A stretch of DNA of 64,000 nucleotides, taken from the NCBI GenBank assembly GCA_028753945.1, contig JAPNXP010000011.1:682001-746000 (forward strand). Reading direction: 5' to 3'. The stretch comes from Hexactinellida sp. DTS-2022 (taxonomy: Eukaryota; Porifera; Hexactinellida). Positions 1 to 64,000 of this stretch are shown here, piece after piece (the stretch's first letter is position 1; each line of letters starts with the position of its first letter). The notes under the pieces were generated by a model. It was not told where the DNA came from and searched no databases. It saw only the letters and a program-made list of their open reading frames with translations. The position numbers and the translations under genes were made by a program.

Positions 1-432
1 GAATCAATAGAGTAGGATTTAACAAGTTAAATCAATATAATTATTACAAGTTGAAACAATGGAATTAGATTTCACAGTTTTACTGAAATTGAAGTGTGAG
101 TAAACAAAGAAATTTCAACGCCAATTTATGGCAGAAATTGACCCCTTTATGCGAAACTTTCTTGTCCCATCAGACGCAGAATTCTATGGCGAGTCCAAAT
201 GTGAAATAAAATTTGGGGGTTTAGTAAAACAACTTTTGAGTTATGGACCAGACAAAATTTGAAAGGTGTTAAAGATGTGTCAAAAATTTGTTAATAAAAA
301 ATCGTAACCCCAGGTGCAAATTAGACGTCGACTCCGAACCTACATGCCAAGTTTCAGCCCATCAACCATAAAGCTCTGGCCAGGGCACCGTCTACGGAGA
401 AAAAATAATAATATAAATAATAATAATAATAA

Positions 433-737
433 TAAAGGCAGTGATTCCAATACTGGGCCACTATACTATAGTATAGTCGGCACAGTAATAAAGGCAGTGA
501 TTCTAATACTGGGCCACTATACTATAGTATAGTCGGCACAGTAATAATAAAAATAATAAAGGCAGTGATTCTAATACTGGGCCACTATACTATAGTATAG
601 TCGGCACAGTAATAATAATAATAATAATAAAGGCAGTGATTCCAATACTGGGCCACTATACTATAGTATAGTCGGCACAGTAATAATATTAAAGGCAGTA
701 AGATTAGAACTGGGCCACTATACTATAGTATAGTCGG
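433..737 (+). repeat. Minisatellite with 16-bp palindromic core (5 copies)
   Basis: Five copies of a unit of about 54-70 bp. Each begins aaggcagt, passes through tgggcca and ends tcggcacagta, and each is built around the perfect palindrome CTATACTATAGTATAG. Copies are separated by AAT runs of variable length. Two sequence variants alternate: 'gtgattccaatac/gtgattctaatac' and 'gtaagattagaac'. Further copies lie near 4185, 7870, 7932, 8845, 8905 (core with one change), 8980, 9045, then inverted near 9095, 9160 and 10445, forward at 14118, 14185 and 14252, and inverted near 33850 and 33920. The unit shares the TGTGCCGAC block with the fold-back hairpins, so the two probably belong to one element family. 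Confidence 0.9.
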
Positions 738-751
738 CACAGTAAAAAAAA

Positions 752-876
752 AAATCCAAAATTGCAGCCTGTGCCGACGCATGTTCCTTTGGTGGCACTA
801 TATTTTGTTGGTTGTTTATTGATAGTGCCTCCAAAGGAACATGCTGTCGGCGCAGGCTGCAATTTTGTATTTTTTT
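752..876. repeat. Fold-back hairpin element, representative of a 13-copy family
   Basis: About 125 bp that can fold into one long stem. The left arm starts aatccaaaattgcagcctgt and ends at ggcactat. The right arm is its near-exact reverse complement, starting atagtgcctccaaaggaaca, with a loop of only about 20 bp between them. Full copies sit at about 1601-1724, 2445-2569, 3298-3421, 4218-4354, 5436-5563, 6641-6766, 7961-8086, 10299-10427, 11557-11687, 12764-12889, 13961-14091 and 19438-19562. A half copy is at 18332-18365, and diverged copies are near 26322, 26665, 31288 and 32810. Arms within a copy agree as well as copies do with each other, which fits a foldback or MITE-type element. No coding capacity is seen. 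Confidence 0.88.
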
Positions 877-3800
877 TCGCCAAGTCATCAACGCCCAAGG
901 TATGAAGAACCATTTGTTAATTGGTCGGAGTTACAAGGAACGGTAGATAAATTTGAATTGAGTTTCTATCATAAACCATCAAGAGTTTAATGCCATTCAT
1001 TCATTATGTATTGATAATAAAATATATTATCAGGAATTTATTTTAGCAATGTTATCCATGGTTGGTTGAGTTGAGTCAACAAATTCCTTATATTATATTA
1101 TTTTATTTAATCCATTGTATAGTAATACTACAATTAAATAGAAGCCAGCTGGAATTTATAAGTTAAATCAATATAATTATCGCAAGTTGAATCACTAGAG
1201 TAGGATTTAACAAGTTAAATCAATATAATTATTACAAGTTGAAACAATAGAATTAGATTTAACACTTTTACTGAAATTGAAGTGTGAGTAAACAAAGAAA
1301 TTTCAACCCCCATTTATGGCAGAAATTGACCCCTTTATTCAAAAATTTCTTCTTCCATCAGACGTAAAATATTATGGCGAATCCAAATGTGAAATAAAAT
1401 TTGGGGGTTTAGTAAAACAATTTTTGAGTTATGGACCAGACAAAATTTGAAAGGTGTTAAAGATGTGTCAAAAATTTGTTAATAAAAAATCGTAACCCCA
1501 GGTGCAAATTTGACGATCCCATCGCACCTACATGCCAACTTTCAGCCCATCAACTATAAAGCTCTGGCCAGGGCACCGTCTACGGAGAAAAAATAATAAA
1601 AAAATCCCAAATTGCAGCCTGTGCCGACGCATGTTCCTTTGGTGGCACTATATCTTGATGGTGGTTTATTGATAGTGCCTCCAAAGGAACATGCTGTCGG
1701 CGCAGGCTGCAATTTTGGATTCTTTTTCGACAAGTCATCAACGCCCAAGGTGTGAAGAACCATTTGTTATTTGGTCGGAGTCACAAGGAACAATTGTTGA
1801 ATTTGAAGTTTGTTTCTATCATAAACCATCTAGAGTTTAATGCCATTCATTCATTATGTATTGATAATAAATTATATTATTAGTTATTTATTTTAGCAAT
1901 GTTATCCACTGTGATTTGAGTTTAGTCAACAAATTCCTTATATTATTATATTTTATTTAATCCATTGTATAGTAACACTACAATTAAATTGAAGCCAGCT
2001 GGAATTTATAAGTTGAATCAATTCAATTATCGCAAGTTGAAACAATAGTGAAAGATTTAACAAGTTAAATCAATATAATTATTACAAGTTGAAACAATGG
2101 AATTGGATTTCACAGTTTTATTGAAATTGAAGTGTTGAGTAAACAAAGGAATTTCAACTCCCATTTATGGCAGAAATTAAACCAATTTTAACAAATTTTC
2201 TTCTCCCATCAGACGCAGAATTTTAAGATGAATCTAAATATGAAATAAAATTTTGGGGTTTATTAAAACATATTTTGAGTTATGGACCGGACAAATTTTG
2301 AAAGGTGTTAAAGATGTGTCAAAAATTTCTTAATAAAAATTCGTAACCCCAGGTGCAAATTAGACGGTCCCTCCGTAACTACATGCCAAGTTTCAGCCCT
2401 CAATGTATACAGGTGTGGCCAGGGCACCTGCTACGGAGAAATAAAAAAATCCAAAATTGCAGCTGTGCCGACGCATGTTCCTTTGGTGGCACTATATTTT
2501 GTTGGTGGGTCATTGATAGTGCCTCCAAAAGAACATGCTGTCAGCACATCTGCAATTTTGGATTTTTTTTCGCCAAGTCATCAACGCCTCAAGGTGTCAT
2601 GATCCATTTGTTAATTGATCCGAGCCACAAGGACGGGAGATAAATTTGAAGTTTGTTTCTATCATAAACCATCTTGAGTTTAATGCCATTCATTCATTAT
2701 GTATTGATAATAAATTATATTATTAGTTATTTATTTTAGCAATGTTATCCATGGTTGGTTGAGTTGAGTCAACAAATTCCTTATATTATATTATTTTATT
2801 TAATCAATTGTATAGTAATACTAAATTAAATAGAAGCCAGCTGGAATTTATAAGTTAAATCAATATAATTATCGCAAGTTGAATCACTAGCGTAGGATTT
2901 AACAAGTTAAATCAATATAATTATTACAAGTTGAAACAATAGAATTAGATTTAACACTTTACTGAAATTGAAGTGTCAGTAAACAAAGAAATTTCAACCC
3001 CAATTTATGGCAGAAATTGACCCCTTTATTGAAAAATTTCTTCTCCCATCAGACGCAGAATTTTATGGCGAATCCAAATGTGAAATAAAATTTTGGGGTT
3101 TAGTAAAACATTTTTTGAGTTATGGACCAGACAAATTTTGAAAGGTGTTAAAGATGTGTTAAGAATTTGTTAATACAAAATCGTAACCCCAGGTGCAAAT
3201 TAGACGTCGACTCCGAATCTACATGCCAAGTTTCAGCCCTCTATGTATACAGGTGTGGCCAGGGCACCTGCTACGGAGAAATAATAATAATAATAAAAAA
3301 ATCCAAAATTGCAGCTGTGCCGACGCATGTTCCTTTGGTGGCACTATATTTTGTTGGTGGGTCATTGATAGTGCCTCCAAAAGAACATGCTGTCAGCACA
3401 TCTGCAATTTTGGATTTTTTTCCGCCAAGTCATCAACGCCTCAAGGTGTCATGATCCATTTGTTAATTGATCCGAGCCACAAGGACGGGAGATAAATTTG
3501 AAGTTTGTTTCTATCATAAACCATCTTGAGTTTAATGCCATTCATTCATTATGTATTGATAATAAATTATATTATTAGTTATTTATTTTAGCAATGTTAT
3601 CCATGGTTGGTTGAGTTGAGTCAACAAATTCCTTATATTATATTATTTTATTTAATCAATTGTATAGTAATACTAAAATTAAATAGAAGCCAGCTGGAAT
3701 TTATAAGTTAAATCAATATAATTATCGCAAGTTGAATCACTAGCGTAGGATTTAACAAGTTAAATCAATATAATTATTACAAGTTGAAACAATAGAATTA

Positions 3801-4359
3801 GATTTAACACTTTACTGAAATTGAAGTGTCAGTAAACAAAGAAATTTCAACCCCAATTTATGGCAGAAATTGACCCCTTTATTGAAAAATTTCTTCTCCC
3901 ATCAGACGCAGAATTTTATGGCGAATCCAAATGTGAAATAAAATTTTGGGGTTTAGTAAAACATTTTTTGAGTTATGGACCAGACAAATTTTGAAAGGTG
4001 TTAAAGATGTGTTAAGAATTTGTTAATACAAAATCGTAACCCCAGGTGCAAATTAGACGTCGACTCCGAATCTACATGCCAAGTTTCAGCCCTCTATGTA
4101 TACAGGTGTGGCCAGGGCACCTGCTACGGAGAAATAATAATAATAATAAAAATAATAATAAAGGCAGTGATTCTAATACTGGGCCACTATACTATAGTAT
4201 AGTCGGCACAGTAATAATAATAATAATAAAATCCAAAATTGCAGCCTGTGCCGACGCATGCTCCTTTGGTGGCACTATATTTTGTTAGTAGTTTATTGAT
4301 AGTGCCTCCAAAGGAACATGCTGTCGGCGCAAGCTGCAATTTTGGGTTTTTTTTTCGCC

Positions 4360-7300
4360 AATTCATCATCACTATAAAGGTGTTAAATTATTTCAGAAAG
4401 GTGTTTCAGAATGCTACGACCCTTAGAGTGGTGGAAGTTTCCATTTAGTCACTTCATTTTAGAGATATTCAAGTTTGAGTAGAATATAATAGCTAATGAC
4501 TCAGCATATTTTATGTGAGTGTTGGGTCATCATCACCCAACATCAACTAGCCTATTTTAAATATCGAATTAGCAAAATTGTAAAAACACATTTTTTTAAC
4601 GATGTCATCATCACCTCAAGGTGTCAAGACCCACTTGTATAGGTGGCACGTGCCATAAGGACCAATTGATATATTGAAAGTTTGTTTCTATCTTCTATGA
4701 TCTCTGAGATTTATGATATTTAATTAATTAGTATAAATAATTATTAATAATATTTATAATTTAACACCAATTTCAATGTCAACTTATATTTATTAAGTTT
4801 AATTATTTTGTCATAAATAATAAATTAATTAATTTGGCTATCAAATTTCAATTCCGCACACTCGATAACCCCTAATAAACAAATTGGGAGCATCTATATA
4901 AGTCATATACTGACTTAATTAATTAATATTAATTACGTCAGTATATTAACAGTGCAAGAGTATTCTTGCAGAAGGAAATATAATCACATAATCTGTCGTT
5001 GTTATGGAATGTAGAATCTTAGTTTTCAATTGGAAAATAGAAGCCTACTCGATCTCACAAGTTGAATCAATATAATAATAACGAGTTGAAACAATAGAAT
5101 TAGATTTAACACTTTCAATTGTACTGAAGTGTTAGTAAACAAAGGAAACTTGCAACTCAATTGTGGCACAAACTAAGTACAATTTGAAAATTCGTGCACT
5201 GTGAAAAGGTGTAGAATTTAATTCTCTATGGAATGCATATAAATTTAATTTTCGGGTACTATTTATTGTTCCTGTTTCAATATTAAACAGGTGCAAAAAT
5301 GTGTCCAAAAAAATGTAATAAAAAATCGTGACCCCAGGTGCACATCTGTAACCCATGAGACACATATCCTGAAAATTTGGGCTCTTAGTTAATTAAACTC
5401 TGTTCTGTGGAGAGGATACGGAAGGATAATAATAATAAAAATCCAAAATTGCAGCCTGTGCCGACGCATGTTCATTTGGTGGCACTATATTTTGGTGGTG
5501 GTCTATTGATAGTGCCTCCAATGGAACATGCTGTCGTTACAGGCTGCAATTTTGGATTTTTTTTCCACCAAGTCATCATCACTATAAAGGTGTTAAATTA
5601 TTTCAGAAAGGTGTTTCAGAAGGCTACGACCCTTAGAGTGGTGGAAGTTTCCATTTTGCTCACTTCGTTTCAAAGATATTCAAGTTTCAGTAGAATATAA
5701 TAAGTGATGAATCAGCATTTTTTATGTGAGTGTTGGGTCATCACCCAACTCCAACTAACCCATTTTAATAATATAATTCACAAAATTGTAAAAATACATT
5801 TTTTTGACGATGTCATCATCACCTCAAGGTGTCAAGATCCACTTGTATAGGTGGTACGTGCCATAAGGACCAATTGATAAATTTAAAGTTTGTTTCTATC
5901 TTGTATCATTTCTGAGATTAATGAAATTTAGATAATTAGTATAAATATTTAATTAATCTAAGATAATTTAACACCAATATTATTTACATCAAAATAAATT
6001 AAGTTAAATTATTTGCTATAATAATTAATTTAAATTTAATTTCACTATCATATTTGAATTCAGCGCACTCGATACCCTAATAATCTAATTGGAACCGTTT
6101 CTCTAAGTTAAACACAGAGCGAATTAATTAGAATTAAATATCTCATGTATCCATTGTTCAAGAATATTCTGAGCAGAAATAAATATAATCACATAATCTG
6201 TTGTTGTTATGGAATGTAAAATCTTAGTTTTCAATTAGAAAATAGAAGCCTACTCGATCTCACAAGTTGAATCAATGTAATTATCACAAGTTGAAACAAT
6301 AGAATTCGATTTAACACTTCAATTGAACTGAAGTGTTAGTAAACAAAGGAAACTTGCAACTCAATTGTGGCACAAACGAAACTCAATTTAAAAATTCGTG
6401 CACTGTGAAGAGGTGTAGAATTTAATTCTCTATCGAATGCATATAAATTAAATATTTGTGCACTATTTATTGTTCTTTTTCTAATATTAAACAGGTGCAA
6501 AAATGTGTCCAAAAAAATGTAGTAAAAAATCGTGACCCCAGGTGCACATCTGTAACCCATGAGACACCTGTCCTGAAATTTTGGGTTCTTAGTTAATTAA
6601 ACTCTGTTCAGTGGACGATCTACGGACCAAAAATAATAATAAAATCCAAAATTGCAGCCTGTGCCGACGCATGTTCCTTTGGTGGCACTATATTTTGTTG
6701 GATGTTTATTGATAGTGCCTCCAAAGAAACATGCTGTCGGCACATGATGCAATTTTGGATTTTTTTTTCGCCAAGTCATCATCACTTTGAAGGTGTTAAA
6801 TTATTTCAGAAAGGTGTTTCAGAAGGCTACGACCCTTAGAGTGGTGGAAGTTTCCATTTAGCTCACTTCATTTGAGAGATATTCAAGTTTCAGTAGAATA
6901 TAATAGCTGATGACTCAGCATTTTTTATGTGAGTGTTGGGTCATCACCCAACATCAACTAACCCATTATAAATATCGAATTAACAAAATTGTAAAAACAC
7001 ATTTTTTTAACGATGTCATCATCACCTCAAGGTGTCAATACCCACTTGTATAGGTGGCACGTACCATAAGGACCAATTGATAAATTGGAAGTTTGTTTCT
7101 ATCTTATTTGAATTCTGAGATTTATGATATTTAATTAATTAGTATAAATAATTATTAATATTATTTATAATATAACACCAATTTCAATGTCAACTTACAA
7201 TATTTAAGTTAATTATTTTGTCATAAATAATTAATTAATTAATTTGGTAATCAAATTTAAATTCCGCACACTCGATAACCCCTAATACACAAATTGGAAG

Positions 7301-7830
7301 CATCTATATAAGTCATATACTGACTGAATTAATTATAATTAATTACGTCAGTCTATTAACAGTGCAAGAATATTCTCGCAGAAATAAATATAATCACTTA
7401 ATCTGTCGTTGTTGTGGAATGTAAAATCTTAGGTTTAATTAGAAAATAGAAGCCTACTCGATCTCACAAGTTGAATCAATATAATTATTACAAGTTGAAA
7501 CAATAGAATTCGATTTAACACTTCAATTGAACTGAAGTGTTAGTAAACAAAGGAAACTTGCAACTCAATTGTGGCACAAACGAAGCGCAATTTGAAAATT
7601 CGTGCACTGTGAAAAGGTGTAAAATTTAATTCTCTATCGAATGCATATAAATTGAATATTCTCGCACAATTTATTGTTCTTTTTCTAATATTAAACAGGT
7701 GCAAAAATGTGTCCAAAAAAATGTAATAAAAAATCGTGACCCCAGGTGCACATCTGTAACTCATGAGACACATATCCTGAAAATTTCAGTTCTTAGTTAC
7801 TAAAACTCTGTTCTGTGGAGGATCTACGGA
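4360..7830 (+). repeat. Direct array of unit B (about 1.2 kb, three copies)
   Basis: The block aaggtgttaaattatttcag recurs at about 4378, 5587 and 6791, a period of about 1.2 kb. Unit B shares its second half with unit A: the 'acaagttgaatcaatataat' block, 'agtaaacaaagga', the 'accccaggtgcac' block and a ctacgga-type end before a hairpin. A and B are therefore diverged forms of one ancestral element. Unit B adds about 350 bp containing gatgtcatcatcacctcaag and a very AT-rich stretch. The short ORFs in this region are the same few peptides repeated once per unit, as expected for shadows of a repeat. Confidence 0.88.
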
Positions 7831-7890
7831 CCAATAATAACCAAAGCACTAAGACCAATACTGGGCCACTATACTATAGTATAGTCGGCA
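5430..7890 (+). repeat. Left arm of a large inverted repeat (partner 10430-12890)
   Basis: Read forward, this stretch matches the reverse complement of about 10430-12890 almost base for base, including two hairpins, two unit B copies and one minisatellite copy. The arm ends can be seen directly. On the outer side, 'ccaccaagtcatcatcac' at about 5566 matches the reverse complement at about 12745. On the inner side, 'accaaagcactaagaccaat' at about 7841 matches inverted sequence at about 10475. Arms are about 2.46 kb with a spacer of about 2.5 kb. Confidence 0.85.
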
Positions 7891-7960
7891 CAGTAATAAC
7901 TAACCAAGGCAGTAAGATTAGAACTGGGCCACTATACTATAGTATAGTCGGCACAGTAAT

Positions 7961-8810
7961 AAAAATCCAAAATTGCAGCTGTGCCGACGCATGTTCCTTT
8001 GGTGGCACTATATTTTGGTGGTGGTTTATTGATAGTGCCTCCAATGGGACATGCTGTCAGCACAGCTGCAATTTTGGATTTTTTTTTTCGCCAAGTCATC
8101 AACGCCTCAATGTGTCAAAAACCATTTGTTAAGTGGTCCGAGTCACAAGGAACGGTAGATAAATTTGAAGTTTGTTTCTAACATAAACCATCTTGAGTTT
8201 AATGGCATTCATTCATTATGTATTGATAATAAATTATATTATTAGTTATTTATTTTAGCAATGTTATCCACGGTTGAGTTGAATTAAGTCAACAAATTCC
8301 TTATTTAATTTAAATTGTTTTAATTCATTGTATAGTAATACTACAATTAAATAGAAGCCAGCTGCAATTTATAAGTTGAATCAATATAATTATAGCAAGT
8401 TGAATCAATAGAGTAGGATTTAACAAGTTAAATCAATATAATTATTACAAGTTGAAACAATGGAATTAGATTTAACAGTTTTATTGAAATTGAAGTGTGA
8501 GTAAACAAAGAAATTTCAACCCCTATTTATGGCAGAAATTGACCCCTTTATTGAAAAATTTCTTCTCCCATCAGACGCAGAATTTTATGGTGAATCCAAA
8601 TGTGAAATAAAATTTTGGGGTTTAGTAAAACACTTTTTGAGTTATGGACCAGACAAAATTTGAAAGGTGTTAAAGATGTGTCAAAAATTTGTTAATCAAA
8701 AATCGTATACCCAGGTGCAAATTAGACGTTCCCATCGCACCTACATGCCAAGTTTAAGCCCATCAACTATAAAGCTCTGGCCAGGGCACCGTCTACGGAG
8801 AAAAATAGAA
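7961..8810 (+). repeat. Solitary unit A copy between B array and palindrome centre
   Basis: Hairpin at 7961-8086, followed by the unit A body (the 'gttatggaccagacaaaatt' block near 8641 and the ctacggag end near 8795). It places an A unit inside a B array and leads into the minisatellite block that forms the turning point of the array. Confidence 0.85.
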
Positions 8811-9235
8811 AAAATAAAGGCAGTAAGATTAGAACTGGGCCACTATACTATAGTATAGTCGGCACAGTAATAACTAACCAAGGCAGTAAGATTAGAACTG
8901 GGCCACTATACTGTAGTATAGTCGGCACAGTATTATTTAATAATAATAATAATAAAGGCAGTAATTCCAATACTGGGCCACTATACTATAGTATAGTCGG
9001 CACAGTAAAAATAAAGGCAGTGATTCCAATACTGGGCCACTATACTATAGTATAGTCGGCACAGTAAAAATAATATTATTACTGTGCCGACTATACTATA
9101 GTATAGTGGCCCAGTTCTAATCTTAGTGCTTTGGTTAGTTATTACTGTGCCGACTATACTATAGTATAGTGGCCCAGTATTGGTCTTAGTGCTTTGGTAT
9201 ATTATTATTATTATTATTATTATTATTATCCTTCC
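8810..9235. repeat. Minisatellite cluster with a palindromic axis at about 9074
   Basis: Four forward copies of the palindromic-core unit are followed by two inverted copies. The switch is at acagtaaaaataatattatt (9061-9080), which reads on into actgtgccga, so the sequence is nearly self-complementary around aatatt at 9072-9077. A TAT/ATT microsatellite follows at about 9200-9230. This is the point where the whole A/B array reverses orientation. Confidence 0.88.
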
Positions 9236-9239
9236 GTAT

Positions 9240-12200
9240 CCTCTCCACCAGTACAGAGTATTATTAACTAAGAGCCCAAAATTTCAGGATATGTGTCTCA
9301 TGGGTTACAGATGTGCACTTGGGGTCACGATTTTTATCACATTTTTTTGGACACATTTTTGCACCTGTTTAATATTGAAACAGGAACAATAAATAGTACT
9401 CGAAAATTAAATTCATATGCATTCGATAGAGAATTAATTTCTACACCTTTTCACAGTGCACGAATTTTCAAATTGTACTTAGTTTGTGCCACAATAGAGT
9501 TGCAAATTTCCTTTGTTTACTAACACTTCAGCTCAATTGAAAGTGTTAAATCAAATTCTATTGTTTCGACTCGTGATTATTATATTGATTCAACTTGTGA
9601 GATCGAGAAGGCTTCTATTTTCCAATTGAAAACTAAGATTATATATTTCATAACAACGACAGATTATGTGATTATATTTACATCTGCGAGAATATTATTG
9701 CACTGCTAATATACTGACGTAATTAATTATAATTAATTCAGTCTGTATTTGATTTAAATAGATGCTTCCAATTTGTTTATTAAGGGTCATCGAGTGTGCG
9801 GAATTGAAATTTGATAGCCAAGTTAATTAATTTATTATTTATGACAAAATAATTTAACTTAATAATTGTAAGTTGACATTGAAATTGGTGTTATATTATA
9901 AATAATATTAATAATAATATATATTAATCAATTAAATATCATAAATCTCAGAGATTATAGTAGATAGTAACAGATTTCAAATTTATCAATTGATCCTTAT
10001 GCCACGTAACACCTCTACAAATGGGTCTTGACACCTTGAGGTGATGATGACATCGTCAAAAAAATATGTTTTTACAATTTTGTGAATTATATAATTCAAA
10101 TGGGTAGGTTGGATTTGGGTGATGAGCCAACACGCACATAAAAAATGGTAACTCATCACCTATTACATTGACTGAAAACTTGAATACCTCTTAAATGAAG
10201 TGAGCTAAAACGAAACTTCCAACTCACTAAGGGTCGTTGCCTTCCGAAACACCTCTCTGAAATTATTTAACACCTTCATAGTGATGATGACTTGGCGAAA
10301 AAAAAATCCAAAATTGCAGCCTGTGCCGACAGCATGTTCCTTTGGAGGTACTATCAATAAACCACCACCAAAATATAGTTCCACCAAAGGAACATGCGTC
10401 GGCACAGGCTGCAATTTTGGATTTTTTATTACTGTGCCGACTATACTATAGTATAGTGGCCCAGTATTGGTCTTAGTGCTTTGGTTATTATTGGTCCGTA
10501 GATCCTCCACAGAACAGAGTTTTAGTAACTAAGAACTGAAATTTTCAGGATATGTGTCTCATGAGTTACAGATGTGCACCTGGGGTCACGATTTTTTATT
10601 ACATTTTTTTGGACACATTTTTGCACCTGTTTAATATTAGAAAAAGAACAATAAATTGTGCGAGAATATTCAATTTATATGCATTCGATAGAGAATTAAA
10701 TTTTACACCTTTTCACAGTGCACGAATTTTCAAATTGCGCTTCGTTTGTGCCACAATTGAGTTGCAAGTTTCCTTTGTTTACTAACACTTCAGTTCAATT
10801 GAAGTGTTAAATCGAATTCTATTGTTTCAACTTGTAATAATTATATTGATTCAACTTGTGAGATCGAGTAGGCTTCTATTTTCTAATTAAACCTAAGATT
10901 TTACATTCCACAACAACGACAGATTAAGTGATTATATTTATTTCTGCGAGAATATTCTTGCACTGTTAATAGACTGACGTAATTAATTATAATTAATTCA
11001 GTCAGTATATGACTTATATAGATGCTTCCAATTTGTGTATTAGGGGTTATCGAGTGTGCGGAATTTAAATTTGATTACCAAATTAATTAATTAATTATTT
11101 ATGACAAAATAATTAACTTAAATATTGTAAGTTGACATTGAAATTGGTGTTATATTATAAATAATATTAATAATTATTTATACTAATTAATTAAATATCA
11201 TAAATCTCAGAATTCAAATAAGATAGAAACAAACTTCCAATTTATCAATTGGTCCTTATGGTACGTGCCACCTATACAAGTGGGTATTGACACCTTGAGG
11301 TGATGATGACATCGTTAAAAAAATGTGTTTTTACAATTTTGTTAATTCGATATTTATAATGGGTTAGTTGATGTTGGGTGATGACCCAACACTCACATAA
11401 AAAATGCTGAGTCATCAGCTATTATATTCTACTGAAACTTGAATATCTCTCAAATGAAGTGAGCTAAATGGAAACCTCCACCACTCTAAGGGTCGTAGCC
11501 TTCTGAAACACCTTTCTGAAATAATTTAACACCTTCAAAGTGATGATGACTTGGCGAAAAAAAAATCCAAAATTGCAGCATGTGCCGACAGCATGTTTCT
11601 TTGGAGGCACTATCAATAAACATCCAACAAAATATAGTGCCACCAAAGGAACATGCGTCGGCACAGGCTGCAATTTTGGATTTTTTTATTATTATTTTTG
11701 GTCCGTAGATCGTCCACTGAACAGAGTTTAATTAACTAAGAACCCAAAATTTCAGGACAGGTGTCTCATGGGTTACAGATGTGCACCTGGGGTCACGATT
11801 TTTTACTACATTTTTTTGGACACATTTTTGCACCTGTTTAATATTAGAAAAAGAACAATAAATAGTGCACAAATATTTAATTTATATGCATTCGATAGAG
11901 AATTAAATTCTACACCTTTTCACAGTACACGAATTTTTAAATTGAGTTTCGTTTGTGCCACAATTGAGTTGCAAGTTTCCTTTGTTTACTAACACTTCAG
12001 TTCAATTGAAGTGTTAAATCGAATTCTATTGTTTCAACTTGTGATAATTACATTGATTCAACTTGTGAGATCGAGTAGGCTTCTATTTTCTAATTGAAAA
12101 CTAAGATTTTACATTCCATAACAACAACAGATTATGTGATTATATTTATTTCTGCTCAGAATATTCTTGAACAATGGATACATGAGATATTTAATTCTAA

Positions 12201-14090
12201 TTAATTCGCTCTGTGTTTAACTTAGAGAAACGGTTCCAATTAGATTATTAGGGTATCGAGTGCGCTGAATTCAAATATGATAGTGAAATTAAATTTAAAT
12301 TAATTATTATAGCAAATAATTTAACTTAATTTATTTTGATGTAAATAATATTGGTGTTAAATTATCTTAGATTAATTAAATATTTATACTAATTATCTAA
12401 ATTTCATTAATCTCAGAAATGATACAAGATAGAAACAAACTTTAAATTTATCAATTGGTCCTTATGGCACGTACCACCTATACAAGTGGATCTTGACACC
12501 TTGAGGTGATGATGACATCGTCAAAAAAATGTATTTTTACAATTTTGTGAATTATATTATTAAAATGGGTTAGTTGGAGTTGGGTGATGACCCAACACTC
12601 ACATAAAAAATGCTGATTCATCACTTATTATATTCTACTGAAACTTGAATATCTTTGAAACGAAGTGAGCAAAATGGAAACTTCCACCACTCTAAGGGTC
12701 GTAGCCTTCTGAAACACCTTTCTGAAATAATTTAACACCTTTATAGTGATGATGACTTGGTGGAAAAAAAATCCAAAATTGCAGCCTGTAACGACAGCAT
12801 GTTCCATTGGAGGCACTATCAATAGACCACCACCAAAATATAGTGCCACCAAATGAACATGCGTCGGCACAGGCTGCAATTTTGGATTATTATTATTGGT
12901 CCGTAGATCCTCCACAGAACAGAGTTTTAGTAACTAAGAACTGAAATTTTCAGGATATGTGTCTCATGAGTTACAGATGTGCACCTGGGGTCACGATTTT
13001 TTATTACATTTTTTTGGACACATTTTTGCACCTGTTTAATATTAGAAAAAGAACAATAAATTGTGCGAGAATATTCAATTTATATGCATTCGATAGAGAA
13101 TTAAATTTTACACCTTTTCACAGTGCACGAATTTTCAAATTGCGCTTCGTTTGTGCCACAATTGAGTTGCAAGTTTCCTTTGTTTACTAACACTTCAGTT
13201 CAATTGAAGTGTTAAATCGAATTCTATTGTTTCAACTTGTAATAATTATATTGATTCAACTTGTGAGATCGAGTAGGCTTCTATTTTCTAATTAAACCTA
13301 AGATTTTACATTCCACAACAACGACAGATTAAGTGATTATATTTATTTCTGCGAGAATATTCTTGCACTGTTAATAGACTGACGTAATTAATTATAATTA
13401 ATTCAGTCAGTATATGACTTATATAGATGCTTCCAATTTGTGTATTAGGGGTTATCGAGTGTGCGGAATTGAAATTTGATTACCAAATTAATTAATTAAT
13501 TATTTATGACAAAATAATTAACTTAATAATTGTAAGTTGACATTGAAATTGGTGTTATATTATAAATAATATTAATAATTATTTATACTAATTAATTAAA
13601 TATCATAAATCTCAGAATTCAAATAAGATAGAAACAAACTTCCAATTTATCAATTGGTCCTTATGGTACGTGCCACCTATACAAGTGGGTATTGACACCT
13701 TGAGGTGATGATGACATCGTTAAAAAATGTGTTTTTACAATTTTGTTAATTCGATATTTATAATGGGTTAGTTGATGTTGGGTGATGACCCAACACTCAC
13801 ATAAAAAATGCTGAGTCATCAGCTATTATATTCTACTGAAACTTGAATATCTCTCAAATGAAGTGAGCTAAATGGAAACTTCCACCACTCTAAGGGTCGT
13901 AGCCTTCTGAAACACCTTTCTGAAATAATTTAACACCTTCAAAGTGATGATGACTTGGCGAAAAAAAAATCCAAAATTGCAGCATGTGCCGACAGCATGT
14001 TTCTTTGGAGGCACTATCAATAAATATCCAACAAAAATTAGTGCCACCAAAGGAACATGCGTCGGCACAGGCTGCAATTTTGGATTTTTT
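9240..14090 (-). repeat. Inverted unit B array (four copies)
   Basis: The unit B landmarks now run in reverse complement. The 'acctttctgaaataatttaa'-type block occurs near 10250, 11510, 12720 and 13915. The copies at about 10510-11560 and 12915-13960 are almost identical to each other and to the forward copy at 6770-7830, so one unit was duplicated after the inverted repeat formed. The first copy (9240-10300) is the most diverged. Confidence 0.87.
10430..12890 (-). repeat. Right arm of the large inverted repeat (partner 5430-7890)
   Basis: Reverse complement of 5430-7890, with the same order of minisatellite copy, unit B, hairpin, unit B and hairpin. Past 12890 the match stops: here the flank is ggtccgtagatcctccacag, whereas the left arm is flanked by the ggatacggaagg form. 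This defines the outer edge. Confidence 0.85.
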
Positions 14091-14285
14091 TAAAGGCAGT
14101 AAGATTAGAACTGGGCCACTATACTATAGTATAGTCGGCACAGTAAAAATAATATTATTAAAGGCAGTAAGATTAGAACTGGGCCACTATACTATAGTAT
14201 AGTCGGCACAGTAAAAATAATATTATTAAAGGCAGTAAGATTAGAACTGGGCCACTATACTATAGTATAGTCGGCACAGTAAAAA
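14090..14285 (+). repeat. Minisatellite block, three copies, end of the array
   Basis: Three 67-bp copies of the palindromic-core unit in the 'aagattagaac' variant, each separated by aaaaataatattatta. The macrosatellite ends here, and sequence after 14285 is unrelated. Confidence 0.9.
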
Positions 14286-14840
14286 TTCGTTTTGGTAAAA
14301 ACTTTCTTCATACAAGTCAGTATATACTTGGATGAAGCGAATTCTGAACAAAATGCAATAAAACCTAGGCTTATACGATTAATATAGCCAAAGTCGAGCA
14401 CTTGTTTTAGGTCCGTTGATTCATGTTGATTTTGTAAAATCAACATTTGACAAAATCGACATAACATATATTCTTATTAGATTTTTGTAAATGTGAAATC
14501 GAAATAAGCATACTTATTTACCAATAATATATCCCCATTCGATAAGACACGAACATAGCACGAACACGATTTGTGTTAATGTCGTATCGTGTTGGGTTAA
14601 AATTTATTGGGAGTTTTGTTATTAATGTTATACAATAGAACAATACTTAAAGCACAGATAATACTGAAGTCAATATAAATATACTACAAATCAAATAATT
14701 AATACAAAAATTTGCATACCTATTTATAGAAACAATTAATTAAAATTACATCTCAAATAAATATATGTAGAGAAAAATCTAATTTCAACTTGCTTCAGTT
14801 ATTAATGGAGCACAATCTCCCATCATTAAATAGTGCTTTC
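14286..14840. other. Non-coding flank with a TIR-element end and a dispersed repeat
   Basis: No gene seen. At 14432-14466 there is one end of the 'tgtcgattttgtcaaa' palindrome element that is complete at 41879-42434. From about 14470 to 14645 the sequence matches 48605-48785 directly (shared landmark gtgttgggttaaaatttatt), marking a dispersed repeat of about 170 bp. The remainder is AT-rich with nothing recognised. Confidence 0.7.
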
Positions 14841-14847
14841 ATTACAC

Positions 14848-15216
14848 CAGGGTTCCGCAAACTTTCATTTATATCAGGCCAAATAATCTTAAGAAATTTT
14901 TCCTCAGGCCGCAAACAATATCGAGAAACTTTCGAAATTTATAACAAAACTATTAAGTTATTGTAATACTAGAACTATACTAATTTCTAAGCAAAAAGTG
15001 CATAAAGGACTCTAGTCAAAACTGTTTACTAGTACATTAATCAGTGTGTAAATGTGTACAGGCCAGTTAATCAGTGTGTAAATGTGTACAGGCCAGATTA
15101 AAATTAGAAATGTCTCTCAGGCCACAGATGATACAAATTTCCATTGGGCTATCAGGCCACACATAATGTTGTTCCAGGCCGCATGCGGCCTGAAAAATCT
15201 AGTTTGCGGAACCCTG
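14848..15216. mobile_element. hAT-type MITE, 369 bp, with perfect 8-bp TSD
   Basis: Ends are cagggttccgcaaact and agtttgcggaaccctg, an inverted repeat. The flanks are cattacac on both sides (14840-14847 and 15217-15224), an exact 8-bp target duplication as expected for the hAT superfamily. The interior repeats 'caggcc' many times and has a 34-bp tandem duplication around 15030-15096. There is no transposase, so it is non-autonomous. Confidence 0.93.
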
Positions 15217-15291
15217 CATTACACTAAATTAGAATTTGTTGGCCCAAATGTATTTAGAATACAAGTTTGAAATTTAACCAAACACAATAGA

Positions 15292-15665
15292 GGCGGCGTT
15301 TTTCTAAACGAACGAATATTCGAATATTCGTTAGTTTGGGTGACTAAGCATTAAATCATTTTCAAGATACTTTTTTTTTTTAATAGGTTTTTGTTAATTG
15401 TAATACAAATGGTTTGATAATAGTTACAAAGTGTATTAGACACAAGTTAACTAATAATAATCTAGTTTAGGTAGGAATTTATATTTACGATCACTCCAAG
15501 CAAAACAAAAGTCAGGTTGTTGTCCAACAGTAGTCTACGAATATTTGTTTCAATTAAATATTCGTCCATACAAATATTCGTTTCGAAATGAATATTCGTT
15601 TGGAAACGAACGAAAATTCGTTCAATCATTTCGAACGAATATTCGAATATTCGTTTCAGCCCTAC
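15292..15665. mobile_element. Degenerate MITE with GAATATTCG-rich ends
   Basis: The ends carry repeated cgaatattcgaatattcg and finish cgtttcagccct. The better preserved partner at 54894-55265 shows matching inverted termini starting agggctgaaacgaatattc. No target duplication could be defined. Confidence 0.6.
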
Positions 15666-16440
15666 ACATAATACAAATATTTGGTAGTGTAATTCATTTA
15701 AGTATAAGTGTAGATTTACATCTTAGACGAGCGAGCGGAGCGAGAGATAAAAACATTTGGGTGTCCAGGGATCTTGGCCAATGTACAGGGGGAAATGGAG
15801 CCTCGTACAGGGATGGATCATAGGAATGAAATAGGTACAGAGTGTTTTACCAGGTGGAATTGCCCCGGGGCGAGGATTTTACATGCATTGCCCCCTATGG
15901 CCTCCCTATGGCGACGTCCCTGAATTATCTGAAGTACATAAGAGTGTTAGGATAACTCACTTGCTGTGTTAACTAGCAACGTAGTGTATAGATAGTTATG
16001 TCGAATAATTGTTACACTTCAGATTTGTCTATTTATCGATTTATTAGAGAATATTTCTTAGTTCTAATTCAATAAATTATAGCTAATAAACTAACATATT
16101 TATACACTACTATAAATACATCTGCCTACAAGAGCTGGAAGTTGACCAATGGAATATCAGTTACAGAGCGTACTGTATAATCACTCCATAAGCAGATTCC
16201 TATCCTAACTGTGATAGTTGAATCTGATTTAATTAAACTATTTTATTGTTGTTTATTAGTACAGTCAGGTTCTTTTATTATGAACATTCAAGAGGGACCA
16301 AAAATTGTGTTCATAATACTAGTGAGTATATGTGAAGACATTTATTAAATGAGTACAAATTATTATTTGATGTATTAAAAATTTAACACTAATATACAGT
16401 TAAATTTTAATATTTCTAATAATTTTGTTTTCTTTAGACC
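15666..16440. other. Dispersed repeat fragment and non-coding flank
   Basis: 15680-15926 matches pieces of the 799-bp element at 57812-58610 (gagcgag run, gtacaggggg, ccccggggcgagga, and the terminal gcgacgtccctg). It is a truncated copy of that family. From 15930 to 16440 nothing coding is seen. A repeat beginning acagtcaggttctttta at about 16260 recurs near 37556 and, inverted, near 54298. Confidence 0.65.
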
Positions 16441-16450
16441 ATTATTTCAG

Positions 16451-16511
16451 GATCCAAATCGAATGTAGGATCCAGCCAAAATCTCAACATTTAGCGAATT
16501 ATGCAAGATGA
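16451..16511 (+). pseudogene. Terminal-exon remnant, deleted copy of 54001-54107
   Basis: After a good acceptor (ctttagaccattatttcag) the sequence matches the exon at 54001-54107, but about 46 bp in the middle are missing. The deletion joins 'aatcgaat' to 'gtaggatccagcc' and shifts the frame. It belongs to the same unidentified gene and lies about 590 bp upstream of the membrane-protein gene, in the same orientation. Confidence 0.55.
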
Positions 16512-17101
16512 TTAATATTGTGAATCACTAACTTTGTAATACGTAATGCCAATATGATTTGATATGTATACATTTATCACAATACAGTGAATGATTAGTT
16601 TGTTAGTTTGTTTTTCGGCTAATGACAAATAAATCACGTTCTATAGCTACAAAATATTTTATCAAATCATTCTTCAAATCATTTCTTGATGGAGGTAATT
16701 AACTTAATTAACTTAAAGTTAATGTAATATCAAAGGAATAACAACCATGTATACTATGTCACTAGGTAGATACATCAATAGAGCACTGCAAAATTTTTAA
16801 GGAGAGATTAGTTCTCGATTAAAACGTACTAAATAGGCTAATTTAGGGAGATATACGTATATAAATGTATACGTATTCATTGAAACTTACTTTACCAATA
16901 TTCATTTCTAATTATTAATGATAAATTAAATGGACATAAATTAATTTTATGTAATCTCTAATATAAATCTTATAGGGAAATATACATACATTTAAGCATT
17001 AGATAAACCATAAAAGAAACAATATTGCGCTCATATCAAAAGTCTAAACTACTATAAATATTGACTAATATTACTGAAATATATTAATAAACTTGTTTAT
17101 A

Positions 17102-18224
17102 ATGGAATTAAAGATTTCTAACTCTTCGGCGAACCAAGAAATTCATTTTGTTTTGAATGAAATATCATCAATAACCATGTATGTCCTTTTTATCATCTTT
17201 GTTAGTCTTTGTATTCAATCGTTCATTTGGTCAATATATGTATTGAATAGACTTATTCAAGAGAGAAAGCATCTGAAGCACATTAAAGAATTGAAAAATC
17301 ATATACATGAACAAGCATGGTTGACAAAGATAAAAAATAGTAATAGGAAAATAGTAAAAAACAAATCTTTGTTCATAATTTGTAGCATAGAATGGATTTT
17401 TATGTTCGCATTATTATTTAAAGTGCTATACACCATGAGGTTTGCTACTCTAAACATTAACACTCAAATTTCTTCTGACATTTCAAATACCCTGTATGAG
17501 ATTTGTAATAGGGATTTTTTGTTAAGGTGGGGGCTAATTTTTTCGAAACAATGTTAGTTTTACTTCTAACTGTGATTCGAATATTAACAGAATATCTTTG
17601 CGAAATATACAGCTACTATCCAGACACATTATTCAAATTCAATACTGCTTTTAAATACAACGCTGTAGTGTTGATGCTCATCTTTCTTCTTGGCCTAATT
17701 CGAATTACAATTTGTATTCATTGGGTATTGATCTGTATTTGTATGATATATGAATTTGTCTGTTACACAAAACAACGAGAATGTTATGTAATTTGTTATA
17801 CAAACGGTACTTCGATGCTAAAATACATGAATATCAATCTAAATTTGTGGTCCGGTACTACAGATTAGCATATTTGGAATTCAAATTTGGCTTATATATA
17901 CTAGTGACATCATTCTTTATACACATTATAAGCTTTATCCTACTATTTGTATTATGTCTATTTAGAATAATACTCTCTTCTCCAATTAATTGGATTCAAG
18001 TGCTACTTGTGAATGCCGAGATTGTAGACTCAAATTCATTCTCTCGACTTTATCAACAACGATTTACAATATTTAAAGATGTGTGTAATGTTATTGAATT
18101 AGTATGTATATGTATTGCATACTGTCTCCTTGTTGTACCTTATGGTCTTGTGTCTCTCAAGTTTTCTATCTTTGGAGTAAAAGCAAGAGTAGAGAAGAGA
18201 CGAGAAATCCTAATCATGAATTAA
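17102..18224 (+). pseudogene. Multi-pass membrane protein gene, broken by two 1-bp deletions
   Basis: I do not recognise the family. The start ATG at 17102 follows an AT-rich leader. The product begins MELKISNSSAN with an N-glycosylation sequon, followed by about seven hydrophobic stretches: VLFIIFVSLCIQSFIWSIYV, then a long basic loop, LFIICSIEWIFMFALLF, FFETMLVLLLTVI, VVLMLIFLLGLIRITIC, YILVTSFFIHIISFILLF and VIELVCICIAYCLLVV. This resembles a 7-TM receptor-like layout, but no receptor motif is seen. Compared with the sister copy on the minus strand (52256-53427), one T is missing from a T-run near 17515 and one G near 17769, splitting the reading into three frames. The C-terminus ends earlier (ILIMN) than the sister's. 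Assembly error is possible but less likely, since the sister has a different lesion. Confidence 0.7.
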
Positions 18225-18329
18225 TTCGTAAATGATCAATAATAATAATATGTACTATAATAGACGTTTGTTGTATTTATCTCATTAATGTTTTATTTGT
18301 ATTAGTTGAGTGTTAACCTTTATTAATTG

Positions 18330-20090
18330 CTGTCGGCACAGGCTGCGATTTTGGATTTTTTTTCTCCATGTCATCATCACTATGAAGGTGTTTAACTATT
18401 TCAGAAAGGTGTTTCAAAAGGCAACGACCCTTAGTGAGTTGGAAGTTTCGTTTTAGCTCACTTCATTTCAAAGGTATTCTAGTTTCAGTAGAATATAATT
18501 AGTGATGAGTCAGCATTTTTATGTGCGTGTTGGGTAATCACCCAACACCAACCAACCCATTCGCAAAAAAGAATTCTCAAAATTGTAAAAACACATTTTT
18601 TTTACGATGTCGTCATGTCAGGACCCATTTGTAGAGGTGTTACGTGGCATAAGGATCAATTGATAAATTGGAAGTTTGTTTCTATCTTGTATCATCTCTG
18701 AGATTTATGATATTTAATTAATTAGAATAAATAATTATAAATATTATTTATATTATAATATGACCCCAATTTCAAAGTCAACTTACAATTATTAAGTTAA
18801 ATTATTTTGTCATAAATACTTAATTAATTAATTTGTCTATCAAATTTCAATTCCGCACACTCGATAACCCCTAATAAACAAATTGGAAGCATCTATATAA
18901 GTCAAATACTTACGTAATAAATTATAACTAATTACGTCAGTATATTAACAGTGCAAGAGTATTCTTGCAGAAGGAAATATAATCACATAATCTGTCGTTG
19001 TTATGAAATACATAATCTTAGTTTTCAAAGGGAAAATAGAAGGCTACCCGATCTCACAACTCGAATCAATATAATAATAACGAGTTGAAACAATAGAATT
19101 AGATTTAACACCTTCAATTGAACTTAAGTGTTAGTAAACAAAGGAAATTTGTAACTCAATAGTGGCACAAACTAAGGTAAATTTGAGAATTCGTGCACTG
19201 TGAAAAGGTGTAGAATTAAATTCTCTATCGAATGCATATAAATTGAATATTATCGCACTATTTATTGTGCTTTTTCTAACATTAAACAAGTGCAAAAATG
19301 TGTGCAAAATTTTTTAATCAAAAATCGTGACCCCAGGTGCACATCTGCAACCCATGAGACACATATCCAGAAAATTTGGGCTCTTAGTTAATTAAACTCT
19401 GTTCTGTGGAGTGGCTACGAAGAATAATAATAATAATAAAATCCAAAATTGCAGCCTGTGCTGACGCATGTTCCTTTGGTGGCAATATATTTTGTTGGTT
19501 GTTCATTGATAGTGCCTCCAAAGAAACATGCTGTCGGCACAGGCTGCAATTTTTGATTTTTTCGCCATGTCATCATCACTATGAAGGTGTTAAAAAATTT
19601 CAGAGAGGTGTTTCGGAAGACAACCTCCCTTATAGTGGTGGAAGTTTCGCTTTAGCTCACTTAATTTCAGAGTTATTCAAGTTTTCAGTCAGTGTAATAG
19701 GTAATTAGTTATCATTTTTGATAATCGTGATGGGTAATCACCCAAAACCAACCGACCCATTTGAATTATATAATTCACAAAATTGTGAAAACACATTTTT
19801 TTTACGATGTCATCAACACCTCAAGGTGTCAAGACCCATTGGTAGAGGTGTTACGTGGCATAAGGATCAATTGATAAATTGGAATTTTGTTTCTATCTCG
19901 TATAATCTCTGAGATTTATGATATTTAATTAATTAGTATAAATAATTATTAGTTTATTAATAATTTAACACCATTATTATGTACAGCAAATTGAATGAAG
20001 TTCAATTATTTGCAATTATTATTAATTTAAATTTTAATTTCACTATCATATTTGAATTCAGCGCACTCGATAACCCCAAAAATCTAATTG
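18330..20090 (+). repeat. Unit B sequences with one full hairpin, insertion in the left arm
   Basis: Begins with a half hairpin (ctgtcggcacaggctgcgat, 18332-18351), then a full unit B body to about 19420, a full hairpin at 19438-19562, and another partial unit B to about 20070. The right arm of the inverted duplication lacks it, so it either inserted after duplication or was lost there. No gene. Confidence 0.8.
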
Positions 20091-20479
20091 GACCACTGCA
20101 CTATTTCCAATTTTGTCATAGTATTAGGTATTAACACACTTTACAATAGCCATAATCACATAGTACAGTAGATGCCGGATATAATACACCGGTTATAAGA
20201 ACATTACGGTTATAAGAACATTATATACAGTTCTAGACGATGTCCACTGTAGAGAAATCGGAAATTATGGTAAGCATTATTACCCTACGATCGTATATAT
20301 TACCAAAAAGCACTCGAAAATTAGAATATCTTCAAAGTGATTTATAAAACTATGCGGTTATCAAATAATGAGAATATGATACTGAGATGCCCTCCGCACG
20401 CATTCCAAATAGACTTCTTATGAACCTCAAATAGTATAACGATATCATTAACAGTGGCTGTATATATTCCATAACAACT

Positions 20480-20812
20480 ACTTAAGTACTCTCAATGATC
20501 CTTATCTATTGAATTGCCTCAAAAATATTTTAGTTACATAAACTAGTTATAATATGTAGACAAATGCAACACAATCTGAAATAGGAATTATATAATTGAT
20601 GAAATTTAATTGATAAGTAAATATTTATAATTTGACCGCGTTAATTCGGAAATAATTTTTGAAAAATATTGATCTGCTATCAGTCTATAATGATTTTTGC
20701 AACTAAAGATCCAGAAATAAATTACTTTAAAATTCTCCATCATATGTAGTAGTTTAGCTGTACGGATAATACATAGGAAACAAACTACTAACAAAGTAAT
20801 TGTATGTAATTA
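20480..20812. other. Non-coding AT-rich gap
   Basis: About 330 bp between the end of the inverted-duplication arm and the next MITE. No open coding region, repeat landmark or RNA gene is recognised. Confidence 0.5.
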
Positions 20813-21266
20813 CAGTGGAACTCGCTTAGTACGTACTCGGCTTGAGAGGTACTCTCGGAGAATACGTACTGTTCTCTAATAACCGATTTTTCCTCCAATT
20901 CTGATCCATTATAAATGATGCGGTTAATACGTACTCTGATAAGAAGTACCAAATTCTATTCCCAAGTAAAATATGTATTCATTTTATTTCGGTTGATATA
21001 TACTTTAGCAGACTCTAGAAAACTATCAGAAAAACTCAGTTAATATTTTGATTAAGTGAGTACGTGACAACTAAAATACTTTCATCTTATCGTTAATTTT
21101 GTTGAAGACCTGAAATTGAATATCTAACATCGCATTCATCTCATTGAACAATTCAGTATTTCGACCTGTGGATAATGCGTATGGATAAGACGTACCTCGC
21201 TTAGTACGTACTTTTTCTTGTTTCCCAGGGTGGCACGTGTTAAGTACTATTAACCGAGTTCTACTG
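20813..21266. mobile_element. Tc1/mariner/pogo-type MITE, 454 bp, TA target
   Basis: Ends are cagtggaactcgcttagtac and ccgagttctactg, flanked by TA on each side (20811-20812 and 21267-21268). Subterminal repeats of 'tagtacgtact' occur at both ends. It is a relative of the interrupted element at 40141-41758. No transposase ORF. Confidence 0.82.
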
Positions 21267-22040
21267 TATATAAATTATACATTGATCGTTCAAGACACTT
21301 ATTATGTTTTAACAAAGGAATCTGTAGATCACTGCCAAGAGTGACATAAGAAATTTTTCGAATTACTTTGTAAGCACAGTGTATCGATCCAGTTTATAAT
21401 AACCATTCGGAAGTTTTGCTTGAATATGAAGTTTAATTGCACAAAGATCCTGAAATATTCATATTGTAGTGGTTATAACTTAAAAGTAGGGGTTTCCAAT
21501 TTAATTTGTAGTCTGAATCTTAAATGCTATTTTCAATTCATTTTTCCAGACAATCTACTCAGAATAACAATTTACCCATATTATAAACTGGTGTTGAGTG
21601 TGTATGTTAATTGTTTTGTTAAATAATAGAAAACAAGTCACTAGAAATTGAAACTGACTTCAAACTGACCAAATGTTATACAGTCTGTTCTCTCTAATTG
21701 TCCACTTCTCTAGTAGTTCATTTTTCTAATAGTCCACTTATTTACTTATCCAACTCAACTATTTATATAGGTATTTGTAATAGTCCATATTCTCTAATAG
21801 TCCACTTTGGGCCAATTTCCCACTGGTGGACTATTATAGAGAAAAGTGTGTAATAGGAAAACAAATATACTTAACGAAAATATTTAGTATTTATGTAGCT
21901 ACTATATATATGTGCTATATATATATAGCACAAAAAGTATCAATAGAGCCATTATATAAGCATGACCATTTTACTCATGTGTGATGATGGCTGGCAGGAG
22001 TACACTAGAGGAAACCTAATGTAGCGGCAGTACGGGTAGA
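21267..22040. other. Non-coding leader of the NLR segment; MITE insertion
   Basis: From about 21490 the sequence matches 57085 onward, the second NLR segment. At about 21690-21850 there is an inserted element made of 'taatagtccac' repeats ending 'ggtggactattatagagaa' that the second copy lacks. No coding region recognised. Confidence 0.65.
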
Positions 22041-22100
22041 GCTAGTGAGTGCGTCTACCGGCAGTACGGTGGTAACTAGGGACGCACGGGTGTTGCCTAG

Positions 22101-22150
22101 GTGGTCGAGGGTTACCCTCCTGATGAGTCCATGGAATGGGACGAAACCAC
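22101..22150 (+). ncRNA. Hammerhead ribozyme (HHR1), open stem III
   Basis: All core elements are in place. The 5' strand of stem III is GTGGT (22101-22105), followed by the cleavage-site C at 22106, giving triplet GTC. Stem I is GAGGG/CCCTC (22107-22111 with 22115-22119) with loop TTA. The invariant CTGATGA is at 22120-22126. Stem II is GTCC/GGAC (22127-22130 with 22139-22142) with loop ATGGAATG. GAAA is at 22143-22146, and its last A starts the 3' strand of stem III, ACCAC (22146-22150). Stem III can extend across a bulge, because ACGGGT upstream pairs with ACCCGT at 22151-22156 (with its neighbours). It lies about 70 bp upstream of the NLR start on the same strand. Cleavage activity is inferred from the fold, not shown. 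Confidence 0.85.
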
Positions 22151-22221
22151 ACCCGTCACGAGTTGTTCTCGGTGGGTCGGAGATCGGCTCATCACATAAT
22201 TCTCTGGCATATCACAATGTC

Positions 22222-25200
22222 ATGGGTAATGTTCTGGTTTGTACCTCCAGTGCATACGGGAAGTGTTACTATTGAGTTTATATAGACGAAGATGGCCAAA
22301 TTCCAGGAAGGAATAGCGTCGCAGTGAAACAATTATCGAAAGCATTAATTCGAGACGACATCGAGAAGATAGAAATCTCACTCGCAATTCCAAATCGAAT
22401 AATAGAAAAAGTAAAAGTTAGCGACGAATCGGGTATTAATTTTCTAACTCTGCTGAAGAAATGGGATGGATTTAACCCCATAGAGTTCATGCGAGTAATC
22501 GAGGAAATGGGTGACAGAGAATTGCTATCTCTAGCCAAGAAGATACCTTGGTTAATTGCATCAGTTCCAAAACAGGCCGCAACAGAAACGAAAACAGCTC
22601 ACACGTTCATAGAACTGTTACGTGACGTATCATCCTGTGATTGGGAGATAATCGGACAAAGCATAACAGAGAGTGATAACAGCGAAGAGATAATGAATAG
22701 TTGCATACAAGAGGGAATAATCTCGAAAGATCTAAATGTGCTATGCAAAGCCATGACAGAAATTGAAAGAGTCGATTTAGTACCGAAAATCCTAAATTAC
22801 GCATCTATGTTCGATGGTTTAAGCGAAGAGGAATTCAAAGCTAAACTCTTGTCAGAGATAGAATACGAAGGAGAAGATAACCATTCCCAATGGATGAGGA
22901 AATTGAGAGAGTATATGCTATTACAGCACAATGATGTTAGTGTTTTACTCGACAGCAAAATGGTTGCATTGGAATCTGTGTATACTCCACTCACTGTCAT
23001 TAAACAAAAGACAGATAGAGTCAAACCAGAGGAAGAGACCTCCGTTAAAGAGATAGAATTCCTGAGGAAAATGAAATGCAACCGATCCGTAACCATTGAC
23101 TTCGAATCTCATCTTTCCTATTGTCGCACCGAGAACCCCGAAATCTGGACACTAATTGGGAACCCAGGTTGCGGCAAGACCTTCCTTTGCAAATACGCCG
23201 GGTACCAATACGGGATGGATAATATCGAGAACTTCCAGTACCTACTGTGTATTCCCTGCAGACACACAGAATGGCATGAGATAGAAGTGGCGAGACAGGA
23301 AGACAAAGAGATCAACAAATACATTCACAGATGGCTGCGCATCAGTCTGCCACTTGGCGTGGGATGGGCAGATTCCCTCACACGATACATAATGAGGACA
23401 GGAGGGGAGAGTCTCCTATTGATTATAGACGGACTCGACGAGTTCATTAAGTCAGTCCCATTCGAGACAACTCTACTCTATCTACTCCTACAAAAGAGAA
23501 TTCTACCAAGCGCTACCATCCTACTCACCAGCAGACCGGGGGCTTGGTCAAACGTATTCAGCGAATTCGAGGATGAAATGATAATCAACAGTCACTATCA
23601 GGTGCTAGGGTTCTCGCCTAAGAACCGCGATTCGTATTTTAAGAAAAGAATGAATAATGAATCCAAACTGAAAGACACTAACAAACTATTCGAGAGACAC
23701 GAAGAACTGAACCTCTTGGCCCTGGTCCCTGTCAATGCGAGTCTGTTTAGTGCTCTGTTCAACGACACAGATGATATCCTAGCGCAGACAATTACAGACG
23801 TGTATCAAGCGCTAATAACCTATATGGTTAGGAGACAGCTGCACAGAATGGGACTAAAGAGATACACAAAAGTGTCCCACATCAGTGGCTTCGCCCCAGA
23901 AATAACAGATTGCATAAGTGCCATAGGGCTGGAAGCCTATAAAGGAATTTATGACAGAGAACTCGTATGTCAGGACGATGTGACTCTAAGTTTGGAAGAA
24001 AAGGAATACCAGTGTGAGAGACTGGGATTAATGCAAGAGCACTTCGTGGTGCTTAAGTTTGTGGGTCGAGTTAAGGTGTGGGTATACGCACACTTGACAC
24101 TGCAGGAATTCATGTCCGCAGTATGGCTTAGTTACCAGAAATGGACTCATCAATGTATGATAGTTCGGTACCTGGTGTCCTCTAATGAACTGTTCGTTAT
24201 GTTTAGAATGGTAATTCGATTCGTGTGTGGCATCTTGTGTGACAGATCTATAGCTATGCAATCAATCCTCTGCAAGAAACTAATTCCTTATACGATACAA
24301 AAGATTCCTATGTTCTATCAACTATGGCATGATCGGTATTATCATTATGATGATGATGACATGCTAGATTTATCCAATTGGAAGGAATTCTCACGTATTT
24401 TTATGGAACTATTCTCCATAGTTTTTGAATCAAAACCACTTCCCTCGTTACTTAACTATATTAAGCATATTCTATCTGAACCCTTGCACTTTTACTTTGT
24501 ATGCTGTCTCCCAAAATGAGTGGTACACATTCATACTGTCATTACCACACCTGCCACATATTCAAATATTACTCATTAATGTGGATTATATCTCCACTGA
24601 ACAGTTTCGCACTCTCATATCACGAATTGACCAATGCCATCTCAACTATCTTGCTTTGAGATTTCATAACAAAGACACTTCTACAATCCTATCTTATACC
24701 AGCATTATCTCTTCTAAAATGCCAGCTCACATTAAGATTAGTATTGAATTTGATAGGTGTAATGGCATTAAGGATTCTGATATCCTGTTCCCTCCTCCAT
24801 CCAATCAATTCACTGGGTCTCTGGGTATACATAAAACTGTCATATCAATGGATTGCATTACAAACCTGATTAGCAAATTCTCATTCATTCAATACTTATA
24901 TTATAAATTTGGGTATAAACCTCTCTGGTCAGTTCAGGAATTACTCACACATCATAAACCTAGTGAAGGATTGTTCTTAGTGGATTCTTATCAATCTTCA
25001 TTTGATATGCCCTCTAACATATTTTTACAGCTATCTTCGCTACAAGAAATACACTTGAATACAGAAGATGCCTACTCAGTCCTACCTTATCTACAGTCCT
25101 CCTGTTACCTAACATATCTAGCTATAAAGCCAACTGGTGACCCACCTCATCATGAATCTTATGGAGATATTCTTATACAGACAGTCATTAGGAACAGTAA

Positions 25201-25690
25201 TACTCTGAGAGGAATAAAGTTAATCCTATTATACTCTATAATGATTAACAGCTGGGATAGTATACTAGCTCCTATACAGCATTGTGATAAACTAATAGAA
25301 CTAGAGATCCAGGGCATTAGATCACGTCTTAATAAGGATATTATATCCCTGAATACATCTGTCGATTATCTCCAGTCATTAATCAGATTATACCTTCACA
25401 GTATTCCATTATCATCAGCAGAAGTGTATATACTATGTGATGGGTTAGCTTATAGTCCGGTTATTAAGAAAATAAAAATCAGTGATTGTAAACTTGATTC
25501 TACTTCTTGTGTACACTTCATTCACCTCATTCCTACATTGCCACAGTTGATGGAGCTTAATGTTTCATTTAATAATGAGTTTTCATCTCCAGATCCTACT
25601 CAAGTAGAGATACTGAGACAAACAGCTAAAGAGTATTCAGTGAAGTGTTATACTCGAGATTTTGTAGAAATGGACGATATTGAAGTATGA
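22222..25690 (+). CDS. NLR innate immune receptor (death-fold, NACHT, LRR)
   Basis: Cytosolic pattern-recognition receptor of the NACHT-LRR class, the type greatly expanded in demosponges. Proposed model: ATGG at 22222-22225, an 81-bp GT-AG intron (22226-22306), exon 22307-24335, a possible intron 24336-24465, and exon 24466-25690, about 1085 residues in total. The start model avoids an in-frame TGA at 22273 and works in both gene copies. The second intron is less sure; without it a one-base frame change is needed between 24422 and 24519. Domains: a helical death-fold-like region (about residues 8-90), a second helical region (about 95-165), a linker, then NACHT. NACHT has P-loop GNPGCGKT (about 286-293), Walker B LLLIIDGLDEF (about 371-381) and sensor-like LLTSRPGAW. 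The C-terminal exon has leucine-rich repeats such as LQSLIRLYLHSIPLSSAEVY. Predicted role: ligand sensing by the LRRs and nucleotide-driven oligomerisation. Confidence 0.88.
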
Positions 25691-26000
25691 ATTATTCTTC
25701 CCTAATTGTTTCTTGTAAATGCTATATTTAGTAATTGTATATTTATTCTCCATTTAGTATACACTGTTAATATAGGAACTTTTGTTATTTTGTAGTTGAA
25801 TTATTGAGTGACTATTCCCTGTATCAGCTGTTATCCCCTATGAAGCAGTTGGTATCAAATTTAATGTAAATTAGACTACAAATACAGAAATACATTAAAA
25901 TACAAATTACGAATAACTAACGAAAGCCAAATAGAATAGAGATAAGTAGGAATATGTTAGGTTGTTAGCTTCAATTAAATAATAGTACAGATAACAAGTG
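25691..26000. other. NLR 3' flank
   Basis: AT-rich convergent intergenic region between the NLR stop and the antisense exon remnant. It is conserved in copy 2 (61980-62512), where a MITE has inserted at the site equivalent to about 25935. No further gene. Confidence 0.6.
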
Positions 26001-26297
26001 TTATTTAGCACTCTTGTTCAGGTAGAACTCCTCTGCTCCTGTGGAGGGTCCTATTTCTGTAGACTTACGAGTCCGACTTCCCTTGACGGGTCCCTTGGCA
26101 GCTGTATCTCCCTTCCCATCTTCGTCTGTTAGCGGGTTCCTGAAATCGGCCAGATATTCCTTAGAGTCGTAGGCAGGGTTCTACGGGAACCTAGCCCACT
26201 TCTGTTGCCATGGTTTCCGGGACTTCCCTCCCTCGATATCGTCAATGTCTTTTCCTGTCAAACAACAAAGTAAACGAATGCCATACAAATAAATAAA
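26001..26297 (-). pseudogene. Decayed terminal exon, paralogue of 62513-62809
   Basis: Reads on the minus strand as the same exon found intact at 62513-62809: shared pieces are GGKSRK, LADF(R/Q)NPLTDE, GDTAAKGPVKG and a terminal SAK stop. In the middle, where the good copy reads WAEVRRTLSTT, this one reads into a stop (WARFP, then stop) because of substitutions and an indel near 26180-26200. The upstream exon of copy 2 is absent here. Unknown family. Confidence 0.65.
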
Positions 26298-26321
26298 CAA
26301 ACTACAAGTAAACAACAGACA

Positions 26322-26860
26322 AATCTAAAATTAAAGTTGTGCCGACAGCATGTCCTTTGGAAGCAGTGGCGGCGCCCTGGGGGGGCCAAGGGGGGGCTCA
26401 AGCCCCCCCTTGAATTTTATGTGCCCCCCTCTGAGGGGGGGCACAAAGGTATGATATTGAGTAATGTATAGGCTGAAATATATATTTCCAACACTGGCGG
26501 AGATTAAATTAAATTTGTGCCCTTCCTAATATTTTTCAGCCCCCTGTGCCCCCCCAGAGCTGGAATCCTGGCGCCGCCACTGTTTGGAAGCTCTATATCT
26601 TTGGTAGTTTGTTGATTAATAGTGTCTCCAAAAGAAAGTGCTGTAAAATAACAGATATAAAAATCTAAAATACAGCTGTGCTGACAACATGTCCTTTGGA
26701 GGCTCTATATTTTGGCCGTTGTCGCTGGTTGATGGTTATGAGTTTGGGAACTTTTCCCTTTGAATACCTGCCATTCATATACAAAAACAAATATGTCAAA
26801 ATATTATCAAAAAACAACAATAAATTTGCTGTTTGTGTAAATATATTTACAAATGTGAAA
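26322..26860. repeat. Diverged fold-back hairpins, one split by a hAT MITE
   Basis: Left-arm sequence (gttgtgccgacagcatgtcc, 26338-26357) continues after the MITE at 26583 as tttggaagctctat and then a right-arm-like stretch. A second diverged arm starts at about 26668 (aaatacagctgtgctgacaa). The short ORFs on both strands here are a hairpin artefact. Confidence 0.7.
26364..26582. mobile_element. hAT-type MITE, 219 bp, exact 8-bp TSD
   Basis: Termini are cagtggcggcgcc and ggcgccgccactg, an exact 13-bp inverted repeat. Target duplication tttggaag lies at 26356-26363 and 26583-26590. G/C-run rich interior, no ORF. It sits inside a fold-back hairpin copy, so it is younger than that copy. Confidence 0.95.
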
Positions 26861-26960
26861 TGACATGCTAGCAAACATAACGTGTAGACTACGGACTAAT
26901 ATTTCAAGACTTTATCACCAATTAGCAATAATAAATCATTTTTGGACATATACAACTTTA

Positions 26961-27693
26961 CCAGGCTTGTCAAAAGTCAGGTCAATACCTGAACCGACCT
27001 GACCTAACCTTTAGAAGACCGAGGTAATAAAATTAATTAGTGTTGTTGAATAACAAGGTACATTATTTTCTATACAGTAGATTTATGAAAGCCCCAAACT
27101 ATTAATCTAACTAACACTGGTGCAGTATGAATTACTATGCATATGGGGGATGCAAATGCAATACTTTGCATACTCCCAGACCTGCTACTGTACGCAGTGG
27201 TATATATGATGCTATTATGTTACACAAGGGATTCACGGGACTTTAAAACTACGTAACGCATAACTCCCGAAATTTGACACCCCCAGCCTTAGAAAAGTTT
27301 CGAAAAAGATATTTACAAAATGGGACGTCAAAACCAGGTTTGTCAAAAGTTCCCTAATTGTTAACTCAGGTCAGTTCTTTAAAATTAATTGTTCCCGTCA
27401 GGTCCTTTGGAAAAAATATTGGAATTTGGAACCAGGTCTTTACACGTCCTTTTCAGGTCATTTCAGTTATTTAGCTATTTAAGTGTGTGATAAACTTAAT
27501 TCGATTTTGTTTCCCATAAATTAACATGATTTACCATAAAGTGTGATAGAAATTCATCTAAAATGACGATAACACCAGGTTTGTCAAAAGTTCTCTAATT
27601 GTTAACTCATTTTAGGTCTTTAACCAAATTTTCCTCAGGTCACTCAAAACTCAGGTCGATTTAGTTAATGAACTGAACTTTTGACAAGCCTGG
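26961..27693. mobile_element. TIR element of about 730 bp with internal sub-repeats
   Basis: Ends are ccaggcttgtcaaaagtcag and acttttgacaagcctgg, an inverted pair. Inside, 'ccaggtttgtcaaaagtt' recurs near 27330 and 27579, so the element contains internal copies of its own end. No clear target duplication; no transposase. Flanking 26870-26960 and 27694-28020 hold nothing recognised. Confidence 0.7.
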
Positions 27694-28022
27694 TCAAATC
27701 ACAGAATAAGAGAGGAGAGCATATTTATACCTTCGGGATAACTATTTTTCTCCGGGAAATATAATCGTATTATATGCAATTGTGCCAGCCTATTTAATTA
27801 CCTCATCTGATCAAGATTCCAAATACTGAACAACTGTTATAAAACTACATTCCCTAGGTTCACAGCTCCAGGTGAAGAATATTTAGGAGTGTTGTTCTTA
27901 AATAATTAAAACTCATTTGTTTTATGATACTTCTTTACAAATTAACAATAGTAGTTTTGTATATGAAATGGCTAGATTATTGTCTCATAAAGAATTCATT
28001 CAAGTCCCAGGTAGATAAGATA

Positions 28023-28218
28023 CGAGCTACGAGGGGAAGTTACTAGAGCTCACCAGACACCAGATGCTACAAGAGAGAGAAACAGCACTGCTGTCAGAGT
28101 TGCAGCGGTTAGAAGAAAGCTATATAGTAGAGGAAGTTGAAAAGAAAATTAGTCAACTGAGAGAGAGCAAACTATTTCTACTCGATAACAAGAAGAGAAA
28201 AATTCTTGAAAAGACTTA
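28023..28218 (+). CDS. Orphan terminal exon, coiled-coil protein of unknown family
   Basis: An open frame of about 64 codons ends at TAG 28216-28218. It starts near an acceptor-like ataag/atacgag, since an in-frame stop lies just upstream. The peptide is strongly charged and heptad-like: KLLELTRHQMLQERE, ALLSELQRLEES, VEEVEKKISQLRESK and KKRKILEKT before the stop. Composition and the absence of repeats argue for a genuine exon. Upstream exons are not found within about 1 kb, which is transposon sequence. The adjacent MITE's target site overlaps the stop codon (acttagag). The gene may be live with distant exons or be a fragment. Confidence 0.5.
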
Positions 28219-28221
28219 GAG

Positions 28222-28343
28222 CAGCGATTCCCAACCTTTTTAAACCGTGGACCCCTTATAGTAAATATTATACATTCTGTGGACCCCCTCCCATTGTCCG
28301 TAATACATACTGGGGTCCATGGATCCCAGGTTGGGAACCACTG
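28222..28343. mobile_element. hAT-type MITE, 122 bp, exact 8-bp TSD
   Basis: Termini are cagcgattcccaacc and ggttgggaaccactg. Target duplication acttagag lies at 28214-28221 and 28344-28351. The interior holds two inverted 'gtggaccc' blocks. Insertion re-created the stop codon of the coiled-coil exon on its left side. Confidence 0.94.
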
Positions 28344-28351
28344 ACTTAGAG

Positions 28352-29160
28352 TGTTGTTCTCTGGATAGCCAAATTTAAAAAATCTGCATTACAAGTTATG
28401 TATATTGTAATCAGGATATTAAATTACATTTCATTGATAAATCCCAATGTATATTATAAACTTCCTAAAGGTTTACATATTCTACTTTGTGGATCCTAAT
28501 TCGGAAATTCTCCTGTATCATACAAGTACGTAGGATCATTATAGATTTTATGAATTACTTTCAATATCAATATTAACCGTGTTCTTACTAACTAGGTTAA
28601 TGAGGAAATTAATAAAGTAGTAATTGAACTATCCTGAGTTAGTTAACAACTTGATTATAGATAACTTAAGATGGCTTGCAAATTGCAAGTTGCAATTCAT
28701 AACATATTTAATTGAATCCGATAGCAAAGAATCCCAAATACCTAATATCTGAATACCATTAATTGAAATAGAACCACAATATTGGATTACTCAGTAGCTA
28801 TAAGTAAGAATAGCTTGAAATTCATTTTGCTTTACTTAAAACTTTACACAACTCTTCAATAAAAACTAAACAGGTAAGTTGGCTCTATGCCTTGGGTGTC
28901 TATCCGATGCCCTTATAATAGAACTAAATTATTTAGTCTTCTATTAATTTACTTAATTCTCCTTTGAAATTTTGTTTGTTTCAACAAAAGGACTATTTTT
29001 TTAAAGTTAATCACCTCTTCGTTCTCCTTTAATGGATATTTCCAGTTAAAGTGCTTTTTCAACTGAAAACGCTATTTGACTGCAAGTCTGCAACAGATAT
29101 ACGTGTAATATCTATCAGTTTTATTTCTTTTGATGGCACTCGCGTTACAGTTACAAAATA
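28352..29160. other. Gene-free AT-rich stretch
   Basis: About 800 bp with no long open frame, repeat family or RNA gene that I can recognise. It may hold the 3' untranslated region of the exon ending at 28218. Confidence 0.5.
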
Positions 29161-29164
29161 TGTG

Positions 29165-29310
29165 TTCAGCTCAGGGAATGAAAGGTTCACGAACGGACAG
29201 AATTGACGCAATTCAGTTCATCTTAAATTTACGCACGTTCAGTTCGTTCACGGGCTAACCCGCGTTCGTTCAATCCGTTCAGTTCATTTAGTTCAATTCG
29301 TTCAGTGTAC
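29165..29310. repeat. Short CGTTCA-rich repeat
   Basis: Roughly 140 bp in which 'cgttcagttc' and 'gttcgttca' recur (for example at about 29234-29304), with an opening acgaacgg in the opposite sense. It resembles the subterminal region of a small transposon. No gene. Confidence 0.5.
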
Positions 29311-29620
29311 AGTGAGTGGGTCGAACTATTCCGTTTATGATAGACTGTTCTATCCCCCAAGCTGTTATTGAAGTTCAGGTTAAGATGCTAGAATCTAAGC
29401 TAAGAGACATGAGTCCACTGGGTGACCCGCATTGGACCATCTCAAACTTGGGAGGTATGTATTCCTCGTCGAATACACATAAAGGTGAAAACACAACATC
29501 TACACTTCCTATTATAATACACCCATATCACTAATGTACAAGTTTCCAACAATAACCAATTTGAGTAATTATTTATATAAACTTCACCTTCAATCTGTTT
29601 CTTGAATATTCAATTATTTA

Positions 29621-31049
29621 ATGTTTCTATCCTTTCCTATTTTCCTGCTACTTTGCAGTTATACCCCTGGCCCTGGGGTACATGGAATTTGCAATGAGCA
29701 GGAACTATCTTGTGATATTCGTAATACTTCCAGTTCCTGTACAATCAGGGCATCTAACGGAACTAGAACAAGCTACCTTATAGCTACTGGAAGAAATTAT
29801 ATTATCTTTGATGTGTATTTGACGGAGAATAATGAAACTCTCTCACTGGATATACATGAAAGGTATAACCAGATTCGAAATGTATTTTATGATACAATCT
29901 CGATTGAATTCAAAAAGACTCAAATGGACATCCGAACACTAATTTTACTTGCATACCCTCTGTTAAACTTGTTGAGTATAATTATGGAAAGCGATCGAAT
30001 ACAAGACTTCGTAAGTTCGTATGCTGAGATATGTAGCACTTGAGAAATAGTAAAAGAAATCATAAGGACAATATATAACAGCACCTGCGTCTCAACTTCC
30101 TTACGCTACCTAATGTAACCATTCTACTGTCAATGCTAATTCTACCTAACTTGAATTCGTTAAAAGATTGGATCAATCAGAAGACGCACAGTGGTATCAT
30201 TCTATTCCCAGCAGTTTTGAGTATACTACTGTTATGAGATGAGTTTCGAGAATACTACTTTATTGAGAATTTATATCTGGAAGGAATACAATACCTCTAT
30301 AGTTATCAGTTTTGAGAACATTTGGTTTGTACAGGTTTTTACTAATTTCACATTTGAAGATAATGCACTATCTGGATTAGATGGAGTGACAGTAATATAT
30401 ACTTGGCACTTGCAAACAAATTTAGATTTGGTTTCCCAAGAGACCTTTCCTAGTCTAACATTTTTCGATTTAAGCTCTTCTTTTCTAACTACACTCGATC
30501 AAAGATTTTTTCAGAAACAGAAATAATTATCCAGATTATATGGTTATTCTAATTCATTCCATTGTGACTGTGAGATGGCATGGGCTAATTAGTCATGCGA
30601 CTATTAATCTAGGTTGGATTGTTACAGGCACGTATGAAACCCCTTCCAGTTTGAATGGAAACACAATAAGTAATAGTTCCAATTACGTTAACTTTCCGAA
30701 CCAATCTTACCATTGCTTCAATGATACATTCATTTGTTCTCCTGAGAGCATCTGTGTTAACACTGCAGACAGTGCTTACTGTGAATGCGTAGAAGCGTAC
30801 TGTGGCTGTGGAGATGGATTCACTCTAAACCCCACTTTTACTGTGAAGATATTAACGATGTTCTACTTCCAACAACTGTGAACACAACTGTACAAACACA
30901 GTAGGTTCCTAACTTCCTATACATGTTCCTGTTTGGGTGGTTTCACGCTACAATCAGATATGTCATCCTGTGTATCAGGAGTTAGTCAGCTGAAAGCTCC
31001 TATACTCCTTGCACTCCTCTCTCTACTCTTGCATGCCTCAATTCCTTGA
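29621..31049 (+). pseudogene. Decayed secreted LRR-EGF surface protein, copy 1
   Basis: Starts at ATG 29621 with a signal-peptide-like MFLSFPIFLLLCSYTPGPG, then an extracellular-looking region with several sequons (CTIRASNGTRTS). The frame breaks near 29940-30040. From about 30239 a leucine-rich stretch follows (ENIWFVQVF, ALSGLDGVTV, TFPSLTFFDLS). At about 30550 an LRR C-terminal cap is read in a shifted frame (NSFHCDCEMAW, then a stop). EGF-like modules follow (CSPESICVNTADSAYCEC at about 30740, YTCSCLGGFTL at about 30920). The end is hydrophobic (LKAPILLALLSLLLHASIP, stop 31047-31049), suggesting a GPI or membrane anchor. At least four frame breaks or stops are seen. Probably a former adhesion or recognition receptor. 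Confidence 0.65.
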
Positions 31050-31287
31050 TTTATCGTATAGGATTAACTCTATTCATTTTTCTAAAGTTATTTTATAGTT
31101 GTTATTCTTTACGAATTTATATCTTTTATTAATTTCCTTGACCCCTCTCATTATTTATATTATCATTTTTTATTTGTTTTATTTATTTTTTATTCTTTCT
31201 ACACTCACTATTAATTTATAATAATGCCATGTAAAATAACGACACCGAAGTGCTCGCTACATTTCTATACATTTCAGCCTTGGCATA

Positions 31288-31415
31288 AAAAATCTAAAAT
31301 TACAGCTGTGCAGGCTCAATTTATTTGTGGATACAAAGTTAGACATACTATTAGTCATCTGACTCATCTCCGAATGAAAGTGTAGTCGGCACAGCTCTAA
31401 TTTTATTTTATTTTT
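31288..31415. repeat. Diverged fold-back hairpin
   Basis: Left arm aaaaaatctaaaattacag and right arm gtcggcacagctctaatttt keep the family ends, but the middle is diverged. It lies between the two LRR-EGF pseudogene copies. Confidence 0.65.
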
Positions 31416-31779
31416 TCATTTTGTTCGAATTTTTCTGAATTTTTGCCGTTTCCTATGCTTATTTATATCTCTTTTTATTTGTTTTATTTCAGGATTACTC
31501 TCTACACATACTAATATTTAGTAGTAAATCTCTATTTGTTATTTGTTACTTTAGATTCAGGTATTATTGGAATACTTATTATCTCATGTAAATTATATTA
31601 CTTACTTTATTTGTGGTTCACATTATAGTTCACTTATGCATGAAATTTGCTTGCAAATAGGCGAACTTGATATTAGAGGACCAGATTTAGATAAAATGCT
31701 CGTTAATACAGCAATTTCTATTGGCAAACACCACTGTATATATAATATTGCCAAACACCACTATATACTACACAATCTA

Positions 31780-32790
31780 TATATACTACTTCCTTTTATA
31801 ATACACCCATATCACTAATGTACAAGTTTCCTGCAATAACCAATTTTAATAATTATTTACAATAAACTTCACCTTCAATATGTTCCTTAGCATTCTAACA
31901 TTTAATGTTTCTATCGATTCCTATTTAACTGCTACTCTGCAGTTATACCCCTGGGGTACATGGAATTTGGACGAGCCAGAATTATATCGTTATAATATTG
32001 GTACTATTTACAGTACCTGTACAATCAGGGCATCTAACGGAACCAGGACAAGCTATCTTATTCCAAATAATTATAGAGTTCGGATGTCCATCTGAGTCTT
32101 TTTGAATTCAATCGAGATTGTATCAGAAGCATACAAAACCAATACAGATATACCTTCTGCTATATCCAATATGATAGTTTCATTATTTGTATGAAAATGC
32201 ACATAAAAGGTAATATAAGTTCTTCCAGTGGCTGCTAAATCACAAGAACACTTCTCTATGGAATCAGGCTGTTATATATTGTCCTTATGATTTGTTAAAC
32301 TACCCAAAATGCTACACACCTCTCTATACTAAATGTTGTATTCTATCGCTTTCCATACTTAAACTCAACAAGTTCAACACGACTGCTTCTCTACTATGTT
32401 ACGCTACCTAATGTCGTAATCATTCTGCCGTCACTGCTTATTCTACCTAACTTGAATAGGTTAGGATTGTTTCAAGAAGAAGACGCACAGTGCTATCATA
32501 TTATTCCCAGCAGTTTCAATAATACTCGTATTGATTATTTATACTGGAAGGAATACAACAGCTCTATAGTTACGTTACCAGTTTGCTAACTTGACACATT
32601 TGAGAATATTGTACTTGTCCAGATTTTCACTAATTTCACTTTTATAGATAACGCACTATCTGGATTAGATGGGTTGACACATTTATATACTTTTTGGGAC
32701 TTGCAAACAAATTTAGATTTGTTTTCTAAAGAGAGCTTTCTTAGTCCATTACTATTCGATTTAATCTTTTCTTCTTTAACTACATTCATC
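31780..32790 (+). pseudogene. Decayed LRR-EGF surface protein, copy 2 (tandem duplicate)
   Basis: Parallel to 29500-30530. It shares the leader (cacccatatcactaatgtac), the CTIRASNGTRTSYLI segment at about 32010-32060, the 'acgctacctaatgt' and 'gaagacgcacagtg' landmarks, and the ALSGLDG...LQTNLDL segment at about 32655-32725. It is more decayed than copy 1, with an inverted fragment in 32090-32160, and it ends before the EGF region. A hairpin remnant follows at about 32800-32840. Confidence 0.62.
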
Positions 32791-32977
32791 CTCATCCTCC
32801 GAATGAAAATGCAGTCGGCACATCTCTATTTTAGATTTTTTTATTTTATAATTTGTGTGATTTGTTAATTTTAAATTTTACTTAATTTTTTTCACTTCCC
32901 TATGCTCAATCTCTTTATTTGTTTTATTTCAGTTTACTCTTTCTACACTTACTAATATATTTGATGATCTGATGTCA

Positions 32978-33270
32978 TTATTTATCATTGTAGAGTATAA
33001 TAGCGACCTGTCCAAGATAGAAATAAATAAAATTATTCTTTGTATCCCCGAAATTCCTTCCTACAAGCCAATGCCAAACTGGATTGTATTTCAAATCAAA
33101 TTCATTTCTTATAAAATCGGCTATTTCTTGTTCCATATTGAATTTGTCCAAAGCTAATGTTGCTTGTTTATACCTTCTTGTTGCATTTCTTCTCTCTTGT
33201 CGGCATTCTTAATTTCTGCTTTTGGTTCTGATATAATTCGTTGGTAATATTGGTTTTATTTTTTATCCAT
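32978..33270 (-). pseudogene. LC8-type dynein light chain pseudogene 1
   Basis: Minus-strand reading from ATG (33268-33270) to TAA (32978-32980), about 95 codons, close to the LC8 family length. Recognisable family segments are [48 protein letters not shown], and the C-terminal [19 protein letters not shown]8 proteins form dimers in dynein and many other complexes, binding short peptides at the FYLGQ strand edge. There is one in-frame stop after codon 4 and a 1-bp loss after MQQE, so this copy is broken unless these are sequence errors. It was missed as an ORF because of these lesions. Confidence 0.8.
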
Positions 33271-33438
33271 AATCGGGGATAATCTTGGTTTATAGGAATG
33301 TTTAAATGCGACATAATCCACGTTTTGCTTCAAGTATTTGGAACAATTAATCTGTTTCATTTTGTATTTAACTCTGTAACAATAAAGTGCCTTTATTATG
33401 TTAGGCGCTTAATTCGGTCTCGTTTGTGACACAACATC

Positions 33439-33724
33439 CTATTGTAGGGGTTTTGGCTTGGTTTTGTATATTAAAATAGGAACGTCTCCTAAATACAAAT
33501 ATACAAACGGTCTCTTCTCATAATCACCTATACCACCTACATCTATCTTGCAATGCAATCCCAAACGGATTTATATTTTATATCAAACTATAGTCTCAGG
33601 TAGATAGCTATTTCTCTTTCTTCTGTTTGGTAATAGCAAACGCTTTCATTGCGGTTTATATTGCGAATATTTGAGCGCTTGTACTAATATTAGATTTCTT
33701 TATGAACGGTTTTATGTCTGACAT
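33439..33724 (-). pseudogene. LC8-type dynein light chain pseudogene 2
   Basis: A second minus-strand copy directly upstream of the first. It starts near ATG 33722-33724 (MSDIKPFIKKS). Family segments are STSAQIFAI, TAMKAFAITKQ, FDIKYKSVWDCIA, GDYEKRPFVYLYLG and DVPILIYKT. It has stops after FAI and after the DCIAR segment, plus frame breaks. It differs clearly in sequence from pseudogene 1, so the pair is an old tandem duplication, not a recent one. Confidence 0.75.
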
Positions 33725-33844
33725 TAGTAAAGGAATTTTACATACATGATACATCGTTTCTATATTATCATTGAACAAAGGGTTAATTCAACCATTGAAA
33801 TGTGTTAATTTTTGATTTAGTTCCTATTTCAATGTTTCCTTATC

Positions 33845-34240
33845 ACTGTGCCGACTATACTATAGTAATGTGGCCCAGTTCTAATCTTACTGCCTTGGTT
33901 AGTTATTACTGTGCCGACTATACTATAGTATAGTGGCCCAGTTCTAATCATACTGCTTTGGTTACCGTTTATTGATCCGTATCCTCTCCACAGAACTGAG
34001 TTTTACTAACTAAGAGCCCAAATTTTCAGGATATTTGTCTCATGGGTTACAGATGTGCACCTGGGGTCACGATTTGTATTACATTATTTTGGACACATTT
34101 TTACACCTGTTTAATGTTCCAACAGCAACAATAAACAGTGCGGGAAAATTCAATTTATATGCATTCGATGGAGAATCTAATTCTACACCTTTTCACAGTG
34201 CACGAATTTTTAAATTGGGTTTCGTTTGTGCCACCATGGC
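33845..34240 (-). repeat. Unit B fragment with two inverted minisatellite copies
   Basis: Two inverted palindromic-core copies (near 33850 and 33920; the first has lost part of the core), then the B-unit segment with accccaggtgcac-type content (here gtgcacctggggtcacg, about 34054). It is cut off at 34240 by the next MITE. It shows that the array element is dispersed 20 kb away from the main array. Confidence 0.82.
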
Positions 34241-34247
34241 CTACTAT

Positions 34248-34560
34248 CATAGGCGTCGAACTTTCCAATTTTTCTGAAAATCTGTGGGGGGGGCAGCCAG
34301 AGAACATTTAAAAGACATTTATTTTATGTTGCAATTAATACGCAAAAATCACACATAATTTTTTTATTAATAGCTTAATTAAGTGAGATTTAAATTTACT
34401 GAGAAAGCTTTATGCAACCTGACATTTGGGGCAAATTAAAAACCTGTTATCTTCCACTGTTTCAACTAATTTTAAAGACAAACGCCAGCTGAGGGAACGA
34501 AATCTTGGGGGGGCGAGACCTATGCTGCCCCCAGCCGCCCCTCCTGCAACGACGCCTATG
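34248..34560. mobile_element. hAT-type MITE, 313 bp, exact 8-bp TSD
   Basis: Termini cataggcgtcg and cgacgcctatg form an inverted repeat. Target duplication cctactat lies at 34240-34247 and 34561-34568. Runs of G near one end and C near the other, no ORF. Inserted into a unit B fragment. Confidence 0.94.
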
Positions 34561-34659
34561 CCTACTATATTATACGGCTAGTCAGTGTTTACTTTCTAAT
34601 TGCTCGTAGAATGAATTACCTACAGTAATGGAATATACTAAACTTAGGTTTACAAAATA

Positions 34660-34828
34660 CAGTAGAGCCTCTGAACAACGGACACCTTGGGACCGGAACC
34701 GTTGTCCGCTATTTAGAAGTTGCTTTTCTATTAGACATATGCTAAATAAATAAATCCGTGCCACGAGGGTTGTCCGTTATTTAGAGGTTGTCCGCTATTT
34801 GGAGTGTCCGTTATGGGAGGCTCCACTG
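34660..34828. mobile_element. pogo/Tigger-like MITE, 169 bp, TA target
   Basis: Ends are cagtagagcctctgaacaac and gggaggctccactg, flanked by TA. Internal 'gtccgctatttagaagttg' repeats. A close relative, 57337-57523, sits in the second NLR segment. Confidence 0.85.
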
Positions 34829-34856
34829 TACTCTAGAAACATCTAAAATACTTTTG

Positions 34857-35041
34857 AGAATGATTTCACGGGAAAAACAGAACAGCTGTTCTCCAAACAG
34901 GATTGGAACTTTAAGCCCGAACAAGCACCCATCAGTAATGGGGCTCAAACACAATCCGATTGTTCCAACGGGGTTTCTAACGGGCACGCTCATTCGAGTA
35001 GAGACCCCAGCCCAGCTAATACCGAAGGAATGGGGGAATAG
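34857..35041 (+). CDS. Orphan exon-like frame, disordered tail of unknown protein
   Basis: An open frame reads NDFTGKTEQLFSKQDW, then KPEQAPISNGAQTQSDC, NGVSNGHAHSSRDPSPA and ends GMGE with TAG at 35039-35041. An in-frame stop just upstream and a ttttgag before it suggest a splice acceptor near 34854. Serine-, asparagine- and proline-rich composition fits a disordered C-terminal tail. No family recognised and no partner exon found; it may belong to a gene interrupted by the MITEs upstream. Other frames here are ordinary shadows. Confidence 0.35.
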
Positions 35042-35760
35042 GAACAGAAACTCGACAAGCTCTCCAAAGAAAAAATCTGAAATTAGAAATGATAAAAAGC
35101 AAGAGTAATTTAGTGAAAATTATTTCCATAATTAGGTCATTTTTATTCTATTGCATGATGCTTGCTATTTCGATCCTATTTTTATTATTCGGACCGAACT
35201 GTCTGTTTTTTAATACAGTCAATATTACTATATACATATTATCTGTAAATTTATCGCATTAAAACTGTAGATAATTATAGCCACTAACACCTCTGAATGG
35301 TGTAGATACTGACTAAACAAGCTTTTCAATCTTTTCAGATTTTCAAGGACATTGATAGTCAAAAGATGGAGTTTGCAATTCTCCAAATCCTTTGTAGGAC
35401 TAAATAATTCATATGTTTAGTAAATCTTCATATGTTTAGTATTGTTCCAAACAAATATTCAATTCTAGATCTTATAAATTGTTAATCAACAGACAAACAA
35501 CACTAAAGCGATATATAGTTGTTGTTATTGTTGTTGTTGTTGATGATCATTCTTAAATAATTCCTATCGCTATTACTCCTTAACTGATATTTTGCCTTAT
35601 TCCTATTAATTGTTCATAAACTGTGTCAAAATAGAAATTTATTAAAATCTTAAAATGAGCAGAATCTTTTGGGAGGTGTACAGGGATTTTAGCCAATGTA
35701 CAGGGGAAAATTGGAGCCTGTACAGGGATATGACTCAAATAGGTTGGCAGGTATGTTGTT
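35042..35760. other. Non-coding stretch with repeat fragment
   Basis: AT-rich, with a GTT/TTG microsatellite at about 35518-35542 and, at about 35690-35760, a fragment of the dispersed family seen at 58060-58110 (gtacaggggaaaattggagc). That fragment replaces the 3' end of the small-GTPase pseudogene. A 22-codon open stretch after ttttcag at about 35340 is too short to call. Confidence 0.5.
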
Positions 35761-35769
35761 GGAACTAGC

Positions 35770-36688
35770 TGCTGTTCTGTCCTTATATGCTGTCCCAATT
35801 TGGGAGATTAGCTCCTCGAAAGCTGACTCGCGTTCATAGTGGTCATAGCGCTCGTATTAAAGCAGGAGATCTTCTTGCGTTTGTAGTCCTCCAGGCACTG
35901 TTCGTAAGTCCTGGTGTCAATTCCCTCGTTCTCTGCCTTGTTAGCAATCACTATGTAGGCTGGGAATCTGTGGTCCGGATAGTAGTTGTGTACCTGATCC
36001 TCCCAGGAGCTCAGTCTACGGTATGTCTCCTCTTTGGTTATGTCCCAAGTGAAGATAAAGCCCTCTTTGTGTCTACTGACGAATAGTCAGCTGACTAGTT
36101 AGTAGGAACACGGTTAATTAATACGAACACTATAATACCCTTCAAAGCATCTTCAATTAAATGGTAATGGTTAATACGAATTCCGGATAAGGCGAACGCA
36201 TTATGACGGTCCCTTGTTGTTCCTACTAACGAGGTTCTACTGTTTTCACAGAAAGTGCAGAATATAGATTTACTAAACATATGAATTATTTAGTTTGTAC
36301 GTAAACTTTTACAGAATACCAAATTTACGAAAATTATACTCCTACTTCACATTTCTTACCATTTATAATACAAAAAGGGTGGTCTGTCACACATTGGTTA
36401 AAAGCGCTACATATCATTAGAACAATATACTAATCCCAATGGCTCCCCTAACCTGTAGAAGTTGGAAGTGATGCTACTCGCGTTGGCCTCCATCCCGGCC
36501 GTATCGTGCAGGCGGATAGTCATGCGCTGCTCCTTGTTGTCGCGGGTCGGCACATCGAATGGCACGTCCTAAAACTCCCCCACAGTGTCGCAGGATACAT
36601 TCTCTATGTAGCAGTTGTATTTGAATCGCCGGATCAGCGAGGTCTTCCCCACCCCGCCCGCTCTCGCCCAGCAGAGCCATGTTAAGCA
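35770..36688 (-). pseudogene. Ras/Rab-type small GTPase, two exons, broken
   Basis: Minus strand. Exon 1 (36453-36688) follows a cacag acceptor and contains the P-loop region ALLGESG...VGKTSLIRRF, IENVSCDTVGEF and G3 motif DTAGME, ending NFY at donor AG/GTTAGG. A 377-bp intron contains a MITE. Exon 2 (to 36075) joins in frame: KEGFIFTWDITKEETYRRL, G4 motif NKAEN and G5 motif TSA, then FEELISQIG. These are the guanine-nucleotide binding signatures of the family. Lesions: 4 extra bases inside the P-loop, a stop where GEF(Q)DVP is expected, and a 1-bp loss just after TSA. The region is GC-richer than its surroundings, so it was coding until recently. The tail is replaced by a repeat fragment. 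Confidence 0.75.
36098..36242. mobile_element. pogo/Tigger-like MITE inside the GTPase intron
   Basis: Contains aggaacacggttaattaata at one end and aacgaggttctactg at the other, the same 'tacgaacac ... gaggttctactg' design as 37211-37350, 49825-49997 and the fragments near 57000 and 63605. The left end is eroded, so the limits are approximate. Confidence 0.65.
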
Positions 36689-36737
36689 CTGTGATACCGA
36701 GAGGGTCCCCCCTCCCCCTGGTTCCACCTTTGCCATA

Positions 36738-37136
36738 CCTTATTATAGGAAATTAACGCGTCATGAAATTAACGCGAATTTCTCAAAATCGCGTTAATTT
36801 CATGACGCGTTAATTTAATGGAGCGTTAATTTCCATGACCTTAATTTCCTGCTATTTAGCAAAATTATACAATGGATGTACAAACTTCCGAGCTACATAT
36901 TTTCAGATGTGCAACTAGTTTAAAAGGATATACCATGTCTATCAAGTTGATTGGAAGCCTTTTTGTGCACAATAATGGTATTAAATCAGGAGATTAATAA
37001 ACCTGAAATTTTTAATAAAATTTATTCGCGTTAATTTCATGTATTTGAAAATGTTCAGCTCCAATTCGCGTTAATTTCATGGAGCGTTAATTTCCTTCGC
37101 GTTAATTACATGCCGCGTTAATTTCCTATAATAAGG
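36738..37136. mobile_element. mariner-type MITE, 399 bp, TA target (copy 1)
   Basis: Ends are ccttattataggaaattaac and gttaatttcctataataagg, flanked by TA on both sides. Built from many 'gcgttaatttcatg' sub-repeats in both orientations around a unique middle. A second copy, inverted, is at 41182-41579 with the same middle, so the two are true family members. Confidence 0.92.
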
Positions 37137-38275
37137 TAAGCTAACTTATATAATTAGTATATAAGTTATCACTGTGAAGTTATAGTCTATAGCATACTCT
37201 GCTCAAATATATAGTAGACTCTCGTTGGTATGAACACTACTTCAGTCCCCTTCAAATCCTTTTCAATACAAATGAAATTGGTTAATTTATAGCATAAGGA
37301 GTACACATTTTGACGGTCCCTTGGTGTACGAACTACCGAGGTTCTACTGTACATGGAATTTAGAATAAATTGCAACAAGTCAAGTGTAACATTTTGTGTA
37401 AATTTTTATAAGTTGGAGGAAATATGTAATTCTGATAATTTCTGTGTTATTCTCAGCTGATCAATTGTTTATCAACTCCCTATCCCCTGTACTTACCCTC
37501 TAGCTGCAGCACTCTGGTTACTCTCTACCGTAGGTCTACTCATATCCGTGTAGGAATGTAGTACAGTCAGTCAGGTTCTTATTATGAACATTCAAGGGAC
37601 CAAATTTGTGTTCATAATAGAGAGACTTCATAATAAGCGAACTCAACTTAATGCAAACCCTATGTAAGTTGTTAAATTGGGACCATAGGGCTTGTTCATA
37701 ATAAAAAGTTCTTAATATTAAGCAGACAAAAATTTGTTCACAATAAGTATCTACTGGCACATTAGCATTAGCACTCAGCCATATTGTGAAACTTGACTCT
37801 TAGCCGAATAACTAGTGTGTTCTTCAATACTAACATAATTGCTAAATTCAGCCAACTTCTCAATAGAGGAGCCCCTCGGTCTTATATTGCATTCGATTTA
37901 CTATAAGAAATTATCAGAAAGAATTAAATTAATTTGTAAATTGGTGTTGTATTGCTTGTTTGTTAGTTGTATTTGTTTACATATTAATTTGTTTGTTTAT
38001 TTGATTATTCATTGCACAAGTAATAGTATACAGTGGTGTTCGCCTAACAGCAATATTGCTATAATTGCAAGTTACTTTTCATCCAAAGCGAGCATTTAAT
38101 ATTAATTAGTTACTTGTTATTACGAACCCCACAGTATTATCTAAATCTTTAATTGTTTGTGACCTTGATAAATGCTGCTTTATTTGTGTTTAGCTAATAC
38201 AATGATTGCAAATGGGATCCTAGCTATAAACAGACTAACAATAATACTACAATTAATCTAATTCATTGTCTGTCG
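37137..38275. other. Gene-free stretch with one MITE
   Basis: Contains a Tigger-like MITE at about 37211-37350 (ends tagtagactctcgttggt and gaggttctacta-like) and, from about 37556, the 'cagtcaggttctt' dispersed repeat shared with 16260 and 54298. No coding region recognised in the remaining AT-rich sequence. Confidence 0.6.
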
Positions 38276-39547
38276 CTACTTCCTCTCTCTCTCTAACTTG
38301 CTACTGTCTTCTAAAATTTGAATATTCTGCTCGAGTGATTCGTTATCTGACTCGCTACCACTATTAGATGTGTCTGTGTTCCATTTACGTAGTTTGGTAT
38401 CCTTGCTAGCAGCTGCACTCTTGGACTCCTTATTCATGTCGCGAATCAGGGCTCTTCTCTCCCTCTCCTTTAAGTACCTCATTGGTTCTGCCGCCAAGCA
38501 CGCTAGTATCTATATAGATTGATGCAACAGTATACCTATATAGACTAGGGCGCCTCGCTTGCTAGGTCGCTTTGCGGCAGAACCCAACCACACACCAACT
38601 GCTTCGAGGTTGGTGTGTGGTTTATACACTTCTAACATTGATTATAAAGCGTAAATAGGCCTAAATAGTCAAATTTAAAAATGTGAAATTTTAGTGATGA
38701 CGTCATCATGTGATAATGAGTTAGCATATCGGTAATCTGGTGTGACCAAAGTGTCCGCATCATTAATGTGCATGTTCTATTAAGTTTTCAGATTTTTATC
38801 TCTTAGAGTGTCCGAATTATGTGCGATTAAGTGACTTTTCAGGGTTCTCGAAATGTGACAATGACGTCATAACTTGTCGAGGTGTGAGAAATTTTGAGTG
38901 AAAACCTCAAATTGTTGACGGGTGCCAAAAGTTACCACTATATGCCAAAAATCACATTTGGAGACCGGAAACTTAATGCTTTATCAATTTTTATAATTGG
39001 AGCCTCTCAGACTCAAGTTAAAACCCCCGAGATCGCGACGTTCCAGTCCTTTACTTAAGGAGTCTATGAACTAAGTACATAACTGACTAACTATCTAACA
39101 ACAAATACAACAACAACAACAACAACAACAAAAACAACAAGTATTCATCCAAGTAGACTCCGCTTAACTGGTATATTTAGTGACAAGGGGGAATACTCTA
39201 TAATCTACTGCAACATTTTGTTAGTATGAATGCCCTGTTGCCTACTGCTTGCTGTCCACTGACATTCTACAGTGTCTACTCGTTACAGTTATAACCTTGT
39301 CATCAGCTGTATCTGGGAATGACCCTATGACGTTAGTACCCTGGCACTTAGCACAGCACCCCTTATTAGTGGCGCACTGCTTGCATATAGCAAAGTAGGC
39401 TCTGTTAACCATCTTCAGCCCGCACAGCAGACACATCTTTGGTACAGAGAGCACCTTGTACTTCCCGTACTTAATCATCCACTCTATTACCCCGGTGCAT
39501 CTCCTGCAGAGACCGGACACCTCAGTAGTGCTGACCCTTGTACTCAA
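38276..39547 (-). CDS. C9orf85-like (DUF2039) zinc-ribbon protein, partial gene model
   Basis: The exon in 39242-39547 matches the C9orf85/DUF2039 core. Its four CxxC pairs (CRRC, CLLC, CKQC, CAKC) are spaced around IEWMIKYGKYKVLSVPKMC, as in the human protein's CQRC/CVKC/CRPC/CAKC. The pairs probably bind zinc; the cellular role of the family is poorly known. The open frame continues past CAKCQG, but a donor (CAGG/GTACTA, boundary 39340/39339) could join it to a second open segment at 38276-38497 (RYLKERERRALIRDMNKES, acidic tail, stop), keeping frame as CAKCQEPM. That join is inference, because the acceptor ggcggcag has little pyrimidine tract and lies in an inverted repeat. The N-terminal exon is missing from view: a hAT-like element (39545-40095) is inserted immediately upstream. 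Confidence 0.68.
38483..38583. repeat. Short inverted repeat at the putative splice acceptor
   Basis: ggttctgccgccaagc (38483 onward) is mirrored by gctttgcggcagaacc ending at 38583, with about 55 bp between. It may be a small MITE that inserted into, or created, the acceptor of the C9orf85-like tail exon. Confidence 0.6.
38586..38622. repeat. Perfect 14-bp hairpin
   Basis: aaccacacaccaac (38586-38599) and gttggtgtgtggtt (38609-38622) are exact reverse complements around a 9-base loop, tgcttcgag. It lies just beyond the inverted repeat 38483-38583, within the proposed intron. Confidence 0.85.
38745..38965 (+). repeat. Dispersed repeat, inverted partner at 42630-42835
   Basis: Landmarks tgccaaaagttaccactata, tctcgaaatgtgacaatgac and gcatcattaatgt are all found in reverse complement at 42630-42835. 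The two copies bracket the nested-transposon region 39.5-42.4 kb. Confidence 0.8.
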
Positions 39548-40095
39548 GGCCGGATTACCCTATAAGCTAACTAAGATATAGCTTGGGGGCCTTCACAAGT
39601 TTTGGACCTCAATTTCTGTAAAGCCATCGGAATAAGGGAGGCCTTGGCAGCCCCAGTTTTTAGGAGCTTCCGATGATAGTGGCTTCAATATCTCTATGTT
39701 GTTCTAGAATATTCCTTTAGGACTGGCACCTATTATGACATCATAGAAAAATTTGCTCGCCAAAAAGTTCGGGAAAAGAAATTTGTAAGCATGCTACAAG
39801 GTCTTAGTAACTGTATTGATGTCCTTTCCCACTTAATTGACACTGTGTAGTTTGTCATATTATTGCATTCTTATACCCGACTGGGCGTTTCTAACTTGAA
39901 TTTAGGAAGAGATATTAATCCTCTCTTTTCAGTGCTTAGCCTCCACTTTCTATTGTATTCGCCTCTTTTTCTATGCGAAATACTATTCTTGGATTATCTC
40001 ACCGGGATTTTTAGTTACACCTTATAAAACTCATTGGGTAGGGCCTCCGACACTCATTTAGCTTAGGAACCTCAAATTATCTTAGTCCGGCCCTG
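39545..40095. mobile_element. hAT-like element, 551 bp, 8-bp TSD with one mismatch
   Basis: Ends caaggccggattaccc and agtccggccctg are imperfect inverted repeats. The flanks are cttgtact and cctgtact (7 of 8). It is inserted directly upstream of the C9orf85-like exon and separates it from any 5' exon. No transposase motif seen in either orientation. Confidence 0.75.
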
Positions 40096-40197
40096 CCTGT
40101 ACTCTTTAATAATTACTTTAAAATCATTGAAAATGAAATACAGTAGAACTCAGTTAAGACGTATCACCCTGGGAGACAAGAAATAGTACGTACTAAC

Positions 40198-40971
40198 CAA
40201 AGCTGGGCACTAATCCGTTAATCCGTTAATCGTTAATTAACGGAAGTTAAGGATGTTGACTAATATAGATATAAGATTCAAATTCACATAAGTGTCACTA
40301 TTGAAAATCCAAAAATACACTAAACGGTCAAAAGGATTTAAACAATAATAATTTGTATTCATATATTCAAGCTTCTAGCACGATAATAACATTTGTAGAT
40401 GATTCAACATTGATGTTCACTTAAAACGATAAGTTGACATGAGAGAATTAGAATATACAAATTCTGATTTAAGATTTGAATATCACATGGTCGAATTACT
40501 ATAGGTGCTTAATTTCTAACCATTGCGATTATTTTCCAGTGAAATACAGTCGCATTCCCATTTGTTCCACTTGTACTACAAGTGGCACTTGGTAGGGACA
40601 CGTATTCATGGATATTAGAAAAAATTACTTAAAATCGCAAGTTTATAGCTATAGCAAGATATTTAAAGTCTTCCACTTATTTCCATTATTATTCGCTGAT
40701 TATACGATATAAAGGTTGTACTAGCATATATCTTAGCTTGAATGACCCAACAAAGGAACATTTTATAGTTAGAGCACTTTTTGAGATGTCTTATAGCAAA
40801 AAAACTGATTTTGTTGTTGTTTGTATAATATAAATTAACTGTAACGGATTAAGGTTAACTTCCGTTACATTTTTAACTTATTAACGGATTAACTGTTAAC
40901 GAAGTTAACTTTTTGGTTAACGGATTAACGATTAACGAAGTTAACTTTTTGATTAACTGTGCCCACCTTTG
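40198..40971. mobile_element. hAT-type element, 774 bp, exact 8-bp TSD
   Basis: Ends caaagctgggcac and gtgcccacctttg; target duplication gtactaac at 40190-40197 and 40972-40979. Subterminal 'ttaacggattaac' repeats on both sides. No convincing transposase ORF. Confidence 0.9.
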
Positions 40972-41181
40972 GTACTAACCGAGGTACGTCTTATCCGTAT
41001 GCATAATCAACAAGTCGAAATACTGACTTTTTTAATGATATCAATAAGATGTATGGTATACAAGTATATAACATACTTAACGATATGATTAATGTATTTT
41101 AGTTGTCACCTCTCACTTAAACCAAATATAACTGAGTTCTGCTGATACTTTTCTAGAGCACGTACTATCCGAATTAAACTA

Positions 41182-41579
41182 CCTTATTATAGGAAATTAA
41201 CGCGCCATGTAATTAACGCGAAGGAAATTAACGCTCCATGAATTTAACGCGAATTGGAGCTGAACATTTTCAAATACATGAAATTAACACGAATAAATTT
41301 TATAAAAAATTTCAGGATTATTCATCTCCTAATTGAATACTATTATTGTGCCCAAAAAGGCTTCCAATCTACTTGATAGACATGGTATATCCTTTCAAAC
41401 TAGTTGCACATCTGAAAATATGTAGCTCGGAAGTTTGTACATCCATTGTATAATTTTGCTAAATAGCAGGAAATTAAGGTCATGGAAATTAACGCTCCAT
41501 GAAATTAACGCGAAGGAAATTAACGCGATTTGGAGAAATTCGCGTTAATTTCATGGCGCGTTAATTTCCTATAATAAGG
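41182..41579. mobile_element. mariner-type MITE, 398 bp, TA target (copy 2)
   Basis: Same ends as 36738-37136 (ccttattataggaaattaac) with TA flanks at 41180-41181 and 41580-41581. The unique middle is in the opposite orientation to copy 1. Confidence 0.92.
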
Positions 41580-41878
41580 TACATATATTTTATTTACTTG
41601 GGAATAGAAATTGGTAAGTCTAATCCGAGGTACCTCTTATCCGAGTACGTATTAACCGAATCGTTCAAAATGGATCAGATAGGAGGAAAAATCGGTTATT
41701 TGTGAACAGTACGTAATATCTGAGAGTACTTCTTAGTACGTAATAACCGAGTTCACTGTAATACTATCACATTTCTGATACAACTTAACTACAGTGGAGT
41801 TGCTTTATTGGCAACTCGGTTTTGTTCAAAAATCTATACTATTAATACACAAACCTGTATATATACGTATGTATGCTA

Positions 41879-42434
41879 TGTCGATTTTGTCAAATGTTGA
41901 TTTTACAAAATCAACATGTCGATTTTACAAATTCGACACCAATCAACATTCTCTGTGAAGGTGTGGAATGAGGGTAAAAGCCATGCTTAACTGAGTAAGC
42001 ATGTAGCACATAACAAGATAAAAGAACCAGGCTTTAAACAAAGTGTATTGTATGGTTATTTGAAACGCTCGGGCCATTTTAAGTGTGGGTTTACAATTTC
42101 AACAAATAAAATATGTCGATTTTATAAATTCAACATAATTTATTAGTTGATTTTGTAAAATCGACATTCTGAAATGTCGATTTTACAAAATCAACATTTC
42201 AGATTATCGATTTTACAACATCAACTAATAAAATATGTTGATCTTACAAAATCGACATTCTGAAAATATTTGATTTTACAAAATCAACATATTTTATTGT
42301 TTGGTTTTGTAAAATCGATTTGTCAAATGTTGATTTTATAAAATCAACATGTTGATTTTACAAAATAAACTATTTTTACAAATTAAAGTTCAGTTTGGAT
42401 GTCGATTTTGTAAAACAACATTTGACAAAATCGA
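41879..42434. repeat. Array of near-palindromes, TGTCGATTTTG family
   Basis: At least ten repeats of a 22-24-bp near-palindrome of the type attttacaaaatcaacat in both orientations. They are bounded by tgtcgattttgtcaaatgtt at the left and its reverse complement (catttgacaaaatcgacat) at the right. The matching outer ends suggest one TIR element whose interior amplified. A solo end occurs at 14432-14466. Confidence 0.85.
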
Positions 42435-43121
42435 CATAAGATATACGTATATGTACAGTAGATGTCGGACACACCGGTTATAAGAACATATCGGATATAT
42501 GCACACTATGTTGGAAAACGGTTGCCATATACCCTGTATATTTGATGTCGTTTATAAGCACATTAAGTGCAGTTCCCGACGATGTGCTTATAACCGGCAA
42601 CCACAGTAGTAAGAAACTGGGCGGTATCCAAATGTGATTTTTGGCATATAGTGGTAACTTTTGGCACCCGCCAACAAGTTGAGGTTTCCACTCAAATTTT
42701 ATCACACCTCGACAATTATGATGTCATCGTCACATTTCGAGAACCTTGAAAATTCACTTAATCGTACATAATTCGCGCCCTCTAAGAGATAGAAATATGA
42801 AAATTTAATAGTACATGACATTAATGATGCTATGAAATATGGAAGAACAGACTTTATGAGTTTGCAATAAGAACAATAGTGGTTCATTGAATTATGTATA
42901 ACAGCACAAGTTGCATATAATAAAGTAGTTTGTAAATGAAAAAGTAGAATAGAGGACATAATCAGGAAATTTACAACCAATTATTTCCATTGATTTTGTG
43001 TAGAGTTTCTTATTTCACCTCCGATTCGCTGACAACAAAACAGTATATAATATATGTACATATATACAGTTACAAACAATCACACCAAATTATATTATTC
43101 AAAAGTAAAACTATGCAATGA
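42435..43121. other. Gene-free 3' flank of the fusion gene
   Basis: Holds a small element with ends acagtagatgtcggaca and cggcaaccacagtag (42454-42609, related to sequences near 20188 and 51330), the inverted partner of 38745-38965 at 42630-42835, and then AT-rich 3' flank. No coding region. Confidence 0.65.
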
Positions 43122-46100
43122 TTAATAAATTTCATTACACAAGATACACTGCTTTAGATTGATCCATTCCCAAATACTGCATTTTGTTTCACTCCTTCCA
43201 AACTGTTCAATAAGTTCATGATTAACAGTTAGTAGTGAAAAATTGTTCTTATTTGTTTTCCCATTAAATTCGATGTTACAGTCTATTGTTTCTGTAATTT
43301 GTAGTACATTGACCTTTCCAATATTTCCATTGGCCCAATTACTCCACAATTTTTGAGAATCAATGAAATAGTTTTTAGTTAAATTGGAACTTGTAATAAT
43401 ATCGTTTAAGAGATATTTTATGATTGGATGTTTTTCTTCAAATTTCATAAAGGTAAGAAAATCTGCTGTATTGTTTTCGACAAAAGAAAATGAATTCCAA
43501 GCAATAGCTTCAATTGGCAATAAAAGAAAAGTGTCTGTGTTCAAATAGATACCTCCCGATTGGTACAGCACCAAGAGTTGCACGATATATTTCTCAAACA
43601 GAGGCCAATTGTCCAATTTTTCGATTCCCTGAATTATAGCAGAATCAATTTCTATTACGATTGGCGACATCTTAAACATTTTCTTCAACTCATAATTTAA
43701 CACTTCTATCCTATAACCCGACTCAGTGTACACTTGAAAATCAGTTTGATACAGTGTGTTTGTATGGATAATAATTCTTGACAGTGGGTGATGGTAAAAC
43801 ACTGATTCAATACTTCTTCGATTTCTCAAATTGGTTCGACAATGTGATAGAGAAGGTGAATTATCAAAAATAAAAGAATTTCTTGAAGAAGTAAAAACGA
43901 AATGGAACACAAGTTCATTGTCCTGAACTCTTAGTGATGGAAAGGGTAACAAACCAAATTTCCTTGCTGCATCATAAAGTGGTTGTTTCTGACGTATGAT
44001 GTTCCAATTTACAGTTCTAACTTTCATTAACAGATTGATATTCGGATTATGTGGAGGAGAAGAATAGTCAAAATTAAGAAAAAAATCTGTTATTTGTTCC
44101 TTAGAGAAAGAATAAGTATTTACTGTATGGAAATAATCTATCAATCCCACTGTACGTTCCGACATTGATATATCTGAGCCCCCGCCTCCTGGCATTGCTT
44201 TGGAGTTTATAAATAATACAGGAATACCCATTGCAGCAGCTGGAAGTGCAGCATGTATTCTTTGTGTAATTACTAATTTACATTGAGAAAAAGTCTCAAT
44301 CCTTTCAAAAGCACTCTTAAATAGCTTGAGTCGAAATTTCACGATTCCTAATGGAGCATCCTGGTCAAAAGTAATTGCAGTTTCTCTTACTTTAGTTGGA
44401 ATCAAATTAAGAAACTCTTCTCTCACATCAACTAAATAAATAGATTTGGGGTTCTCTCTGATACCTGTTGGGCTCCTGGTCAACAGTGTAAGACAGCTAG
44501 AGAAAAATGTTTCCACGCCAATAGATTTTAACCATTTGTAAGTGTCCATATCTCTACTACCTATGATGGACTTTGAATTTTTAACAAACTCAAGTATATT
44601 GTTACTGTCCCTCACACTCGAGGCGAAGTGCATCCCTAGTGCAATTAGATCGATGTTTTCCGGGGGTGGGAAATTAATCCTACTATCTCCCCACCAAGCA
44701 TTAAGGAACACAATTGTTGGCTCTCTGAAAGGAGAGATTAATTCCTCTCGGTCCATAAATGTGTCAATATACGGAAGGAATTGAATCCCGGGGAAACTTT
44801 GTACTTCGTCACCGAGGTTTGCTGTACCTGCATACTCCGATCTTGTGTCATAACAAAGTGCACCAAAGCGACATAGAAATGTTTTCGCCAACTCTGCATC
44901 CAAAACTTGTGCCTCAATGACGTACTTATTAATACACATAATCTTGCCTCCACATGACTCAGTAATAGAATCCATTAACACCTTTCGATAATTGTATTCT
45001 ACTGGCCAATTGCTTGAGTCATCGTTTCCTTCGCTTGGGTAGTTATTGACAAAGTCTGTGGCGAGTTTTTTTAACATCGGATGACCTATAGTGAAGAAGG
45101 AAATATCAAGAGCGTTCCGAAGGTTTCCATCTAAAGTATCCGTTCCAAATGATATCCATGAGTCATTTTTGGTTACAGGTAGATACTGGCCATTTAGAAG
45201 TGCTAAAGTTGGACTCAGGAATATGCCACCATGGTGCCACAAAAGCGATATTTTAACCACTTCATAGAGATGATTCTCAAAGTTTCTCCCTGTTAGGATC
45301 TTATGGTAAACTTGTCGGGCGAACCAACTCTCAAACGGCGTATTCTGTACAATCTTACTGATGTCTAGGAACCGGACAGAAATCCTTTCATCCGCTGGTA
45401 ACGGTTGGAATGCGTTAATACACTGTGTTGTCCCACAATATACATCAAGATAATTTCCATGGTTCAGGAAAGACTTCACATTGCTTACAACATCTTCAGG
45501 GATTGGATCATTATGCAACCACACAGTTAATATCTTATCATTACTTCTCATTATATGTGTATCTTTACTCTCACTAGCTTGCATTGCGATGCCTCTTATA
45601 AACAGTAAACATATGACAATTGAAAAACCAATTAGGATTACTGTAACAATGCCATTTTTTAGCATTCTCAATTTAAATATTTTAGTCTTTATATTCTTAT
45701 TTTTGTACATTTGGAATAGGACTATGCCAATGAAGAAAGTCCAGAGACCAAATAACATCGCCCTGGATAGGGGCGTTGAGAAATAGATTATGTTTAAGAT
45801 TACTACAAATATCCTTTTTGAAAGATTTAGAATTGAATGAGTTAGTGGAGTAACGTTTTCTAGCACGCTAATTGACGCCAAGTTGTATATAAAATGGAAC
45901 AGTGAAGAAGTAATTCCATATTGAATATTGCTATTTGAAAGTGTTTGGATGATTATCAATTTAAACAGAAAAGCAGGTAGTATAAACAAAGCACTTATCA
46001 AGGATATGAATGTATATTTCTGTAAGGGACTCTCCCAAGATACTCTCTTCAGAAATATATTCCTATAAGGGAAAGCAATATCCGAAGTTAGAGCTGCAAC

Positions 46101-46613
46101 AACGCCCCAAACATTGAAACTAGAATCCCATACAACAAAAGATGAAGCACCAACACAAATCATTAGGACAGAGATAAGAATCTCTATTGTAAACACACCT
46201 CTAGTTCTGTAGAGAAAGATAGTTAATACAAATGTAACAAGTGGTTCAATTCCTTTCAAAATCTGTACCGAACTGGAACTTACGAAAGAGTAGGCTGCGT
46301 TGGTTGCAAGGTTTCCGACTGCATTACCTAGTGACGCGAAAAATATATCCAATTTTGGAATCTTTGTTTCGGGATAGAGAGATTTTCTTTTGAACAGTAT
46401 TAACCAGGTAAACCCAATAACACCTCCCAACACATGTTGTAACAGGGTTAATTCTAACCACCTGAAATCCAAGAAAGCATTCGATACTTCCCAAACATCG
46501 GAAGTTGTTTCTTTTCCTCTATTCATAACATTCTTTGAGTATATGGTCGCGATTGTGTTTGCTATCCACCAGAAAGCTACTGCTGCGCCAATATAAATTA
46601 CTCTGTGGGCCAT
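43122..46613 (-). CDS. Fusion: TPT-type transporter, GT32-like, pyruvyltransferase, GT32-like
   Basis: One uninterrupted 1163-codon frame. Residues 1-305: ten-helix triose-phosphate/PEP translocator-like transporter, with LKGIEPLVTF (119-128), a basic RNIFLKR (184-190) and THSILNLSKR (258-267), matching the Lys and Lys-Arg positions that bind the substrate phosphate in plastid translocators. Residues 321-342: an eleventh hydrophobic helix (VTVILIGFSIVICLLFI) preceded by basic residues, which would put the rest in the lumen. Residues 360-530: GT32-like, LWHHGGIFLSPTLALL (458-473), with the usual DxD replaced by SPT. Residues 597-830: polysaccharide pyruvyltransferase signatures NLGDEVQSFPGIQFLP, IGSRDMDTYKWLKSIGV, SSCLTLLT and LVITQRIHAALPAAAMGIPV. 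Residues 900-1163: second GT32-like, YQSGGIYLNTDTFLLLP (1017-1033). Lumenal sequons (for example NLT 1077) agree. Inferred job: Golgi PEP import plus pyruvylation of a glycan. Confidence 0.88.
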   Translation of the reverse strand: MAHRVIYIGAAVAFWWIANTIATIYSKNVMNRGKETTSDVWEVSNAFLDFRWLELTLLQHVLGGVIGFTWLILFKRKSLYPETKIPKLDIFFASLGNAVGNLATNAAYSFVSSSSVQILKGIEPLVTFVLTIFLYRTRGVFTIEILISVLMICVGASSFVVWDSSFNVWGVVAALTSDIAFPYRNIFLKRVSWESPLQKYTFISLISALFILPAFLFKLIIIQTLSNSNIQYGITSSLFHFIYNLASISVLENVTPLTHSILNLSKRIFVVILNIIYFSTPLSRAMLFGLWTFFIGIVLFQMYKNKNIKTKIFKLRMLKNGIVTVILIGFSIVICLLFIRGIAMQASESKDTHIMRSNDKILTVWLHNDPIPEDVVSNVKSFLNHGNYLDVYCGTTQCINAFQPLPADERISVRFLDISKIVQNTPFESWFARQVYHKILTGRNFENHLYEVVKISLLWHHGGIFLSPTLALLNGQYLPVTKNDSWISFGTDTLDGNLRNALDISFFTIGHPMLKKLATDFVNNYPSEGNDDSSNWPVEYNYRKVLMDSITESCGGKIMCINKYVIEAQVLDAELAKTFLCRFGALCYDTRSEYAGTANLGDEVQSFPGIQFLPYIDTFMDREELISPFREPTIVFLNAWWGDSRINFPPPENIDLIALGMHFASSVRDSNNILEFVKNSKSIIGSRDMDTYKWLKSIGVETFFSSCLTLLTRSPTGIRENPKSIYLVDVREEFLNLIPTKVRETAITFDQDAPLGIVKFRLKLFKSAFERIETFSQCKLVITQRIHAALPAAAMGIPVLFINSKAMPGGGGSDISMSERTVGLIDYFHTVNTYSFSKEQITDFFLNFDYSSPPHNPNINLLMKVRTVNWNIIRQKQPLYDAARKFGLLPFPSLRVQDNELVFHFVFTSSRNSFIFDNSPSLSHCRTNLRNRRSIESVFYHHPLSRIIIHTNTLYQTDFQVYTESGYRIEVLNYELKKMFKMSPIVIEIDSAIIQGIEKLDNWPLFEKYIVQLLVLYQSGGIYLNTDTFLLLPIEAIAWNSFSFVENNTADFLTFMKFEEKHPIIKYLLNDIITSSNLTKNYFIDSQKLWSNWANGNIGKVNVLQITETIDCNIEFNGKTNKNNFSLLTVNHELIEQFGRSETKCSIWEWINLKQCILCNEIY

Positions 46614-46860
46614 ATCCCAGTCATACGATGATAACTCAGGCTAGATTCAGAAATTGTAAATCCTAAGCGATTCCAAATTGCTATAGTATAAAATATATTG
46701 ATGGCTATATTGAAAACTAAGTAATTGAAAAAGAAAAAACTGAATACTTACATTCTGTACACAATGAAAAGTATAACAGGAAATAAGAAATCTAACTGAG
46801 TATTTGAACTAACCTAGTGTTAATTAATTAAGCTATTTGTCTATATTATAAAAACTCGAT
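46614..46860 (-). promoter_or_regulatory. 5' region of the fusion gene with possible 5'-UTR intron
   Basis: On the minus strand, a donor-like aat/gtaagt lies at about 46754 and an acceptor-like tttctgaatctag ends at about 46643. A short non-coding first exon followed by a 5'-UTR intron of about 110 bp would place the ATG (46613) near the start of exon 2. This would fit an ordinary eukaryotic gene rather than a bacterial contaminant. No TATA or other motif is claimed. Confidence 0.35.
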
Positions 46861-47435
46861 TGTCGTTTGTTTGTGTGTGTTTGTCCAGATTGTATTGAAG
46901 TAATGGGGGAATAGAAACCGCACTTAAAATTGAGATAGAGACTAAGTTCCAAATGTTATAATGGGTAAACAAGTATGCTGATTTCGAATTTGAAATTTAC
47001 AAATTTATGTTATTAATATTTGTTGTTGTTGTTTACACAAATATATGTAGGTAAACAAATTTTCGAAAATTCAAATCAACCTAGAAGATATCTTTCAACG
47101 AGTAATATAGGTAAACAAGTACGTATGTTGAACTCGGATTTCGCATTTATAAATTTCTAACATGAATATGTATTATTATAGTTAACACAAATAGGTAAAC
47201 AAATTAATGAAATTCAAAATCAACCCAGAAGTTAGCTTTAAACGGGAATTATAAGTAAACAAATTATAAGTATGGAAATTGGTTTAAAGGATGTATATAA
47301 CTATGTCAAATATTTACTAACTATGTAATCAATTGTTAATTAATGAGTAAGGCCGCATAGCGGCCGTTAAACTGAGGTGCGTAGCACCGATCTGTCACAA
47401 AGCGACCGAGATCGAAGGGCTCATACTATATACAC
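46850..47435. repeat. Dispersed repeat, partner at about 49745-50660
   Basis: Shared landmarks are gtttgtttgt, tggggaaatagaaac-type sequence, cttccaaatgttataat and gaccgagatcg, in the same order and orientation. Relatives of the 'ccaaatgttata' block are also near 21680 and 57250. The partner copy carries two later insertions. No ORF. Confidence 0.7.
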
Positions 47436-47440
47436 TACAC

Positions 47441-47625
47441 CAGGGTTTCATCCAGGCGTATGCGACGCGCCTCCAGGCGCGTAATTTAAAAAGCAAACTT
47501 TTCTAGGCGCGCGAAAATCGAGAGATGCTCCCATAGACGTAATACAAATTGAGTATTTTAGGCGCGTATGAGCGAGCTCAAACTTAATCTAGGCGCGCGG
47601 GAAATTTTGTCTGGATGAAAGCCTG
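47441..47625. mobile_element. hAT-type MITE, 185 bp, exact 8-bp TSD
   Basis: Ends cagggtttcatccaggc and tctggatgaaagcctg; target duplication cactacac at 47433-47440 and 47626-47633. Rich in ggcgcg. Two more full copies are at 47928-48112 (inverted) and 62265-62449. Confidence 0.95.
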
Positions 47626-47927
47626 CACTACACCCTCGCTTACCCGAATAGGGGTGTTCCGATTCAAAATATTTCTGTTCCAATTAGTGAATTCGTTCGG
47701 ATTAGTGAAGTACTACATTTTCTTTAGGCCTTTATAAATTGAGACCCCGATAATCTCAACCAAACTTTTCCAAACATTTTTAATCCAAACTAAACATATA
47801 TAGTCTACTACTTAAATACTGCCTGAGGCTTATTCATTTATAATTCCAATGTAATATATAATTATTTGATGTTTTCCCCCAAATTTGTACTAAATAGTTT
47901 TGGATCTTCTGTTCGGATTAGCGAGGG

Positions 47928-48112
47928 CAGGCTTTAATCCAGGAAAAAATTTATGCGGCGCCTAGATTAAGTTTGAGCTCGCTCACACGCGCCTAAAATA
48001 CTCAATTTGTATTACGTCTATGGGAGCATCTCTCGATTTTCGCGCGCCTAGAAAATTTTCCCTTAAAATTACGCGCCTGGAGGCGCATCGCACGTGCTGG
48101 GATGAAACCCAG
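47928..48112. mobile_element. hAT-type MITE of the same family, inverted copy
   Basis: Ends caggctttaatccagg and gctgggatgaaacccag; flanks agcgaggg and agcgaagg (7 of 8). Same length (185 bp) as the two sister copies. Confidence 0.88.
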
Positions 48113-49744
48113 AGCGAAGGTGTACTGTATATAATAATATACACCTACTAAACCTTCACTATTAATACCTCTGTTAAATTTATAGTCAAACTCTAAACAT
48201 ACTTTCTTCCAATATACGAATATATTTTTCATGGAGGTGCGACACTAGTATCAACAATGGCCTCTCAACTCACATCGATATATCAAAATAATTTGTATTG
48301 CTAGATAGCTACCAGTATCCTCACGAAAAGTTGTGAATATCAATTTTCTTTGTTTTTTTGATAAATTACTTATTTATCGAGCCTATTTTCAGTATACGAT
48401 CCCTTCGGCCTCGGTCGCTTCTTAACAGATAACTCAACCACTACGCGGTCTCGCATTTTCAGTAGACAATAAATATTAAAAACTAAAATTTGAATAATTG
48501 AATTCGTAATCAGTATACTTTATTTCCTTTTCTAACATTTGGAAGCTAGCCCTAGGTTTATTTTTAATTTCATCAATTGTTTAACTATTTTTTAAACCAC
48601 AGTATATATTATTATTAGATATTTGTAAATGCGAAATCGAATTACGCATACTTGTTTACCAATAATATAGACCCGAGCGATAAGATACGAACATGGCACG
48701 AACACGATTCGTGTTCGTGTCGTGTCGTGTTGGGTTAAAATTTATTGGGAGTTTTGTTATTAATGTTATACAATACTTATGGTTAACAAGCTACTATTGT
48801 CTAATATTCGTATTGATGGCTTATAAACAAGAGTCAGGGTTAGCAAAAACAAGCGAAGTCTTAGTGTATGTTAAACTGTTGCTACTCTGGCATTGCAAGA
48901 GAACGAACAACCAACCAAGCATTCGGATGTTCCAAACCAAGAGGGTGTATAGAAATTTGTGTGAACTGAGTCCGGAAACACAGCACGTTTCTAATAGAAA
49001 TGTTATTAGCAGAGATATAATAAAATGAAAATATGAAATAGGGTTAGATAGGTTCCAACAGTCACCCAAGGTTCAGAGAATGAACTATTTCTCAGAAAAA
49101 TGCTGAAATCTGAAGGCAGACTACATTCATCAACCACTATCAGAGTATATTTAAAACCTAAATTAATAATGACATCAGCCTAGGGAGTGGAACCCAATCA
49201 GCTGCCATCTTATACAATGGAATAAAATTGGAGTGAAAGTCTACATAGGTAATTTAACACTAGTATTCAATATTACACGCAACAACTACAAGCAGCAATT
49301 TAATCTTCAAATGGCCAGTCATGAAACAACCAACACAAGCGAGTTGGGAACTAGCCATCGAGCAGACAGCAGTGAATCAAAAGACTAATTTACTGTAGCA
49401 CGTAATCAGTATCAGCCTGAGGGAAGATTGGAGATTTAGGGCGATAGGCACCACTTTTTCTGCCGGGATAAACTGGTATCAACGTATATACTCTACTACA
49501 TTAGTGATATAAATACCACGTAGACTTTGACACAATTAACCAATTTGTGATTCGATTAAAATAAAATTTTACCCAAATACCTGATTTTTTTGTGTTAGCT
49601 TCTATTGGAATGATTCAGTTTCAGAAAAATTAAGTGGATGACCCTATAATCATTGACCCATTAAGCGGAGGTGCTGTATTCCATTTACGATGAATCTAAA
49701 CTTACAACACCAAATTTTTTGGTATCGAAGCAATAATCTCTTTG
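48113..49744. other. Gene-poor stretch with a dispersed repeat
   Basis: 48605-48785 repeats 14470-14645 (landmark gtgttgggttaaaatttatt, with tandem cgtgt near 48715). The stretch 48790-49028 is open but matches no family. From 49315 a 22-codon frame ending at about 49385 is also too short to call. The remainder is AT-rich with nothing recognised. Confidence 0.5.
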
Positions 49745-49824
49745 TTTTAAAATTCAATTGTTGATCGTTTGTTTTGTTTGTCTGTCCGTGTCGTATTAAG
49801 TGATGGGGAAATAGAAACAGCATA

Positions 49825-49997
49825 CAGTAGAACCTCGTTAGTACTAAGATCAGGGGACATTCAAAATTTGTTCGCCTTATCCGAAATTCGTACTTATCAA
49901 TATAATTTGTATTGAAAAGTCTTTGAAGGGGAGTAAATAGTGTTCGTATTAACCCGAATTACATATTAACCGTGTTCGTATTAACGAGGTTCTATTA
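49825..49997. mobile_element. pogo/Tigger-like MITE, about 173 bp, TA target
   Basis: Ends cagtagaacctcgttagtac and gtattaacgaggttctatta-like; TA to the left. It interrupts the dispersed repeat shared with 46850-47435, and the uninterrupted copy there gives the empty site. Confidence 0.82.
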
Positions 49998-49999
49998 TA

Positions 50000-51014
50000 T
50001 TCAGTTGAGATAGTAGAGACCAAAGATCTATCCAGGAGCGCGAGACCCTCCTACAGAGTATGATTTTTTGGAAAATTTTAATTAGGACCGCGAAAATTTG
50101 GAATTTTCTCCTATACCGCAACATTAATTTGTGATTTAGGCGTATTAAAATTGCATCAGACCAGGATTAGGAGCGTATTTACAAATGGCTGTATAATGCA
50201 CTGGTAGAGACTAACTTCCAAATGTTATAATAGGTAAAAAGTATGCTGAACGCGATTTTCGTATTACAAAATTAGAATATAGAAATTTATTTTTGTAATT
50301 TACAAAAATAGGAAATAACAAATTCTTCGAAATTAAAATGAACCTAGAGGATAGCTTCCAACGGGTATTATATATATATATTTCAGTAATGTTGAACACG
50401 AATTTAAAGTATAGAAAATTATGATCTGAATAATAGTTGTTGTTGTTAACAGGAAGAGGTAAACAAATTATTGTTAACTCGAAATGAACCTAGAACTTCC
50501 AAAATGTTAAATAAGGTATACAAGTAAGTATGCTGATTACATATTATTAATTAATAAAAATTTTTAGATTGTTGATATGAATATTTATTGTCTCTTAAAA
50601 AAGACAGACCGCATTGTGATTTAGAACACACTGCAAAGTGACCGAGATCGGAGAGATCGCTTAAAATAGATTGAGAATGTATAAATTATGTTGAATATGT
50701 TTTAATATTCGCTAAACTTAATTAACATGTAATATTTGAATTCACTTTACTCAATTACTCCTGTATACAAAATGAAAGCGTCTATAAACTCAACTGAACA
50801 AAGTGCAATAAAGTAGTACGTGTATGTATATTAATTTGATTAGGGCTGAGATTCTTGCAATCTTAATTTATAGTTGTCATGGATATTAAATCATATTCTA
50901 ATTAGAAAAGAGAAGCCTACTAGATTAATGAGTCGAATTAATATAATTTTAAGAATAGACGGTAGATTTGACAGTCTAAAAAATTCCTATATACTGAATA
51001 ATTAAGATAATTTG
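50000..51014. other. Repeat remnants, no gene
   Basis: Continuation of the dispersed repeat (to about 50660) with a further small insertion around 50030-50205. An eroded unit A/B remnant lies at about 50860-50970 (agaagcctactagatt). No coding region. Confidence 0.55.
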
Positions 51015-51649
51015 TAGTTGTTATGGAATATATACAGCCATTGTTAATGATATTGTTATATTATTTGAGGTTCACATGAAGTCTATTTGGAATGCGTGCG
51101 GAGGGCATCTCAGTATCATATTCTCATTATTTGATAACCGCATAGTTTTATAAATCACTTTGAAGATATTCTAATTTGCGAGTGCTTTTTGGTAAAATAT
51201 GCGATCGTAGGGTAATAATGCTTACCATAATTTCCGATTTCTCTACAGTGGACATCGTCTAGAACTGCATATAATGTTCTTATAACCGTCATGTTCTTAT
51301 AACCGGTGTTTTATATCCAGCATCTACTGTACTATGTGATTATGGCTATTGTATAGTGTGTTAATACCTAATACTACCACAAAATTGGAAATAGTGCAGT
51401 GACAATAAAGTTCAAAATAATAATATAATGCAGGCAGTAGAGCTGGAATAGATCATCGTTAACACTGGCCTAATCTTTTTTAATTATATAATGGAAACTT
51501 TTTTTGTTAATTAATTAGTATACTGATAATTGTCACTTTTGCTCAAGTAATATATTATTACTAAATCAATATTACTAATACAATAACCAATACTGTTTTG
51601 ATAATAGTCATACGAATTATCAGGACAATATTATTACGGTAAAATCTCT

Positions 51650-51920
51650 TAGTTGCCAATTGAAAGTGAAAGTGAAAGTGAAATTTATTTGAATTTCAAA
51701 TGAAAATGAAAATTAAAGTGGGGTTTTTCTACCTTGGATCCAGGACATCTATGTCTTTTAATTAATTAATTAAATAAGTTATCAGTTATTAAATAATATA
51801 TATTATAGAACATTAATTAATTTATAATTATTAACTCGCGGATTCCCTGGAATGTGAAATTGAAACTGAAAGTTAATTGAAAGACAATTGAAAGTGAAAT
51901 TGAAAATGGGGTTTTTCTAT
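51650..51920. repeat. GAAAGT/GAAATTGAAA simple repeats, two blocks
   Basis: 51658-51735 and 51850-51918 both read as runs of gtgaaa/attgaaa followed by ggggtttttct, a direct duplication around an AT-rich centre. No gene. Confidence 0.75.
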
Positions 51921-51933
51921 TTATACCTTTGAC

Positions 51934-52139
51934 CAGTGGCGTATCCAGGGGGGGTGCTCAGGGTGCTAGAGCACCCCCCTTAGCTGGGTGATCAAGCACG
52001 GCTGTATTAATAGTCAGATGGGCTTCGGTGCAGGCCTAAGTTTCAACACCCATAGCACCCCCCTTAAATTCGGTCCTTAGCACCCCCCTTAAATTCGGTC
52101 CTTAGCACCCCCCTTATGAAAATCCTGGATACGCCACTG
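51934..52139. mobile_element. hAT-type MITE, 206 bp, with internal tandem repeat
   Basis: Ends cagtggcgtatccagg and cctggatacgccactg are an exact inverted repeat. The flanks share tttgac (51928-51933 and 52140-52145), shorter than the usual 8 bp. Inside, a 25-bp unit 'ccccccttaaattcggtcc' plus tail is repeated two to three times (52050-52115). Confidence 0.88.
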
Positions 52140-52255
52140 TTTGACCCCAAGTAATCCGGTTGTTTTAATTTAAAGTTACAGTTAGTAGTTATTTATCTAA
52201 TAATAAAGGTTAACTAACAACTAATACAAATAAAACAATAATGAGATAAATACAA

Positions 52256-53427
52256 CTAACATCTATTATAGTACATATTATTATTATTGATCATTTTAAG
52301 AATTAATTCATGATTAGGATAATCTCGGCTCTTCTCTACTCTTGCTTTTACTCCAAAGATACAAAACTTGAGAGACACAAGACCATAAGGTACAACAAGT
52401 AGACAGTATGCAATACATATACATACTAATTCAATAACATTACACACATCTTTAAATATTGTAAATCGTTGTTGATAAAGTCGAGAGAATGAATTTGAGT
52501 CTACAATCTCGGCATTCAGAAGTAGCACTTTAATCCAATTATTTGGAGAAGAGAGTATTATTCCAAATAGACAAAATACAAATAGTAGGATAAAGCTTAT
52601 AATGTGTATAAAGAATGATGTCACTAGTATATATGAGCCAAATTTGAATTCCAAATATGCTAATCTGTAGTACCGGACCACAAATTTAGGTTGATATTCA
52701 TGTATTTTAGCATCGAAGTACCGTTTGTATAACAAGTTACATAACATTCTCGTTGCTTTTGTGTAACAGACAAATTCATATATAATATAAATACAGATCA
52801 ATACCCATTGAATACAAATTGTAATTCGAATTAGGCCAAGAAGAAAGATGAGCATCAACACTACAGCATTGTATTTAAAAACAGTATTGAATTTGAATAA
52901 TGTGTCTGGATAGTAGCTGTATTCTTCGCAAAGATATTCTGTTAATAATCGGATCACAGTTAGAAGTAATACTAACATTGTTTCGAAAAAATAGCAGCCA
53001 ACTTTAACAAAAAAATCCCCATTACAAATCTCATACAGGGTATTTGAAATGTCAAAATAAATTTGAGTGTTAATGTTTAGAGTAGCAAACCTCATGTGTA
53101 TAGCACTTTAAATAATAATGCGAACATAAAAATCCATTCTATGCTACAAATTATGAACAAAAATTTGTTTTTTACTATTTTCCTGTTACTATTTTTTATC
53201 TTGGTCAACCATGCTTGTTCATGTATATAATTTTTCAATTCATTAATGTACTTCAGATGCTTTCTCTCTTGGATAAGTCTATTCAATACATATATTGACC
53301 AAATGAACGATTGAATACAAAGACTAACAAAGATGATAAAAAGGACATACATGGTTATTGATGATATTTCATTCAAAACAAAATGAATTTCTTGGTTCGC
53401 CGAAGAGTTAGAAATCTTTAATTCCAT
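52256..53427 (-). pseudogene. Multi-pass membrane protein gene, sister copy, one 1-bp deletion
   Basis: Same gene as 17102-18224, inverted. The start is ATG ending at 53427 (MELKISNSS). It differs by having lost one C near 53095 (acacatgagg against acaccatgagg in the left copy), which ends the first frame after LLFKVLYT. The rest is then open for 279 codons from MRFATLNINTQ to the stop at 52256. It keeps the T-run and the G that the left copy lost. Without the single deletion it would encode about 390 residues with about seven membrane segments. Closely spaced initiation at the internal ATG could in principle still give a shorter product. Family unknown. Confidence 0.7.
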
Positions 53428-54000
53428 TATAAACAAGTTTATTTATATTTCAGTAATGCTAGTCAATATTTATAGTAGTTTAGACTTTTGATATGAGCGC
53501 AATATTGTTTCTTTTATGGTTTATCTAATGCTTAAAGGTATATATATTTCCCTATAAGATTTCTATTAGAGATTACATAAAATTAATTTATATCCATTTA
53601 ATTTATTATTAATAATTAGAAATGAATATTGGTAAAGTAAGTTTCAATGAATACGTATATACGTATATACATTTATATACGTATATCTCCCTAAATTAGC
53701 CTATTTAGGACGTTTTAATCGAGAACCTAATCTCTCCTTATAAATTTTGCAGTGCTCTATTGATGTATCTACCTAGTGACATAGTATACGTACATGGTTG
53801 TTATTCCTTTGATATTACATTAACATTTTAAGTTAATTAAGTTAATTACCTCCATCAAGAAATGATTTGAAGAATGATTTGATAAAATATTTTGTAGCTA
53901 TAGAACGTGAGGCTTTATTTGTCATTGTATTATGATAAATGTATACATATCAAATCATATTGGCATTACGTATTACAAAGTTTGTGATTCACAATATTAA
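53428..54000. other. Intergenic leader of the membrane-protein gene
   Basis: Inverted match to 16512-17101. AT-rich, no coding capacity seen. It separates the terminal exon at 54001-54107 from the membrane-protein start, both on the minus strand. Confidence 0.6.
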
Positions 54001-54107
54001 TCATCTTGCATAATTCGCTAAATGTTGAGATTTTGGCTGGATCCTACTCGGAGCACCAACATACGTATAGTTGACATTCCGAAAGCCAGGTCGATTCAAT
54101 TTGGATC
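54001..54107 (-). CDS. Terminal exon of an unidentified gene
   Basis: On the minus strand a strong acceptor (ctttagaccattatttcag) is followed by an open frame of about 35 codons ending in TGA at 54001-54003. It reads SKLNRPGFRNVNYTYVG, APSRIQPKSQHLANYAR, stop. The amino-acid composition and the clean acceptor support a real exon. The left-arm copy (16451-16511) has lost 46 bp from its middle. Upstream exons were not found within the arm, so only the 3' end was duplicated or the rest lies across distant introns. Family not recognised. Confidence 0.5.
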
Positions 54108-54109
54108 CT

Positions 54110-54630
54110 GAAATAATGGTCTAAAGAAAACAAAATTATTAGAAATATTAAAATTTAACTGTATATTAGGTTAAATTTTGAATACACATCAAATAATAAT
54201 TTGTACTCATTTAATAAATGTCTTCACATATACTCACTAGTATTATGAACACAATTTTTGGTCCCTCTTGAATGTTCATAATAAAAGAACCTGACTGTAC
54301 TAATAAACAACAATAAAATGTTTAATTAAATCAGATTCAACTATCACAGTTAGGATAGGAATCTGCTTTGGAGTCATTATACAGTACGCTCTGTAACTGA
54401 TATTCCATTGGTCAACTTCCAGCTCTTGTAGGCAGATGTATTTATAGTAGTGTATAAATATGTTAGTTAATTAGCTATAATTTATTGAATTGGGACTAAG
54501 AAATATCCTCAAATAAATCGACAAATAGACAAATCTGAAGTGTAACAATTATCGACATAACTATTTACACGCTACGTTGCTAGTTAACACAGCAAGTGAG
54601 TTATCCTAACACTCTTATGTACTTCAGATA
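54110..54630. other. Non-coding, inverted match to the left arm
   Basis: Contains the inverted 'aagaacctgactgta' repeat near 54286-54300 and otherwise AT-rich sequence; the counterpart is 15930-16440. No gene. Confidence 0.55.
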
Positions 54631-54635
54631 ATTCA

Positions 54636-55900
54636 GGGACGTCGCCATGGGGAGGCCATAGGGGGGTGCATTGTAAAAATCCTCGCCCCGGGGCAATTCC
54701 ACCCTAGTAAACACTTTGTACCTATTTCATTCCTATGTTCCATCCCTGTACGAGGCTCCATTTCCCCCCTGTACATTGGCCAAGATCCCTGACACCCAAA
54801 TGTTTTTATCTCTCGCTCCGCTCGCTCGTCTAAGATGTAAATCTACACTTATACTTAAATGAATTACACTACCAAATCTTTGTATTATGTGTAGGGCTGA
54901 AACGAATATTCATTCGTTTCCAAACGAATATTCATTTCGAAACGAATATTTTTTGGACGAATATTAAATTGAAACGGATATTCATTGACTACTGTTGGAC
55001 AACAACCCTACTTTTGTTTTGCTTGGAGTGATCGTAAATATAAATTCCTACCTAAACTAGATTATTATTAGTTAACTTGTGCCTAATACACTTTGTAACT
55101 ATTATCAAACGATTTGTAATACTATTAACAAAAACCTATTTTTAAATGTATTTTGTATCTTGAAAATGATTTAATGCTTAGTCATCCAAACGAACGAATA
55201 TTCGAATATTCGTTCGTTTAGAAAAAGGTTCGTTCGTTACATTTCGAATATTCGTTTCAGCCCTAAAATTTATGTGTGATGTTATTAAGTCTTATTCAGT
55301 TTGACAAAAATCAAAATGATCACTTAGGAAAGCAGAAAATATTGAATTATATACGTACAGAGAAGCCCTGTACGCTTGAATAGGGTGTTAATTTACACAA
55401 AACAAACATCTCCATTTACGGTTTAGGAATTTTTAGGTATTATTCGACAGACAATCAATAATTTTTCCAAACTAGTTTCATATACAAATTTATTACATCC
55501 CTGTACGCCTGGACAGAACAACCAAAATAGTTGAAGTCCCTGTACGATGGCAGGAATGGTCTGTAGTAATCTAGTTGCCTCTTATAGGATATTCCTATTT
55601 ATTTTGGCATTTTGGTACTAGCTTCTAATCAACTGTTCTACAAATTCAATACACCTTTTACTTTAGACCTGTTACCTGTCAAAATAGACTTTTACTGTAA
55701 TTTTAGCTAGTAGTTTTTAACAGAATTTTGCAACCCTGGGTAATACTACAGCTTAATGTTTTGTTATTTGAAGGCTACATTTAATACTTTGCAGAACATT
55801 AAATTAGAAAGGTTCAATCTTATCGGCTAGTTTTTGGTAACGTCAACTACTAGATCTAACACCAATAGAATGTCCCCCCCCCCATGGTTACGTAACCAAA
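54636..55900. mobile_element. Large MITE-like element interrupted by a nested MITE
   Basis: Begins cagggacgtcgccatgg, contains the gagcgagcgg block (in inverse) and a block near 55800-55870 (tttttggtaacgtcaact) that matches, inverted, the left part of the complete 799-bp element 57812-58610. It is therefore a member of that family, extended by the nested MITE at 54894-55265 and other sequence. The right end is uncertain. Confidence 0.6.
54894..55265. mobile_element. MITE with GAATATTCG-rich inverted ends, 372 bp
   Basis: Ends agggctgaaacgaatattc and gaatattcgtttcagccct form an exact inverted repeat of about 19 bp. Internal sub-repeats of cgaatattcgttcgttt. The counterpart at 15292-15665 has eroded ends. 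Confidence 0.85.
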
Positions 55901-55950
55901 ATTCCCTAAATTATAACCTCCCCCCCCTATGTCACGATCTTTGGAGGGAT

Positions 55951-56365
55951 ACCGACATTTCGATGCAGACATTTCGATGCACGACAATTCGACACAAATA
56001 ACTGGACTGGCTGAACACCCAAGTGAAAGGTAGTTTCTTTCATTTAATGCAAAACATCTGGAGGAAGGTACAAGGAGTTGGATTACAGAAACAATACACT
56101 CAGGATTCAGACTTGGCAATGCGTATCCGATTAGGATTACCTGCACAGGACGAAGTACCAGCTCCTAACGCTTATGGCTCAACAACTACCAATACCAGAG
56201 GCGAGTGATCTCATCTTGTACTTCGAGATTACCTATGTAGGACGTTTTCTACCAGGAGGCTCATTTCAAACACTCCTTTACCCAATTCCAATGTGGAAGT
56301 GGAACTATTTATTTGTCGCTTATCGATTTGTCGGTGTATCGAATTGTCATGTATCGAAATGTCGC
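55951..56365 (+). mobile_element. Deleted MULE (Mutator-like) element with transposase fragment
   Basis: Ends cgacatttcgatgcagacat and atgtatcgaaatgtcg are inverted and further repeated inside (tcgatgcacgacaattcgac against the mirrored gtatcgaattgtcatg). Between them is a MULE transposase piece in two frames: GSFFHLMQNIWRKVQGVG from about 56025, then LPIPEASDLILYFE and TYVGRFLPGGSF to about 56290. These resemble the conserved C-terminal part of MULE transposases (the FHL..NIWRKVQ..GL region). A frameshift and large deletions make it non-functional. Confidence 0.72.
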
Positions 56366-57084
56366 AATTCCATTTTTAGACCATTTTGAAATTCAAAAGA
56401 TGGTCTGTCTGACTCTCTCACACATTGGTTGACCCTCTCCCCTTGGAAGCGTTAATAATGTTTGACAGGCCTTTTGAATACATATTATCTACATGTCTGT
56501 TGATTTGTTTGTTTAATATGAATAGGAACTAATTTGATAACAAGTGATAAAATTGAAAGAATATGTCGCTTGTTTATGCAATTGATGTTAAGGGTTTTCT
56601 ACAGTTTGTTAGGCCACATTACTTTGATAGTATTTCGAAGCCTCTTTACACACAAGTTGTGTGGAATTGTCTACAAGCCAACCGAATATTAATCAGGGTT
56701 GTCAACTCTCCCGCTTTTTGCTTTTTTCTCCCATCCTCCCGATCTCCCGCCAAACTTTTCTAACTCCCGCTTTTTGGAAATTGTTTCTATATTTAGATTT
56801 ATGATATAAGTAAATAACTGGATATTTTGCTAAAATTAGTTAAGATACGAGTAAATCTACTCAAATACTTGTAAGTTACCTTTAATAGTTATTAATACAC
56901 TCTACTATTATGTTTTAATTCGAATTTGGAAGAAATTCTTTGAAATAACCCGGGTGGCCACGTGCCTACATCCTCCAGCAAGTTGTTATACCACATACAG
57001 TAGAACCTCGTTAATACGAACACCAACGGATGGTAAAAATTTGTTCGCTTTATCCGGAAAAAGTAGGGTAGGATATGTCTTCCG
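56366..57084. other. Non-coding stretch between MULE remnant and segmental duplication
   Basis: Contains a small element near 56695-56775 (tctcccgctttttgc repeated and partly inverted) and a Tigger-like fragment near 57000 (cagtagaacctcgttaatac). No coding region recognised. Confidence 0.55.
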
Positions 57085-57336
57085 TTTTCCAATTTAATTT
57101 GTGTCTGAATCTTAAATGCGATTTTTAAATCATTTTCCAGACAATCTACTCAGAATAACAATTTACCCATATTATAAACTGGAGTGTTGAGTGTGTATGT
57201 TTATTGTTTTGTTAAAGAATAGAAAACAAGTCACTAGAAATTAAAACTGACTTCCAAATGTTATACGTAATAGGAAAACAAATTTACTTAACGAAAATAT
57301 TTAGTATTTATATAGCTACTATATATATGTGCTATA

Positions 57337-57523
57337 CAGTAGAGCCTCTGAACAACGGACACCTTGGGACCGGAACCGTTGTCCGTTATTTAGAGGTTGT
57401 CCGCTATTTAGAGGTTGCTTTTCTATTAGACATATGCTAAATAAATAAATCCGTGCAACGAGGGTTGTCCGTTATTTAGAGGTTGTCCGCTATTTGGAGT
57501 GTCCGTTATGGGAGGCTCCACTG
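57337..57523. mobile_element. pogo/Tigger-like MITE, 187 bp, TA target
   Basis: Ends cagtagagcctctgaacaac and gggaggctccactg, TA on both sides. The empty site is visible in copy 1 at about 21920 (gctatatatatatagcac). It is a relative of 34660-34828 with one extra internal 'ttagaggttgtccgct' repeat. Confidence 0.9.
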
Positions 57524-57707
57524 TATACTATATAGCACAAAAAGTATCAATAGAGCCATTATATAAGCATGACCATTTACTCATGTTGTGATGATGGCTG
57601 GCAGGAGTACACTAGAGAAAACCTAGTGTAGCGGCAGTACGGGTAGAGCTAGTGAGTGCGTCTACCGGCAGTACGGTGGTAACTAGGGACGCACGGGCGT
57701 TGCATAG

Positions 57708-57757
57708 GTGGTCGAGGGTTACCCTCCTGATGAGTCCTTGGAATGGGACGAAACCAC
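57708..57757 (+). ncRNA. Hammerhead ribozyme (HHR2)
   Basis: Identical in design to HHR1: GTGGT-C cleavage site (57708-57713), stem I GAGGG/CCCTC with loop TTA, CTGATGA, stem II GTCC/GGAC, GAAA and ACCAC. The stem II loop is TTGGAATG, one change from HHR1's ATGGAATG, which does not touch the core. Duplicated together with the NLR segment. Confidence 0.85.
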
Positions 57758-57811
57758 ACCCGTCACGAGTTGTTGTCGGTGGGTCGGAGAGCGTAGGCGT
57801 CTCTGGCTCAT

Positions 57812-58610
57812 CAGGGACGTTGCCAGGATTTTTCACCTAGGGGGGGCACAGAAATTGCCAAGGGGGCAAACATTATATTGGTACTAAATCTAGCAGTTGA
57901 CGTTACCAAAAACTAAGCGATAAAGATGAAGCTTTCCTGTTTTAATGTCCTGCAAAGTATGAAAATGTTTTGGTTAATGTAATTCGTTTCAATATAAGTG
58001 TAGATTTACATTTTAGACGAGCGAGCGAAGCGAGCGAGAAAAATTTTTGAGGTGTCTAGGATCTTGACCAATGTACAGGGGAAAATTGGAGCCTCGTACA
58101 GATGTATGACTCAAATGGATTGGAAAATGTGAACTCATTAATTAAATTGAATTCAATAGCATTGTGACGAGTATCACCTAGAGCCTTCAGGAGTAGTGTC
58201 CTTGGGAAAGGCACTAGGTGGAAGTACGGGACACTACATGAGTAGTCTGTAGATAGTCCGGCAGTACGACTGGTAACCATAGTCTAGGACTATGGATACA
58301 TGGGAAGTACGGCACTCGCAGGAGCCACGGGCTGGAGCGAGAGGTGCGGCAGTACGCATGGTGGTCGAGGGTTACCCTCCTGATGAGTCCCTGGAATGGG
58401 ACGAAACCACACACTTAACATCCCTATGGGATGGGGTCAGCTAGAGCGTCTAGTCTTCATACTAGTACGTGGCCTCATCTCATAACAGCATCAATGAATC
58501 AGAGAATTAAATAGTTCAATATATTTTACCAGGGGGGGCATTGCCCCGGGGCGAGGATTTCTACCAGGGGGGCATTGCCCCCCTATGCCCCCCCCGTGGC
58601 GACGTCCCTG
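57812..58610. mobile_element. hAT-type element, 799 bp, exact 8-bp TSD, carrying a hammerhead
   Basis: Ends cagggacgttgcc and ggcgacgtccctg; target duplication tggctcat at 57804-57811 and 58611-58618. Copy 1 has no insertion at the equivalent point (about 22205). The interior includes the gagcgagcg repeat shared with 15680-15926, then a block of about 380 bp with 'cggcagtacg' motifs and a hammerhead at 58361-58410, and a terminal ccccggggcgagga block. No transposase. Confidence 0.9.
58361..58410 (+). ncRNA. Hammerhead ribozyme (HHR3) inside the hAT-type element
   Basis: Same 50-base core with stem II loop CTGGAATG. All three hammerheads are preceded by the 'cggcagtacg' motif, here at 58348-58357. 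This places the ribozyme in a repeat family (a retrozyme- or SINE-like unit) that is independent of the NLR. The stem III extension differs: the sequence after ACCAC is acacttaac, without the ACCCGT seen in HHR1 and HHR2. Confidence 0.83.
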
Positions 58611-58627
58611 TGGCTCATCACAATGTC

Positions 58628-61600
58628 ATGGGTAAATTAATGTTCTGGTTTGTACCTCCAGTGCATAAGGGAAGTGTTACTATTGAGTTTATATAGACGA
58701 GATGGCCAAATTCCAGGAAGGATTAGCGTCGCAGTAAAACAATTATCGAAAGCATTAACTCGAGACGACATCGAGAAGATAGAAATCTCACTCGCAATTC
58801 CAAACCAAATAATAGAAAAAGTAAAAGTTAGCGAAGAATCGGGTATTAATTTTCTAACTCTGCTGAAGAAATGGGATGGATTTGACCCCATAGAGTTCAT
58901 GCGAGTAATCGAGGAAATGGGTGACAGAGAATTGCTATCTCTAGCCAAAAAGATACCTTGGTTAAATGCATCAGTTCCAAAACAGGCCGCAACAGAAACG
59001 AAAACAGCTCACACGTTCATAGAACTGTTACGTGACGTATCATCCTGTGATTGGGAAATAATCGGACAAACCATAACGGAGAGTGATAACAGCGAAGAGA
59101 TAATGAATAGTTGCATACAAGAGGGAATAATCTCGAAAGATCTAAATGTGATATGCAAAGCCATGGCAGCAATTGAAAGAGTCGATTTAATCCAGAAAAT
59201 CCCAAACTACGCATCTATGTTCGAAGGTTTAAGCTAAGAGGAATTCAAAGCTAAACTCTTGTCATAGATAGAATACGAAGGAGAAGATAACCATTCCCAA
59301 TGGATGAGGAAACTGAGAGAGGATATGCAATTACAGCACAAAGATGTTAGCGTTATACTTGACAGAGAAATGGTTGCATTGAAATCCGTGTAACTCCACT
59401 CACTGTCATTAAACAACAGACATATATATAATTAAACCAGAAGAAGAGACCTCCGTTAAGGAGATTGAATTCCAGAGGAAAATGAACAAAAAACAAAGGA
59501 GGCATGGAACGAAATTGTCTAAAAATACACAAAAGAACTGGAATAGTTGACTTCGAGAACTTCCAGTATCTCCTGTGCATTCCTTGCAGACACACATAAT
59601 GGCATGAGATAGGTGGCTAGACAAGATGACAAAGAAATCAACAAATTCATTCGCAGATGGCTGCCATCAGTCTGCCACTCGGTGTGGGATGGGCAGAGTC
59701 CCTGACACGATACATAATTAGCACAGGAGGGGAGAGTCTCCTCTTGATCATGGACGGACTTTACGAGTACGAAGTGCTCTTGCATTAATCTCAGTCTCTC
59801 ACACAGGTTATACTTTTCAGCCAAACTGAGAATGACATCGTCCTCACAGACGAGTTCTCTGTCGTAAATTCCCTTATAGGCTTCCTGTCCTATGAAAGTA
59901 ATGCAATCTTTTAATTCTGGGGCGAAGCCACTGATGTGGGACACTTTTGTGCATCTCTTTAGTCGGAACAGCTGTCTCCTAACCATATAGGTTATTAACT
60001 CTTCATACACATCTGTTTCTGTCTGAGCTAGGCTATCTTATGTTTCGTTGAATAGAGCACTGAACAGACTTGCATTGACAGGTACCAGGGCCAAGTGGTT
60101 CAACTCTTCGTGTCTCTGGAATAGTTTGTTAGTGTTTTCCAATTTGGATTCAATATTCATTCTTTTTTTGAAATACGCATCTTGGTTGTCAGGCGAGAAT
60201 CCTAGCATCTGATAGTGACTGTTGATTTTCATTTCATTCTTGAATTGGGTGATTATGTTAGACCAAGCTCTTGGTCTGCTGTTCATTAACTCAGTCCCAT
60301 TCTAGTCCATTCTACTCTATCTCCTCCTGCAAAAGAGAATTAACCTAGCTCTACAATTCTATTTACGTGGGTCGAGTTAAGGTGTGGTTATAGGCACACT
60401 TAACACTTCAACCTCTAATGAACTGTTTGTTATGTTTAGAATGGTAATTCGCTTCGTGTGTGGCATCTTGTGTGAGAGATCTATAGCTATGTAATCAATC
60501 CTCTGCAAGAAGCTAATTCCTTATACGACTCCAAAGATATCTATGCTCTACCAACTCGGATTTGGATTATGAAATGAGATGGAAAAGAAGCAAACCAGTT
60601 CCAGTAAATTGATTAATATATTTATCTAATTGGTTAGAGTTTTCACGCATACTCTTTGAGCTGATTTCAACAATATTCGAATCAAAACCAGTTCCCTCAC
60701 TAAGCAATGTTAACTGTTTTAAGCATATTCTACCTGAACCCCTGCACTTTTACTTTGTATGCTGTCTCTCAAAATGAGTGGTACACATTCCTACTGTCAT
60801 TACCACATCTGCCACATAGTCAAATAAAATTCATTGATGTGCGTTTTATCTCCACTGAACTGTTCCGCACTCTCATATCACGAATAGACCAATGCTGTCT
60901 CGACTACCTTGCTTTGACATTTCGCTACAAAGACACTTCTACAATCCAAATTATACCAGCATTATCTCTTCTAATATGTCAGCTCACATTAAGATTAGTG
61001 TTACATTAGATCAATGTACTGGCATTAAGGAATCTGATATCCTATTCCCTCCTCCAGCCAATCAATTCACTGGGTCATTGAGTATATATCTGACTGACAT
61101 ATCAAAGGAATGTATTATAAACCTGATTAGCAAATTTTAATCCATTCAATACTTATATTATAACATGAGTAGTGATTGGTCAGTGCATGAACTACTAACA
61201 CATCATAAACATAGTATCGGACTGTCCTTATTGGAATTACCTATAATTATATATATTATGCCTCCTGACATATTTTCACAGCTATCTTCGCTACAAGAGA
61301 TACACCTGAATACACAAGATCCCTACTCAGTCCTACCTCATCTCAGATCTTCTGTAAGTAACCTAACATATCTATCTACAGTATATGTTATGGGCAATAT
61401 GCGAAACTGGACTGGACAAAATGCCCAATTTCGCATATTGCCCATAACATATTGATCCAACTGGTATCCTACCTGATCATAGATCCTATGGAGATATTCT
61501 CATACATATATTAATCAATAGGAACAGTAATACTCTGAAAGTATTAGAGTTTATACAGTATAGTAATTAACACCTGGGATAGTATACTAGCTCCTATACA

Positions 61601-61980
61601 GCATTGTAATTAGCTAATAGAGTTAGTGATCAGGGACATTATACCACTTCTTAATACGGATATTATATCCCTGAATACATCTGTCGATTTCCTACAGTCT
61701 TAATCAGATTAAACCGCTTCCATATCACATTGTCATCATCAGAAGTGTATGTACTGTGTGATAGCTTAGCTTATAGTCCTGTTATTAAGGAAATAGTAAT
61801 TGGTTTTGTCACCTCGACTCTACTTATTGTGTGCACTTCATTCATCTCATCCCTACATTACCTCAATTAAAGAAGCTGGATGTTTCAGGTTCTCAGTTAT
61901 CATCTCAAGTAGAGATACTGAGACAAACAGCTGAAGAATATTCAGTGGAGTGGTATGCTAGTAGAGATCGTCGTATTTAA
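58628..61980 (+). pseudogene. Second NLR copy, decayed, with internal inversion
   Basis: Starts like the live copy (ATGG at 58628-58631, intron 58632-58716, then GRISVAVKQLSK). The death-fold region is open to a stop at about 59236; further stops follow. The P-loop region is missing (a deletion near 59520-59550 joins the linker to DFENFQYLLC-like sequence). From about 59769 to 60288 the sequence is the reverse complement of the NACHT C-terminal part (equivalent to 23528-24045), followed by forward sequence equivalent to 23447-23520 and then a jump to 24060. The LRR part (60700-61980) has several frame breaks and contains a 70-bp hairpin insertion (61383-61452). Not a functional receptor. Confidence 0.88.
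61383..61452. repeat. Perfect 24-bp inverted repeat inside the NLR pseudogene
   Basis: Arms 61383-61406 and 61429-61452 are exact reverse complements (each containing tatgggcaatatgcgaaa or its mirror) around a 22-base loop. The live NLR copy has no equivalent here (about 25120), so this is a recent insertion or palindrome-forming event. Confidence 0.9.
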
Positions 61981-62264
61981 ATTATATTATATATCTCCCT
62001 ACTTTATTCTTACTGTTCTATTACTAATGTTTATATTTATTTGTTCATTTAATAAACACAGTTACCATAGGAACTATTGTTATTTTGTAGTTGAATTATT
62101 GAGTAACTATTCCCTGTAAATAATCAGCTGCTATTTCTAATAAAGAGTTGGTATCAAAATTTAATGTAAATTAATAAATATTAGACTACAAATACAGAAT
62201 TACATTAAAATACAAAAGTGAGGTAAAAAATACGAATAACTAACGAAAGCCAAATACGTAGAAT

Positions 62265-62449
62265 CAGGGTTTCATCCAGGCGTACGCGACGCGCCTCCAG
62301 ACGCGTAATTTTGAGAGAAAACTTTTCTAGGAGCGCGAAAATCGAGAGATGCTCCCATAGACGTAATACAAATTGAGTAATTTAGGCGCGTGTGAGCGAG
62401 CTCAAACTTAATCTAGGCGCGCAGAAAATTCTGCCTGGATGAAAGCCTG
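62265..62449. mobile_element. hAT-type MITE, 185 bp, exact 8-bp TSD, with empty site
   Basis: Ends cagggtttcatccaggc and ctggatgaaagcctg; target duplication cgtagaat at 62257-62264 and 62450-62457. Copy 1 has the uninterrupted site at about 25930-25940 (ccaaatagaatagag). Same family and length as 47441-47625. Confidence 0.96.
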
Positions 62450-62512
62450 CGTAGAATAGAGATAAGTAGGAATTAGTTAGCTACACTTTAATAATAGTAC
62501 AAATAACAAGTG

Positions 62513-63058
62513 CTATTTAGCACTCTGGTTCAGGTAGGACTCCTCTGCTCCTATGGAGGGTACTATTTCTGTAGACTTATGAGTCCGAGTACCCTTGACG
62601 GGTCCCTTGGCAGCTGTATCTCCCTTCCACTCTTCGTCTGTTAGCGGGTTCTGGAAATCGGCCAGATTCCTTAGAGTCGTAGAGAGGGTTCTCCGGACTT
62701 CGGCCCACTTTTGTCGCCACGATTTCCGGGACTTTCCTCCCTTGATATCGTCAAAGTCTTTTCTTGTTAAACAACATTGTAAACAAATGCCACACAAATA
62801 AACAAAAAACTACAATTAAACAAAAGAAAAATAATTAGCTAACTAATCAACCAACTAACGAACAAACAAGCAAACAAACAAGCAAACTAACTAACTAAGT
62901 AACAAACAAATAGCTCACAATTCCATGGAGCATCATCAAGTTTCCTTGCTGACTGAACACCATATTTCCTTCCAAGTCGTATACAAACTCAGCTTCCGCC
63001 AGAGCTCCAAACCGGGATATACCAACTTCCTTTTGTTCCAGAGTCTCTCTTGCTCTTC
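62513..63058 (-). CDS. Two 3'-terminal exons of an unidentified gene
   Basis: Minus strand. The last exon (62513-62809) reads FFVYLCGICLQCCLTRKDF, a GGKSRKSWRQKWAEV segment, LADFQNPLTDEEWKGD, and ends YLNQSAK with TAG. A clean acceptor (tttaattgtag) precedes it. The exon before it (about 62919-63058) reads LEQKEVGISRFGALAEAEF, VYDLEGNMVFSQQGNLMML, HGI, then donor GTGAGC. Joining them keeps the frame (HGI-FFVYLCG). The cysteine-rich hydrophobic start of the last exon may be a membrane-proximal or acylated segment. The intron contains 'gttagtttgc' repeats. Further 5' exons are not visible before the window end. Family unknown; the gene converges on the NLR and its last exon is duplicated with it. 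Confidence 0.62.
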
Positions 63059-64000
63059 CTTAAGCTGTCTGAATGGAATTGGACAGATACAATACAAGTT
63101 CCATTGATATATGCAACAAAGATTTGTGTACCGTTCTATTGGAACGTTATGATCGAGTTTCTCACCACAGTTAATTGATTAACCTCCGATGCTGCACGAC
63201 ACATATAATTGTGCCAAATGTTTTGAATATACAACAGAATAATTCCATAGTAAAAGTTGAGAATAATTCCATAGTAAAAGTTTTGTACCACAGATAACAT
63301 AAAAGCAGTATTGTCACAGAAAAATATTTGTAACAATGGGAAATTAAATTTAGTTAGACCTGTAAATCTAACTAAATCCCTTCATTAAATCAGGATATTC
63401 GTTCTAATCGGATAATAGTCAAAAAATTTAGTGCTCTAGGCCCAGGGGGAAATTCATTATAGTATTATAAGCGGTTTATTTCGTTATATCCGACTTCGTC
63501 ATAAAGGGATTTCACTGTATTATTTACACAGCTTAATTTTAGCAGGTTAACTGCAATACAATCTGGATCATTATCAACATAATAGTTGTCCAGTTTAATA
63601 TATGTTAGAATCTCGTTAGTACGAACACCAGGGACCTCAAAATACATTCAACTTATCCGGAATTCGTATTAACCAAAATCATTCGTATTGAAAAAGCTTT
63701 GAAGGGAACTAAATAGCAGGGATTATTTTAACTGCCCATGATCGGAGAAATGTGAAGTTATAAATGATTTTGTGTAGTAATAATTTGCAAATTGTGAAGT
63801 ATAAAAAGTGTGTTAACATAGTCAATCTGACACAACTTTAGATACTTTCACTTCAGATAGGATCATTAATAACAATAAAGCCCTCTAGTACGGTGGGAAT
63901 GTCACGAAAAAATTGGTCCGGGCCAAAACTGGTCCGGTCGGACCAATTTTGGCCTGCCATAAATGGTCCTAGCTTGCTAAAATAGGTCCGGCCTAAACTT
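63059..64000. other. Non-coding end of window with repeat fragments
   Basis: Contains a 27-bp tandem duplication (agaataattccatagtaaa, 63236-63286), a Tigger-like end near 63600 (tagaatctcgttagtacg), and from about 63931 the start of a GGTCCGG-rich repeat that runs off the window. No gene recognised. Confidence 0.55.

Follow-up and report, generated by a model that had tools for sequence, protein, structure and literature searches.

A TPT-family transporter, a polysaccharide pyruvyltransferase domain and two GT32-like domains in a single open reading frame of a glass sponge

Introduction

The locus described here raises the question of whether the import of phosphoenolpyruvate (PEP) and its use by a pyruvyltransferase are combined in one animal protein. 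Glyconectin of the sponge Microciona prolifera is described, in passages of PMC6801904 and PMC7828597, as carrying a 4,6-pyruvylated galactose glycan that takes part in cell adhesion, and pyruvylated galactose has also been reported in sea-hare glycolipids. No pyruvyltransferase for the Microciona glyconectin is named in those passages, nor is an animal enzyme for pyruvylated galactose named in the literature searched or in the review passages. We analysed a 64,000-nucleotide stretch of a hexactinellid genome (hereafter, the window) and consider it fairly probable that one of its genes encodes a Golgi-type PEP/phosphate antiporter joined, via an extra helix, to its own luminal ketal-pyruvyltransferase, which is flanked by two diverged GT32 domains.

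A long frame in two copies

The single 1163-codon frame claimed in an earlier note on this DNA exists on the minus strand (43122..46613), with an ATG at 46613 and a stop codon ending at 43122. The longest stop-free frame in each of 20 shuffles of the window was only 109-157 codons, and a chance frame was rejected on this ground. The coding sequence appears to be a single exon; upstream of it, on the same strand, lies a putative 5'UTR intron (46641..46751; ends placed from sequence alone) with the donor GTAAGT and an acceptor ending in AATTTCTGAATCTAG, signals common to both copies of the gene. From the N- to the C-terminus, Pfam profiles and hydropathy delineate a TPT domain (residues 8-300), an extra helix, a GT32-like domain, PS_pyruv_trans (674-804) and Gly_transf_sug (932-1038) within the 1163 aa protein. 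Profile searching, which the earlier note had itself proposed as a check on its reading, recovers PS_pyruv_trans and places the N-terminus inside the TPT family.

The second copy, 56 kb away (C3:669194-672682), is full-length, 96% identical and of the same length, with no indels, and lies in a duplicated block (42097..46975) that is 95.9% identical to C3:668159-673017 outside the window. There are 33 synonymous and 43 nonsynonymous changes between the copies (pN/pS 0.357; Fisher p 1.4e-5), and pN/pS is below 0.45 in each of the transporter, first GT32-like (GT32a), pyruvyltransferase and second GT32-like (GT32b) domains. Because the 3' flank has no excess of substitutions over the coding sequence (2.3% vs 2.2%), selection is judged here by synonymous and nonsynonymous changes and indels only; these point to purifying selection on the fused frame. 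An intact, equally long and indel-free second copy with pN/pS of 0.36 makes a chance frame or an assembly join unlikely, and a pseudogene is likewise disfavoured, both copies being intact.

The pyruvyltransferase domain

The polysaccharide pyruvyltransferase recognized in the earlier note occupies approximately residues 591-840 (44094..44843, minus strand) and matches PF04230 with E-values of 5.6e-10 to 2.6e-11 (40-45 bits, above the curated cut-off of 25.3). In a six-frame search of the genome, the two fused copies were the only PF04230 matches. PEP is contacted by R217, R337 and H339 in fission yeast Pvg1p and by R148, R306 and H308 in CsaB, as described in passages of PMC10435577. The counterparts of the three Pvg1p residues are R687, R785 and H787, retained in both copies; R785 and H787 were aligned to the Pvg1p structure (5ax7) directly and R687 was placed by the family alignment only. 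For the fourth contact, Pvg1p K361, the candidate K805 is insecure and is replaced by Asn in copy 2.

All 13 rows of the family alignment match PF04230, and a PDB profile search with this alignment returned Pvg1p 5ax7 as the top match (E=0.0061), over the C-terminal motif only, whereas the single-sequence PDB search with the domain retrieved no relative (best E 1.2). The domain is not classed as CsaB, scoring 20.2 bits against the NCBIfam TIGR03609 cut-off of 213.1. The domain modelled alone is a weak model (pLDDT 61); Foldseek with this model found nothing at E<=0.001, with Pvg1p 5ax7 at rank 3 (E 0.047), and in the VIA comparison Pvg1p was absent among the matches listed. A model of the luminal part was uninformative (pLDDT 41).

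The bacterial sequences in these comparisons were selected as follows. Alignments A3 and A9 contain six of the ten loci found (L024-L028 and L032); the 13-row alignment (A10) contains L024, L025, L026, L028 and L032, with L027 left out as a near-duplicate of L028. Excluded throughout were L029, which matches residues 132-224 only, and L030, L031 and L033, whose matches are short (at most 50% identity over 35 residues). From a second bacterial set, L044-L049 were taken, six of the 15 loci listed.

Two GT32-like domains without a normal DXD motif

The domains on either side of the pyruvyltransferase were called GT32-like, and glycosyltransferases, in the earlier note. The likeness holds for GT32b (about residues 891-1163; 43125..43943, minus strand), which exceeds the PF04488 (Gly_transf_sug) cut-off of 23 (27.9 bits; E 2.6e-9 to 4e-6). 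GT32a (about residues 346-595; 44829..45578, minus strand) stays below that cut-off (17.5 bits; E=0.0071), though it resembles GT32b in a single BLASTP comparison (8e-6). Profile-profile comparison of GT32a and GT32b with each other and with bacterial and own-genome GT32 sequences, with 2-4 sequences a side, was uninformative (best probability 17%). When the GT32 alignment was run as a profile against the PDB, the distant relatives listed were glycosyltransferases of the bacterial effector and toxin type.

The designation as two glycosyltransferases is doubtful, because neither domain has a normal DXD motif in either copy: GT32a reads SPT (S467-P468-T469) and GT32b reads NTD (N1025-T1026-D1027), so that both may be non-catalytic. 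We therefore put at slightly better than even the chance that only the pyruvyltransferase is catalytic and that both GT32 domains are pseudo-enzymes with an acceptor-binding or structural role, a reading that is compatible with, and modifies, the antiporter-pyruvyltransferase proposal. Among six other GT32 places in the genome, four (L006-L009) read DTD at this position, which favours the pseudo-enzyme interpretation; the other two lack the full motif (DSN in L010, HTD in the fragment L011), which, together with DAT in bacterial relatives, indicates that the motif is variable in this group. The last Asp of the motif is also retained in GT32b. Whatever its activity, GT32a seems to be kept for some role, given that it has the lowest pN/pS (0.20) of the four main domains.

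Pairing of the two enzyme types has a precedent in bacterial Caps_synth and PS_pyruv_trans fusions (in Sphingobium, Parvibaculum and an Eremiobacterota genome), in which a GT32-type domain directly precedes a pyruvyltransferase of the same subfamily. The bacterial frames differ in having no transporter, anchor or second GT32 domain, in reading DAT (DAS in L032) where GT32a reads SPT, and in having Leu at the Pvg1p R337 position. Thus, the GT32-pyruvyltransferase pairing is already present in bacteria, and the novelty here is the transporter and the anchor. The glycogene clusters of giant viruses (Mimivirus L143, Megavirus mg538) similarly combine a pyruvyl transferase with glycosyltransferases, some multi-domain, but, as described in passages of PMC9614988, these are encoded by separate genes.

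The transporter domain and the added helix

The N-terminal domain (residues 8-300; 45714..46592, minus strand) belongs to the TPT family, as the earlier note had proposed: its match to PF03151 (2.2e-26; 93-96 bits against a cut-off of 30) spans profile positions 3-290 of 291, and 5y78, the structure of GsGPT, was the only match at E<=1 in a PDB sequence search. In the alignment to 5y78, the phosphate pocket is retained at T104, K120, Y243, K266 and R267, with N101 at the His185 position and F181 at the Phe262/Phe263 position. The residues at the seven pocket positions are accordingly N,T,K,F,Y,K,R in the fused protein, H,T,K,F,Y,K,R in GsGPT and S,S,K,F,Q,K,R in the other close TPT protein of the genome (L014). 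The fused protein and L014 both fall below the NCBIfam tpt (TIGR00817) cut-off of 317.9 bits (82-84 for the fused transporter, 172.6 for L014), and the fused transporter is thus not classed as a plastid translocator. It resembles the plastid phosphate translocators (GsGPT 5y78, AtTPT, PPT) in profile family and in most phosphate-pocket residues but differs from them in the change of the pocket His to Asn, in being fused and, presumably, in its Golgi location. We know of no plastid phosphate translocator fused to transferases.

PEP is most likely the transported substrate but is unproven as such: most of the pocket is kept, but the His is replaced by Asn and the Phe is retained. The alternative, which we regard as unlikely yet worth weighing, is that the protein is indeed one chain but that its transporter carries another substrate (triose phosphate, phosphate or another phosphorylated compound), with PEP supplied otherwise. 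Phe181 argues for this alternative, given that a non-bulky residue is expected at the Phe262 position of PEP-transporting TPTs and that Phe there has been proposed to bar PEP in the Arabidopsis TPT; so do the low tpt score and the dependence of yeast Pvg1p on separate transporters. Against it, the pocket departs from that of AtTPT by the His to Asn change, and the fusion in itself implies shared chemistry. Furthermore, Phe is common at this position in diatom TPT2 proteins; for one of these, NspTPT2, PMC6981301 gives a PEP exchange equal to 23.1% of phosphate exchange, with a background of 6.9% (0.7, standard deviation 0.6), a value with a large error. By analogy with this protein, the rule that Phe bars PEP may not be strict.

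Behind the transporter, a lysine-rich loop (residues 303-318; six K/R, no D/E) precedes the extra membrane helix noticed earlier (approximately residues 319-342; 45588..45659, minus strand), where hydropathy is highest in the whole protein (2.99, centred on residue 330). For diatom TPT1, which sits in the outermost plastid membrane, PMC6981301 describes a cytosolic C-terminus, and a hydrophobic helix behind a lysine-rich loop fits a chain that crosses into the lumen.

Origin of the gene

We consider it very unlikely that the gene was recently acquired from a bacterium or protist, or is a contaminant, and has no function in the host. The apparent lack of introns in the coding sequence is in keeping with this scenario, as is the fact that, in searches of bacterial and viral sequences, the nearest pyruvyltransferase relatives are bacterial. 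These relatives, however, are only 25-31% identical over the domain and, where examined, have no transporter in the frame; both copies lie within a 5.1-Mb contig, intron-like 5' signals are conserved, and purifying selection is apparent between the copies. The pyruvyltransferase groups weakly with Bacteroidota rows in the tree (76/82), and an older transfer of this domain is possible. A viral origin was rejected, since searches of viral contigs yielded 2 and 50 pattern stretches of which none was confirmed as a relative; a phage origin was rejected as well, with no relative of residues 346-1163 among phages.

That the frame merges two or more genes, or hides an in-frame intron, is highly improbable in view of the frame length relative to the shuffles, the zero differences between the copies over residues 841-895, and the equal lengths of the copies without a gap column in the coding sequence, though the flanks contain 55 and 27.

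A proposed pyruvylation mechanism

The frame, its domain content, the duplication, purifying selection and the conserved donor residues are directly established; the Golgi location, topology, acceptor, coupling and PEP transport we infer rather than observe. In the antiporter-pyruvyltransferase scheme, the TPT domain would exchange luminal phosphate for a cytosolic three-carbon phosphate, PEP being the most likely one, and the added helix would lead the polypeptide across the membrane to the luminal side. There, pyruvate from PEP would be attached by the pyruvyltransferase as a ketal to a sugar, galactose being the probable acceptor, and phosphate would be freed. Since the freed phosphate would be the counter-substrate of the antiporter, each of the two steps, import and transfer, would drive the other. 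For the GT32 domains, the proposed roles are recognizing or positioning the acceptor glycan, or forming the underlying sugar bond via a non-standard site.

The closest known system is that of fission yeast, in which donor import is likewise combined with a luminal ketal-pyruvyltransferase whose R, R, H donor contacts are kept here. The yeast components are separate proteins, as the earlier note stated; instead of the one Golgi PEP transporter that it named, Pvg1p, a type II single-helix protein, is described in passages of PMC10435577 and PMC4872226 as depending on two, Pet1p and Pet2p. In the Microciona comparison, a glycan is known there and a candidate enzyme gene is found here, so that an adhesion-glycan role of the fused protein would be by analogy only. 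Pvg1p, to our knowledge, has no GT32 domains.

More tentatively, and at somewhat less than an even chance, we hypothesize a vectorial machine in one animal protein, in which PEP would be imported against phosphate from the tethered pyruvyltransferase in a closed cycle. The fused gene is a concrete candidate for the animal enzyme of pyruvylated galactose, which makes the question testable, and, since it naturally joins a donor transporter to a donor-using enzyme, it would bear on whether Golgi transporters and transferases act as complexes. If the closed cycle is true, no animal pyruvyltransferase would, as far as the literature searched shows, have been identified before this one, which would open pyruvylated cell-recognition glycans to genetic study.

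A Duplicated Transporter–Pyruvyltransferase Fusion

An uninterrupted 1163-codon frame with an ATG start occupies positions 43122–46613 of the window on the minus strand; the longest stop-free frames in 20 shuffles of the window span 109–157 codons. Pfam profiles identify a TPT transporter at residues 8–300 (E = 2.2e-26), a pyruvyltransferase (PS_pyruv_trans) at residues 674–804 (5.6e-10) and a GT32 domain (Gly_transf_sug) at residues 932–1038 (2.6e-9), and the highest hydropathy peak of the protein separates the transporter from the enzyme domains. The profile searches that the earlier note had named as a possible refutation recovered both families. The single-frame order that it proposed holds for the transporter, the extra helix, the pyruvyltransferase and the second GT32 domain, but the first GT32-like domain falls under the cut-off (Gly_transf_sug, 0.0071, for residues 346–595 scanned separately). 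In a single BLASTP comparison, the two GT32 domains are alike (8e-6).

The fused anatomy is real and duplicated: a search of the genome (112 Mb, 18 contigs) yielded a full-length second copy (copy 2) at C3:669194–672682, ~56 kb away, with 96% protein identity, the duplicated block around the two copies spanning ~4.9 kb. The copies have the same length, without indels, and show 33 synonymous and 43 nonsynonymous differences (pS 0.044, pN 0.016, ratio 0.357; Fisher p = 1.4e-5), distributed 25/10/41 over codon positions 1/2/3. By domain, pN/pS is 0.38 for the transporter, 0.20 for the first GT32 domain, 0.45 for the pyruvyltransferase and 0.42 for the second GT32 domain; the linker with the helix gives 0.25, from four changes only, and residues 841–895 are identical. 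Substitutions amount to 2.2% in the coding sequence (0 gap columns), 2.3% in the 3' flank (55 gap columns) and 6.6% in the 5' flank (27 gap columns). Both copies retain intron-like signals 5' of the ATG, with donor GTAAGT and acceptor CTAG. When the frame is joined across this putative intron, inspection by eye shows no Met ahead of the first stop reached upstream; the intron may therefore lie in the 5'UTR, and the coding sequence seems to form a single exon. The stretches between the gene copies (window 744–20092 and C3:676000–688000) are densely filled with repeats of ~0.7–3.8 kb, both direct and inverted.

Genomic Context

In six-frame searches, with exons not joined, both PS_pyruv_trans matches in the genome lie inside the fusion copies, which also account for two of the five TPT and two of the eight GT32 matches. 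The 135 collagen profile matches (the same profile also matches 3 of 14 control genomes, all three bacteria) and a NACHT gene in the window fit an animal genome, plausibly that of a sponge. The NACHT domain (2.5e-17) is in a 747-codon frame at window 22276–24516 (plus strand); another plus-strand frame, at 58641–59234, begins similarly and matches a death-effector profile below the threshold (0.0035), and both appear to be innate-immunity-like genes near the fusion. The window also contains an inverted duplicate (15299–18325 and 52201–55226; 91.8% identity over 3.1 kb) with membrane-protein-like frames, one of which has a sub-threshold connexin match (0.00037). Elsewhere in the genome, eight Calx-beta matches, six above the family cut-off, fall within ~210 kb (C1:13660813–13868644) and may represent aggregation-factor-like genes.

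Pyruvyltransferase Domain

The relatives found for this domain are bacterial, with 25–31% identity over the domain; of 131 pattern stretches picked out in prokaryote genomes, 10 were confirmed. In Sphingobium sp. V4 (P0001), a GT32-type domain (Caps_synth, 2.6e-46) directly precedes PS_pyruv_trans (8.4e-11), as in the fusion. The same order appears to recur in three further frames of 569–576 aa, from Eremiobacterota (L026), Parvibaculum (L028) and S. naphthae (L032), in which the GT half aligns with P0001 and the pyruvyltransferase half with the domain in the window. Stand-alone pyruvyltransferases are encoded in Chitinophaga (L024, 301 aa) and in six Bacteroidota frames (L044–L049, 324–350 aa). 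The profile of alignment A3 matched 20 of 395 sampled Bacteroidota genomes, eight in the pyruvyltransferase half and the other 12 in the GT half only.

All 13 members of alignment A10 match PF04230, and the top PDB sequence for its profile is the fission yeast pyruvyltransferase Pvg1p (5ax7, E = 0.0061; 0.053 with the profile of A9, which has fewer rows); as a single-sequence query, the domain retrieved no PDB relative. R687, R785 and H787 correspond to Pvg1p R217, R337 and H339 and to CsaB R148, R306 and H308, described as PEP contacts in PMC10435577. For the Lys contact, the candidate is K805 in the window copy, with Asn in copy 2. The R337 position is Leu in all four GT-fused bacterial proteins, and Arg (6), Lys (1) or Ala (1, Helicobacter) in the eight other bacterial rows. 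A 13-row tree places the two copies beside L044–L049 with weak support (76/82) and a long branch (3.76); containing no other eukaryotes, it dates nothing. With a structure model of the domain (pLDDT 61, pTM 0.61), Foldseek gave no match at E ≤ 0.001, Pvg1p ranking third at 0.047, and a second look with VIA did not include Pvg1p among the 50 matches listed.

GT32 Domains

PF04488 is matched at E ≤ 1 by all eight members of the GT32 alignment, including both domains of both copies. At the DXD position the first domain carries SPT and the second NTD, identically in the two copies, so the earlier description of two glycosyltransferases is doubtful. The GT-fused bacterial relatives have DAT (DAS in L032), and other GT32 genes of this genome have DTD (L006–L009), DSN (L010) or HTD (L011, a 92-aa fragment). 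The ratios of 0.20 and 0.42 suggest that both domains are maintained; we hypothesize that they may not transfer sugars themselves but bind the acceptor. Three GT32 genes (L007–L009) form a cluster at C1:8556775–8603128, with identical 300-aa frames on opposite strands in L007 and L008.

Transporter and Donor

The sole PDB sequence match of the transporter at E ≤ 1 is the Galdieria translocator GsGPT (5y78, 7.8e-13). In this alignment, the pocket residues are N, T, K, F, Y, K, R vs. H, T, K, F, Y, K, R in GsGPT. Plant PPTs share the Asn at the His position but differ in having Asn at the Phe position. Another transporter of this genome, L014, has S, S, K, F, Q, K, R and outscores the fused one on Pfam TPT (248 vs. 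96 bits). Judging by the alignments, the donor-site residues of transporter and transferase are largely kept.

According to PMC6981301, the AtTPT pocket comprises His184, Lys203, Phe262, Tyr338, Lys359 and Arg360, and Phe262 is thought to hinder PEP access. The fused protein retains this Phe, which counts against the proposal of a PEP translocator. The same source reports that Phe is common there in diatom TPT2 proteins, in which two other positions are Gln and Asn, and that NspTPT2 transports PEP at 23.1% of phosphate exchange (background 6.9%, large standard deviation). Hence PEP transport by the fused protein is possible, although the Phe does not indicate it; we hypothesize that PEP is the substrate.

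Known Pyruvylation Systems and a Proposed Mechanism

According to PMC4872226 and PMC10435577, yeast Pvg1p depends on the separate proteins Pet1p and Pet2p, two transporters where the earlier note has one; here, in contrast, transporter and transferase share one frame. In giant viruses, pyruvyl transferases and glycosyltransferases are encoded by individual genes lying side by side (PMC9614988), unlike the fused frame. Passages of PMC6994554 cite pvg1 and refer to pyruvylation in sponges and sea hares but give no enzyme from an animal, passages of PMC5082852 contain no pyruvyl transfer, and the literature matches listed include no sponge or animal pyruvyltransferase or transporter–pyruvyltransferase fusion.

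The TPT1 of diatoms, a protein of the outermost plastid membrane, has a cytosolic C-terminus (PMC6981301), so a Golgi TPT would end in the cytosol. The K-rich loop and one extra helix after the TPT domain would then bring the enzyme domains into the lumen. Ketal transfer from PEP liberates phosphate. Plastid translocators are antiporters of phosphate and phosphorylated compounds (PMC6981301); with the TPT and pyruvyltransferase joined, phosphate would go outward and PEP inward, and we infer that the fusion may couple import to transfer. By analogy with the pyruvylated sponge adhesion glycan described in PMC6801904 and PMC7828597, we hypothesize that the fusion protein is linked to cell adhesion.
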